Assembly: GCF_019059575.1 (NCBI RefSeq)
Contig: NW_024881985.1
Coordinates: 124,001 to 188,000 of the forward strand
Source of the DNA: Amphibalanus amphitrite
Taxonomy: Eukaryota > Arthropoda > Thecostraca > Balanomorpha > Balanidae
Length of the DNA: 64,000 nt
Direction of reading: 5' to 3'
Below the pieces are notes generated by a model that searched no databases, was not told where the DNA came from, and was given only the letters and a program-made list of their open reading frames with translations. Position numbers and translations under genes: made by a program. Shown here one piece after another: positions 1 through 64,000 of the stretch (within the stretch, counting starts at the first letter, position 1; each line of letters starts with the position of its first letter).

Positions 1-310
1 TCCGCCATCGGCAGCTGCTCGTCAGCCGCCGTCTCCGCCATCGGCAGCTGCTCGTCAGCCGCCGTCTCCGTCATCGGCAGCTGCTCGTCAGTCGCCGTCT
101 CTGTCATCGGCAGCTGCTCGTCAGCCGCCGCCGGTCGTCCTCTAGCCGCCATCGGCAGCTGCTCGTCAGCCGCCGCCGGTCGTCCTCTAGCCGCCATCGG
201 CAGCTGCTCGTCAGCCGCCGTCTCCGTCATCGGCAGCTGCTCGTCAGCCGCCGTCTCCGTCATTGGCAGCTGTTCGTCAGCCGCCGTCTCTATCATCGGC
301 AGCTGCTCGT
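1..310 (-). repeat. Coding minisatellite, 33/45-bp units
   Basis: Nine copies of a unit built on catcggcagctgctcgtcag occur at spacings of 33, 33, 33, 45, 45, 33, 33 and 33 bp. Every spacing is a multiple of three. On the minus strand each unit encodes an acidic peptide of the form TAADEQLPMTE, so the array lengthens the pol C-terminal tail without changing frame. It continues past the left edge. Confidence 0.9.
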
Positions 311-3300
311 CAGCCGCCCGCGCCGGCTGCCATCCACCGGGCGTCCACTCCACTGGTCGTCCACCAGTAGTCGCCTCAGTGACAGGCGACTGCCTCTCCA
401 TGTCGCTCCCTCCTTCGTCCTCATCGACTGCTACGTCACGACCCGTCGTCTGCTGTACTCCTGTCTTCAGATGACAGCCATGGATGAGTCGTCGCTTCCG
501 TCCCTTCTTCACCACGTAGTCTGGGGGTCGAGCGTCCACTACGACGTATGGGCCCTCGAACTTCGGCTTGAGCTTGGCTCCTACTCCTTTTCCTGCCGTG
601 AAGTTCCGACACCAAACTGTGTCACCTGGTTGGAACGTCGCCGGTCTTGTGGTTGTCCTTAGACTCTGCTCTTTCTGGATCTGCTCCAGGGCTTGCTGTT
701 GAGTTTGCTTCATCCGATTTCTCAGCTTCAGCAGGAACTGGCGATGAGTTTGGTTCTTCACATTTTCAACGCTGAACTCGTCATCCAGTATGGTTTTGAT
801 CGGTCTTCCGTAGACCAGCTCACATGGCGAGAAACCTGTGGCGCTGTGACAGCTCGAGTTGTAGGCAGACGTGACCACCGACAGCCACTGGTCCCAGTCG
901 CGCTGGTCTTCCCTGACGTAGTGAGTCAGCAGCTCCAGCAGCGACCTGTTGACCCGCTCAACTTGCCCGTTGCAGCTTGGGTGGTATATGGTTGTCCTCA
1001 GTTTCTTCACTCCGAGCATCTGGCATACTCCTTTGATCAGAGCGCACTCGAAGTTTCGCCCCTGATCGGTTAGAAGACTCTTCATGACACCGAAGCGACT
1101 GATGACCTGTAACAGACACCGCGCCACATCCTCAGCAGTCTGTCTCTTGAGAGGAAAAGTCTCAATCCACTTGCTGAAAAGGTCAGTCATCACCAGCACA
1201 TACTTGTGTCCACTTTCACTTTCAGGGAGCTCCAAGATGTCTGCAGACCAGTGAAGAAACGGTTCTCCCTCCACCGGGATGGTTCCTCGACCTTCCAAGC
1301 AGCCCGTGTACTTCGGTTTGGTCTTCTGACAGGATGAGCAGTTTCTGCAGTACCGCCTCACTTCACGCTGCATGTCGTACCAGAAAAACCCGGCTGTTAG
1401 GCGGTGAAGAGTCCGCCTGACGCCTCCATGCCCCGCCATCGGGACATCGTGAGCCAGTTGTAGCGCACGTTGTCTCTGACTTGTCGGCAGAATCACCTGA
1501 GGCCGCTGATGTCCTCTTGAACTCCGCCGGATGATGCCGTTGTACAGCCGCAGATCTGGTAGCCTCGTGTAGAACCTCAGTTCAGCTTTCTCGTCCTCTG
1601 TCAACTTGTCCGTCTTCACTTCTTGTTTCTTCAGATGCTGGATGAGCTGCCACAGCACAGGATCTGTCCGAGTTGCAGCAATCAGGTCGCCCAGCAGGTG
1701 AACGTCCAAGCCGTCTTCAGCAGTCTCGCTGCTGTTGTCTTCCGCTGTTTCTTGGGTCTTCAATGTAGAGCGGCGGACGTACCGCTTCGAAGTCGCAGAC
1801 ACGTCTCCCTCGGCCGTTTTCGACTTGACTCCCTGTGAAGTTGTAGAGACAGACACACCTCCTTCTTGCACTTTCGTCGCACTTCCCACTAGAGTCGCCG
1901 CCGTGTCCTCCTCCAGAGTCTGGAACACACCGCTCTCCGCAGTCTGGTCCACGTCGCTCTCCAGACATCTGGAAACGCTGTCCTGCGTCCTGGACACGCC
2001 TTCCTCTGGAGTCCTGGAAGTGTTGTCCCCTGGAGTTTCGGCCGCACCTCCCCTCGGTACAAACTCTGGTGCCGTCGGACGTAGCTGCTGCTTCCCTGCG
2101 CCCATCTCGAACACGCGAGACAGCGCGTCCACGTGTGGAATCTGGCGTCCCGGCACGTGTTCCACGGTGTAGTCGTACTGCTGCAGCTGCTCGATCCACC
2201 TGAACAGTCGACCGGATGGGCACTTCGAGCGCTGCAAGTACTTCAGAGCCTCGTGGTCAGTCCGTAGCAGGAACGGCTTGCCCACCAGGTAGTGATGGAA
2301 CTTGGACGTGGCTTTCACCACTGCACCCAGCTCGCGCTCGGTGACGCTCCAGTTCTTCTCCGTTGGGGTCCACTTCCCAGAGGCGAAGGCCACTACACCA
2401 GTAGACTGGCCTAGCTCAGCACCCCAGCCTGTGCCGCTCGCGTCGGTGGTGAGCACGAAGTCGTCTGCAGGGTCTGGGCTCTGCAGGACCGGATACCACT
2501 GAAGATCTTTCTTCAGGTTCTGGAACTCCTCTTCGCATTCACCCGTCCACTTCCACGGCGTCTCCTTTTGAAGTAGGTTCGTCAGATGCACCGACTTGTC
2601 CGCAAAACGTGGTATGTACTGTCGATAGTACCCTACCATTCCGAGGAACCGACGAACTTCTTGCAGGTTGCTCGGTCGCGGCCAGTGCTTCACCGCTTCC
2701 ACCTTGCTCTCTGTTGGCCGGATCCCCGTCTCGTCCAGCTGGTGCCCCAAGAAGTCGACCTTCTTGACAGCCACCTGGCACTTGTCAGGATGCAGCTTCA
2801 GTCCTGCCTGTCGGAACCGGACCAGCACCTGTTTCAGCGCAGTCAGGTGCTCTCCCATGGAAGGGCTGTAGACGATGACGTCGTCGAGATACACCACTGC
2901 TGTCTCCCAGTTGAGGCCTTCCAGTACGTCTTCCATTATCCGCTGGAACATCCCAGGGCTCGTCTTGAGCCCGAACGGCTGACGCGTCCACTGCTTGAGG
3001 CCATACTCGGAGATGAATGCAGTAACCTCTCTGGACTCAGGCGCGATGGGTACAGCCCAGTAGGCAGATCGTTGATCCAGTACAGAGTAGACTCTGGCCC
3101 TTCTTGTAGCATGTAGTAGATCTTCAATCCTCGGCAGAGGATAGGAGTCGTGCTTGATGACGGCGTTCACGGCTCTGTAGTCACAGCAGATCCTCACGCC
3201 ACCATCTTTCTTCTTGATCATCACGATGGGTGAAGACCAGGGTGACGTAGAGTCTTCGATGACACCCTGTTCTTGCAGAGCGTCCAGTCTCTCTTTCAGT

Positions 3301-3400
3301 AGCTCTCGAAGATGGAGAGGTGTGCGGTAGGCTCGTTGACGAACAGGTTCCTTCCCAATGGTGTTGATGACCAGCTGATGACCCCCCCTTGTAGTCTCCG
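1..3400 (-). CDS. Pol part (RT, RNase H, integrase) of the Ty3/gypsy element, approximate limits
   Basis: On the minus strand the region near 2880-2900 encodes the RT catalytic YLDD. RNase H-like sequence lies around 2200-2500. A zinc-binding HHCC-type region (about 1320-1440) and the integrase core follow near 900-1250. The region reads open over most of its length and runs off the left edge. Its distal tail is made of an 11-residue repeat (see the repeat at 1-310). Limits are approximate; the protein functions in reverse transcription and integration of the element. Confidence 0.75.
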
Positions 3401-5139
3401 ATGTCCTCAGGTGACTGGGAGAACACATCACTGTACTCCTGCAGTAACTCGTGGAACAGGGTCCTGTCGTCTGGATCCAGATGGTCCACGGATGGCAGCT
3501 TCGGGTCCCGGCTTCGGTCTGTCTCCTCCTCAGGTTCCTCCAGCGGCTTCCACTCGGTGATGCTCTCCTGAGTCCCCAGCACCGTGCCTGCAGGGATGAC
3601 CACCTTCTCCTCACTCAGGTTCAGGATCCGGACTGGAACGCCCTTGTGAGCCAGGTGCACTGCAGATGCCACACTCACTCCTTCAACTTCTTCTGGGCAG
3701 AAGAGGACAGGTTTCTCTGCTGCCACACGCCTGATGTTGATGAAGGTTTCCGACCTAGCAGCACAGGAGACTTGATTTCTTGTTTTGATGGGCAGCTCAG
3801 TGTTGATTTTCCTGCCACCCACCACCAGGCTGCCAGAGGCACACTCAATAGTAGCCCCCACCTTCTGCAGAATGTCCATTCCCAGTAGAGCTGGATCTGT
3901 GAGGTCACGAACCACCACGAAGCTGGACACGGCTTCCACATCACCGATGTTGACGCAGACTTGTGACCTCCCAACTGTAGTCACGACAGTCCCATTGGCT
4001 GCAATGAAGCGATCCACTGCTGGTTCCACCTTCAAGTGCAGGGAAGACGCCAACTCGTCACTCAGAAGACTGTTCACACTGCCAGTGTCAACAACTGCCA
4101 GAACATCGGCTCCTTCCAGCTGAACCACAGTACGTACCTCAGCAACTGGCTGTTGAGTACCCAGCCGCCTCACTGTCCTTGAAGGGGGACGGGCACTGCC
4201 TGGTGCAGAGGGGCACTGACGACGGTAGTGTCCACGGCCACCACACTGGAAACACTCCACCCCAGCTGAGCTTCTGGGTTGGCTAGTGGGCTCCTCCTGT
4301 CCAGAGGTCACTGACTGCTGAGGCCTTTCCTCTCCAGGGCGAGGACAGGCACTGGCAGAACGACAGTTCACGGCAATGTGACCCACCTTGCCACACCTGA
4401 AGCAGGTTCGCTTCCTGACACCAGCTGCCAGACTTGAATTCGGGTTCACCTTCCTCACCATGATACTGGAGGCTCCCATGTCTTTCTGTAGCTGTTCTGT
4501 TGTCTTTATCTTCTCCAACCTCCGAATTAGTCCTTCCGTCGTGGTCGTTTCACAGTCCAAGAGTCTGAGCCGCCATTGTGAGGGAACTGACCTCGTCAGC
4601 TGTTCAGACACCAGCTGCTCATGACCCTCAGGGCCCAGCTCAGGCATGGCTGCTCGGATCATAGCCTGCAGCTTGGAGACGAACACCCTCGGTTCATCAG
4701 TCAGCGACATTTTCAGCTCATAAAAATCATGCAGGTAAGTTTTACGTTTTTCAGCAGGCATCAGCCTTGCCAATATCTTCTCTTTGGCCTGTGCCAGCGT
4801 TTCTATGTGCTCATCATCCTCTAGTTCTCTTGCAAGCCATTCATGAGTCTCCGAGAAGAGGGCAGGGAGAATGGCTAGCTGACGCTCCTCATCCCACTTG
4901 TTGGCTCTTGCCAGCCTCACAAAGCCTCGCAAGTAACTTTCAGGGTCTTCCCCCAGGTAGCTTTTTGGTTTCATCATCGCACCCTCCATTTTAACAGAAC
5001 AATCAGCACTTTGTTCTAAAGATTTTAACCCACTTGTCACCTTCGGTTCTTCTGGCTCCCGTTCACTTTTTACTTCACTCATCTGCACGTAACGTAAATG
5101 CCAATCTCTTGATTTCTCCTCAGAGTATGGATAATTCAC
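3181..5139 (-). CDS. Gag-protease part of the Ty3/gypsy element
   Basis: The frame starts with a gag-like matrix/capsid region rich in charged helices. Two zinc knuckles follow (CFRCGKVGHIAVNC and CFQCGGRGHYRRQC), then a retropepsin-type protease with the VDTGS active site and a downstream LLGMDIL motif, as in Ty3-group proteases. Gag would package the element RNA and the protease would mature the polyprotein. It belongs with the pol part immediately to the left and is described only as part of the fossil element. Confidence 0.85.
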   Translation of the reverse strand: MNYPYSEEKSRDWHLRYVQMSEVKSEREPEEPKVTSGLKSLEQSADCSVKMEGAMMKPKSYLGEDPESYLRGFVRLARANKWDEERQLAILPALFSETHEWLARELEDDEHIETLAQAKEKILARLMPAEKRKTYLHDFYELKMSLTDEPRVFVSKLQAMIRAAMPELGPEGHEQLVSEQLTRSVPSQWRLRLLDCETTTTEGLIRRLEKIKTTEQLQKDMGASSIMVRKVNPNSSLAAGVRKRTCFRCGKVGHIAVNCRSASACPRPGEERPQQSVTSGQEEPTSQPRSSAGVECFQCGGRGHYRRQCPSAPGSARPPSRTVRRLGTQQPVAEVRTVVQLEGADVLAVVDTGSVNSLLSDELASSLHLKVEPAVDRFIAANGTVVTTVGRSQVCVNIGDVEAVSSFVVVRDLTDPALLGMDILQKVGATIECASGSLVVGGRKINTELPIKTRNQVSCAARSETFINIRRVAAEKPVLFCPEEVEGVSVASAVHLAHKGVPVRILNLSEEKVVIPAGTVLGTQESITEWKPLEEPEEETDRSRDPKLPSVDHLDPDDRTLFHELLQEYSDVFSQSPEDIGDYKGGSSAGHQHHWEGTCSSTSLPHTSPSSRATERETGRSARTGCHRRLYVTLVFTHRDDQEERWWREDLL

Positions 5140-5152
5140 ATCCCACCGCTGA

Positions 5153-5357
5153 TGTTACGTCTTCACGTAATCCTTTTTCGTTTTTATTTTCGAAATCGTC
5201 GTCCCACAACAGTTCCATCGGGCCACGCCCCGTCCACGCCGCTCAACCGCCACAACCATGGCGCACCAACACAAAATAATGGCGCACGCGCTGCCAAATG
5301 CGGCCATATCGACAAAACCCTTTCCGGAGACCGACAAACTATGTCTCTATCGTTACA
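5153..5357 (-). repeat. Candidate 5' LTR
   Basis: This segment lies between the gag start and unique flank. On the minus strand it begins TGTAACG and ends CGTAACA, a near-inverted pair of ends typical of LTRs. The partner LTR is outside the window, so identity of the two cannot be checked. A 5-bp target duplication could not be tested. Confidence 0.35.
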
Positions 5358-9333
<3,976 letters not shown>

Positions 9334-10283
9334 CACACTACTCGCTGGGAAAGGTGGGGGGGGGGGGGGCGTTAAACGCCCCCAGCCAATAATTCGAGAA
9401 CCAATAAGCGCAGTGAAACAGGCTAGGTGGCAAGCAAAAGAACGCGACAAAACGCTGCTGATGAGTGCTTTGACCCGCGCATGACCGCGGTATTTTCCCA
9501 TGACGTGATAGTCGGGGGAGGGGGGCTCTACAGAGTTCCCTCCTATCTCCGAAAGTACTGGGGGATTGTCAAAACTCAAACGGCGTTTTGATAGTCCTGG
9601 AAGAATTGTCAAGCAAGACCTTATTTCATTGACATCGAGTGCACCGATGACATCATTAAAGGAAAAATCATCAACATTTTGGTTTGTTCACAATTTGGGC
9701 TCTGGCCGCCGGCTAACAACTCACATCAAGCTCATTTTTTGTTTGCACACTCATGAATATTGTCTAAAATATATTGAGGGTACCGAACTATGTAACAATG
9801 AGTTCGCCTTATTACGATAAATGGGGCTGAAACTAAAAAATAGGACTATATCGTTCCAAAATCACCAATTCAAATGACCCATTCATTTGAACGTGAAGGA
9901 TTTCCTCTGATGACGTCACCACGGCGCCTCAATTTTCCTAGTGAACCAACCTGAGTAGTAAAGGAATCTTGGTGAAAACAGCATATCATCGGTTAGCACA
10001 ATTCATAACGAAGCTATTTCTGTGATCATGGTAACTTTTCAATAATCGGTTTTTGAGTTTAATGAGTCAGCTCGTTTTTTCGTTTTTTAGAAAACCAATA
10101 GGTCCGGCGAGTGGTGTCAGTTTTGGAACCAGAGAACCACTTTCAGTGGATCCGAGAGGCGCTGGTATTCAATTCGCGCTAACGACTGGTGTTCGGCCCC
10201 ACTGCGCGGTGGCACGCCAGTTTTAAGCTACGGTGCAACGAAAGAAGTGGGGGCGTTTAACGCCTCCCCTAGCAAGTCGCGGG
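9334..10283. mobile_element. piggyBac-like MITE (copy B)
   Basis: A 950-bp non-coding element. Its right end (read inward, CCCGCGACTTGCTAGGGG) abuts TTAA at 10284-10287. Its left end (CACACTACTCGCTGGG) is a diverged version of the same repeat and abuts CTAA, a one-base variant of TTAA. Just inside each end is a G-rich palindrome (gggggcgttaaacgccccc at about 9365, and gggggcgtttaacgcctccc near 10250). Copy A at 57170-58116 has the same size and plan. No transposase is encoded. Confidence 0.65.
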
Positions 10284-12060
10284 TTAATATGTGTCTTTTT
10301 AACTACGGTCTATCTGTCTGTTAGTCTGTTTGCATGCCTTTCTCTTCCCCTATATTTACTTTCATTTATCCCATCCACTTTCCCCTCCTTTCTCCTTCGT
10401 TTATTAAAGACTCCCATTCTCAGCCTGATGTGTGATCTTATTCATCAAATGGTCCATTAGGTTCTGCAGGAAAACATGGCGATTAACCTGACAGCTGTAG
10501 ATCTTCGCTGTCTAATGTTTTGAAACTTATTACAGTCAGCGAGTTTTGCCGCAGAAAAAGGGCGTAAAGGTACGTACCTACTAATAGATGATACAGATGC
10601 ACACGAAGTGTCAACATTGCAAATGTCGTCTTGAAGGAATATTTTTCATTAAAATATAAAATGAAGGCTATTCAATTAGTAGCTCTATTCAAAATATTCA
10701 CCCGAATAAATTTCATCACTACACATGAAAATAAGTTCAAAATGACAGAAAATATTTTCAGTTTTATCTACAACTTGACGGTTGACAACTGACCTGATGT
10801 TAAGGTTCACATTTGAAATATTTAGATCATAAAGATCATGCACGAACCTGTCCTAAAAGGGTTAATAAACTTTAGCCTTTCATTCTGCAGCAAGACCATA
10901 TCAGTCTTTATTTGGCATCCTTTTTCGAGCCAGTTGGATTTTTTTCTAAAATATCTTATCAAGAACTGCCTATTTTTGTGTGATAGGCCACATCTATACA
11001 GAAAACCGTCAACTACGTACCGAGTGGGGACCACCCGCCCGCCTCAGCTCTGGGCTCCGCCAGCGTCTACGATATATCAGCGGCCGGGCTGACCCACTTA
11101 GTGGCACCGCCGTAATCACCACTCTCCACCAGCTTGATAGCAAAACTATGTCACGCCGACATAATATCTGCAAAGGGCATTAGGTGCGGTGCGGTGTACT
11201 CGGAAGCCAGCGTCATCCACCGCGCGGCGCTATATTTTGACGCATCGAAACGCGCTTTATGGCAGTCCCACGACGCTGACTCGAAATTGCTTTCAACTCT
11301 CTGGTTCAAATGTGCATTCTGAGACGGAATGGGCTCGCACGGGCGGCAAACGGCTCCAGAGATGTTGTCCAACTTCAGCTAGGATGTGTGTCTTTGGAGC
11401 ATCGAGCCCCACCGAGCAGCGGGGGGCAATGTCAGTCGAGCAGAGAATGAAGCAATGATGCAGTCTTTGTGCGAGTGACAGGTTTCCTTGGATGACATCG
11501 GCACACTCGACGAACTACCCAAGTGTGGTTCGATGCTGATGGGACTCCACGATATGTTTCTTCCTCGGTGCTGTGCTCCTTTCTTTTCTCTGTGCTATGC
11601 TGAGTTACAACTAAATGCACCACGTTTGTTTTGTTATGCTGTAATGTTGCTTTACGAGTTGGCCGGTGACGGTCGAGTCAAAGCTTCATCGTTTTACAAT
11701 AAAGGCTTGAACCTTCTTTACGTTGCCTAACTGGTCGCGTGCAAATCTGGTTCAGTGCCGTTGGTTCATATTTCGATGCGGGTGAAGCCAATTCAGTGCC
11801 GTTTCATGGAGCCATTGGGGACCCCAAAGACAGCTAAATCGACGCTCACGCACTCATATTTCAGGCTAATAGATTGCGCACTCGCATCTCTATAACATTG
11901 ATCGAGCAGCGCAACGCTAGGGCACTGAAGAAGTGAAGAGCCTACTAGACACAGTATCGCTCACAGCGAATGCCTCAATAGGTGTCAGTCAACGTCTAAA
12001 AGCTGGCGCCGCGAATATAAACGACTGGCCCGTGATCCAAAAGTTAATTTGTGAACAAGT
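10284..12060. other. Gene-free stretch
   Basis: No exon, RNA gene or element is recognised between the piggyBac-like MITE and the hAT element. The short frames here show no family resemblance. Confidence 0.4.
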
Positions 12061-12068
12061 ATTATGAG

Positions 12069-13810
12069 TAGAGTTGCAAAATTTCCCTACCGCACTACCG
12101 GCATGCCGGTAATTTTTCACTACCGCAGGTTTATTCGTGGTATCTGGCATGTCTTGCCGGTAGCATGCCGGTATTTTTGATTTTGTGCAAAAGAAATTAT
12201 CAGCAAATGATTCAAACTTTGGACACTAAGAGGCTCTCAAATTGTAGTAACAGCAATATTAGCCACTGCAAGATACATTTTGTGGTAGAAGTTCCATTGC
12301 TAAGTGTAGGGGTAACACATGGACCTCAGCATTTCACACTAAATTCACAAGGTTGGTTATAATTAGAATTGTCAAGAATCTACTGTGGTCTATAAAAGGA
12401 AGAATACTCATTCATGTTGCAAAAGCACGATAAACTAGTAAGTCTAATGGTAGGTAATACGTATAGCACAATAAAATAAATAAATGTTAATGACAACATT
12501 CCCTAGAGGAAAAAGTAGAATCAAAACACCCAAAAACACAATGTTTGGAAACTGGCCTTGAGTCCTGAGATCTTGAGATGTGGTCTGAGAAACTCTACAA
12601 AGAATTTGACACTGAAAATCCAGCTGAAAAGGCAGGTGTTAGGTAGCCCTGAGCCTGACTTTGGTCCCATAATTAAATGAAAATGGATTTGAACTGGCAT
12701 TTTGTCTTATCTTTACAAGAAAACACATCATCCAGGCAAAATTGACAAAAAGTGGCGCAAATCATTAGACAACCAAGGATTTCCTTTTAAGATTCTCTCT
12801 TCCCTAATGAATGGATGTAATCTGATGACGTAATATTTATTCATATACACTTTTGGTTGAATAACTGAAGAGAAATGAATTTCTTTGCAGTGAATTACAC
12901 TACAATGTTGATTTCATTATAATTTAATATTGTGTTGGATAATTTTTATCAATATAATCATTCACGAGGCAGTGGCTTGCAGTCGTAAAACATTTTTTTG
13001 CAGCGTTTTAATCAGCTGGTTAAAAGCCTCTGTTATGGCGCATCTGTTTCGAAATCGATAACCTTGTGTTTGTTCCCGCTTGAGGTTGGAGAGGATGGAA
13101 GATATCGTTTTATACATATTATTTGGTGACTATTCTCAGGACCAGTGAGTTATTAACACATTTTTTTACATGATTCGTATCTTATTCACGAACTAGCAAG
13201 CCATAGTTGATAGGAAAAAGTAGATGTTGATCTCGCTTCCTCAATTAGGAAGATGGCCGAATCTGTACTTGTTTACCTATGTTTTGACCATCTAGATTTT
13301 AAACATTTGGCTGGTGCCTGCAACATTTTAGGAGAATATGGAAAAGTAGAACACCTGTGAAATGTAAATGTGATTACTGCTCACTGTCCAGTCTTCAAAA
13401 ACACATTTCAGTAATTCAAGTCCTTTTTGTCCTCCACCTTTTTGATGAATGTAATAGTTTTTTTTTGTAGGCAATACTTCTTTGATTACAGGTGATATTG
13501 TAACAGGTATACATAGACTGGAATTGAGTTTCAAAATTGTGGGTATTTGTGGGGCCAACTCAGCCAAAATCAGCCTGCTGGTATTTGTGGTTGGACAATG
13601 GATGGCTGTTGGGTGGGAGGGGCACTGAAACTGCCAAAATGTGGCATCTCTTGCAGGGGTAAGCTAGAATGAAGAATGCAGGTTTTTTAGTATGCCGGTA
13701 ATTTGGCGGTTTTTTTTGCTTGGGGCGTGGTAGCATGCCGGTATCCCAGTAAATTTTTGTGGGGCGGGGCGGTGCCGGTAGCAGCCTTTGGGGAAAACTT
13801 TGCAACTCTA
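12069..13810. mobile_element. Non-autonomous hAT element, 1.74 kb
   Basis: It starts TAGAGTTGCAAAATTTCCC and ends with the inverted counterpart (GGGAAAACTTTGCAACTCTA). A perfect 8-bp duplication ATTATGAG lies on both sides (12061-12068 and 13811-13818). TIRs beginning TAGAG and 8-bp duplications are typical of hAT elements. Both ends carry subterminal copies of GCATGCCGGTA, possible transposase-binding sites. The interior is AT-rich and encodes no transposase. Confidence 0.88.
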
Positions 13811-13818
13811 ATTATGAG

Positions 13819-16176
13819 CGTCATTTTTCATTCGGTTTTGTTGTGCGGAAGCTTTATTTCCACTAAATTGCCGGCCCATTTCGGAGAAAATGGCGGGATA
13901 GTTGCGAGCCGGCGCGGCAGCTGAAAGGCGGCCCTGGTTTCAGCCACCGGCAATTTAGTGGCCGCGAGCCGGCCAACTACAGACTGATAAAACCGACCGG
14001 CCAGCTGATGGATGCGCCGGGTGCCGTTCGTTTCTGGAGCCATTCGCCGTGTCCGTACAAATCAGATACCTTCAATATCTGGTCGACTGCAGACGTCGGA
14101 AACCGCCGCGACCCCTGCAGGCTGCAGCTCTGGCTCGAAATAAGTCATTAAATAACCGCGTCGGGAAGTCGAATACAAAGTGGGCGCATGCGGTCCACAT
14201 TCCACGACAGAGACAAGAAGACAGTTTGATTTCGACCATGTTGCTAATGTTAACTGTGCTTTTGAATATCAACCGTTCAATGATAGGTCATGTGGTGTAA
14301 AATGCATTTATTTCAATCGTGAATGCTTAAGCACGAGATCATAAGTTCTTGGTCTATGCCATTTATAAGTAAATATCAGTACACGCCACCTTAAATATCA
14401 TATTTGCCGCTGTGCGTATATTTTAGGCATTTCAACGTTGAGTTGAGAATTGCTAATTAGTTTATTGAAACAAAAAATAACCCGTTTTTCAGTGCTCATA
14501 CCTACGAGAATGAAAAATAAACCGTTTGTTGAGAAACCAATAAACCAATTTTTAATAATTCTCATAAGTATGAGCAACATGTTACTTTTCATCATTCTAA
14601 TAAGCTCTGCGCTCCTATATATCATAAATTATTTTGCCACAAGATCATCTAACAGCTATCATGGAATTGGACACGAACAAAGATGTCGGCGACAGTTTTT
14701 TTTTTTAATCGCATAAATGAACTTCCACCACATGCCGTCTATCATACAGCCACACGATAGTCGAGCAATTCCACCAGCTGTGGGACTTTTCTGTTCGCCA
14801 TTTTTCAGTAACACGATCGCTTACCAACTCGGTCACAGCTCTCCCGGCCGCCCAGTGAGGCGACAAATCATTCACTCTGGCACCCACGGAGCCAATATAG
14901 CCGTTGTATGTGATTTGAACACCACCGGGCAGCGCACTGTGGTGCTCAATAACGCCTCAAGAAGTTCACACAGCGCACAAAGGGCCACCATTTCGCCTGA
15001 ACGCCGCGTACATTCCTGATAAATGGGCAATAACGCCTCACGAGCGGCGGATTTGTCCAATTTCGACACCCATTGCGCAGTGTTCAGCGGTTTAGACCTG
15101 TATCCTGCTGCCGCGAGTCCGGCTCGGTGGTAAAGTTAAGCTGGATTGTGGATAGGCGTAATACAAGTATGCGGGGATCCACCGGTGCATACCAATGAAG
15201 GCGGTTGCGTAGGGTGCGGATGAGACCATGGTATGCCCGCTTAGTACAACACGACGGTGGATTTTCTCTGAAGATTTATCTTAGTTACAGCACCAAGTAC
15301 CAGCATAGCGTGAGCTACTTAATTACAAATATTCATCTATGTTACGTAATACTATAGCACCCGGGTTTGAAGAAAAGACGCGTCACCCATTCATGTTCGA
15401 TATTCGTCGTAATTTTTATGCTCGTTGTAATATTTCAAACGCTCTTTATTATTCTGGCCGAATATATTCTTGGTCACATCCATGTGCATTGCACCAGCAA
15501 ATTCTTGCTTAAAAACGATCACAGAAATAAGAGTGCTAGCGCTAAACCGTACCTAGCTGGGCACCAGTCACAAATTACTTAATTGGAGAACAAACCGTGA
15601 ACACCTGACCACGACAAGACCATCGCTCAACATTCCTCATCATGCCCTCTCAGGTGGAGCTTGACTGACAGCGCAAATGTGCCAATAATAGTTACTTATA
15701 TCTAAACAAACAGCTGATTTAACATTTTCATCAATTGATTACCAACGTGTGCCAGACCTTAACTATCTTGTAATAAAAATACACGAATTAGCGAAGCATC
15801 ACTTACAAAAAAAATGACAAAAAATCGTCACATATTCCTTATGAGTGCTTACAAACATTTTGCCGGCGATTTATTTCCTAATTGATACATTTTGAGTGTT
15901 TTTTTTTTCTACAACACCAAACCCCGTTACGTCCAGTCAAAGCACACCACCAGCCATTACATTCATAAAGAAAAGAAAATACATAGGCATGTCATCAAGA
16001 TAAATTCTTCTCGACGCGACTGAAGGCCTTATCGATACTTAATTCGTGGGTGACGTTTCGTGTTTTACCCCTCATACGACAACGCTTATGAGGATCAACT
16101 TTCGACGATAATGCAAGGACAATGCTGTGGCAGTACATACGGGTACAGTACTTGTGTCACAAGACATTACTGAGGG
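13819..16176. other. Gene-free stretch with one inverted repeat
   Basis: No gene recognised. ccactaaattgccgg at about 13859 recurs inverted as ccggcaatttagtgg at about 13948. The rest shows no clear structure. Confidence 0.4.
13859..13962. repeat. 15-bp inverted repeat with about 75-bp loop
   Basis: A perfect 15-bp inverted pair, ccactaaattgccgg and ccggcaatttagtgg, flanks a GC-rich loop. I see no target duplication, so it could be a small fold-back insertion or a regulatory hairpin. Confidence 0.6.
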
Positions 16177-16186
16177 TATATAAATA
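16177..16186 (+). promoter_or_regulatory. Possible TATA box (TATATAAATA)
   Basis: TATATAAATA sits about 30 bp upstream of a pyrimidine-flanked ttacactacacc that could serve as an initiator. Only a 13-codon frame follows, so no gene can be attached to it. It could be a non-coding promoter or chance. Confidence 0.2.
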
Positions 16187-16788
16187 CCCCGTGTACCCTT
16201 TACACTACACCACTTTACGACGGCAAATCAGCAACTTACATCGCTATGCTAGAACTGACAGATGACGGAGACATCTGGAGTCACTAGCCAGCGCCACACA
16301 GTAGTAGGACTCTGACCCTAGTAGGGTCACTTAGTAGTGCGTCTCTGAAACCAGCAGCCGGTGCATCAGGGCATGGACGGTGACCTCGTGACTAGGGGAG
16401 AAGCCAGCCGTCCATCAGTGGGCGTTGAATGCCGCCTCGGAGGGAGCTCTGAGCACACTGGCCGCAGGCTCCACTGGCTGCCGAAAGACAACAGACGCAA
16501 TGTCAAAGGGTTGAAAGACATTGAGTAAATATGTTGTGTACTACATTTGTAATGGTAATGCATTTTTAGGCGATTGTGAAGCATATGCAACATTGCCTAA
16601 AATGTATAATATTTTTTTCCCTGCAATTGCCTAAACAACTTAATAAATTTAGGCAAGAACGACCCATGCTATAACAGGTGAAACAACAGAAACAAAGCGT
16701 CTTGTTTACTGCATTTGTCATCTGCCGTACCTACCCGTCCTGAGTTCCGCGGACGCACAGTGACGTCACTGGTGGACACTTTGTGACG
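16187..16788. other. 3' flank of the PDZRN gene
   Basis: This lies just downstream, on the minus strand, of the PDZRN stop codon and should hold its 3' untranslated region. I see no canonical AATAAA on the minus strand here. A short attgcctaaa motif recurs several times between 16565 and 16660. Confidence 0.4.
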
Positions 16789-16962
16789 TCACACGGTGGT
16801 GACGGACAGCAGGAGGTCGGCCGTGCCGCGGGGAGGCCCCTGTCGGACACCCGAGCCGAGGGGAGGCCCCTGTCGGACCCCGGTGTCGTGGTGAGGTCGC
16901 CTTCTGGACGGTGTCGGCGGTGGCTTCTTCGACAGACTGGGACTCATGCCGGGAGGCAGGAC
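16789..16962 (-). CDS. PDZRN3: PDZRN3/4 terminal exon with C-terminal PDZ ligand
   Basis: The 3' splice site is tctcag at 16963-16968. The exon opens in phase 0 and encodes 57 residues plus TGA. The last residues, LLLSVTTV, match the conserved LSVTTV end of vertebrate PDZRN3, a class I PDZ ligand. The middle is proline- and arginine-rich and contains a duplicated GVRQGPP segment from a short tandem DNA repeat. The long conserved basic region that vertebrate PDZRN3 carries before the ligand appears shortened here, or the remainder lies in an exon I missed. Confidence 0.88.
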   Translation of the reverse strand, partial: VLPPGMSPSLSKKPPPTPSRRRPHHDTGVRQGPPLGSGVRQGPPRGTADLLLSVTTV

Positions 16963-17250
16963 CTGAGACGGAGATCGCACATGAAAAGGTCAAGTGGAAT
17001 TCAATCAAACAATTTTTTAAACATAAAAAATGCATATATAAATGCACATTGCACAATCAAATGCTACCTTTATGTAATAAGGCAAAAATACGCACGAATA
17101 ATGCTTATGTAACGTAACTACTGCTGGATTTACCAAATAAAATACTTCCTTTACTTTTTTCCATTTAAACTTGTTGAAATGTCAACTGTCTGGTAAATAA
17201 TGGTATGATATTGCTGAGAGCGAAACATGCGAATCCGGCCTGCCGCTCAC

Positions 17251-17394
17251 CTGGCGTTTTCTCAAACTCAGTTCGTCCTGTGTCCCTTCTTCCTGAACAG
17301 ATGTCATCTTGAGCCTTTGCTGTAGCTTCAGTTTCTTTTCCTTGGCGTGCTCCAGCTGTCTCTTTTTCTCTTCCTTCGGCCAATACTTCCCGAG
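17251..17394 (-). CDS. PDZRN3: PDZRN3/4 penultimate exon (basic helix)
   Basis: The 144-bp exon has acceptor CTTCTCAG and donor GTGAGC and is phase 0 at both ends. It encodes LGKYWPKEEKKRQLEHAKEK followed by more basic and glutamine-rich helix. This corresponds to the vertebrate PDZRN3 segment beginning GRYWSKEERK, directly after TTDDD.SE(L/M)K, and it predicts a coiled-coil-like helix. The exon is found only in this frame; the longer overlapping frame is a shadow. Confidence 0.92.
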
Positions 17395-17681
17395 CTGAGA
17401 AGGAATAAAACGATCGTCAATGAAAGTCGATTGATTTTAAAGATGCGACGCACAAACAACATTCTTCCTACATGGGAGACTGCTGCTCCATTTCACATAC
17501 CACCGATATCAATTCAACGTTCAGTTCAGTTAAGAATAAAACTATCAAGAATCGTCTGCTGTTGCTTCGATATTCGTGAACACTTAACAGACACTTCAAA
17601 CCAGCTGTGAGAAACGCATTGCATATTTCGCATTCAAACGTCGTCCTATCCCTCACTACAAAGTCTACAGCCCCAACAAAC

Positions 17682-18831
17682 CTTCAGTTCCGACATGGCG
17701 TCGTCGTCGGTCGTGATGCCTGTCCTCTCCTCTGCAATCCTCGCCGCTCTCTCCTTCAGCAGCTGACTTCTCATCGGTCTGCGAGCGATGTAACGAGATC
17801 CGTCTGAACGCACCTTTACCCTGTACTGGTACTGCGGCTGCTCGTCCTGACCTCTATTGGCAGGCAGTGTGAGGTTGTGGTTCTGCTGACCGCCGCCAGG
17901 GGAGCTGACGAAGCGGTACTGTCGCAGGGAGCCCGTGAACGGCGAGTTAGCCGGCTGCTGGCTGCTGTTCGGAGCTCTTTCTTGCGTTCGGCGCATCAGC
18001 TGCTGGTAGAGCTGGCGCTGCTGCTGGTGGATGGTTTCCTCCAGCTTTGCTGCGCTGGTGTAGCTGGTTCCCTGCGGCAGAATCGTCACGTAGTTGCGGT
18101 TCTTCTCAGCTGTATTTGCGCTGTTGATATCGTTCTTGTTTTTGGTCGTCCGGGAGCAGTGGCGACACCGTTTACACCGGTCCTCCTTGCTCTCTCCCGA
18201 GCGGGAAGCGCGAGGCGCCGATTCGCGAGTGGGAAGCGTCAGGGCTGACTCTCGCTTCTCGCTTCCCAGGACAGTGAGCTCCAGGGCTACCGGCTGGCGA
18301 CCCGCTTCGCGTCGCTTCTCTCCCGGCCGCGAGTCGCCGCTGCTGCGACTGTCACTGGTAGAGCTTCTACGAGTCCAGGGCTCTGCCGTCCGCATCCAGC
18401 CGGGAAGGTGGTTGACTGGTCGGCCCGAGGGTGGCTCGGGGGGCGATTTAGAGTCGCCGGGCGCTTCGCGAGGCGCTCGCGGCTCGAACGGCTGACAGTA
18501 GAGCGGCTCGTCCGACTCGCCGTCCTCCGGGATCGTCTCGTAGATGTGGTCCTCGATGATCCTCCTACGGGCAGCTCTCTGCCTCCGAGCGAGCGACTCG
18601 CACTCTCGTTGAATCAACGCCATTTGGCTGTGCACCGACCTCATCTCACTGTCGACTGAGAGATCGCCGCGCCTCTGGCGGTCAGTTTGAGAACTACAGC
18701 TTTTAACACTGCCGCTACTAGCGCTGCTGACGCTGCTGGAGCTGCTGTTGGTGCTGCTACTTCTCATTGTGTCTCGCTTCTCCTGGGAGTCTCGCTCGGG
18801 GCCAATGTCCCCTGATAGTGTGTCCACCGCC
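17682..18831 (-). CDS. PDZRN3: PDZRN3/4 large exon (post-PDZ linker and conserved C-terminal block)
   Basis: This 1150-bp exon starts in phase 2 after TTTCAG and ends in phase 0 at donor GTTTGT. It encodes a serine-rich stretch, then a short coiled coil with [19 protein letters not shown], the [18 protein letters not shown] motif, and a long disordered Arg/Ser/Pro region with a CKRCRHC cluster. It ends in the block [16 protein letters not shown]...[17 protein letters not shown], the hallmark of the PDZRN/LNX3 family. PDZRN proteins are cytoplasmic scaffolding E3 ligases; the RING and TRAF-type parts are not in this window. Confidence 0.95.
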
Positions 18832-19813
18832 CTGAAACAGGAAATGGATGGGGTCCGTTAAATCCAGTTAGGGAGTGGCGCGGAGTAAATGGCTCCACCC
18901 GTCGTCGGAATGGAAGTTATTCTCTCTGAGAGAATTAAGTAATTTGCGAGTTGGACACAGCGAGCTGGCTGCTGAGCCGCTGGCCTGAAAGCTATAGCCA
19001 ACGCCGTGTGATGGACTAGGCTGATGGACTAGTCACTGCTAAAGTGACCATCCCACCTTAACATTAGTTTTGAGTTGAGAATTGAGATAGCCAAATTGTT
19101 GGCCATGGCCTGCAAATACCGGTTTGGGCACTCACACCATCGAAAAATGCTTTAATTCGGAGATATGGAATTTCAACCTTGCAGTTTTCGGATTCTAAGG
19201 GGCTAATGCATTGTAATGCCCCCTTAGAATTTGTGACGTCAGCGGAGATCTAACGATTTTTAAATCTTAGACTAAAACCATCGTTAACACGTGGTGGTAT
19301 ACACTATGATACAGTACATATACCAACTCTTTTTTTTGTATACACTGCTTTGCGCGCAACGTCTGCCGCACTTCGAGGCTGCCAAATTATTGCTTCCAAC
19401 TAAGTCGCTAGGAACAGCGGAGATCCCAAAAAGTAAACAAAAGTAAAAGCCTAAAATCTTGAAAACCAGTGAATATTTTTCGGTGAAATTTGGTAGATAT
19501 TCATTTTTGATCTTTCCGAACCAATGGACATCACTTTTATGCCAATTCTTTAAACTTTTTGAAGGTGGGTCTGGGAGGGTCCCTTTAAGATCAACTAGGG
19601 GAACCATTGCGACGACCTGGGTCTGCCGCAAAATATAGTTAACAAATAGGTATATTGTCTTTCTGCGACAAATACATTTTCTTTTTTCTTTTCAAACTGC
19701 CAGTGCGGCTTGTTTACACAAAACACAAAATGTGACGGGCAGACTCAATTACTTATTTAGGACTTAAACCATTTTTAAAATTTGAGCTGAATATTACAGC
19801 ATCAGCCACTTAC
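18832..19813. other. PDZRN intron
   Basis: The intron lies between the 89-bp and 1150-bp exons. It has a 39-bp near-perfect palindrome at 19192-19230 and a duplicated tgatggactag near 19010-19030. No other coding sequence is visible. Confidence 0.6.
19192..19230. repeat. 39-bp intronic palindrome
   Basis: attctaagggg and cccccttagaat flank a palindromic core taatgcattgtaatg. It is a hairpin-forming site within the intron and its origin is unknown. Confidence 0.6.
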
Positions 19814-19902
19814 CTATTGTCCAACGGTGGTTCAACATATTCAGGAGACGAGTGATTAATTTCTTCGGCGTCAGCACGGTTCCGGTGGCAGCCATCGTCG
19901 TC
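19814..19902 (-). CDS. PDZRN3: PDZRN3/4 small exon after PDZ2
   Basis: The 89-bp exon has acceptor TTTTCAG and donor GTAAGT. It begins in phase 0 and ends in phase 2, matching the phase of the next exon. It encodes DDDGCHRNRADAEEINHSSP followed by EYVEPPLDN, an acidic linker immediately after PDZ2. The phase agreement with both neighbours is the main support, since the peptide itself is not strongly conserved. Confidence 0.85.
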
Positions 19903-20900
19903 CTGAAAATATAAAACACACTCGAATTAACATATTGGTGGAATGTTTGATATAGGGAATACCACCCTACCCAAGGCCAAGGCCGTGTAAGAGACCCAAG
20001 ACTGGAACAGGAATTGCAAACAACAAAATTAGACAGGAAACTGTCAACGGAAAATTAGCTCGGACAGTTCTCCTGTAGAAGGAGAAGAAAGGACGAAATA
20101 ATCCGCGACAGTGGCGGTATCCCCATTACGGCAAAAACCGTTCCGCGTGAGAAATCTGTCAGTTTTTGTCACCACGCCCGTCGGCACCTGTCATATCGCT
20201 GACAGTTCTGACAGTTTACCCATGGCCAGACTCTGTGCGAACTGTCATCAGGATCCCTCGTCACCCGATCACATTACTCCGAGAAGGGGCTCACACCAGA
20301 CAAAAGACCGACAAAAAGACGAGGCCGCCGTGTTAAACGTCACGGGCTACCGGTGTCTTATGGAGAGGCGAGATAGGAACCATGGGCTCGTAATATAAAC
20401 CGTGTGTCGTGGACCAGGGTCATGTGTGTGTTTGGGGAGAGGGTCAGGAAGAAAGAGGGAGGGGAGGGAAGGGTGACAGGGTGTCTGCTGTCGAGTCAGA
20501 CGTCTGGGGTTTCTCGGACGATTAATTTCCAGACATGGCGCACTATGTGGTCTCAAGGATGACGAGAAGGGTGGTTTGAAAATTAATGAGAAATGGCTTG
20601 GTATTTCGGCGGTGAAGGGAAGAGTACCAAACACAAGAGAATGCACGAAGTCAGAAAGAGAACAATATGGAAAATGAACGGATAAACGCGCTATATCATG
20701 CATCAGATAAATAAATATACGAAATATTAATACAGCATCCAGAGAGGACCATACATACACATCCATCCATACACATTCATCCATCCTAACAAAGCTTCAA
20801 TTCATCATGTATCTTAATTTCTCAGGAATCAGAACCGCTATCACTATCAATCTCACGGTTCGACCTCATTGTCTGCTGGAGACATTGGCCAGCCACTGAC
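19903..20900. other. PDZRN intron
   Basis: No element or exon recognised. The sequence is unique-looking and AT-rich toward 20700-20830. Confidence 0.5.
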
Positions 20901-20996
20901 CTGTTCCCATGGCCGACAGACGAGTAGTGTGACTGTCGGCTGGCTCGAGAGGAGCCGCTCTGCCTGCTCCTTGCTGCACACATCCTCACCGTTTAT
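20901..20996 (-). CDS. PDZRN3: PDZRN3/4 exon: second half of PDZ2
   Basis: The 96-bp exon has acceptor ACCTCAG and donor GTCAGT and is phase 0 at both ends. It encodes INGEDVCSKEQAERLLSSQP and TVTLLVCRP. This matches the end of PDZ2 in vertebrate PDZRN3 (INGIEVQNREEAVALL...LLIARP), including the helix that lines the ligand groove. It completes the half-domain encoded at 22271-22438. Confidence 0.93.
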
Positions 20997-22270
20997 CTGA
21001 GGTCAGAAGGTCATGGGGTCAGGTCATATGCTGTGCGAGGTTAGGGCATAATGAAAAGCTCAGTGTACAGAACACCACGTCCATTTCTCAGTTGACGCAG
21101 TTAGAACAATACAGGCTGGGTTAAAAATTTAATATAATTATTTGACAGATGTGTAAAAATGCAAGTGTCAGCAAGGCCGTTCCGTCGCTCATTACGTTGT
21201 AAAAAACACTTTAACTCCCCAGGGAGTTAACTTTAGGGAGTTAAAGTGTTTTTTACAACTTAGTGAGGGACGGAACGGCCTTGCTGACACTTGCATTTTT
21301 ACACTGGGTTAAAAATGTTGATCAGTTAAAACAAACACCATGATTCCAGTGGCAGAACCGACCTTCCAACAGTTTCGCCTCCAACGGACTTACAAGCCTT
21401 CATCAAGCTGATTCATTTTTAGGAGCGTAAACCACATACCAGAATCCCCATACCAATATCCCCCTCTCCTGATCAGGGGGGGGGGGGCGGTGGGGACAGC
21501 AGGGCGGGCGGGGCATTTGATCTCGGCAGAGACAGCGTGACCTGGGCCTCAGCCGGCGGCGACAGTTCAAAGGTGCCGCCAGCGCGGCAGCAGTCACGCG
21601 CCACGCGTTCTGTTTTGATGCTGCCACCCGGAGCGAGAGAGAAACAGGCAAACAAGGCAGAGAGAGAGCGCCGGCCGTGTCCTGGGGACGGGGGAGGGGG
21701 GAGGACAGGCATTCCGACACCCCTGGGAAGCGGGGTGCATGACGCGGGTGTAAGGCGACACGCGTCAGGTCAGAGCTGCAGTCCAAAGTAACGGTAACTT
21801 GGGGTTCTCGGGTTCAAATAACCGCACATGCCAGATTTGTGCGATTGATTACCTTTGATTTTTGTCGATGTTATGCTTTTTGCTCGTTGAAATACAAGAT
21901 AATAACATTAACTTCCTTATTCTAGATCACATTTTGTATTCGCCAATTGCTTTTAAATTTGTCCGGCAGTGGAGTATGCAAAGACAGAAAACGATGCTTT
22001 GTGATTGCCTAATCACTTATCGCATGTTTACCCACTAAAGATGAACATCTGCAATTTGCATCAATTTATAATTATTCAGTCGTTGACATTGAACTTTCGC
22101 CTGGTGTTGCCAAAAAGCCTTTAACGACATTCGACTTCCTTTCTGCTTGGAGTCCGTACATCGTGAACTTCTCAGTTTCCGTTTCAGTTCAGTGTATTCC
22201 TTTATAAGGAAACGAAGCAGTTGATGACTTTACCACCTGCAGCACTCGTAAGTAGTCCACCTGAACTGAC
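20997..22270. other. PDZRN intron with hairpin insertion
   Basis: The intron between the two PDZ2 exons contains the hairpin insertion at 21129-21303. It also has a G12 run near 21477 and several loosely spaced AGGTCA hexamers at 21000-21030. No other coding sequence is seen. Confidence 0.55.
21129..21303. mobile_element. Hairpin insertion A with 13-bp flanking direct repeats
   Basis: Arms of about 70 bp (21151-21220 and 21235-21304) are almost perfect inverted copies. The whole insertion lies between two copies of CTGGGTTAAAAAT (21116-21128 and 21304-21316). The hairpin is preceded by about 22 bp of single-copy sequence ending TGACAGAT. The same plan is seen at 50754-50823. I cannot assign it to a known superfamily. 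Confidence 0.7.
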
Positions 22271-22438
22271 CTGCACGATCTGGTCCCCCGGCTGGATCCG
22301 GCCGTCGGTTTCGGCGATCCCTCCGGGCTCGATGTCCTGAACGAGAACGTCCGTCTCTTCGTCCGCCTCATCACCGTCGGGGTAGAACAGGGTCAGCCCG
22401 AGCAGGTCAGAGGTCAGCGACCGGTTCAGGGTCACCTC
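22271..22438 (-). CDS. PDZRN3: PDZRN3/4 exon: first half of PDZ2
   Basis: The 168-bp exon has acceptor CCCTCAG and donor GTCAGT and is phase 0 at both ends. It encodes 56 residues from EVTLNRSLTSDLLGLTLFYP through IAETDGRIQPGDQIVQ. LGLT is the carboxylate-binding loop and DGRIQPGDQI is the conserved PDZ turn, closely matching GLTVCYRTDDE...DGRIREGDRI in vertebrate PDZRN3. Its 5' edge belongs to a 55-bp tandem repeat that triplicates the acceptor. Confidence 0.95.
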
Positions 22439-22570
22439 CTGAGGGCAGACGGTCGTGTGGGTCAGAGGTCAGCGAACGGCTCAGGGTCACCTCCTGAGGG
22501 CAGAAGGTCGTGGGGGTCAGAGGTCAGCGAACGGCTCAGGGTCACCTCCTGGGGGCACAAGGTCGTCGTC
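22405..22570. repeat. 55-bp tandem repeat over a 3' splice site
   Basis: aggtcagcga recurs at 22411, 22466 and 22521, giving a 55-bp period in three copies. Each copy includes the first bases of the PDZ2 exon and its CAG acceptor (22439-22441, with counterparts about 55 and 110 bp upstream in the gene). Each copy also holds a DR1-like AGGTCA-n-AGGTCA pair. 55 is not a multiple of three. Confidence 0.9.
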
Positions 22571-23512
22571 GAGGTCATGTAGATGTAGCCCTTATCCCTT
22601 ACCCCTTACTTTGTGAAGGATGTCTCATCGAAAGAGTGACTCGGTGTTCAGTTCAAAGCCTGAATGTGTTGCAAGTTAGCCGGGATTGTAGTGTTCACTT
22701 ATGTAAGAAAATTGATGCCAAATACTATAGCGAGTCTCTGCGTGACCTTCAGAGAGCGTCTGTCATCACCGGGATCACCCACGACGTGACACATTCCACA
22801 TAGCTGTTCACTACCGAAACAACCCGATTAATCACCATCTCAAACATCTTCACAGCGCGGAGAGTTTGGATTTGTCTGATTCACGAACGTAATAGCCAGA
22901 CCCTCAGCGACACAGAGATCAAAGCCTGGGGTGCTTTTTCCGAAACAAGGCGCCTTACATTCACACAGTGACCAGCTACTTTGGACTTGTCTCGTGTCAC
23001 TTAGGCGACACGGCAGCTAGCTCTCTGTCGCTCTGACGGGACTTCAAAGCGGCCCGCCGCCGTCGCCTAGTGTTCGCCAGAAATCGTGACGTCACGACAT
23101 GCGCGCCTAATGGCCGTTCATGGGATGGAATGTGGTAGTCGGTGTTTACTGTTTGGTGATTGGGTGTGTTGGCACACGAGGATCAGTCAGCGGCGCGACA
23201 CGACCGTCTGTAAAGGGAGAAATCAAGGTGTGACGGTGACCAATGGATCTACGCAGTAGTAAACGGGACGCTGGAGTTTCCACTAAAAAAGGTCGCACTA
23301 TCAATGCAATCATTCTGGCTTAAACAGCACACGCATTTAATCCTCGAAATAAAAAAGAAATGTTGGTATTAAGCAATCCCAATTTATCGTGGTAGGTACT
23401 TAGACATTATTGAACATAGGGCAACACGGCATCCGTAAAGAGCCTAATGGCTTGCCCCTGAAGCTCGCGTCACGCTGGGTAGGTGCCGGGTTGCCCGTTC
23501 CCAGGACTGCCC

Positions 23513-23575
23513 AGCGCGAGTGGCACTGTCCGGCGCGTGTGGCACTGTCCGGCGCGGGTGGCACTGTCCAGTGCG
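23513..23575. repeat. 20-bp tandem repeat, three copies
   Basis: The unit gcgcg.gtggcactgtccg is repeated three times with small changes. Further degenerate copies lie on both sides. Confidence 0.8.
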
Positions 23576-24855
23576 GGTGGCCAATGCCATCTTGATCACG
23601 CCAGTGCTGCTTTCGCAACGAGAAGACTGGACAATGGTCCTGTCTGCTGACGGCTGACGGCGCCTTTTCAACACGTGTCTGACGGCGTCACAGCGACATC
23701 AGTGACCGACATCAGGGCCGACATCAGAAAACCTTAACGGTATTCGTGGGTCACACCAAACAACATCAGTGCAGATATCAGGGCAGACGTCAGTGGGACT
23801 GGTACCCGTGGTCATATAACAACACATCAGTGCAGACATAAAGCACCACTGCTGAGTCGCATCACATATCAGCGTGTGTCAGCAATTAATGGTAAATCGC
23901 GTTAGCAGTCAACGTGCGAACAGGAGTGACCAGCGGATCATATACGGCAGCGCGCTATACAGCCATTGAACTTGGCTCTATTGGCTTCAAATGACCATCA
24001 TTGTCTGTTTCGCTCCACTTCTTAATTACTCATCCGCCGCTCTGTAGAAAAGGTGAAATGTAACAGCACGTGCAAAAATAAGTGTCACAATCCAGAGACA
24101 TTATTATCATTTGCAGGCTTTATTTCAGGTGCAGCGCTGTGCAAACGCTTATTACTGAGTTTTTTTTCACGCGTAAAATGATGACTTTTTCGGCGTGGGG
24201 GATTCTATTTTTTTTTTTAAGCTACGTGCAGCAGTCAGCACTGTGAGGCATTTGTACCAAGTGTTGAGCCCGACTACCACACATTTAATGGCATGTCTTT
24301 CGCCTAAAATGGTGTTGTTCATCGGCAAAGCACTGAAAGCATGTTCAATAGACACGAACAAGCACGGTTGTTGCACAGTTGTGCACAGTTGCGTTCGTGT
24401 TGATAATCTACCCCGTTGGTGGCTAAACACCAGCGAAGTTCCTTGTTTTAAGCCACACAAACAGTTCATTGTTTAACGCTCCCCTCCGCTCTTTTCCATT
24501 TGGACAGAGGGAAGGCTTTGATTAGAAGCGGTACCTACGTGTGCCTATTGACAATCTTAGAACCTCCCCTAGCACTTAAAAGGCGAGACGCGCGAGGCCT
24601 GCTTGACTCCAACAACAATGACTTACGGACAATGCATAGCTACGACGATGCATCACGGGAGTCTGCATATGAGAGACGCGAATTTGAACGGCAACACTTA
24701 CAATTCACATCCAGCAATACTGACCGTACTTTCACGTATAGTGGCATTCGCCACTCACTTTTCACGGAATCATCCAACCGGTGTCGTGACTCACAGGTTC
24801 TCAACGTGCGATCGTGGAATGTAATAGCTGTCGGCTTGTCTTTTAATCACACTCC

Positions 24856-24863
24856 TATATAAG
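24856..24863 (+). promoter_or_regulatory. Possible TATA box (TATATAAG)
   Basis: A consensus TATATAAG occurs in an intron. No downstream coding sequence supports it. Confidence 0.12.
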
Positions 24864-25006
24864 GCACCGACACAAAACCATTTCGTTCGAAAAACGGTGC
24901 CACGAGCGCCTTGGGTGACGTACTGCTTTGTCGGCAAGTTGGAAATCTGCTGATGAACATGATTTCGTCGCGTGATACAACTAGTTTCCATTGCAAGGGC
25001 GCTAGA

Positions 25007-25533
25007 CAGTGACGTACCCAAGGGGGGGGGGCACGGGGGCCATGGCCCCCTCCTGAGCGCCGAAGGCGCTCAGGTGGCCCCTCAGGCCCCGGTATATTTT
25101 TAGGAAGAAAAAATGATATCAAAGTTTCATTTATGTGCCCCTGGTTACCCGAGAGGCCCCTGATGACCCGATGGGCCCCTGCAGTCATCCGAGGGCCCCC
25201 GGTTTCCTGGGTCCCTGGTCGCCTAGGGGGCCCCTGGTAGCCGGGGCCTGGTCGCATGGGGGCCCCTGATTGCCTGGGGTCCCTAGTCGCCTAGGGGGCC
25301 CTGTTAGCCGGGGGGCCTGATCGCATGGGGGCCTCTCGTCGCATGGGGCCCCTGATCGCCTGGGGCCCCTAGTCGCCAAGGGGGCCCCTGGTAGCGGGGG
25401 TCTGGTCGCATGGGGGCCCCTGGTTGCCTGGGGGCCCCTGGTCGCCTGGGCGGCCTGGGGGCCCCCGGGTGACCTAAGGGCCCCTTCGGAAGCAGGTGGC
25501 CCCCTCCTGGGCGAAATCCTGGGTACGTGCCTG
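25007..25533. mobile_element. hAT MITE filled with a GGGGCCCC minisatellite
   Basis: The 527-bp element starts CAGTGACGTACCC and ends with the inverted GGGTACGTGCCTG. It is flanked by a perfect 8-bp duplication GCGCTAGA (24999-25006 and 25534-25541), as expected for hAT. Inside, from about 25130 to 25480, about twenty degenerate units of roughly 20 bp (gggggcccctggtcgcctg) are arrayed, along with a perfect hairpin ctgagcgccgaaggcgctcag. It encodes no transposase. Confidence 0.92.
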
Positions 25534-25894
25534 GCGCTAGAGGCTGTTCAAGTGTTATGGGCTACTTAAGGACATCGCATATCCATTCGAGTCAACGGAC
25601 AAGCTTATCGCACTTTATCGGAAAACGAACTACTTCACTGCTTATAGCAACGATCACTGCTTATAGTCTAGCTAACGCAACGACCAAATAGGGTGCGCAA
25701 TGTGGACTGTTTCGTGCATTATGCATAGGAAGAAGTTCGGTGAAACAAACAGTATAATTCAAAATTGTTTAACTAATTATACGGCATGGCATCTGCATTG
25801 TCAACAGTAGACAAACAGACACACATCGAGCGAAATTGATTGGGCTTTGGTTGGTAGCATGACGTTGGACTTCAGTCATATCCCACCGGACGTA

Positions 25895-26105
25895 CAGTCT
25901 GTCTTAAAAGTACCGCGCAAAGTGACGGTGGATCCATCAAGCCTGACCGATGAAGGACTGCCAAATTTGAGTCACCGAAGCAATGGACATCCTCGTCCAT
26001 TCCCCAGCTCCATTGGTTCGGTGACTTTCAAATTATAGCAGGCCCTTCCTCGGTCAGGCTTGATGGATCCACCGTCACTTTGCGCGGTACTTTTAAGACA
26101 GACTG
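25895..26105. mobile_element. Palindromic Tc1/mariner-like MITE
   Basis: The 211-bp fold-back has arms of about 100 bp that begin CAGTCTGTCTTAAAAGTACC on both strands, flanked by TA on both sides (25893-25894 and 26106-26107). CAGT-type ends and TA duplication fit Tc1/mariner. It lies only 54 bp beyond the donor site of the PDZRN linker exon. It has no coding capacity. Confidence 0.82.
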
Positions 26106-26159
26106 TACAGGCATCCCTTGGCTTCCAATAAATGTTAAACCTACCATCTTCCCTCTTAC

Positions 26160-26294
26160 CTGGAAGTCCAGCTGCGGGTCGCCCTCTTCGTCAAAGCACG
26201 GGTCGTCTTCGTCATGGAGATCGTCTTCGAACGGCGGTGGAGGCGGAAACTCGGGCCATGAGACGGTCTGCGTGGCCGCAGTGACCCCGACCGC
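26160..26294 (-). CDS. PDZRN3: PDZRN3/4 exon: acidic linker between PDZ1 and PDZ2
   Basis: The 135-bp exon has acceptor CTCCCAG and donor GTAAGA and is phase 0 at both ends. It encodes 45 residues beginning AVGVTAATQTVSWPEF, then a run of five prolines and a strongly acidic segment (DDLHDEDDPCFDEEGD). ATQT corresponds to the GTQTD motif at this position in vertebrate PDZRN3. Confidence 0.88.
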
Positions 26295-26728
26295 CTGGGA
26301 GGTCAACAAGGTCACCGTCAGTCGTCGCGGGGTCAATGCGATGGAGCGTAGGTCAGCGAGTGCATGGGGGTAGCCGACGGAGTGAACGAGACGGTCGCTT
26401 AATTTCAGCAGTCACCACTCGATTAGATGGACCCTTAGTCTGGCTTATGAATTAGGTAAATGCATATAATAACGATAATAGAAAGAAAATCAATATTGAG
26501 ATAATCGCGGTAATTATCAGTGTATGACATCTTACAACTTTGTTCCATATAAAACAGAAACGATCTAAAAAATGAATGCATTTGTAACTTTGCCCATCGT
26601 CTCCAATTATTCCTAAAAAACATCTAAAATAAGGAATCAAACCCCATGATGCTTACCAGACTGAACAGTGAACACAAACAAATATCGTATAAATGGTGGT
26701 CTTAGCTGCGTTTTTCTATTTCACTGAC
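26295..26728. other. PDZRN intron
   Basis: A short AT-rich intron. Nothing else is recognised in it. Confidence 0.6.
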
Positions 26729-26896
26729 CTCTGTGCCATCGTCGCTCTCCTGACGGGGGTTGAGGTTGGCGTCACTGCGAACTGCATCAGCGGCCGACGG
26801 TCTGCGCAGGACCTCGACCACAATCGGCTCACGAGCTGCCTGGAAGGCCCTCACGGCCTCCTCGTGACTGGCCCGTGACACGTCCTGGCCGTTCAC
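26729..26896 (-). CDS. PDZRN3: PDZRN3/4 exon: second half of PDZ1
   Basis: The 168-bp exon has acceptor GTCGCCAG and donor GTCAGT and is phase 0 at both ends. It encodes [20 protein letters not shown] and [12 protein letters not shown], closely matching [32 protein letters not shown] at the end of PDZ1 in vertebrate PDZRN3. The first half of PDZ1 and the RING/TRAF-type N-terminus must lie in upstream exons, to the right. None is visible up to the right edge, which implies a very large intron or an exon I failed to see. Confidence 0.95.
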
Positions 26897-28356
26897 CTGG
26901 CGACACAGGGTCACGTAGAGGTCAGTAGGGGTCAACACGCATCGATTCAGGGGTCCAACTTTACATCGATATTCATTTCATATTCAGGGTGATATCGATA
27001 TTGATCGATATTGGTTCGAAGTGATATCGATATCTTATTATCTATTGCCACCATGACGAAGGTGAGGTAAGCGATTGGTTGAGCTGCACATAAATAGAAT
27101 GCAGTAGCATACTGTTTTATATCTATTTCGATACACACCTTTTGATAGCACCACATCAATCCAATCAATTTCATGGAATATCCGAAAAAAGACAAACACA
27201 AAAAAAAAAACAGATAACCACGTGTGAGAGCTCATCCCCATTCCTTTCGTCTCTAGAAGTCGACCCGCGGCAACCCTCGTCAGGTGGGGGTTCAAGCCGC
27301 TCAGACATCAGAGCCAGCCCGCCGCCCAGCGGGGAAGGAACTTCAGTGAAGCATACGACAGGGGTGAGACGCGAGCGACCTCCGCGCTGTCCCCGGCAGT
27401 CGCTAACGACCCGTCAGCTGACGACGGTCACGTGATCGATCAGCCGAACGGAGTTACGTGATCAGGGTCGGTTGCAATTTGGTAAGGGATGGGACTGGCT
27501 ACGATTAGATGACGGAAATTTGGTGGGGCTGTCATCGGCATTCACTGTGTCGTCTTTCGGAGTGTGCATTTAACTTGTTTGTTGGCAGAAAGGTAGCGAA
27601 GGCACGGGGTAATGCAGGTACAAAAATGTTCTAAGGAATTGCTTCTTTTTATTTTGAGTAGGTACATTCGGCTGAATGCGTGAACAGTGGAAGCGTTCGC
27701 CGTTAAAATGATTTAGCGTGCTCTCGCACAAAGTGCCCCAGGGATTCACCGTTGCAATCGGTGTGGCGTAATTAGTCCGTTTAATTAGTTTCGGAACGCA
27801 AACGGCGTAAACACCGTCCGTCTGGCCGCATCCCAAACACATAAATCGCCCCGCGAGCTGCCGGCAATTTCTGCGTTTATCGCCATCATATGCGGACCTG
27901 CACGGGATGCACCGAACCGGCCAAGGTCTCCGCGGCGCATTATCCGCAACCAACAACAGCCGCGCCGAAAAACAGCCGCATAAATTCGCCTGCCTCGAAT
28001 GTCACTCATAAAGATGGCGGATCGCGCCCTTTTGGGCCGCAGCTGCCCGGCAGGAGGTCCAAAACAGAGACCTTGGCGGACTCCCCCGGAACGCTTCCCG
28101 TTCTTCATTCTGGACACACTCCCCTCCCCCCTCCCGGCCCCCTGCAGGGTTATGATGCGTACGGCGGCGATGTAGCTCCTTTGAGGTTAAACAACAATGC
28201 TCTGATGTGGACTCAGTGGAGTCTTCCGACGGATAAGAAACTTGACCCTGAAATGGCTTCCCATGAAGTCCAGTCTTTGATCATTCAGTGCACTAGTGCA
28301 GGATTTGTACAGAAGCACTAGCTGCATGCAGCTCTCTTTAGCTGCCCCCCTCAAAT

Positions 28357-28441
<85 letters not shown>

Positions 28442-30515
28442 AAAACTCGACATCAAACAGGCGTCGTCACAACTAACCCCTTTATCTATTTCCCACAAAG
28501 GTGCCATCACTGTCTCCCTCTGTCGGGCCCGCTCCTCTGTCCAGCTCTGTGCGGTCCACTCCTTGTTGGTCCACGGATTGTCATTGTCCACACAGAGGGC
28601 CTCACGCCGTCGTCTAACCGTCAATATTTACTGGCGAGATAGGAGGCTTTGGAGTCCCCGCCACGGCATGACGAGACACGTTACGCTGCACCCGTCCCTC
28701 CCTCGCCCTCTCCTCCCCTTCCCTCCCCTCCGCACCCACCCTTCCGCCAGGGAGTCTGAGTTGCTGCACGCGCTCGAGTCCATAGGTCGCGGCCGTGGGG
28801 TCGTTTGCGTCGTTCCACACAGCTGGGGCCGATTGAAGCAAAGAATGCGCATGCTTTCGAGCGTCCCCGTGCACAGCGGAAGTGAAGTGGAGGCGGCGCA
28901 ATGCTTACAGCGGAGCGGAATTGCAAAGCCAGGTGTGTCGGCCTGTTGCAATGATGCAAGGGTCAACATTTGGGGACGGGCTCGGGAGGGCGGGGGCGGT
29001 GAAGGCGAGGCTGGGGGAGGAAGCGGGGGCGGGTAGGCCGGGAGGGGGCGGGGGCAGGGGCGGTTGGCGGTCTAGTCGGCGTGGCGCCCATGACGAGGCC
29101 CCAGGAAGTTTGGCGATAGCGGACAATGATTAAGAGAACATTTGGAACTAACTCATGGGATTCTGTTCAGTGTGCTGGCCTACCCTTCGACTTACGATAA
29201 AGAGCAGATCCAGCAATTCACTACGTAATTGTGATTACACTTTTACTTGATAAGTCTTTTTTCAGGATTTTACTGCTTAAAAAGACAATATCAAACTTGA
29301 AAGGATATGCATTGATTCTGAAATTGGAGTGCAACAGCTCGATAAAGGACAAAGCGAAAAAAATATACCGAATAAGAGCTAAAAGTCGGCAAGCGTGTAT
29401 AGAAAGGGTATCTAACCCGTGCAAAAAACGCCTACGTTGATGTCCTGCAGTTATGCCAGCCTTATGACTATTTGTGGTCAGGTAAGCTTTGTACAACAAG
29501 CTATATTAATCCTGCGTCTCAGAGCGGATTCTCGCAAATAATTACCCCGAGTACTGTTGTGTCGTTAGGAGGCTTATATAAGTTAATCATGAGCGGCAGT
29601 CGCAGAAGACAAATAACCCCACTAACAAGAAAAATGCAAGGATCCTTCAAAGTAATCCTTGTAATCTTGAATAAACGGTGGCTTCCATCAAGTTAAGTCG
29701 GTTGTTCGCGGGGGACAGCTTCTCCAGCCGTAAGCATTCGAGTATGTTAACCAAGCGTGCATGATGAGTTTTGCTGAGGGGCACCGGCCGCCGCCTATGA
29801 GTTGGAATACATAGGCGGCGGAACGGGGGGGGGGGCACTGGCCACCACCGGGGCACCGTTCCCCCTTTGAGTTTGGCATTTTAACATTATGCCCTATGGG
29901 CGTTGCATGGAAAGAATGGGACCAAAAGTCGGCAGTCCCCCCTCCCACCCCCTTATTGAAGGAGTTCCGCCGCCACTGTTGGAAAACCCGATGATCCACG
30001 GACCCGATCATTCAAATTAGCTGTTCACTGACCCTTCCTCCCTCTCCCCCCTTTCTTTACTAATCCTCTCATGCTGTCTCGGTCAAAACCTGGCGGTCAA
30101 ATATCCGGCATTCTTATCATGCCTGCAGCTTCTCCATTCAGGTGAGGACTATAGGCAGATGATACTCGGACTAGGCTTTATGAGCGGTAACGGGCCAACG
30201 TGCACGCCGCACGGCTATAGGCAGCCCGCGGCGCTACAGCGTAACTGACACCGAATGATGTCATAATTCATTATATGTTCTGCACGCAACGAAACTTTAT
30301 CTTCTTGTGCAAGGACATGTGATGTATTTTCAGTTGTGTGCTTTCAACATTCAATACGTGTTTAAGCTTTTGATCAGATTGCTCAAAACTCTGCACAAAG
30401 AAATGACTCAAGAACTGAAGTCAAGCGTCACATACACATACACCTATACACACAGAGCCGGTCGGGGTCTTTCCGCCGTCGGTGCCGCTACCCTGTGCTC
30501 CCTAGCGCGCCGCGG
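26897..30515. other. Stretch without recognised gene (probably PDZRN intron)
   Basis: It contains atcgat-rich sequence near 26950-27040, a (CT)n tract, GC-rich blocks at 28000-28180 and 28680-29100, a small hairpin (ccgccgcctatg/cataggcggcgg near 29790-29823) and a G12 run near 29827. None of the frames here resembles a known protein. The part near 30430-30460 holds a short acatacaca-type tract just after the fusion ORF stop. Confidence 0.4.
28362..28439. repeat. (CT)n microsatellite
   Basis: About 78 bp of pure CT dinucleotide. Overlapping frames are low-complexity and not genes. Confidence 0.97.
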
Positions 30516-32519
30516 TCACAGCGCCCCTCCGGCTCCCTCCACGCTGACTGCTTGGTTGCAAAGGTCTTTGTGGAGGTAGAAGAATATGTATCCGTTTCTC
30601 TGGTGTCCCTCGCCCAAAACTTCGGCCTCGTCGACGCAGCTGACTCGGCTATCGTTATAGCGGTACCAACGGTCCCTGCCGACGCTGTATACGTCCGACA
30701 CGTAGTGTCCGGAGTGCGTGTTGCCGCCGTGGTGGCTGACGACGCTCACCAGTCGGTAGGTAAAGTCGCCGGCCATGTCCGTTGAGCAGAGAGACTGGTC
30801 GTCTTCCACGCAGGACTTCGGGAAATGTACCTGCTCCGAGGCGTCGGCCGGCGCTCCCTCCTCCAGCGACCTCATCATGGCTTCCTTGAGCTCGCGGTCT
30901 TCGCGGGTCCGCGCCGGATTGGACTCGGGGTCGGCGTCCTGCGCTACCAGCTCGGCCTGCGCTGGCGGCAACGGCGGTGGCTCGGCACCGGTCGCTGACA
31001 TGGGACGCGCCGGCGCCGCGGCTCCGGCTGTCACCGGCGATCCGGCGGCGGCGGACTCCGGCGGGCCGGCGCTGGCGGTCGGCACTGATGACGGTCCACA
31101 GGCGGCGGGCGGCGGCGACGGACCCGACCTGGGCGCCTCAGACTCCTCGAAGTCGGAGAGGGTGCACAGGGAAGGCTTCCTGCACTTCCACTCGGGAGGC
31201 CGGGTGACGTCGTCCGCGACATACTCGTTTAGCGAAAGGAACTTCGGAATGTCAACATTGGCACGGATTTTTATCGATTTCCCTCCAAGGAAGGCGTACC
31301 GGTTGAGCTGGAGTATCAGCGTCCTGGGCAGCTGGCTTATTTTGGTGGTGACGCGGCACTCGTCGTGTCGGCAGTGTTGACAGAGCAACTCGCGCCGGTC
31401 AGGCCGCATGCTCAGCCGCAGCGCGTCCAGCAGCGTGGGCGCCTCTGTGCCCTGGTGGTGCGGCACGCTGACAAACCAGCTGATGTTCTCTTGTTGTCTC
31501 AGTACCGTTTCATGACACTTGGTGCACATGTAGCTCTCGATGGTCTGGTACTGAAAGTTGTCTCGCACCGGGTTGTCGGTCGGCCGCTGCGCGTCGATCT
31601 CTTCCTTCAGGGTGTCTAGCAGGCGCAGCAAGAACTCGTTGGCGTCCTGCATCTCGATGCCTCGGAACGCCGGATCAATTTCGGCGAACACGTCGCGTAG
31701 GTCGTTAAGATGGCTAAAGACTGATTTGCTAAGCGCCTTCTGGCGCAGCACCATCAGTTTGGCGACGGCGCGCAGCGTGCGACACTGGTCGCTCACACCC
31801 GGGTCCGAGATCAGGGAGACCATCTCACTAACGAACGGTCGCAGGCCCAGCAGCGACTGCAGGGTGGCGTTCTGATAGCAGGAGTTCCCGTAGTTGGGTA
31901 GGCCGATATGCAGAGGGTCCTTGCCGTCCTTGTCGGAGTCTAGGGGCCGGATGGTCGGGATCAGCTGCAGGTCGCGGCTGTCCGTCTGCGCCTTACCGCA
32001 GTGCAGCTGCAGGCTCTTCCCGCCCTCACTGGACTTGCGCAATGACGACGGCGGCCGCATCTGTTGACTGGCGGCGAACCGCGAGCCGCCGGGGTCGGCC
32101 AAGTCACCGTAGCACCGACGTGAGCCGGCGCTGGCCACCTGCAGCCGCTCCAAGTTTTCCTTGACGGCGCGGTCCGGGCAGCTGGACGCCCGCTCAACCG
32201 ATCGCGACGGTCGCGGACGCCTGGCCTTGGGCGGATGCGGCGAGCCGCCCCCTCGTCGGGAGACATCGCTGAGCCAGCGCGGCGACGGCAACTCGTTCTC
32301 GCGCGCCCGCAGAGGAGACGAGCTCCGCCGCGGCGAGGAGCGCCATCGTGAGCCGCTGTCGTCGTTCTGGTAGCTCTTGCCGCTGCTGTAGCTGGACGTG
32401 GGCGTCGGCACGGAGGCAGGCGCGCCGCCGGCCAACGACTTGGCCGCCTCCGCTGCGGGGCTGGTCGCCAGCGCAACGGCTGGTGGCTTCACACTGGCTG
32501 TGTTGGTAGTTGTATTCAC
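30516..32519 (-). other. USP26/29/37-type deubiquitinase part of the fusion frame
   Basis: Residues 1093-1759 form a disordered linker of about 200 residues and a complete ubiquitin-specific protease domain. The Cys box (GLPNYGNSCYQNATLQSLL), the His box region (SHHGGNTHSGHYVSDVYSV...WYRYND) and the end NGYIFFYLHK match USP37 and its relatives. The UIM (EDRELKEAMMRSLEEG) within the catalytic domain is also a USP37 trait. The N-terminal PH-like domain of USP37 is absent and the LINE protein stands in its place. Vertebrate USP37 is split by many introns; this copy has none, so it may be a retrocopy. Confidence 0.85.
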
Positions 32520-35500
32520 CTGTTGCGGCAGTAGTCCAGATGTTAGTAGGACAGAGGTGGCGTTTCCCCGCATCACGGCAATTGACAGCCGTTGCCAGAG
32601 CCATTCTGTCTCCCGTTTCTCTCCCGACGCAGCGGTCAAACGCGCACCAAGCTCTCGGATCAGGGTTCTGGTTCCAGGGCCGCAGGCACCGCCGGTCTCA
32701 AACGCAACCGGTTCGAAACGATAGCGCTGAGCAAGATCGGCGTACTTGTACCGTTTCCTGACCTCGGCGCCCCGTGCTGCTTGGCCAGCAGCTACAGCAG
32801 CTGACGCAATGTTGCAGTCGGCGAACGTGCTGACACACGTTGCGTCCCACACTAGAGACATGCCGCTGGAGAACGGGTAGAGCGTCATGCCATCTGGGCG
32901 CTTTCCGTCCCCACGGTCCAGACCGATGGGCTCGAGTAGAGCAGGGATGTTGGCTGAGAGCAGAGCTCGCCTGAGCACGTCGTTCAGTGCTGTGTGTCTG
33001 GGATGCCTTCCAGCACTGTAGCGACAGGTCAGTGAGTGATAGCCCAGGCCATCTGCCAGTGAGCCGCATCTGCAGCGATGAGGGCTACACACTGCGGCTC
33101 CCACACGCAAAGCGATCGAAATCCGCAGCGTCTCGTTATTCAGTAGCGTACCGATGGTGGCTGACGGTATGGCACGCAGCCAGGCTCCACTTTCAGGAGT
33201 TGCTGCACTCAGCATTCGAGCACGGGCAAATTGATTTGCCTGCGAGAGCAGGGAGTCAAGATGACGCTCGGCTAAGGGAGAATCCCATGCTCTCTGATGG
33301 TTTTTGGCCTCACCATCTGGAGCCGATCTGTCCCCGGCTTTGCTCTGCCAGACCTCTGTCACTTTTGCTCGTTCTTGCATGACAGAGGCGGTGCATGCGG
33401 TTGGCAGCAGTGCACAAATGTTCAGCTGACTGCGGTGCAGTGAGGCCACGTAACTAGGCAGAGCTACATCTTCTGTTCGCCTGAGCCCAATACCGCCATA
33501 CCTGACTGGCAAGACCGCCTGTTCCCAACTGGCATCATCAAATCTGACATTGGTCAGGCCAGCCAGTGAAGACTTGAGCTTCTTGTCGATCATCTGCAGC
33601 AGGTCAGGCTGTTCATACAGGGGGGCGGCTCTAAGAAGATACTGCAATTTCGGCAGCCAAAGACAGTTGCAGAGCAGAAAGAAGGCGCTGTGTGCGTCAA
33701 GGTGGTGGAGACGCTCTATCATGAGGTCCAGTTCCTCCATTTTCTTCGCCATAACTGCTCGGGCAGCAGTGTCCGTGATGGGAGCCCCGAGAACCGTCAG
33801 CTCGGCGTCGGGCACAACGGGGGCGCGCGGGAGCAGCTGGTGGATCTTGCCTACCGCTGAGACCCTCTGCTCGTCTGTGGCAGTTGAAGGTAGGATAATC
33901 TCACACTTAGCCGGATTTATGTCGAGACCAATTTTTGCCATGTCTGTGGTCAGTTCTTTCAGATCCGCGCAGATGGTGCTGACCTTCCCACCGAGGGTAC
34001 CGTCATCGAGATACCAGCAGTTGAAGGGCGCGGTCGCAGCGCTGATCACTTGTTGCACTGCCAGGGAGAACACTGCCGGACCACAGGGGTCACCCTGCTG
34101 CAGACCGGTGGCGGAGGAGATCTCGGAAGTGCCGTAGAACAATGGTGTGGGCTCACTGTATGCCTGCCATAGCAGGTGGTACATTGATGGCGCACTCTCC
34201 CTTACTCGGCGCAGAAAATGGTCGCGGCGAACCGTGTTGAAGGCGTTCTTCATGTCAATTTTTACCATGACACTTTCTGTTCCGAGCGAGCGGCTGAAAG
34301 CCCGTGTTGCATGGGCAGCTGCTTCGCATCCTCCTTGCGTACCGTATCCCAGCTGCGTGGGCCTCAGCTGTTCGCCCACTTCAGCGCTGAGGGGTCTCAG
34401 GGCGAGTTTGGCCGCCAACCTGCGGTAGGTGCAACCAACAGCGATTGGTCTCACACCACCGTCTGACTTGCGGAGTGCCGTTAGCGCTGCTCCAAAGAAG
34501 GCGGCTCGTGCTGAACGAGGCAACTCGCCGCTGAGCGCCATATTGACGAGGGCCGTGAGGGCGGTGATCAGTCGCACGCCGGCCTCTCCTGCCGAACGGC
34601 TGGTCAGGTCCTTGAGGTGAGCCGGTCGCAGACCATCCAGTCCAGCACTAGAGCCGGTATCGAAGGAGTTAATCGTTGTTCTGACCTCCGCTTCATTAGC
34701 AAAGTAGGGCTGTGTCCCTGCGTCGGGAGGAGGAGGCATGTTCAGGTCAGACGGAGCGGGCGGGTGTTTAAGTTTTAAGCTCTCTGCGACGTCCGTTGAG
34801 TTTTGCACAATTTCTTCACTGGAAGCCAACATCCTTATTGAACCCTGTATATCTCCGTCTGACAATTTGGCTGCCACCTTTCTCTGCAGGATCTCGCCGG
34901 ACATTTCCGCTGGTCGGTGACGTTCCATCTTGCGATGGACAGTTCCGTTTCGGTTGGGGCCTGCAGCAGCCGCTGAAGCTCTCTGAAGGCTGGAGTCGGA
35001 ATCCATATACATAGAAATCTGTCGCTTTACTTTTGCTGTCAGTGTCGAGCTGTCAGCAGAAGCCTGGTGTGTACTTGGCAGATGAAGCGCCAGGAACGCA
35101 AACAAAAACAGTCTCGTCCATGCTGCCTCATTTTTTTCTCCCACAGCCGTCTCTATGAGGGTTGCCAGGGCACCAGCAGCTTGAATTCTGGCTCCCCTCG
35201 GGATCCTTCGAACCACTGGGCGCGTCTGCTTGAGGTTAGCCAGTTTGAGTGCCAGATCACCGCCGTCGCAGATGGTCGTAGCAGCAGCTGGCGATTGAAC
35301 CGGGTCGGCCGGCGGGCACGACACCTCCGCTGACACCGATGGGTCAGCATTGGAGGCACCGGCAGAGCACTGCGAGGGGCTACCGCTGGTGAAAATGCAT
35401 TCAGGGCACCACCAGCAGGGTAGGACGTCGGCCTGCGCCCGTTTGAGACGCACGCACGTGAGGTGCCAGTGGCGATTGCAGGACTTGCATTGGATACGCC

Positions 35501-35795
35501 GCTTCCGTTTGTTTGTGGTATCGCAACGGGGGCAGGCTGTGCAGCGCTGCAATTCCTCGGTCTGCTGGTGGCTCTGCTGCTGGCTCTCTGGGCGGGTCTC
35601 GCTTGGGCCTGACTTGGCGGCAATCCACTTGCCACTGACGGGGTCGAAACCAGCGATATGACAGTCCGAGTCGTCATCGTCGGAAGTTGCGTTCATTTTG
35701 CATATGTGTCGACCATTGTTCCAATTTGTGCTCCGATCCAATAGGCGCGGAGTTAAAGGCTTTTTCATTTCTGATAATGAAATGACAATATGCAT
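30516..35795 (-). CDS. PHD-reverse transcriptase-RLE-USP fusion protein, 1759 codons
   Basis: One uninterrupted frame. Residue 34 (MNATSDDDDSD, start codon at 35694-35696) is the likelier start; the first Met is at 35795. In order it carries: a PHD finger (residues 88-133, C4HC3); RT with GLDGLRPAHL near 380 and YLDD at 595-598; a CCHC-like cluster near 910-925; and a restriction-like endonuclease with PD at 967-968 and D984. From about 1093 there is a Ser/Arg/Pro-rich linker, then a USP domain: Cys box GNSCYQN with C1306, zinc pairs C1424/C1427 and C1472/C1475, a UIM near 1632-1647, His box SGHYVSDVY with H1697, and N1714/D1715. The C-terminal half is visibly richer in G+C. It could be an element that captured a deubiquitinase, a host chimera, or two adjacent units sharing a frame by chance. 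Confidence 0.85.
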   Translation of the reverse strand: MHIVISLSEMKKPLTPRLLDRSTNWNNGRHICKMNATSDDDDSDCHIAGFDPVSGKWIAAKSGPSETRPESQQQSHQQTEELQRCTACPRCDTTNKRKRRIQCKSCNRHWHLTCVRLKRAQADVLPCWWCPECIFTSGSPSQCSAGASNADPSVSAEVSCPPADPVQSPAAATTICDGGDLALKLANLKQTRPVVRRIPRGARIQAAGALATLIETAVGEKNEAAWTRLFLFAFLALHLPSTHQASADSSTLTAKVKRQISMYMDSDSSLQRASAAAAGPNRNGTVHRKMERHRPAEMSGEILQRKVAAKLSDGDIQGSIRMLASSEEIVQNSTDVAESLKLKHPPAPSDLNMPPPPDAGTQPYFANEAEVRTTINSFDTGSSAGLDGLRPAHLKDLTSRSAGEAGVRLITALTALVNMALSGELPRSARAAFFGAALTALRKSDGGVRPIAVGCTYRRLAAKLALRPLSAEVGEQLRPTQLGYGTQGGCEAAAHATRAFSRSLGTESVMVKIDMKNAFNTVRRDHFLRRVRESAPSMYHLLWQAYSEPTPLFYGTSEISSATGLQQGDPCGPAVFSLAVQQVISAATAPFNCWYLDDGTLGGKVSTICADLKELTTDMAKIGLDINPAKCEIILPSTATDEQRVSAVGKIHQLLPRAPVVPDAELTVLGAPITDTAARAVMAKKMEELDLMIERLHHLDAHSAFFLLCNCLWLPKLQYLLRAAPLYEQPDLLQMIDKKLKSSLAGLTNVRFDDASWEQAVLPVRYGGIGLRRTEDVALPSYVASLHRSQLNICALLPTACTASVMQERAKVTEVWQSKAGDRSAPDGEAKNHQRAWDSPLAERHLDSLLSQANQFARARMLSAATPESGAWLRAIPSATIGTLLNNETLRISIALRVGAAVCSPHRCRCGSLADGLGYHSLTCRYSAGRHPRHTALNDVLRRALLSANIPALLEPIGLDRGDGKRPDGMTLYPFSSGMSLVWDATCVSTFADCNIASAAVAAGQAARGAEVRKRYKYADLAQRYRFEPVAFETGGACGPGTRTLIRELGARLTAASGEKRETEWLWQRLSIAVMRGNATSVLLTSGLLPQQVNTTTNTASVKPPAVALATSPAAEAAKSLAGGAPASVPTPTSSYSSGKSYQNDDSGSRWRSSPRRSSSPLRARENELPSPRWLSDVSRRGGGSPHPPKARRPRPSRSVERASSCPDRAVKENLERLQVASAGSRRCYGDLADPGGSRFAASQQMRPPSSLRKSSEGGKSLQLHCGKAQTDSRDLQLIPTIRPLDSDKDGKDPLHIGLPNYGNSCYQNATLQSLLGLRPFVSEMVSLISDPGVSDQCRTLRAVAKLMVLRQKALSKSVFSHLNDLRDVFAEIDPAFRGIEMQDANEFLLRLLDTLKEEIDAQRPTDNPVRDNFQYQTIESYMCTKCHETVLRQQENISWFVSVPHHQGTEAPTLLDALRLSMRPDRRELLCQHCRHDECRVTTKISQLPRTLILQLNRYAFLGGKSIKIRANVDIPKFLSLNEYVADDVTRPPEWKCRKPSLCTLSDFEESEAPRSGPSPPPAACGPSSVPTASAGPPESAAAGSPVTAGAAAPARPMSATGAEPPPLPPAQAELVAQDADPESNPARTREDRELKEAMMRSLEEGAPADASEQVHFPKSCVEDDQSLCSTDMAGDFTYRLVSVVSHHGGNTHSGHYVSDVYSVGRDRWYRYNDSRVSCVDEAEVLGEGHQRNGYIFFYLHKDLCNQAVSVEGAGGAL
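32520..35696 (-). mobile_element. RLE-type non-LTR retrotransposon (R2/R4/NeSL-like), ORF part
   Basis: Residues 34-1092 of the fusion frame make up a full-length single-ORF LINE protein. It has an N-terminal PHD-type zinc finger, RT with YLDD, a CCHC-like knuckle and a C-terminal endonuclease of PD-(D/E) type (KRPDG, then WDATC 16 residues on). This single C-terminal nuclease separates it from APE-type LINEs. The likely native end is near GNATSVLLTSGLLPQ. No stop follows; the frame runs on into the USP part. Untranslated regions, 3' tail and target duplications could not be identified. All catalytic motifs look intact, so the copy is young or under selection. Confidence 0.82.
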
Positions 35796-35999
35796 GTATA
35801 CAGAGGTCTATGCCATATGGCATAAACGTACAGACAATTGTAAACCGTGGCATACGACTTGGATGGAAGGAAAAAACATTACCCGCTACGTTAAAAACTG
35901 GAGCTACATCTGAAAGTGCCGGAAAAAAGAAAATTGTTTACTCTGGTCTATACTTCCTCTAAGATACCCATCACGTAGTGTTAAAACCATTAGCCGGGA

Positions 36000-36245
36000 C
36001 CCTGCACGGAAGCCGACCCGCGTCCTTCGGGCCTGATTGCCGCATTTTACGTGCGAATTGGACAGGCGGCGGCGGCGGCCATATATGGACACCCAGCGGC
36101 TGGCAGCCACACCCCTAGTGGACCCCCCGGGGGCGAACGGGCCCGGCTCGGGAGCGTGACCTTGACCGTGACCTTGGTCGGCGGAGTGGCGACCGGCAGA
36201 CGAGGAAGTACTGGGGTGACGCGTCCGCCGGGCGGCCGTTTATAG
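36000..36245 (-). promoter_or_regulatory. CpG-rich candidate promoter upstream of the fusion frame
   Basis: This GC- and CpG-rich block starts about 200 bp upstream of the fusion frame. It contains a perfect CArG box CCATATATGG (36079-36088), the core of an SRF site, and two TGACCTTG sites (36157 and 36169). The first reads TCAAGGTCA on the minus strand, a consensus FTZ-F1/ERR monomer site. No TATA box was found. It could be the promoter of the fusion frame or of an unseen gene on the plus strand. Confidence 0.35.
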
Positions 36246-37079
36246 CTCCCTAGCAATGGAGGCGTTCAATGTAAATCCAGTGTTGTAAATGGCACCGTGG
36301 AAGATATAACGTGTGGGAGGCATAAAAATGGCATGATGCTGAGAATACAGAGCTGCCAAATTAAAGTGGGTGGTTAGAAGTAATTCATTACCGCGATAAA
36401 GCACGTGATTACTATAAACCCAATAAACCCAATACAATAAACCCGAACCTGAACACATTTGATCTGACATCTTGACCAAATCCGAAGCATCTCTGCTAAT
36501 GGATTGTGTCAATCGCAACAATTAAATCTTATATTAATACAAAACATAATAATGCGCTAATAATAGCAGCCGTGATACGACAAATGCAGGCACTATAGCA
36601 TGAGCACAATTGATTGCATGATGGCTGATTAGTGACCAGTTCAATATTTTAAAAAGAACTGCGTCGTCAGTAAGTGACAACATGATAGATCTGCAATGCA
36701 TCATGCAGCCCAGCCCAGACGACCACGTCCGCTTCCTCTCTACCGTGACTGTCACCCCTCTACCTCTCCCTCTCTGTATTCTCCCTCCCTCTGCACCTCT
36801 GGACGCGCTGCGAATCCCTCCCGCCTCTTGCCACCCACGGAGGAAGGAAGACAGCAACCAATCGTCAATGGCAGACACGTAAATACGAGACCATATCTGA
36901 GGGGCCAGCGACGCGCACCCTTTGAAGGCAGGCCGTAAACAGCCTGGCTGGCCGGCGTGGTCAGCATGTCTGAACAGGCACGGAGACAGGACTGGACGGA
37001 CGGGGAGGGGGAGGGGACGGAGCATTGGTGGACGTCCACCATCGTCCGTATACTCGAGCACGGACGATGGTAAGCGAAG

Positions 37080-37134
37080 GACGGTGGACAGTGGACGGTG
37101 GACGGTGGATGGTGGACTGTGGAGTGTGGATGGG
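37080..37134. repeat. Short GTGGAC-type tandem repeat
   Basis: About eight degenerate copies of a 7-bp unit (cggtgga) occur head to tail. Confidence 0.75.
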
Positions 37135-37784
37135 ACGACATACAACAGATAGACCTGAGGATACCAGGCGCTGGGCAGCGCTGGGCAGTGGGAGACGTAT
37201 GTGTTTTTGATGCCGAACTGTATGTACACATCGCAGTGAAATTGCCAGGTTTTCATTGCGCCATTTAGATAGAATTTTTTTTTTTATCACTTGAGTCGTT
37301 GCAGTCGTAAGTCTGCTCAGAATCACCCAAAACACGTGTGCGGATATGCCCTGACATGTTTTACAACTTCCGTGATCGAGTTGAGATAGCTGATTCTACT
37401 CGTACTCACATAACATGGGGAATCTGGTGAGGTCCTGCTTTCTCGAAATACGTATGCAATATGCATTTTTATTCCCGCAGATGCAAGACCTTATAGCGAA
37501 GGCCAGTGAGTACGTGGTTATGGTACGAAAAGGCCATCACCGCAATATTTCATAATAAGCTCAGTCAGCATATCACATCAGGTTAAACAGGAAGAATGTG
37601 CAGCTCGTCCTAACGTAATTCCATGAGCAATTCTACACATACCAAATCGTTGTCGATTTTTGACTGACGATGCTTGACAGATTTGTGTTCTACACGATGC
37701 AAACATCCCTTATAATCGTACAGAATATGGCAATTAGATTTTCCTTAAAAAAAATAGGTAAAAGTAAAAGCACAATATTTATAT

Positions 37785-38046
37785 TAGTGATGTCAATTAC
37801 GGAAAATCGGAATACCGATACCAAACCAAATACCAACCAAAACCGTGGAGAAATACCGAAACCAAACCAACTTGGGAACATGAGGAAAATACCAACCTCT
37901 TACCGATTTCTTAGCCTCTTAAACATTAGCGACGGTTCATGATACCAACAAAATACCAAACACATTAGGATTGAAATACCAAATACCGAGTTGGTATCGG
38001 TTTGGTATCGGTATACCAAAGAGTTGGTATCCGATTGACATCTCTA
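37785..38046. mobile_element. Small hAT MITE, 262 bp
   Basis: It starts TAGTGATGTCAAT and ends ATTGACATCTCTA, an inverted pair typical of hAT. It is flanked by a perfect 8-bp duplication ATTTATAT (37777-37784 and 38047-38054). The subterminal regions carry many copies of accaaatacc and ggtatcggt. There is no coding capacity. Confidence 0.93.
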
Positions 38047-41000
38047 ATTTATATCGGTCAGTCGGTCAGTGGTCAGTAGGTAATTGGTCACTGGGTGACG
38101 AGTCAGGGGGCTGGCATGCAGTCAGGCGAGTGGGTTAGCAAGTAATCAAAGAGGTAAGTCACCGGTCGACCCCTGTGCCACAATGCACCCGTATATTATG
38201 CAGAGGAGGCCGTCGCTCGGTCATGGTCAGCCTGGGAGCCGGCGGGAGTCTTCTCCCACGAGGCTAAGTGGCCCTGTCGCCCGTGGGTACCTTGATTATT
38301 TGCTGGGTCAGAGGCCGGTATTGCTTCATTATGTACCGACTTGATTTGACAACAAAGCATTAGGACCATAAGTATGCCACTAAATGGTTTTGCAGTACGG
38401 TATATCATCGTAAAAAAATGGCATGCAGTGAAAAAGTAACATCATGATTATATCGATCGTTGATAGTTGATACAATGCCAACTTTTTGCCCAGACGCAAC
38501 GTTACATAGAAGCCTAGCCACACTGAAAACCTCTCCACATCTGTCTGTTCGGTCCCATTATCCTCCCTACCAGCCCCTCCCATCCTGTCAGCACTTGAGC
38601 CACCCATCGTCCTCGTCCACAGCTGCTGTGCCGGTCCCCAATGGAGCACAAAAGCAAAAGAGCACGGGAGGGTCCCTTCGACTACCGACCCCCACCCCCA
38701 AACAACACACATGCCCTATCGACGATGGCGTGCATTGTCATTGCCGGCGCGGGTAAGGGAGAACAGGGGAGGACAGGGGACAGGGGGAGGGCGGGACAGA
38801 AGCAGGTGTCCCCTAAATCACGACCACAATCAGCGATAAATGGTGCTTAATTTGTGGTCAGAGGGGAGGGCCGACAAGCCGGACGTAACGGCCATTCATG
38901 GCATGGGCCGTAATTGCTCAAACGTTAGGCGGGAGTGGCTATGATTTGGCGTGGTGCCGACAAAGTAAAACGTCGTTTTCCGAGCGTGTAATAAGTCATG
39001 TTTGTTTGGACAACAACCCAATCCCAGCAGGCAACTATGAAACTGCCGTTGGTGCATAGAATGATGAAGCGAATACGTCGGTCGGTACTTTTTTGTTACC
39101 TGTACAATCCGCTGAAAATGCAGCCACAGCTTCATCTCAACCACCTGTTTACACTTCACTGGCACACCGTGCTCTTTCCTAAACTCAGCAGCGCATAACG
39201 GACCATAACTCTGCGGAATTCGTCTGGCACCTGTCATCAGTTCCCGGCAGGTTGAAAAATCACCCCATGACCTCCAATAAGGCCCTGCCTTATCCCGCCA
39301 CCACCTGTCGGGCTACGCGGCGCATTCTACCTCCCAGCACGGGTCAGAGAAGGGTCAACCGGTGCTGCCGCCGTCCCATCTCCCAGCCGCTAGAGATACC
39401 ACAAATAGGCGCCTTCAGGCAGCGGCCAAATACCGCTAGACGAGGTAATTTCTCCGCGCATCATCAGCATAACTGCATCTCATTTCGGCCGAAAACTAGA
39501 GGAGCTTTGTGGGGCGGTCGGAGAGTCGATGGAGAGCCAAACTCGGCAAAATTACGCGGGATAAATAGGGTGGTTTCTTCTATGTTCAAATGAATTCATC
39601 TCGTTGACAGGACCGGAAATAATTTCAACAGCAATATTCCGCAACCTCAACCAACCCGGTAAACACCTTGGAATCTGGGGTTTGGTATAGTGCTTGGGTC
39701 GTTCCCAGGCATTGATCCAGCCTGTCACAGTTGCTGAGTTATCCACTGAAGGCATATCAAGATGACTACCGCTTCACTTCAGGCAGCTACAGATCTACAG
39801 ATCTACAGATGAGAGTGCGCTGACATTGACGTCGAAGAAGCGGCCTAGCTCTCCGCTTCAGGCTTCAGCCGTCGCTCAAAACGGCTTGAGCTGAGAGTTC
39901 ACTCCGCGGAAGAGCAGACTCATCCTGGCGCATTAGTGAGCCGGATTTATATATCACGAACGGTATATAGCGTCACGCCACCTTTCGGGCCAATGTGGAA
40001 CGCTAATGGGAGTTACAACGCTGTCTGCCCGCCTGGGATCCGGCACTCTAATGGAGGCTCTCTGAGCTGCCTGAAACGAGATAAATGTACGCGATTCTCT
40101 GTGAGATGTTGCTTACGAAGACTGTTGGTCTATGCCCAGTGTCCAGTGAGTTTTGATTTCTTTTTTTTTTCGCATTTCATCGCTTGTTTGTTCATGCATG
40201 ACGACGGAAACTGCCAGGTCATAAATGGTACAGCATCAGACAAGGCTAGCACGTTTTATTGCTGTTCATGAGCTCCAGTGGTATCATCAATGCGCTTTTT
40301 ATGGCAGTGACGACGGCAGTCACTATCCGACCATGGAGAAAAACACGGGCCCGCTGCCACACTCCCTGTCATTTCAACCAGACTAGTATGATTCAATCAG
40401 CATGTTCCGGCCGGTTATTACAGTAATCTACCCCGGGCACTGATAAGTAATCGGGTGCATTTCGACACACAACACCGCGTTTGCATTGTCATCAGCTCAC
40501 CACAGATCATTCCGCAACACGCCATTCAAACGGGAAGCTTCTGCTGAACATTGCAATTATGAGTCATACGGCATAATTGGAACATGGCACAAGAGCAATG
40601 AGCTACGTCTTGTTGCAGTCATCTGTTTGTTTTGAACGAACAGCAGGTACTCGCAAAGGTGATGAGTGCATCAACATACGAAAAAATCAAACCACAGAAT
40701 GGTCGGTAAATCAAGAAAATGACATTTTCACAGACAGTTACAAACAAAGCGGAAGAGAGATATCAATCTTCATGTGACATTATACCCATTGAATAAGAGT
40801 ACGCCAATTTCCACTTGATTTAGTAAAGGAACAACAGTTACGTAATTCAAATGATACGCATTTATATGGAGCACTCAGCGCATGATAACGTCAATTCATT
40901 CAGTCGGGTCATAAGTTCACCAAGTCATACACGCTTGGTATATCTAACTGAACAAAACAATTGCACGCCGCTATGACATTGCAGTACCACGAAGGTTTCC

Positions 41001-44000
41001 AGGTCACACATTCAGCTATGAAATGGTTTTATGGTTAACAAGTGACCTGAGCACACGATTCCGTTAAAACAATACTGTGACGCAGGCTAGATTTGGGACA
41101 GGGTGGACAGACAAACGGGATCTTCTATATACCCGGTAATTACCCAATCCAGATTTACCTTTTGTCCTATACTCTGTTTCCATGTATGAACACGGTGATT
41201 ATTGCGTGTCCTCATGACAATAACTCACCTCCCAATATGAGCGTACCCCGATAAAGTCAACGCAGCCGCTCGGCAGACCGCCGCCAGCACAATGGACCAC
41301 TAACACTGAGGTCACCGAGACTGACACCAATTGACATTGGACTGCTGCCGCCGAGCACAGTCCGTCGGCTTCCTTTTACTGCATTATCCTCCCAATCCCG
41401 TCAATTGAACCAGAAGAGGAGGCGTTAATCACGGCGGGCGGAGGACAGAGACGCCCGGGGGTGTTTGAAGTGACAGCAAAAAATCAGTGAGGACTGATTC
41501 TAGGACCGCGGGCGGTGCGCTTTGGTCATAAACAGTGGACGCGTGCATTGTGTCGCGCCGTAACTGCTGAAGGCTGCAGCCTGCAGTGTTGCAGCGGTAC
41601 TCGACGGACAATGGCTTTGATGTTTGCACGTCATTCAGTGCAATTGTCATAAGAGTTAGTCAACGGGCATTCTCACAAACGTGAACATAATATTAGTCCA
41701 AATGTTTGTTATGCATTTCTCTCAGCAGTGCGGATAGGGATGAATCTTCGTTCATACTCCAGTATTGTTTCTCTTCTGATATTATTCAGCGTTCTACCGT
41801 CTGGCAGGGTGATCCTCTGTGCCACACGCATTAGCATGCGTTATGCACGCTTGCACCGCGAAAATATCGATACTGTCTGGCCAGCACCGCAGCCTCGACA
41901 AACGGAAGACGTGTTTACTTGCCGACCCTCCGTTCAACAAAGCAAGGAACAAATCACAAGCATGCTTCTCCTTCGGCAGCAAATCATCCACATTGCATCG
42001 TCTTGCGGCTCGAAACGCACGCAAGGCGATCCGACTCGGTGTCTGCCTACGAGCTGCTGTGAGCTGAGAGATACGAGCTGCGTGATTCGAGTTAGAAACA
42101 ACAGCACCAAACGCACAGGAACGCACGACGGCGCACGGACAGCGCACGGCAGCGCACGGCAGTGCGTGCGAGGCGAAGATCTCCGGCGAGATAAATCAGC
42201 CTGCTGACGGCACAATTCGGCTCGGCAGCTGCAGAGGGCGGCCAGCTCGAGAGCGTAAACATCACGAAGGCACGGTTCACGGCGGGCCGGGGAAGAGGCA
42301 GTAATGACACAGGCCGTGCCGCCACAAAACTGGCGCGGTGGGTGCAGACATGGCGCATTGAGGCGAGCGCAGTGGGGAGTAAGTAACTGTGGTCGATGGA
42401 TGTGATTCGTATTTTTTTTTTAGTTTTAAATTTACATCTTGTGTGCATCACGAAAAAGAAAATAGATTTGCCTGCGCTGATACCACAAGTAATTTGTTGA
42501 CTGACTATTCAATTATATCTCTCTCATTTCAGTACCACCTGCCATATGAAAAAAAATGCATTCCTGTGCGCACTTTACGCTGATAAAACCGCGCACAATC
42601 GGTCATTTAGCAGCGCCCTTTGTCTGTTGTGTGGCAACACCTGCCCAGTTCTGCCCACCATTCACTCGTCACAGCCGAGGTAATCACATTGCAAAGCAGC
42701 TGCACGGTGCTAATTCACGAACAAAACAAAAAGCCTGTCGCCGACCACAGAGATGCCGCGCCTTATCTCAACACATCAGCACTCGTCATCCTATCGCCGA
42801 CAGACGTCATCCTATCAGCCGGTGACGGCGTCATCCCGCTCCTCAAACCGGCGTCATCCGGCCGCTGACGCCGGAGCCAGGTGACCCCGGCAGCTGCCGC
42901 GTCCGCGTGCCACCGACCACCTGCAACTGCTTGCAACACGGCCAAATTGCAGCCCGCCCGCTGCCTGTGTCCACAAGGGAAGTGACACCAACCACCAGAT
43001 AATTGATCATGATCCGGCAGATAATTGATCGTGATCCGCCTCCCGGCCAGGAAGCTAATGAGCGTCGAGCAACATGCTATAATTTATTCGGCAGAAAGTT
43101 CCGGTAAGCGGCGCTGCTGCGATGGGGAGCCGGCTTATTATGCTAACGAGCTTTGACTGTCGGGGTCACGCACACAAAACATAATGACAGACGGTCACAT
43201 GGCCTGCAATGCAAATTGCAACCGCTGTGGAAAGACGTTGCACGTGTTGTCTTGTGACAACTACCCTTGGAAGAACACGAAACGAATAGCTCGAGGAAAT
43301 ATGTTATAAGTTGGAATTAAGCGAAACAAATGATAAATAAATCATGTATCGAGGAAAATAAGTCAAAGACGCAAATGTGCAATGCGCAAGATCACTGAAT
43401 GTTTCCACATGACACATCTGCAGTTATTTTGTGGTAGGCGAGCTCACTCCTTATCTCAATACGACATTTGTAAACCCCGCATCGATTTGGCTTATCCATC
43501 CTGAGCCAAGGATCTTAGGAAGCCATCAAGCTCGTAAACATCACTAATCCTTCCCAACACAACAGTTATCCCTTATATGAAGTTATCGAAGACGCCATTT
43601 TATGCTTATTCACCTTTCAGAAGCCTCTAAATGATGGTGGCGCTTCCAGCCGCCACCCCATCGGCACGCCCTGAGGTCCTCTGACCGATTACTTGGCCCT
43701 CTGAGTCAGCCCAAAGGGACGCCGCCACCGCTTCAGAGAAAAAAGGCCGACCGAAGGTTAAACGTCGGCCAGTTAATGGGACGTGGCCGGTCTTCCTCAG
43801 AAGCTGCCGACGGGTAGCAGGGGCGGCCCGCACTCTGATTCGGTCCCATGGTGCCACACAGAGAGGGCGGGTCCTTCAGAGGTCGGACAGGGGATGGGGC
43901 GGTAGATGGAGTCGTAAATCGACACAAACTGAGGGGCCATACTACAGAACCTTGGCCAAAACCTGACTCACGAACAATTAACTCAGTGCTGCTCCGAGCG

Positions 44001-46144
44001 ATGGCCGCGGCCAATGTAGCTTGGAATGTGTGAATCAACCGCCGCTTTGTGGTAAACATGGTAATTATGTAGGGTGAACAGAGTACGCATGTGTAAGTAT
44101 GGAGTTTTTACTACACTCATCACGATCAGAAGTTGTTAACTGGCCGCAAAGTTTGCCAGTGAAGAGCTTACCTAGTGATACCTTCTGCTTACTTCTTCTG
44201 CTTCTGCTTAACTGCTAAGCCTTCTGCTTAACCTTCTGCTAAATGGCATGCCAAAAAGACAAGAGCGGTGCAATGAAACTACATTATGATCACCGTTCAA
44301 ATCGCGGAGAGCACATCCAATCAACAGGCTTTCATGTTTATATGGTTGAATAATGAACATTTCGGCACTCGGCATTTGAAACAGAATATTGTCGTCCAAA
44401 CAGCAAAATAATGAGTGATATCTATAAGTGCATTAATGCCTTAGTTGCAAGATGCAAGATACATTAGCCATTGCACAATATATAGCTAGCTGTTCATTAT
44501 CTATCAGGCTCTCGACAGAAGTACATTATCCATTTCATCAATTAGGTACATTACCCATGTCTCAATTTAAATCATACGTATTATCTTCGCTGGACATCTT
44601 TCTGCAAGCAACATAAACAGCTGCAAATATTGCACGACTAACATCGACAGGCACACGCCTCTGGTATCAGCGAATTTATCAACATCTGCTCATCGTGTAG
44701 ACCATAATCATATTTCTTACATGCAATTTGGAGAACCACATTGCGCCATTTGCCCGTCTGGAGAAGGGAGTTATCCTGGTTCCCCACCTGCTTTCCTTGG
44801 GATGTCGGGGAGGGGGGGGAGGAGGTCGTCAGCTGACTGCTTAGCAGCTGAGCGTCACACCTGCCTCGCCTGAGGCGGTTTTGGTCCGACAGATACGCTC
44901 GGAACTGCTCGGGTCACGTGACCATACAACCAGTCAACGGTCAATTCATGCAAAGGCCCAGACTCTCATTAAGGTAGTCCGTGAACACAGTTCATTAAGG
45001 CAGTAAACCTCAAATGAAGTGACAGGTTATCGGTTATGAACCCTCTGCTTGATATATTGGCGATACCTATGTGTAATAAAAAACACTCGACGAAACATAT
45101 TTGAGGAATACCAATGCCAGCTCCGTATCGTGGACCTGCACCAAACCTAGCCACCAGGGATCGTTTTTTACCAACCTACCAGAATCCAGCACGATATTTT
45201 CGTCAGCTTCTATCTATTGGACAAGCTTTGCAGCAGATGCTTCCAGCATCGTTTCTCCCTCAGCAAATTCCTATCGTCTCACATATTTCTGTCCAGGCAA
45301 AGCAGCGGGATGCGACGACCGGCGCGGTGCCGACAATGCGGCAAAAACGGCGCATTAGCGGCCGCGTGGCGCACGTTCCGGCGCGTCTGCTGGCGCGGCA
45401 GGTTCCGTGTCTCGTTTCAATGGGTGCCGCCCCACCCTGTGTCTTGTCATGTGGTCGTGCGGGTCCCTTGACATCAGTAGGGGTCTGCTGGTTGCTTGGG
45501 TCAGGCAGGCGCCAGTTCAGAGACATAAGGAAATCACAGGATAAATGTTTGGTCATGTGATCGAATTGTTATCGTGTACCGATTGATGTGAGTTATTTTA
45601 TTATCGAAATTTTTGCCTGGCCGTATTTGACGTCAAAACAACTGACGCGCTATTCCCATAGTGGACTATGGACTTACGGAGTGAGGTTTTATGTAACTAT
45701 CCGTCATGCTTTAGCTCCGTTTTATTTTGTCACCGATTTCGCCTGCTTATATGAATGTCGGAATACGACCGATATAGTGGAAATGCAACTTCCATCGACC
45801 ATCACGCCATGATTTCAAAAACACGAGCTTTGCACGTTTTCCAGCGGCAGCGCCGTTTACATTCCACCCCTTCACGCGGCGTTCCGCCCGTCACCTTTGG
45901 AGCGTATGACCACCCAAACTAACACTCACAAACAGCGCTGTAGCACATACCGCGCGGCCGTGGATGTTCGCCGAATGTGTCATTTATGCCGGCGCTGCAG
46001 CCACCCGTGCAGATGCGATACTTGACCCCGGCGGAGGCACGGCCACGCGCCGGGTATCAGTGGAGCCGACTGACCTTTACCGGCATATGACCAGCGACCA
46101 CGAGCGCGACCGCCTCGACGAGATGCAGGGGCAAGCTACATCTT
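38047..46144. other. Long stretch without recognised genes
   Basis: I find no exon or element I can support. Minor structure includes a GGTCACGTGACC palindrome near 44914, cttctgctta repeats at 44180-44242, gtcatcc repeats at 42780-42870 and gcgcacggca repeats at 42120-42170. A G9-10 run lies near 44812. Confidence 0.4.
44180..44242. repeat. cttctgctta tandem repeat
   Basis: About five imperfect copies of cttctgctta occur in 60 bp. Confidence 0.75.
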
Positions 46145-46303
46145 TTTCCCTTCAGTTTGAAAAGGTTGGAATCCAATTTGAAAATATGCATTTCAATTTG
46201 AAAAAGATGTCATTCAATTTGAAATGAATCACATCTTTTCTTCAAATTTAAGTGCATCTTTTTCAGATTGAGCTTCAATTTTTTTTTTCAAACTGAAGGA
46301 ATA
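46145..46303. repeat. Fold-back element, about 160 bp
   Basis: cccttcagtttgaaaa at the left recurs inverted as ttttcaaactgaagg at the right. The interior has further inverted copies of caatttgaaa and aagatgt. It resembles a small fold-back MITE. I could not identify a target duplication. Confidence 0.6.
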
Positions 46304-49147
46304 CAGGTGAAAAGCGAAAACCCTCAGACTGTTCAGTTGGTTCTCGATCCTACAGTCCGCTAGAACCATGAACGAGTCTTCAGTTCCACCGGCACACAGT
46401 CTTCGCTTGACTAATTATAGTCACCATTCCGCCGGCCGTCATCAGTCTGTTGCCCAGTTCTCAGATTATAATCGGAAGGCAGCTCCAATCATTCAGCCGC
46501 TTTTCATTCCACCAGTCAGTCTTCAGTCCACATGCCGGTCCTCATCAGATCGCCTCTGGTCCTCATTTCGCCGACCGGTCCTCATTTCGCCGGCCAGTCG
46601 GTCCGCAGCGCGTGTTTGAAACACCGACTCCGCCTGTCCCCACCAGCCGTCAGGAGGGCAATTTGTCTTCCTGCTGATCAGCGGCCTCTCGACGCGGCGG
46701 CGCGGCGCGGCTGTCCGCCCGAGAGAGCAGGGAGGAAGATCAGTCGGAGCCGCCACCTCCCATCCTCTTCCTCTGTCCGACCGCCCCGGCGCTAGGGATT
46801 GGAAGGAAGCCACAAGTGGTAGCGCTCTCCCTCCTCTCTCCCCACACACAGGGGGTGTCGTGTGCCGGTCGCTGACACTGTGACACCTGTTCCCCGGGGT
46901 ACGGCGACATCACAGTTGATGGATTGGAAAGCGTCGGATCGCGACGCCTATGTGGGTGCTCAATTATCCCCGTGGGCCCGACACTGGCCGTGCCAAACCC
47001 CTGCCGGACCACGTGTCGGATTTCATAACAGATTTCGTTGGTGTGGACAGGGGCTGGACCACACGCACGGGTGGACGACAGATATCAGTCCCTGGGGAAG
47101 GGGGAGGAACCCACGTGCAGATAACGTCGGTTTGACACAAAGGACCACAGTGGGGAGAGAATAGTGCAGCGGAAAGCGAGAACCGAAAAGAACAAGACTT
47201 GCTGCGGAAACTTGCATAGGAACTAGTGCATAATCTGGGGCGAGAGTGTTCCGGTAGCGGGAGAAAAGTGCCAACATGGCACAGCGCGACGGGACACAGC
47301 GGGCGCCGCGGCGAGGGGAGGTAACCAGCGGTGGTCGGCGCCGGAGGGAGGTAACCCACCTCGGGGAGCGGGTGGGGAGCGCACAGTGGGCCGAATGGCA
47401 GCGTAGCGGGACTCCGGGTCAGGCTGCCGCGCCAGGGCGCACAAAAACAGCGCGAACGCCACTCGTGCATTAGAGGACCGGCGGCGGGTAGCAGGAAGTG
47501 GGACGGGGCTGGCGGGATCTCCATACAATCCGGGCCGGGCCGGGCCATCCGAAGGTCCCTGCTGAATCTAGCAGGGGTGATAATGGTTCGGTGGCAGAAA
47601 TAGAAGCACAGCTGGTAGTAAAGGCGTGAAAAGGGAAACTGGGTGTTTTTACTTTCAACATTATCTTGCTAGCAGACTTTCACGGTGGCGAATTTATCAA
47701 ATGTATTGTAAATGCTCAGAGAACTATAAAAAAGAGATTTTCGGAATAGCACTCAAACAACATTTCGTTACATTCTAGTGGCTCAGGACTCGTACATACG
47801 TTTTGACTGGGAGTCTAGCTATCAAAATTCAGGCTGACATGTCTGGCAGGATGAGATAGCCCTTTGTTTGACCTCCACATGAGGAAATATGAGACTGCAG
47901 AAGTCATCGCTGGACCACCCAGCTAGGCGGGCCACACAATGACACATCTTCAACACCGTGCAGTGATAAAAGGTGCCTGCAAAACGCCTCTGAACAAATG
48001 AATGGACAGGCGCGACGATATGATCTAGCCATCATTTAATTGATCAAATGTTTTGACACGTACAGTGGATCTAGTAAGGATCTCCAGACGCAACTAGATG
48101 GCGTTGAGCCTTAGTCGAGTCCATGTGATATTCAAGGAGAGGTCACTACCGAGCTGGGCTCGATGGAGAGGTGGGCGGGGGGGGGGGGGGTGGCGAGGTC
48201 ACGGTGCGGGTGACCTGTCAAACAGCCCCGGCGCGGCGGGGCACTGCCGCAGGCAAATGGCGCACTCCAGCGTTGTTCCAAATCGCGGTGGTGGGCCGGG
48301 CGGCCGGTTAGCTTGGCAGTTGGCTGCTTGGAAGGAAAGGATAGTGAGGCATGGGTTTGCTGTGTCCGGCTCATCTACTGTCAACTATGGTGAACCCAAA
48401 GTAATGCAAATGTGGTGTTGGTAATGCAGCTGGCAATGGAACGCTAGCGAATGCTCCGGTTGCCCAGTAGCTATAAGGATTAAGATTATTTATGTCTCCT
48501 GAAATTTTCATTGAATATAATTCAAGCAATAGAAAGATCGTATCGTTCGCCAGTTTTTTTTTTTACCGGCTGGCGTTTCATGCGTAGAGCGCTCTTTGGC
48601 AAATAATTACCACGCAGGTGATTTTTTTTTTGCTGGTAAGATGGGCCTTTAAGGTCAAATCAAGTCGCTAAGAGAAGATGAGGAAAAGTGGACGAATGCC
48701 ACATTTTTGTGCATGAAGTCTGGAGTTTAAAAAAAGCTAAAAGTCATTATAGTGTAAGCTAAAAACAATAAGATCAGTTAATAAAAATATTTGACCCCAA
48801 ATTAGCCTCTGTTTTGTCTGACCATGAGTGAAAGACACCGGTCCAACCGGGCTCAACCCGGCCCAACCTGGTTCGGCTCCCCCTATTTTAATATAAATTT
48901 GGCCCGAACCTTTTCAAAGAAAGGAATCACAAGGACAAAGTCCCCGCTAAGCTGAGCTTGTTGCGTTGACCCTGCTCTCTACCCTCCGATCATGCAATTC
49001 CTGGTCTATGGCAGAATTTAGAATCCAAATTTTAACGTGCGCACATAGCCGCGCACGGCCGGTCCCTTCACTGACTTCGCCTGGCAGCGGCCTGCCACCA
49101 ACCACAACCATACCCGTCAGGAGCCGCTCAAAAACGTCAAGCACACG
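46304..49147. other. Gene-free stretch
   Basis: No gene recognised. Long frames at 46.4-47.6 kb are in GC-rich, proline- and arginine-biased sequence and look spurious. A G13-14 run lies near 48178. Confidence 0.4.
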
Positions 49148-49242
49148 TCACGTTTCGAGCCCGGACTTTTGCAACCGGGACGTGCGCTCTCACCACATGG
49201 CACATGGAGTCCATCGCTCTACCGACCGAGCTACCGGGACGG
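49148..49242 (-). repeat. tRNA-like SINE head
   Basis: On the minus strand an A-box-like TAGCTCGGTCGGTAGAGC (49216-49233) and a B-box-like GGGCTCGAAACG (49151-49162) occur in the right order about 55 bp apart. The anticodon arm does not fold as in a true tRNA, so a tRNA-derived SINE or tRNA fossil is more likely. Confidence 0.45.
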
Positions 49243-49334
49243 ACATTTACCTTAAGGTTTCGCCTCGTGACATTGACAGACTCTTTGACCGAACTTTAGC
49301 CGAAACACTGAGAAAGCTGCCCAGGGCGATAGGT

Positions 49335-49405
49335 GCTCGTAGCGTTGAGGTTGGGTAACCTGTGAGCTGAATGCGATGTCGTGAGTTCGAGCCCCACTCC
49401 CGGGT
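49335..49405 (+). repeat. tRNA-like SINE head, opposite orientation
   Basis: On the plus strand TAGCGTTGAGGTTGG (A-box-like, 49340-49354) is followed about 43 bp later by GAGTTCGAGCCCC (B-box-like, 49383-49395). This spacing fits a pol III promoter. It does not fold as a canonical tRNA. Confidence 0.45.
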
Positions 49406-50741
49406 CTGGTTTTATCATAGACACGAACCAAAACCTTTACTTCTACTGCAACACAGATAAACACGATGACATCTTTCCCCAATATTTTCCCCCAATATCC
49501 TCTCTCAAGTCAAAATTATCGCTTATAAATGTTGAGCTAAGTTTCATTTTTTTTAAGAAACAATTTTTGGTCATTTGTCTGCAGCCATTTGAACTCTTTT
49601 TTTTCTTTTCTGCTTCTTTTCGACCCGATAAAACTCACCAAAACTGAACGTGTTAGATGAAAAACATCTAACATAAAATCCAAATAGCAGTTTAGAAAAG
49701 CTCATCAGGCATCATGAAAAGCATCATGCAACTATCGACTGAATAGTTGCATGCTATGAATACGTCCTAGGTTTTAATTATCATTGTTCAACATTTTAGC
49801 TGGAACTGACGCTGCCTCTGGCCTGCCCGTTTGTTTGAGATAATGATTCCCTTCAGTCGCATTCTTGCCGGTTCCACTTGAACAGGTTACCACCATACCG
49901 GAGTGAACACACCCGCAACCATCATCCCCTCCCCTCAGCCCCGGCGCAGTGGCGGGCGGCCCTGGGCGGCCCACTCCCGGCGCTACGCACGCCCCATGCG
50001 CCGTAATACCGCGTCACTCCCCCTCCCTCCTTCCCCCACAATGACCGGTGACCTCACTTCCCTCGGGATTTGGACTCGCCCTACCCCGACCGTAGCGCCA
50101 CGTGGTGGCTCTGGAGATCTTAAATAGACCCACTGTACCTACAAAAGGAGAGTCGGTGGCTTTGATCACCTCTGTTGCAATGATAAAACCTCTGAAGACA
50201 CGCCATTGATGACACAATGCTAGTTTACGGGAAAACTCAGCAAAATCCTGCAAAACTTTCGCTGGACATAAATTCAGGCCCGGCAAGTGTCAATGTTGTT
50301 CCAAAGTGCAGAATCATCGGACTAGGCACTGAACCATGCGACGTGTGCTGAAAGGACATTGCGCCAAATGGAAATACGCGTAATAAGGTGAAAAGAGGTG
50401 AAAAGGACAATAATGAAGCAGTTGAAGAAATTCCAGTTTCCAGACAATCGGTTATGTCTCCACCACTACCTCCGTTCGACGTCTCTCACCCATTCAGATC
50501 CCCTATAGGTTCCCACCACGTCAATCTCGTCGACTGCTCCCATCAGCGGGTCGCCACACATCGACATTTGAATCAGTGGAACGAATGGTTTCCGCAGGAA
50601 CGATTGGTCTCTGTCGCCGCAAGCGTCCACTGGGATAGTGCAGTCTGCAGGACACCTGGTCACCGCACTGGTCACCTGGGAATTGGGATTGTAGTGCAGT
50701 GAGGCGCGGAATGGTATGGCGCATGTGTGTACTTGCATGAT
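49406..50741. other. Gene-free stretch
   Basis: Nothing recognisable apart from the possible body of the neighbouring SINE-like unit up to about 49500. Confidence 0.4.
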
Positions 50742-50753
50742 TTGGCGCAGTAT

Positions 50754-50823
50754 TGTAACGAATCCATGACAGATGTAAAATGACGATAATAACTAAACTT
50801 GAGTTACTATCGTCATTTTACAA
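50754..50823. mobile_element. Hairpin insertion B with 12-bp flanking direct repeats
   Basis: TTGGCGCAGTAT is duplicated at 50742-50753 and 50824-50835. Between the copies lie about 21 bp ending TGACAGAT and then a hairpin with arms of about 20 bp (gtaaaatgacgata and its complement). The plan and the TGACAGAT-G-TAAAA junction match hairpin insertion A at 21129-21303. Confidence 0.7.
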
Positions 50824-50835
50824 TTGGCGCAGTAT

Positions 50836-53800
50836 GTTGCGGCGTGTGCTCACCGCGTACTGCACGTATGCGATCAGCATACAACAGGAAACTTACTGTG
50901 AGGAAGACCCATAGTAGTGGGCATTGTGCAGTACAGGTGCTCGCTGCTACGACACTGGTAAGCTCACTGCCTGCGCTTACCTGAAATGAAAAAGAAATTG
51001 GTTAACGGTTGCATCATTAAAACGGATATTAAAAAGGGTCATTACTTTTCATAAGTAAATTATTGAATTCGGCATTCAATTACAAACACGTAGATTGCAG
51101 AAGAAACACGGAATACGCTGGAAAATTGAGTTATACAATTTCCAAGTTCTGATTAAAGTATCGATACCACCGTTGAAACAGCGCGGTAGTGTCTATAGAC
51201 ATTTCTGTGGATCACACGGTTACAGCCGCTATCTTGCACATCAAATATCATAGTGGAAATCACTAAATAACCGAGTGTAACATATTTGTAACGTTTCTGG
51301 AAACTACATCGCTGATCAATTCGACAATCGCCCACTTGATATACAGGCTGTTACGGTACATGATATCGCATGCAAGCACTTTCGGAGCCTTAGAAGCTCC
51401 CGCACATCATTATCTGTGCATGTATGAACAGACGATATCGCTCATGCGACGCCGTGCATGTCTGGCTGAGGGGGATAGACTTTCGATGTTCCAAAGTACG
51501 CTGCGGATCACTTTGGTTGGAGCTTGGTTGGAGTTTGGGTAGGTATGTGATGATTGCGTTGGTTGCGTTGCATTAGCGATGGATGTCAGGTTGAACTGTC
51601 TTACACCGCACATAGGTGCATCAGCTATTCAAACACTGAATACTGCATGACAGGTTTATTTGAAGGAAGAATAACGTTGCAGTTGTGCATTTCTATGTCC
51701 AAAACGATGCGACGTTCAGTCAGATACTAGAAGTGTATGTTTATGGGATGAATGTACGAGCCTCGATATTTATTTACAAGCACTCCAACCGTTCGTCAAT
51801 CCATCGGTTAGGTAAAACTGACCGTTCAGCTTTAACGAAATATCCCACTTCATTTATTATTCCTCCTCCCGACCTTCCTGAGTGTTTCAATCACTAATAT
51901 CAATCACAGCTAAGGCCAGTCTCAAACGCCAATCGCGTGAACGATTACAGCGCTCGAGCTGGGAGGTCAAAGTCACAAGATTTATGAGCCTCCTGGCATT
52001 TCCTCCGCTTCATCTTCCCGAGTCAATCGCCTTGTAAGGTTAGATTCTGATAAGCCTAACTCGATTTCTGGAAGCGAAATGACGAATTATTTCAAGAACA
52101 AGTTCTATTCTGACTCTCCGGCATACTAAAGTGCTGCTTTATGTAAGCATGCAAGGCTTTCAAGGATGAGACAACCGGTAAATGATGGCAAATTGCTAGC
52201 CCCAATCTGAGTAGGTACGTACCTACTGCCAAATCCGATGCATCAGCAAGGAACGGCAGCTGCTCATCATCAGCTGATTGCCGGCATTTTCTGATCATCA
52301 GCTGAGCGCTGCTGACCGTTATTGGACAGTCCGACCCGGCGGGATGTTGCGGTCGAGGGTCAGCCAACATCACCGTGGCCATGCAGGCTGAGCACGTAGC
52401 CGCTGCGTCTGTCTGTACGTGCCATGAATTCTCTGCCAGGGGCTCACGGCGGGGCTCACGGCGGGGGAGCACGGGGCACTGCTGCGTGGAAGGATGGGCT
52501 GGCGGCGGGTTAAACGGCGGTGTGCCGGCTTCGTCAGCTCGCCGCGGAGTGAATGGGACCCGAGCGACAGTCATGGCACGAGTGTGAAACACTGAGAGGA
52601 ACAGAGTCGTTTTCTAGCTTACCTCTAATTGCTGCGACAATCTATCCAGCGTAATTCGTCATGAAAACTCGACAACCATTAATAATTTTCGGATACCATG
52701 ATAGTTAGAACAGCGAATCTTATGAAAAACGGTCCCGTGAAGAAAATCGTCTCCCTTGACCTTCTATCACTTCTAGCACAATAGCGTCATGGTGTGACCA
52801 TGACCCTGACGTCGCTCATACAGCAGTGGTCTTTCCGATACGATCTCGACGCATCCCTCCTCCATCTTTTGTGCTCCTTCATCTCCCTGGGGGTCCACCT
52901 TTTTCGCCATATTCGCTTCTCCATGGACTATCGCTCTTTTTTCCACCTGAAGACCTGCCCGCGCTCGTCATCTACGTTGAAGTTCAAGGCGACACGCCGC
53001 ATGGGTGATCAAACTATCAAAGGCACGTGCGGAATTTGGCCAGAGGCGATGACCTGTCAGCTGACACGGCGGTTGACCTGACGGCTAACCTGACGCGTGG
53101 ACAGGAGCTGACGGACAGGGACATGGTCATGGAACGTGGAAGTTGGCGTCTGAGCCTACACCGGACTGCCGAGAGTCCGGCAGTGGCAGTAATTAGCGCT
53201 CTAAGCGCGCTGTGACCTGGGTGCAGTCGGGGAGACTCTGCGCAGTGACGGATGCAGTGAACGATGGCATGATGACAGCTAGAGGGCGATGACCTAAGGC
53301 GCAAACTCGTGTGAGATCGCTGAGGACAATGATTTGTCTATTTTCCCGTGTGAATGCTATACCTGCTTCAGTGGTTTTTAAGGGTCTGAGGATTTTAGAC
53401 CCAGTACAAAAATGTTTAACAATGATCTGCGTATTGAATAGGATCATTGCTCAGCTGCAAATGTAATTCCTGATTTAGAGAGTGGGTTGGTGGAAACGAC
53501 CAAATTAACTGGACTTTGCAGTCAACTTTAATAGCCAAATATCAAAGAGTCCAAAACGATGATATCCGTCAGCGTGGTGGTAAAATGCCCTAAGCCGTCA
53601 GCTTTGCCAGAAATACCAATACTTTCTACAAAACAAGCTAACTTCGGCGGGAAGCACCTGGTTTCGGCTAATAACAGCCAGGTGATTGTTAAATGTGTTT
53701 CAAAGGATAAAAAGTATGACGCCAAACATAGGCTTGTGTTTGAGAGTAGTTAGTTGAAAGAAAACCGACCTTTTCTTTAACATCCCGTGTCGTTAAGTAT

Positions 53801-56800
53801 AATAATGATAAGTTACGTTATATAAAACCGACATAAAGAAACCAAACAGAAAGCCAGCAACGAGACATGCTTCCATTGCTGATACAATATCGTTTTCACG
53901 AACTCACGGTGACAATGAAGTGTGCTGCCGTGGTCCAGTTGTTAACGAGTGCACTTCGTGTAACACAGAGCTATTGTTTTCGAACTACCGGCAGGACACA
54001 CAAGGGAAATTAGTTATCAGTTGTACCGTCAAATGATTCAATGAAAACGAACGACGTAAAATAATGATTTTGTGTGGCACTGCCGCAATTTACATAAGAG
54101 TTAATCTAAATCTACCACCATAGACCTCTACAGAGGTCTACAGAGGTCTATGCTACCACAAAGACAATCCCAAATTCTGAATTTCTTTCCGTATTGGAGT
54201 TCAAACACCCGTAACCACAAAGGGCACGTGGCCGTTCTTTGCCCGTTCGCCAAATCACCGCAACCACAAGCAGACCCCTGTGACGTGGACCACCCGCTGA
54301 TAAACGCAACCCGTTACTCCAGGAGCCAGCCGCGGGCACTACCGTATCGGCTGGTATCGGCCCTGTCCGCCTGCTTCGTGTCGCCCCAGGTCACAGTGAA
54401 GGCTGCCAGCACGTGCTGGGTATCGCAGTATCGCTGTCTCGCAGGCCATCAGTCTCCAGACCCAATGGAGTTCTGCCAAGCGCGTGGCTGGCTGTATGCG
54501 TCTATGTATACCGGATCCAGATCGCACAGATTCCTCTTTTATCAATTGACAAAGGGTAGGACTGGTAATTGCAACGGTTAATGGACAGATTCAGTTATTG
54601 AAATTAAGCATTTCTCTATTATGGGGCTAGCGCTCATACCAGTCTATCAGTCACCATAAAAAGATCAGACGAAGTGCGCACCTTAAAACTTCCTCACCTG
54701 GGCCTATCTTTATTTTCGTCTCGATTCGCAATGGATACCCATTTGGAGGAATAACTCTCGGTAAGGCTCGTTTTTCGTTCTGTGGGGCAGCTTTGGAGCT
54801 ACCCAAGGCTCGATCCACCACAATTGGTCGGTCGGAAAGCTACAGCCGGACCAACCGAGCACTGAATCAAGCCGCCAGTGAGCAAATCTGGTCCTGCGCC
54901 TGGCAATAAATTGTTACCGCGGCCGCTCCTTTGAAGCACCCGTAAATTACCTCGACTGTTGTGCGTTTTACGTCTGAAACACGGCGTGTTTCGTGGTTGC
55001 GCAAGGTGTCTGTCTGTTGGCCAGTCTGGCCGCTCTGCAGATACCTGAGTCAAAATAATCTGTTAACGATGTACTGAGAGATACTGCGCTACTGTCTAAA
55101 ATGAGAGTGCCGGTTTGCTGAAAGCGGATCCCGCTTCAGTCCATTATCGTGAGCGGGGTACTCGGGAAAAGTGCCGGCGATCGCTTATCTGCAACATATT
55201 TATGTCTGAGAAAGTATTCTGCAAACGGGTGTTTTGCAGCGCCGTTCCTGGCGGCGATAGCAGGCACCGAACCATCAGATGGACCGCCTCTGAGGGCGAC
55301 GTGATTGAGCATCAGTTCGGAAAAGCTGCCGCAAAACTGACACCGTCTCAGATTTCCAATATTTCACAGGAATGTCGCAGAGGGGTCAGTGTCTGGGAGC
55401 CAGATACGCTTGCTGACCCAGTCACTGGTCATTAATGTTGGCGAAAAATTACAGATGACGTGAGTTGATAAGAGGTTAGTTTTCTGTAACGCAGAATGTT
55501 ACAATACATGTGGTCTTTGTGTGCACACACGTTTAAAAAATGATACTGTGCGATCAGATAACTAACTGAAAACATCTTGTGCGCTTCTGTCTTTCACAAA
55601 CCTGCAAACCATTAGCGCGAGCTATGTAATGCAATTACAGGGCCTGGGCAATCGCACACTACCACACACACACACAGTCACACATGTGAATACTGTTCAG
55701 CCATGCAACGAATTCCAATCCCTTTCTTCACCAAAGCAGATCACATCGACCTACCACGCGGCCCCTCCCCTGCTCACTCCCTAACCGTCATCGGGATCAT
55801 TTATTCCGCCTCTGTCACGGGAGGTCGGAGTGGGGTCGGCCCGTGGGTGGGGAGGGGGGGGGGGGGGTGATCAGTTAGCGGCACCGGCCAGCCGTCCTAC
55901 AGCGCTGGGAGTCTGAGTTACCAGTCTCTGCCCGCCCGCGAGTCATCAACATGCGCACGAGCGCCAGCATCCGCGGGTGGCGAGGGGTCGCGGTGGGGCG
56001 GCCCGGGTAGCACTTTCTCGCTGCCTTCATCAGAGCTCATGCATAGCGTTAACATGCCAGATGGTTGGTGCATCGGGGCATGCGCCTTCTTCACTCTTCG
56101 AGCCGTCGGTTCTGCATTACACTAATGCTCGAATCAAACGGTATGAATTGTATGTAAATACCCATCATCCAACAAAATATTGTCTAGCATGCATTGTTTG
56201 TTACTTTCATTTTAGCTATTAGTTATAGGCGGCAGGACACTATATACTGTGCAGCTGAAATTTTAGACTTATTAATAGATGGACGAAACTAGCGATGGCG
56301 CTCGCACGTGCCCACGCGCACGGCGCACAGGACCAGCCACGTTCGGTATAACGCGTCCCCGTTTTGTTTTCCGGTCCCGTTCGAATGCCTCGACAGGAAG
56401 GCGGAGTTCGACGCCAATCAGATAGCGTAATCAAGCGTCGATAGTCGGTGTGCCAGCTGGGAAAACTCGGGGCCGTGCTCAAACACAGCTGGGCGGCGAC
56501 CGCAGACCGCACGCCGCCGCTCGTCGACAGAGCGTCGCTTTTCGTCGACGGCGTGCCGCTATTCGTCGACGGCGCGCCGCTGTTCGTCGACAGGACAGTT
56601 TGCGCGTCTCATTGACTCACGGGTGGTTGCGAGGTTTAACGATCCGTGAATGGTGGGTATCCGTGAGTAGGTGGTCACAAAAGCGGTGATGGGTCCCTGA
56701 GCCGTGATTGATGACGCGTCATGTCGGTTCGTGTCACGGAACATTACACATGACGGCAAGGAAATAGAATATTACGAGGTGGTACAGAGTCATCAGTCAT

Positions 56801-57165
56801 TCATTAACGAACTTTTGTTCCCTTAACCTTATTTTCGTTGTTTCGTCTTTAGTTGTAAGGCTGGAACAAAAGCCGGTATGTAGGCCTCGCATATGGAAGA
56901 GGCGGACGATATCAGCAAATCATACTCATTGATGATACATGTTAAACCTTTACACCCCTATTATGCTTACTAATATACCATAGCCGGTATGACAACATGG
57001 CGCGTTTTGTAAATGAGAGCAGACTGGGAAGGCGAGAGCAGACTGGGAAATATTGCCGAAATATGGCTTAAGTAACTAAGTTGACCTTCGTATGAAATTC
57101 ATCAAGTCATGCTGTCTTCCCTTATATCTATGCCAGCGGTCCTCGATCATGTGACAGCGAAATCA
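50836..57165. other. Long stretch without recognised genes
   Basis: No exon can be supported. It contains the palindromic tagacctctacagaggtcta near 54120, a short (CA)n tract near 55660, a G14 run near 55853 and the 21-bp GTCGAC repeat at 56519-56592. Confidence 0.4.
56519..56592. repeat. 21-bp tandem repeat with GTCGAC
   Basis: GTCGAC recurs at 56523, 56544, 56565 and 56586, an exact 21-bp period in four copies of a ttcgtcgacggcgtgccgct-type unit. Confidence 0.88.
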
Positions 57166-57169
57166 TTAA

Positions 57170-58116
57170 CCCTAGAACGCCTAGGGGGGGGGGGGGTTGT
57201 ATCAACCCCCCCCTGAGGTTTTTTCGAAGTGCACGCTAAACGGCTTGTCGTAGCGGGCTGAAATTTTCAATACCCTATGGGGCAACCTTTGCGCATCTTT
57301 TGCCGAAAAAAAATTGATCGGGTCATGTCAGGTCACGGAGTTATGACGTCATAAGAGGTACAGCCTCCGGCCGGATTTTCACAAACTGAGTGCCAACGCC
57401 CGAGGTTTCCTGCCGGTGGTACGGACATCGGTTGATGGATCGTGATGAAACTTCCCATGCATGTTGGGGCAAGTATTGGCTATCATATGGTATAAGAAAT
57501 TTGACCGGGTCAGGTCAGGTCACGGAGCTATGACGTCACAAGAGGAACAGCGTCCGGTACTATTTTTGAAAAGCGCCCTGAACCACTATTTTGCTAATTC
57601 TTGTCACCTCAATGGGAATATGCAGCAATATTAGCTTCTATAGGGAGCAAATGGACCTCCCAAATCCAAAAATACAATCAGATTTCAAAAATTTAAATTT
57701 TGATTTTTCGAATTTCTGCCGCCGACTGTGACCTTGCCGACTTCCGGCGCTCCCAACGCGCCATTTTTAGAGCTAGGGAAACGAAATACATACCAAACGA
57801 TAGAGAATTGATCAAGGAACACGATAGTGAAGGTTTCAAGTCGATATCTCCCACCGTTTTGCCGCAATCGCCGCCGAAAGTTGAAAAAAGTCTATTTTTT
57901 CCGAAAATTTGACCTTTGACCGGTCAAAAGTAGGTCAAATGTTGACCTAGGACCAAAAAATATACCACCAATCGCGAGATCTCGTTGAGAGCAATCCGTT
58001 GGTTTTTTTCCGCTAAGCTCTACGACCTTCCGTTTCGAAACGCCAGGGGGGGGGGTCGTAACAACCCCCCCCCCCTGGTCGTTCGTGTTATGAGAAATGG
58101 CCTGGTCGTGCGAGGG
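57170..58116. mobile_element. piggyBac-like MITE (copy A)
   Basis: The 947-bp element is flanked by TTAA on both sides (57166-57169 and 58117-58120). Its ends read inward as CCCTAGAACGCCTAGGGG and CCCTCGCACGACCAGGCC, similar to the CCCTAGAA ends of piggyBac. Just inside each end is a poly-G/poly-C hairpin (g12 ttgtatcaa c8 at about 57183, and g9 tcgtaacaa c10 near 58045). Internally, a block with ggtcacggag(t/c)tatgacgtca is present twice, about 190 bp apart. No transposase is encoded. Confidence 0.85.
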
Positions 58117-58120
58117 TTAA

Positions 58121-60156
58121 GAATGCAGAACATATTCATTTTACTTTCGACACCATCCCATCTCCTGTCAAGAAAATTCACTAAAGTTGGATGTTTGGCG
58201 TAAGTGAAAAATGCGGAATGGAATGGGCTCGATAAGGAAGGACAAATTCCATTCGGTCACCTTGGCCCTCAGAAGACAAGCGGTCGACCCAGTTTGTCGT
58301 TAAGAATGTTAATGAAATGAATGCCCGTTGTCAATCTCATGTCAAAACAGAACGACCAAAAGAGCTCTAGGTTCAAAATACTTGTTTCCTTGATAAGTGT
58401 TTATCTTTCCGATTTCTATAAAATGGAGTGCTTTGGAATGTGCTTTCAAAGTTATAAGTTAATTCTTAAACAAATATATCCAAGGAATATTGAAGTTTCA
58501 GTAAATTTTCCAGATTCCTTTTTAATCTTACATGCCAGGCAAAACATTTGCCATCCAAATGGGTGCAGGAGATTCACTGATGATCACCTCATACGATTCA
58601 TAAACAAATCCTCCATCTTCGCGTAACACTCCCCATTCCCGAGACAGAAACTCGCACGTCAGCCTGCACAGCGACAAAAAGTCACCAAAAATCTCCCATC
58701 CCCAGGGATAATCGCCTCTGCATAAACCAGAGCCTTTGACCGGATATTGAAGTCGATAAAAACGTTGTCACCATTCAGCGAGTACCGCGGCAGAGTTGGA
58801 GGAGAGAGCAGGGGAGGGAGAGCGGGTCACTGATGGGATTAGGGGGATTAGGGTGGTCATCCTCGCCGGATATTAACGTCCCGGGGGGGGGGGGCAAAAT
58901 ACAGATGCGTATATCCGCACTGTTCTAGGTGAAATCATCATGCGTGCATATGCGTGAGTGAGCAGATAAAGAGAAAAATGGAAGATTTACTCGTTTATCG
59001 AATATCAACGCATGATAAATGGATATCTTGCATGTTTATTATTGCTATAAAAAAAATCCTAGATAAATATCCTGGAATAAAAGGTATTCTTATAGCAGGC
59101 GTCGAATAAAATTGGTAGCAAGTGCGTCAAGGTAATGGCAAATCACAGCCACACAGTATAATGCCTACAGCTGCACTGTGCACAAACATCCCCACCACTG
59201 CCCTCACCTTGAGAATAATGAAATCCATTTGCTTTCCGGTGTATCTCTGGTGTGATGGTTGACTTTTCTGACCCTCCACCACTCTTTATCAGTCCCTCTT
59301 TCTCGTCCAAAATGTCAGCACACCTCTGCACGTCTGCCTTCTCGGGTCTCTGCACCGCTCCGGGGCCCTTCTGCGGTCTCACAGACCGCCACTGAGCCCC
59401 AGCCGGCACTGTTCCCTGCACACGCGCCTCGCACACCCACGGGAGCGGGCGTGACCGCACCCTCCCGGTCCTACCTCCACAATAACGCCGGAGCGGGCTC
59501 CGTGAGACGGCGGACCTTGCTGGTGGGGTAGTTCAGCCAGCCGCCGCCAGGGGCTCGTAAACGGGACGCGGGGAGACTACGGGACGAAATTGCGGACCGA
59601 TCAAATATACCTAATGTTGATTGTAGAATGTATAGTCAAGACAAGTGACAATTTAATACTTGAGGCATTTAATTGTTTTTATGTGGTTGTTTTTTACCAG
59701 ATTCGTTCCGATAAAAATAGTAAATATGTCTTCGTCTATAGACAAAGACATATATTGACAAAGATCGCAACCAAAACTCAAGTCGAAATTTAATGAGCAG
59801 CCATAATAATAGGCAATAATTATTTCATTTTTTTTTTTGCGTAACAGAACATCTGTTGGTAGGCATGAACGGGACCGAAGCAGTTACAGCGGAGCAAAAT
59901 TCATGAACTATGTGAGCTTCCCATTCCAAGCCCATCTTTGCCGAACTCCTTGAAATGGATCCACTACAAATCCGTGCCCCTCGCCCCGGATATTGGTCCT
60001 CTGAAGCTCTCATCCCGCCTCTTCGCCGGCTCAGCCGCTGCATTGATACAAAGGCACCGCCCCTCTTCCCCGACCGGTCTGTTTGAACGGGGGAGACTCA
60101 GGAATGGGGAGTAGCGAGAGGGATGTTGATCAAGACAGCCCATATTCAGCCTTTCG
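58121..60156. other. Gene-free stretch with one possible exon
   Basis: Apart from the doubtful exon at 59208-59460 and a G11 run near 58884, I see nothing here. Confidence 0.35.
59208..59460 (-). CDS. Possible exon of unknown gene
   Basis: On the minus strand a frame of about 80 codons ends at a good donor (CTCAAG then GTGAGG at 59202-59207). It encodes charged, coding-like sequence (ADVQRCADILDEKEGLIKSG, then TPEIHRKANGFHYSQ). No clear acceptor is assigned and no family is recognised. The phase-1 end does not fit the phase-0 PDZRN exons, so it is probably not the missing PDZ1 exon. It may be chance. Confidence 0.22.
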
Positions 60157-63100
60157 CCGGATTCAGCCCAGATTCGGGACAGCTCTGATCAAGCTGAACT
60201 CTCACACAATGTAGGCCATGACTGCCCAATCCACAGTTAAAGTCTTCGTGGCACTCCCAGCCGTTTGACCCTACAGAGGTCAGCAAGGTCACGTGGCCCA
60301 AATTTGCACAGCAGATTGTGGCCCACCCAGTAGAGGTAGAGCGCTAAAAATGGCACCAATCGACTCGCCAGCATCTAATCTTACTTTCCAACCACTCATT
60401 TGACCTCTCAAGGTCATGCGATGACCAAAGGTCATTTGTGGGCTATGTCGAAAATACACTTGCACAGCAGTTTTCGAGTAGATGGATTGACCGAATTCCA
60501 AATCAAAGCACATCAGCGGGTAGCCCATAGGCCGTAGTAACTTTCCTTAAAAACCGCTTTTCGATATGTGACCCCGTTTGACCTCGGCAGGTCAAAATGT
60601 GCAAATAAACGACACTCAATACGTCACAGCCCGGATTCAGCCCAGATTCGGGACACCTGCGATCAAGCTGAAACTCGCACACAATGTAGGCCATGACATG
60701 CTCAATCCACAGTCCAAGTCATTCGGTGGCACTCCCAGCCGTTTGACCTACAGAGGTCAGCAAAAGTCACGTGGCCCAAATTTGCACAGCAGATTGTGGC
60801 CCACCCAGTAGAGCTAGAGCGCTAAAAATGGCCCCAATCGACTCGACAGCATCTAATCTTACTTTCCCAACACTCATTTGACCTCTCAAGGTCATGCGAT
60901 GACCTAAGGTCATTTGTGGGCTATGTCGAAAATACAATTGCACAGCAGTTTTCGAGTAGATGGATTGACCGAATTCCAAATCAAAGCACATCATCGGGTA
61001 GCTCATAGGCCGTAGTAAATTTCCTTAAAAACCGCTTTTCGATATGTGACCCCGTTTGACCTCGGCAGGTCAAAATGTGCAAATAAACGACACTCAATAC
61101 GTCGCAGCCCGGAATCAGCCCAGATTCGGGACACCTCCGATCAAGCTGAACCTCGCACACAATGTAGGCCATGACATGCCCAATCCACAGTCCAAGTCAT
61201 TCGGTGGCACTCTCAGCCGTTTGACCTACAGAGGTCAGCAAAGGTCACGTGGCCCAAATTTGCACAGCAGATTGTGGCTTACCCAGTAGAGCTAGAGCGC
61301 TAAAAATGGCACCAATCGACTCGCCAGCATCTAATCTTACTTTCCCAACACTTATTTGACCTCTCAAGGTCATGCGATGACCTAAGGTCATTTGTGGGCT
61401 ATGTCGAAAATACACTTGCACAGCAGTTTTCGAGTAGATGGATTGACCGAATTCCAAACCAAAGCACATCATCGGGTAGCCCATAGGCCGTAGTAACTTT
61501 CCTTAAAAACCGCTTTTCGCTATGTGACCCCGTTTGACCTCGGCAGGTCAAAATGTGCAAATAAACGACACTCAATATGTCGCAGCCCGGATTCACTCCA
61601 GATTCGGGACACCTGCGATCAAGCTGAAACTCGAACACAATGTAGGCCATGACATGCCTAATCCACAGTCCAAGTCATTCGGTGGCACTCTCAGCCGTTT
61701 GACCTACAGAGGTCAGCAAAGGTCATGTGGCCCAAATTTGCACAGCAGATTGTGGCTTACCCAGTAGAGCTAGAGCGCTAAAAATGGCACCAATCGACTC
61801 GCCAGCATCTAATCTTACTTTCCTAACACTTATTTGACCTCTCAAGGTCATGCGATGACCTAAGGTCATTTGTAGGCTATGTCGAAAATACACTTGCACA
61901 GCAGTTTTCGAGTAGATGGATTGACCAAATTCCAAATCAAAGCACATCAGCGGGTAGCCCATAGGCCGTAGTAACTTTCCTTAAAAACCGCTTTTCGATA
62001 TGTGACCCCGTTTGACCTCGGCAGGTCAAAATGTGCAAATAAACGACACTCAATACGTCGCAGCCCGGATTCAGCCCAGATTCGGGACACCTCCGATTAA
62101 GCTGAAACTCGCACACAATGTAGGCCATGACATGCCCAATCCACAGTCCAAGTCATTCGGTGGCACTCCCAGCCGTTTGACCTACAGAGGTCAGAAAAGG
62201 TCACGTGGCCCAAATTTGCACAGCAGATTGTGGCCCACCCAGTAGAGCTAGAGCGCTAAAAATGGCCCCAATCGACTCGACAGCATCTAATCTTACTTTC
62301 CCAACACTCATTTGACCTCTCAAGGTCATGCGATGACCTAAGGTCATTTGTGGGCTATGTCGAAAATACAATTGCACAGCAGTTTTCGAGTAGATGGATT
62401 GACCGAATTCCAAATCAAAGCACATCATCGGGTAGCCCATAGGCCGTAGTAATTTTCCTTAAAAACCGCTTTTCGATATGTGACCCCGTTTGACCTCGGC
62501 AGGTCAAAATGTGCAAATAAACGACACTCAATACGTCGCAGCCCGGATTCAGCCCAGATTCGGGACACCTCCGATCAAGCTGAAACTCGCACACAATGTA
62601 GGCCATGACATGCCCAATCCACAGTCCAAGTCATTCGGTGGCACTCCCAGCCGTTTGACCTACAGAGGTCAGCAAAGGTCACGTGGCCCAAATTTGCACA
62701 GCAGATTGTGGCCCACCCAGTAGAGCTAGAGCGCTAAAAATGGCACCAATCGACTCGCCAGCATCTAATCTTACTTTCCCAACACTCATTTGACCTCTCA
62801 ACGTCATGCGATGACCTAAGGTCATTTGTGGGCTATGTCGAAAATACACTTGCACAGCAGTTTTCGAGTAGATGGATTGACCGAATTCCAAACGAAAGCA
62901 CATCATCGGGTAGCCCATAGGCCGTAGTAACTTTCCTTAAAAACCGCTTTTCGCTATGTGACCCCGTTTGACCTCGGCAGGTCAAAATGTGCAAATAAAC
63001 GACACTCAATACGTCGCAGCCCGGATTCAGCCCAGATTCGGGACACCTCCGATCAAGCTACAACTCGCACACAATGTAGGCCATGACATGCCCAATCCAC

Positions 63101-64000
63101 AGTCCAAGTCATTCGGTGGCACTCCCAGCCGTTTGACATACAGAGGTCAGCAAAGGTCACGTGGCCCAAATTTGCACAGCAGATTGTGGCCCACCCAGTA
63201 GAGCTAAAGCGCTAAAAATGGCCCGAATCGACTCGCCAGCATCTAATCTTACTTTCCCAACACTCATTTGACCTCTCAAGGTCATGCGATGACCTAAGGT
63301 CATTTGTGGGCTATGTCGAAAATACACTTGCACAGCAGTTTTCGAGTAGATAGATTGACCGAATTCCAAATCAAAGCACATCATCGGTAGCCCATAGGCC
63401 TAAGTAACTTTCCTTAAAAACCGCTTTTCGATATGTGACCCCGTTTGACCTCGGCAGGTCAAAATGTGCAAATAAACGACACTCAATACGTCGCAGCCCG
63501 GATTCAGCCCAGATTCGGGTCACATATCGAAAAGCGGTTTTCAAGGAAAGTTACTACGGCCTATGGGCTGCCCGATGATGTGCTTTGATTTGGAATTCGG
63601 TCAATCCATCGACTCGAAAACTGCTGTGCAAGTGTATTTTCGACATAGCCCACAAATGACCTTAGGTCATCGCATGACCTTGAGAGGTCAAGTGAGTGTT
63701 GGGAAAGTAAGATTAGATGCTGGCGAGTCGATTGGTGCCATTTTTAGCGCTCTAGCTCTACTGGGTGGGCCACAATCTGCTGTGCAAATTTGGGCCACGT
63801 GACCTTTGCTGACCTCTGTAGGTCAAACGGCTGGGAGTGCCACCGAATGACTGTAACTGTGGATTAAGCATGTCATGGCCTACATTGTGTGCAAGTTTTA
63901 GGTTGATCGGAGGTGTCCCGAATCTGGGCTGAATCCGGAATGCGACGTATTGAGTGTCGTTTACTTGCACATTTTGACCTGCCGAGGTCAAACGGGGTCA
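60157..64000. repeat. 478-bp satellite array with inversion
   Basis: The motif ccggattcag recurs at 60157, 60631, 61109, 61587, 62065, 62543, 63021 and 63499, giving seven forward monomers with a 478-bp period (the first is 474 bp and more diverged). At about 63517-63520 the array switches to the reverse complement, which runs to the window edge. Monomers differ by only a few bases. Frames of 60-83 codons recur in every monomer on both strands because the sequence repeats; they are not genes. Each monomer has several TGACCT/AGGTCA pairs. Confidence 0.97.

Follow-up and report, generated by a model that had tools for sequence, protein, structure and literature searches.

Ubiquitin-family proteases occur in a few transposons, and we know of no proof so far of the role that they play there. 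Dualen/RandI elements resemble the element described here in that they are LINEs with a deubiquitinase-like domain, but theirs is OTU-like, a fold different from that of a USP. According to the relevant part of PMC4640811, they differ further in possessing both APE and RLE endonucleases. NeSL/Utopia elements, as described in the same part, share with the present element the layout of a REL-type LINE, in which a single protein combines zinc fingers, RT, REL and a protease for ubiquitin-family modifiers. Their protease, however, is Ulp1-like and N-terminal (in Utopia-1_TSP and nematode NeSL), whereas here it is a C-terminal USP, of several types in the family (PMC4640811); no Ulp1 model was found among the four Pfam matches of our protein (E 0.1). 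Ginger1 DNA transposons likewise have a C-terminal slot with alternative ubiquitin-family proteases (OTU or Ulp1), in one case with a PHD, but they encode an integrase-like transposase and are not LINEs, and USP is not listed in the passages of PMC2836005 that describe them. A Trichomonas vaginalis protein in which Transposase_11 is joined to peptidase C19 likewise combines a mobile-element protein with a domain of the USP family; it differs in being one protein with a protist DNA transposase, and the passage concerned mentions no exchange of USP types (PMC2836005). In mouse, a LINE protein is under ubiquitin control, as PMC5570191 describes in its account of TEX19.1/UBR2 and L1 ORF1p. A family of LINEs with USPs would make a LINE counter-move to such control testable, and our literature search found no paper on a LINE carrying a USP.

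The window analyzed here, a stretch of 64,000 nucleotides from the barnacle Amphibalanus amphitrite, probably contains a copy of a REL-type LINE in which the USP at the C-terminus of the one encoded protein is part of the element (Table 1). A preliminary description had claimed a single frame of 1759 codons holding PHD, RT (YLDD), PD..D, USP boxes, zinc pairs and a UIM, with no stop or intron between the LINE and USP parts. Pfam and motif analysis bear this out: the frame runs uninterrupted from ATG to TGA, on the minus strand (the strand had been left unstated), and the PHD falls below the Pfam cut-off. Their order is PHD-like finger, RT (YLDD), restriction-like endonuclease, linker and complete USP. 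Read on the plus strand, frame 1 of 30516-35795 contains many stops. A stop or intron hidden between the two parts was considered and rejected, as none is needed in an ORF that is open throughout. A chance open frame was also rejected, since the stop-to-stop length is 1763 codons, compared with longest open frames of 150-228 codons in 10 mononucleotide shuffles of the window.

Table 1. Features of the LINE-USP reading frame; positions are those of the window, residues those of the predicted protein.
Feature	Position	Strand	Basis or remark
Whole ORF, LINE protein + linker + USP	30516..35795	minus	1759 codons, ATG to TGA
N-terminal 87 residues	35535..35795	minus	P0044 (90% identical) aligns from Met34 onward
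PHD-like zinc finger, residues 88-133	35397..35534	minus	Pfam PHD E 0.009, below Pfam cut-off
Reverse transcriptase RVT_1, residues 442-641	33873..34472	minus	Pfam E 5.5e-20
YLDD catalytic motif, residues 595-598	34002..34013	minus	motif
Zinc knuckle + putative restriction-like endonuclease region, residues 905-1060	32616..33083	minus	motif columns
RGNA motif, residues 1076-1079	32559..32570	minus	near LINE protein end in tail-less relatives
Ser/Pro/Arg-rich linker, residues 1090-1285	31941..32528	minus	pieces common to P0006, P0011, P0015
USP (peptidase C19) domain, residues 1297-1740	30576..31907	minus	Pfam UCH 1.6e-47; AlphaFold2 model, Foldseek
Catalytic Cys1306 codon	31878..31880	minus	motif
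UIM-like stretch EDRELKEAMMRSLEE, residues 1632-1646	30858..30902	minus	inside USP insert
Catalytic His1697 codon	30705..30707	minus	motif; GHY = 1696-1698
Third triad residue Asn1714 codon	30654..30656	minus	17 residues past His; Asp in P0042

Judged by its sequence, the LINE part is the protein of a REL-type non-LTR retrotransposon, as indicated by the YLDD reverse transcriptase, the PD..D motif and relatives that are annotated or solved as retrotransposon proteins. In an alignment of 20 proteins (A1), L596, D597 and D598 of YLDD are invariant, as are C908, C910, C924, R933, H934, P967-D968 and D984 of the endonuclease region, the PDG of which occupies residues 967-969. In the window ORF the residues of the RT and endonuclease motifs are preserved, and the copy may be mobile. 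The Pfam scan of the ORF returned no model matching the zinc knuckle/endonuclease region, and it is from its motifs that we take residues 905-1060 to be a REL. The PHD exceeds the Pfam cut-off in the relatives P0002, P0007 and P0041. A 'SLACS' protein of A. amphitrite matches the window protein at 63%, and the family members P0004, P0011, P0012 and P0017 matched solved R2 proteins in a PDB sequence search, in which the best 60 matches listed for the window protein itself were all USPs.

The C-terminal domain is a complete USP with a full triad, and thus a predicted deubiquitinase that would be expected to be active. It covers the PF00443 (UCH/USP) profile entirely (1-254 of 254) and has the zinc pairs CTKC at 1424 and CQHC at 1472. 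The AlphaFold2 model of the USP piece reached a mean pLDDT of 67.9 overall, with core blocks mostly at 80-93, and a pTM of 0.64; the UIM-like stretch forms a long helix in it (residues 387-405 of the folded piece). When this model was submitted to Foldseek, the best 50 of 694 matches were all USP structures (TM by target up to 0.81), headed by the SAGA histone deubiquitinase module. The domain had been labeled USP37-like, which is reasonable in view of its UIM, its placement beside a crayfish USP and the name assigned automatically at NCBI, but no USP stood out in the PDB sequence search (best USP8 with 58 bits, then USP21 and USP47 with 54 bits each). UIMs inserted in the catalytic domain are a trait of USP37. 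So is an N-terminal PH-like domain, which is absent here, the N-terminus being LINE protein. The crayfish partner (P0035) is 31% identical, its record is named CWF19-like protein 2, and it is the one putative USP37 in the comparison.

Protein homology searches retrieved 76 proteins, 22 of which were scanned directly with Pfam while the other 54 were classed by the Pfam annotation in the search tables. A USP follows sections of this LINE protein in 13 of the 76 (P0001, P0003, P0004, P0005, P0007, P0010, P0011, P0012, P0013, P0015, P0017, P0034 and P0042), that is, in 12 further protein clusters and the A. amphitrite version, and the order is LINE, then USP, in all of them. UCH is above the Pfam cut-off in all 13; there is no RVT_1 match in P0015, which begins at the YLDD motif, or in P0042, whose gene model drops RT pieces. 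Among the fused proteins, the window included, all 13 USP starts that were parsed have the Cys box (the P0042 model skips it), and the His box is present in all nine fused proteins long enough to reach it. As 12 of the 13 relatives are known as proteins alone, gene-model or assembly chimeras are possible case by case. A tail without recognizable USP is present in 8 of the 23 proteins of our RT tree, and P0041, of the sister pair P0018/P0041, has a PHD and no USP and ends 19 residues past the RGNA motif. P0038, P0039, P0040, P0044 and P0050 group near the window and are uninformative on the tail, because their frames stop before it. Scans of IMG/VR and GTDB genomes gave 65 and 147 pattern matches, none encoding a relative, as expected for an animal element. 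Two origins had been proposed in the preliminary description. Acquisition of a deubiquitinase by a LINE gains support from the 13 LINE-then-USP relatives with their several USP types, whereas the addition of a LINE-derived N-terminus to a host USP37 keeps some small probability for the window copy.

We hypothesize that these proteins represent a LINE lineage with an exchangeable C-terminal USP cassette, and that at least four types, possibly two more, have probably occupied one slot and moved between RT lineages, repeatedly re-arming the elements against the host ubiquitin system. The cassette types would be USP37-type (window), USP8/15-like, USP2-like and USP35-like. In the PDB search, the USP of P0004 was nearest USP2 (211 bits, the next type reaching 157) and that of P0005 nearest USP35 (154 against 67 bits), as was that of P0007, at 1e-8 only; P0003 matched USP8 and USP15 with 234 and 221 bits, and P0010 with 191 and 187. 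No type was obtained from this search for P0011 and P0017, which may be USP16/45 and USP10. For the short USP start of P0012, USP4, USP15 and USP2 were about equal, and its nearest fused protein is P0004.

In the USP tree, which omits P0011, P0012 and P0042, the window, P0001, P0013, P0015 and P0034 cluster with the crayfish USP (support 100/99). The RT tree of 23 rows, a selection from a tree of 60, rejects a single clade of the five USP37-type carriers (AU p 8.7e-4), a P0003+P0010 clade (AU p 3.9e-5) and a P0004+P0012 clade (AU p 1.5e-6), the last of which rests on a weak label since the USP start of P0012 is ambiguous. P0004 and P0011 are RT sisters (100/99) with different USP starts. The partner of P0013 is P0034 by RT and P0015 by USP; P0013+P0034 is rejected by the USP data (p 2.4e-4) and P0013+P0015 by the RT data (p 0.02). 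The pairing of the window with P0001, as in the RT tree, is not rejected by the USP data (p 0.19). In the 60-row tree the USP labels are somewhat clustered, with 10 changes, a number equally low in 18 of 200 shuffles. This tree omits P0033, P0035, P0042, P0073, P0075 and P0076 by choice, P0044, P0050, P0069 and P0070 for coverage, and P0038, P0039, P0040, P0046, P0052, P0067 and P0068 as short. From these comparisons, the cassette varies between LINE lineages and seems to move among them, which was invisible to the preliminary description.

It could be argued that each cassette was taken independently from host USP genes, with no exchange between elements, and we consider this possible, if rather less than probable. 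The USP types do match distinct animal USPs, and the USP37-type group adjoins the crayfish USP. However, the USPs of P0013 and P0015 are 76% and 71% identical to that of the window (best blocks) while the RTs are 45% identical, and linker pieces, too, are common between elements. No barnacle host USP37 was among the 76 retrieved proteins, so that conserved host genes could mimic this USP similarity.

For an exchangeable cassette, the most likely route of capture would be the joining of LINE RNA to a USP transcript through read-through, splicing or template switching, followed by retrotransposition, and the C-terminal slot would have been filled by different USPs acquired or exchanged several times. 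Most likely, the tethered USP would act in cis, deubiquitinating the LINE protein or RNP to which it is attached, and the protein would thereby survive the proteasome for the time that target-primed reverse transcription takes. We give such self-protection roughly even chances. Since the USP types in the slot have different natural substrates, cleavage of ubiquitin in general seems to matter more than any one host target; different types in one slot amount to a natural swap experiment, in which the common property, ubiquitin cleavage near the RT, would be what the element needs. Alternatively, a USP acting in trans could, together with the PHD finger, remove ubiquitin at the target site, from histones or from repair factors, and so aid integration. 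This mechanism appears unlikely to us. The PHD-like finger in the same protein is consistent with it, as is the SAGA module at the top of the Foldseek matches, though the best 50 of 694 were all USPs, and for Ginger1 it has been suggested, in a passage of PMC2836005, that ubiquitin-family proteases of transposons may target DNA repair factors. Nevertheless, USP types of different substrates in one slot fit general self-deubiquitination better, and P0041 bears a PHD without a USP.

A domesticated host chimera, arising when a host gene of USP37 type, or a retrocopy of one, became fused to a LINE ORF and was then retained by selection in the barnacle, is less likely than a REL-type LINE with an exchangeable USP cassette, and we regard it as quite improbable. 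P0042, the NCBI 'ubiquitin carboxyl-terminal hydrolase 37' of A. amphitrite, is the same chimera as in the window and bears a host gene's name, and the aligned parts are near-identical, with more differences in the USP than in the LINE part: 3 of 474 residues differ in the LINE part and 9 of 336 in the USP, or 14 of 361 if a block at the mis-spliced edge is counted. The NCBI model, however, starts at codon 359 and omits codons 1200-1308, including that of the catalytic Cys1306. As the omitted codons are all open in the window DNA, the model looks like a gene-model artefact, and the database has treated this fusion of LINE and USP as though it were a host gene. Synonymous codon usage differs between the LINE and USP parts (p 2e-6) and does not differ between the two halves of the LINE part (p 0.92). 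GC3 is 0.60 in the LINE part and 0.79 in the USP part, the latter nearer to the one host-like ORF measured (0.71); an LTR element has 0.55 in gag and 0.67 in pol. These differences suggest that the parts are without a long common history in this copy, and the join may be recent. They would suit a host gene, as would the result that 35 protein queries found no further LINE or USP piece in the window at E 1e-3. Against it stand the 12 further clusters with the same order and several USP types, the intact RT and endonuclease motif residues, and a second sequence, P0044, that is 90% identical (610 of 675 residues, RT part only).

The junction lies near 32520, at about codon 1092, where the LINE's own stop and 3' UTR are missing and an intronless USP follows in uninterrupted genomic DNA. 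The LINE protein runs to its usual end (RGNA) and continues through a flexible linker into the USP. LINE insertion begins at the 3' end of the RNA, so that a LINE that had simply landed upstream of a host USP would still have its stop and its 3' UTR. For comparison, exons of the barnacle Pollicipes average 241 bp according to the relevant part of PMC8917513. One linker piece matches P0011 (E 4e-8), whose USP start (69 residues) has a best match that is not USP37-type despite the common piece. Across the join, linker codons 1090-1199 show zero differences between the window and P0042; an assembly error at the junction was rejected, as P0042, differing elsewhere, has the identical join. That a LINE happens to lie upstream of an unrelated USP gene, in a frame opened by chance or assembly error, is hardly credible, P0042 and the repeated occurrence of the fusion having largely refuted it: codon usage does shift at the join, and one copy alone was read as DNA, but the join is shared with P0042, linker pieces recur in P0011, P0006 and P0015, the frame is far longer than those of the shuffles, and the LINE stop and 3' UTR are gone.

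Between the flanks (28501-30515 and 35796-38500) there is no exact repeat of at least 11 bp, hence no target duplication of that size, and their 10-bp matches are at chance level (4 observed, 4.9 expected). Rfam (gathering threshold) and ARAGORN gave no match on the window, and thus no RNA-gene target was seen in it. A strict pattern for the 2A motif found none in the six frames of the window, which differs in this from the LINEs with 2A-like N-terminal signal sequences described in PMC4981915, for which USP is not mentioned in the passages concerned. The N-termini of P0001, P0009 and P0010 do resemble those of the latter, being hydrophobic, and these three proteins have a GDVExNPGP motif.

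Our results uphold the proposal of the preliminary description that one frame of the window holds a LINE part and a USP with no stop between them (see the table), whereas open frames in ten mononucleotide shuffles of the window did not exceed 228 codons. The RT and PD..D endonuclease described for this frame were both recovered. A zinc knuckle and the PD..D motif lie between the RT and the linker with key residues invariant in 20 aligned proteins, and from its motif we read this region as a putative restriction-like endonuclease. The USP was likewise confirmed with its Cys, His and Asn/Asp boxes (Cys1306, His1697 and Asn1714), zinc pairs (two CxxC pairs) and UIM (one UIM-like stretch). In an AlphaFold2 model of residues 1241-1759 (mean pLDDT 67.9, pTM 0.64) the catalytic core was confident, its blocks lying mostly at 80-93, and the 50 Foldseek matches listed of 694 were all USP structures.

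Features of the window (domain positions are residues of the LINE+USP frame)
Feature	Position	Strand	Details
LINE+USP frame	35795-30516	minus	open, 1759 codons, ATG to TGA
PHD	residues 88-133	minus	Pfam match, under cut-off
RVT_1	residues 442-641	minus	Pfam 5.5e-20
Full USP domain	residues 1297-1740	minus	Pfam 1.6e-47
LTR retrotransposon-like frames	3-5154	minus	two long frames, one resembling gag with CCHC knuckles, the other RT/RNase H/integrase, named by eye; cut by window edge
Open frame	17646-18857	minus	403 codons; resembles the end of a PDZRN3/4-type E3 ligase
Satellite	60157-63523		478-bp units, 7.1 copies, 96% alike

The arrangement recurs among the 76 relatives returned by three protein searches (P0001-P0076, known here as proteins only). 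A USP over the Pfam cut-off was preceded by parts of the same LINE protein in 13 of them, that is, in 12 besides P0042, the window's own chimera; a USP without a LINE part was present in two, crayfish P0035 and fish USP42 (P0075). Among the ordinary relatives P0019-P0032, 13 of 14 end 22-42 residues past the start of the RGNA motif, the exception (P0021) having no such motif. In the window lineage the protein continues past the motif: the rows caught by the motif pattern, 21 in number and without P0008, which escaped it, have tails 68 to 882 residues long. The tail contains no recognisable USP in 8 of the 23 proteins of the focused tree, and five near relatives (P0038, P0039, P0040, P0044 and P0050) stop before it.

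Four proteins with no in-frame USP (P0008, P0009, P0014 and P0037) have in common a tail motif past RGNA, approximately YRxxxxEM and (A/D)DP(D/E)LA(R/Q)YL, of which P0037 has the second part only (BLAST), and LAP(Q/R)EF(D/E)IPWG(E/Q)(I/L)FGAR is common to the tails of P0014 and P0016; Pfam returned no match at these non-USP motifs. At the N-terminus, P0001, P0009 and P0010 begin with a hydrophobic stretch and have a 2A-like GDVExNPGP motif after it, a feature known from other LINEs (PMC4981915); a search of the window for this motif did not find it.

Comparison with solved structures placed USPs of different types in the same slot. The USP of P0004 is closest to USP2 (211 bits vs 157), that of P0005 clearly to USP35 (154 vs 67), and P0007 matched USP35 only (1e-8), while P0003 and P0010, which group in the USP tree (99/99), are closest to USP8 with USP15 near behind (234/221 and 191/187 bits, respectively). 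The window, P0001, P0013, P0015, P0034 and crayfish P0035 form one group (100/99); the five USP37-type proteins without P0035 received 89/84. Typing left out P0011, with 69 residues of USP only, and P0017. All 13 USP starts parsed from fused proteins contain the Cys box, counting the window in place of P0042, whose gene model skips this box, and all nine proteins long enough to reach the His box have it.

The simplest reading of the tethered USP is self-protection, in that its predicted activity would keep ubiquitin off the protein or RNP of the element itself. In the mouse, ubiquitination and degradation of L1 ORF1p proceed via TEX19.1, probably with UBR2 (PMC5570191), and thus ubiquitin pressure on a LINE protein exists in at least one animal. 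The main rival has the USP acting on chromatin together with the PHD finger. Of this finger, as first described, the match stands over the Pfam cut-off in relatives P0002, P0007 and P0041, but in the window it falls below.

In the RT tree of 23 rows, the data rejected the five USP37-type carriers as a single clade (AU p 8.7e-4), and likewise P0003+P0010 (p 3.9e-5) and P0004+P0012 (p 1.5e-6; the type of P0012 rests on 62 residues). Moreover, P0013 pairs with P0034 by RT (98/98), where P0013+P0015 is rejected (p 0.02), but with P0015 by USP (100/99), where P0013+P0034 is rejected (2.4e-4). The best USP blocks of the window are 76% identical to P0013 and 71% to P0015, against 45% for the RT blocks of both; for P0001 the values are 60% (USP) and 71% (RT). 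Over the whole USP domain, identity to the window is 63, 61 and 53% for P0013, P0015 and P0001. P0004 and P0011 are RT sisters (100/99) with unlike USP starts, and short stretches of the window's linker match P0011 (40%, E 4e-8), P0015 (54%) and P0006 (64%, E 0.005). Taken together, these tree conflicts, block identities, sister elements and linker matches support a cassette that would be exchangeable, which elements may swap with one another or take up repeatedly from conserved host genes. However, the USP data rejected neither window+P0001 (p 0.19) nor P0013+P0015+P0034 (p 0.18), so that the window's own cassette is by itself unproven as swapped. USP labels were also somewhat clustered on a 60-row RT tree (10 changes, equally low in 18 of 200 shuffles), and exchange is therefore not free.

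Synonymous codon usage in the LINE part differs from that in the USP part (p 2e-6), while one half of the LINE part does not differ from the other (p 0.92), and GC3 is 0.60 in the LINE, 0.83 in the linker and 0.79 in the USP. This speaks against a long common history of the two parts in the window's copy and fits a fairly recent join, by swap or host capture. Plain insertion of a LINE beside a host USP gene is argued against, since insertion starts at the 3' end of the LINE RNA and an upstream LINE should retain its stop codon and 3' UTR, yet the window has neither between RT and USP and the remaining fused proteins likewise have no stop there. Most likely the USP passed through RNA, because no interruption divides it in the genomic DNA of the window, while in the barnacle Pollicipes the mean exon is 241 bp long and a transcript has 7.48 exons on average (PMC8917513).

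A literature search for a LINE carrying a USP found none among the papers listed. NeSL and one Utopia family are LINEs that also carry a ubiquitin-family protease, but it is Ulp1-like and N-terminal (PMC4640811); the window's element differs from them in enzyme family, in the end of the protein that carries the protease and in its probable exchangeability. Ginger1 elements have their protease at the C-terminus too, but it is an OTU or Ulp1 domain in a DNA transposon, and the peptidase C19 mentioned for Trichomonas in the same source is joined to a transposase (PMC2836005).

The A. amphitrite protein P0042, to which NCBI gives the name ‘ubiquitin carboxyl-terminal hydrolase 37’, aligns in blocks at 93-99% with the RT, endonuclease, linker and USP of the window and is the same chimera. 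Its gene model starts at codon 359 and drops codons 485-579, 765-926, 1200-1308 (with catalytic Cys1306) and 1482-1570 as introns; since all the missing codons are open in the window, we take the model to be wrong. Where they align, the two show 3 differences in 474 LINE residues, one of them at a model edge, none in 110 linker residues and 9 in 336 USP residues, with a further 25-residue block at a mis-spliced edge (5 differences) and one 1-residue gap. The window accordingly comes from A. amphitrite or a species very close to it. Four of the nine USP differences fall within 11 codons (1706-1716, about 30648-30680), among them Asn in the window to Asp in P0042 at the third triad position, and this cluster possibly reflects gene conversion.
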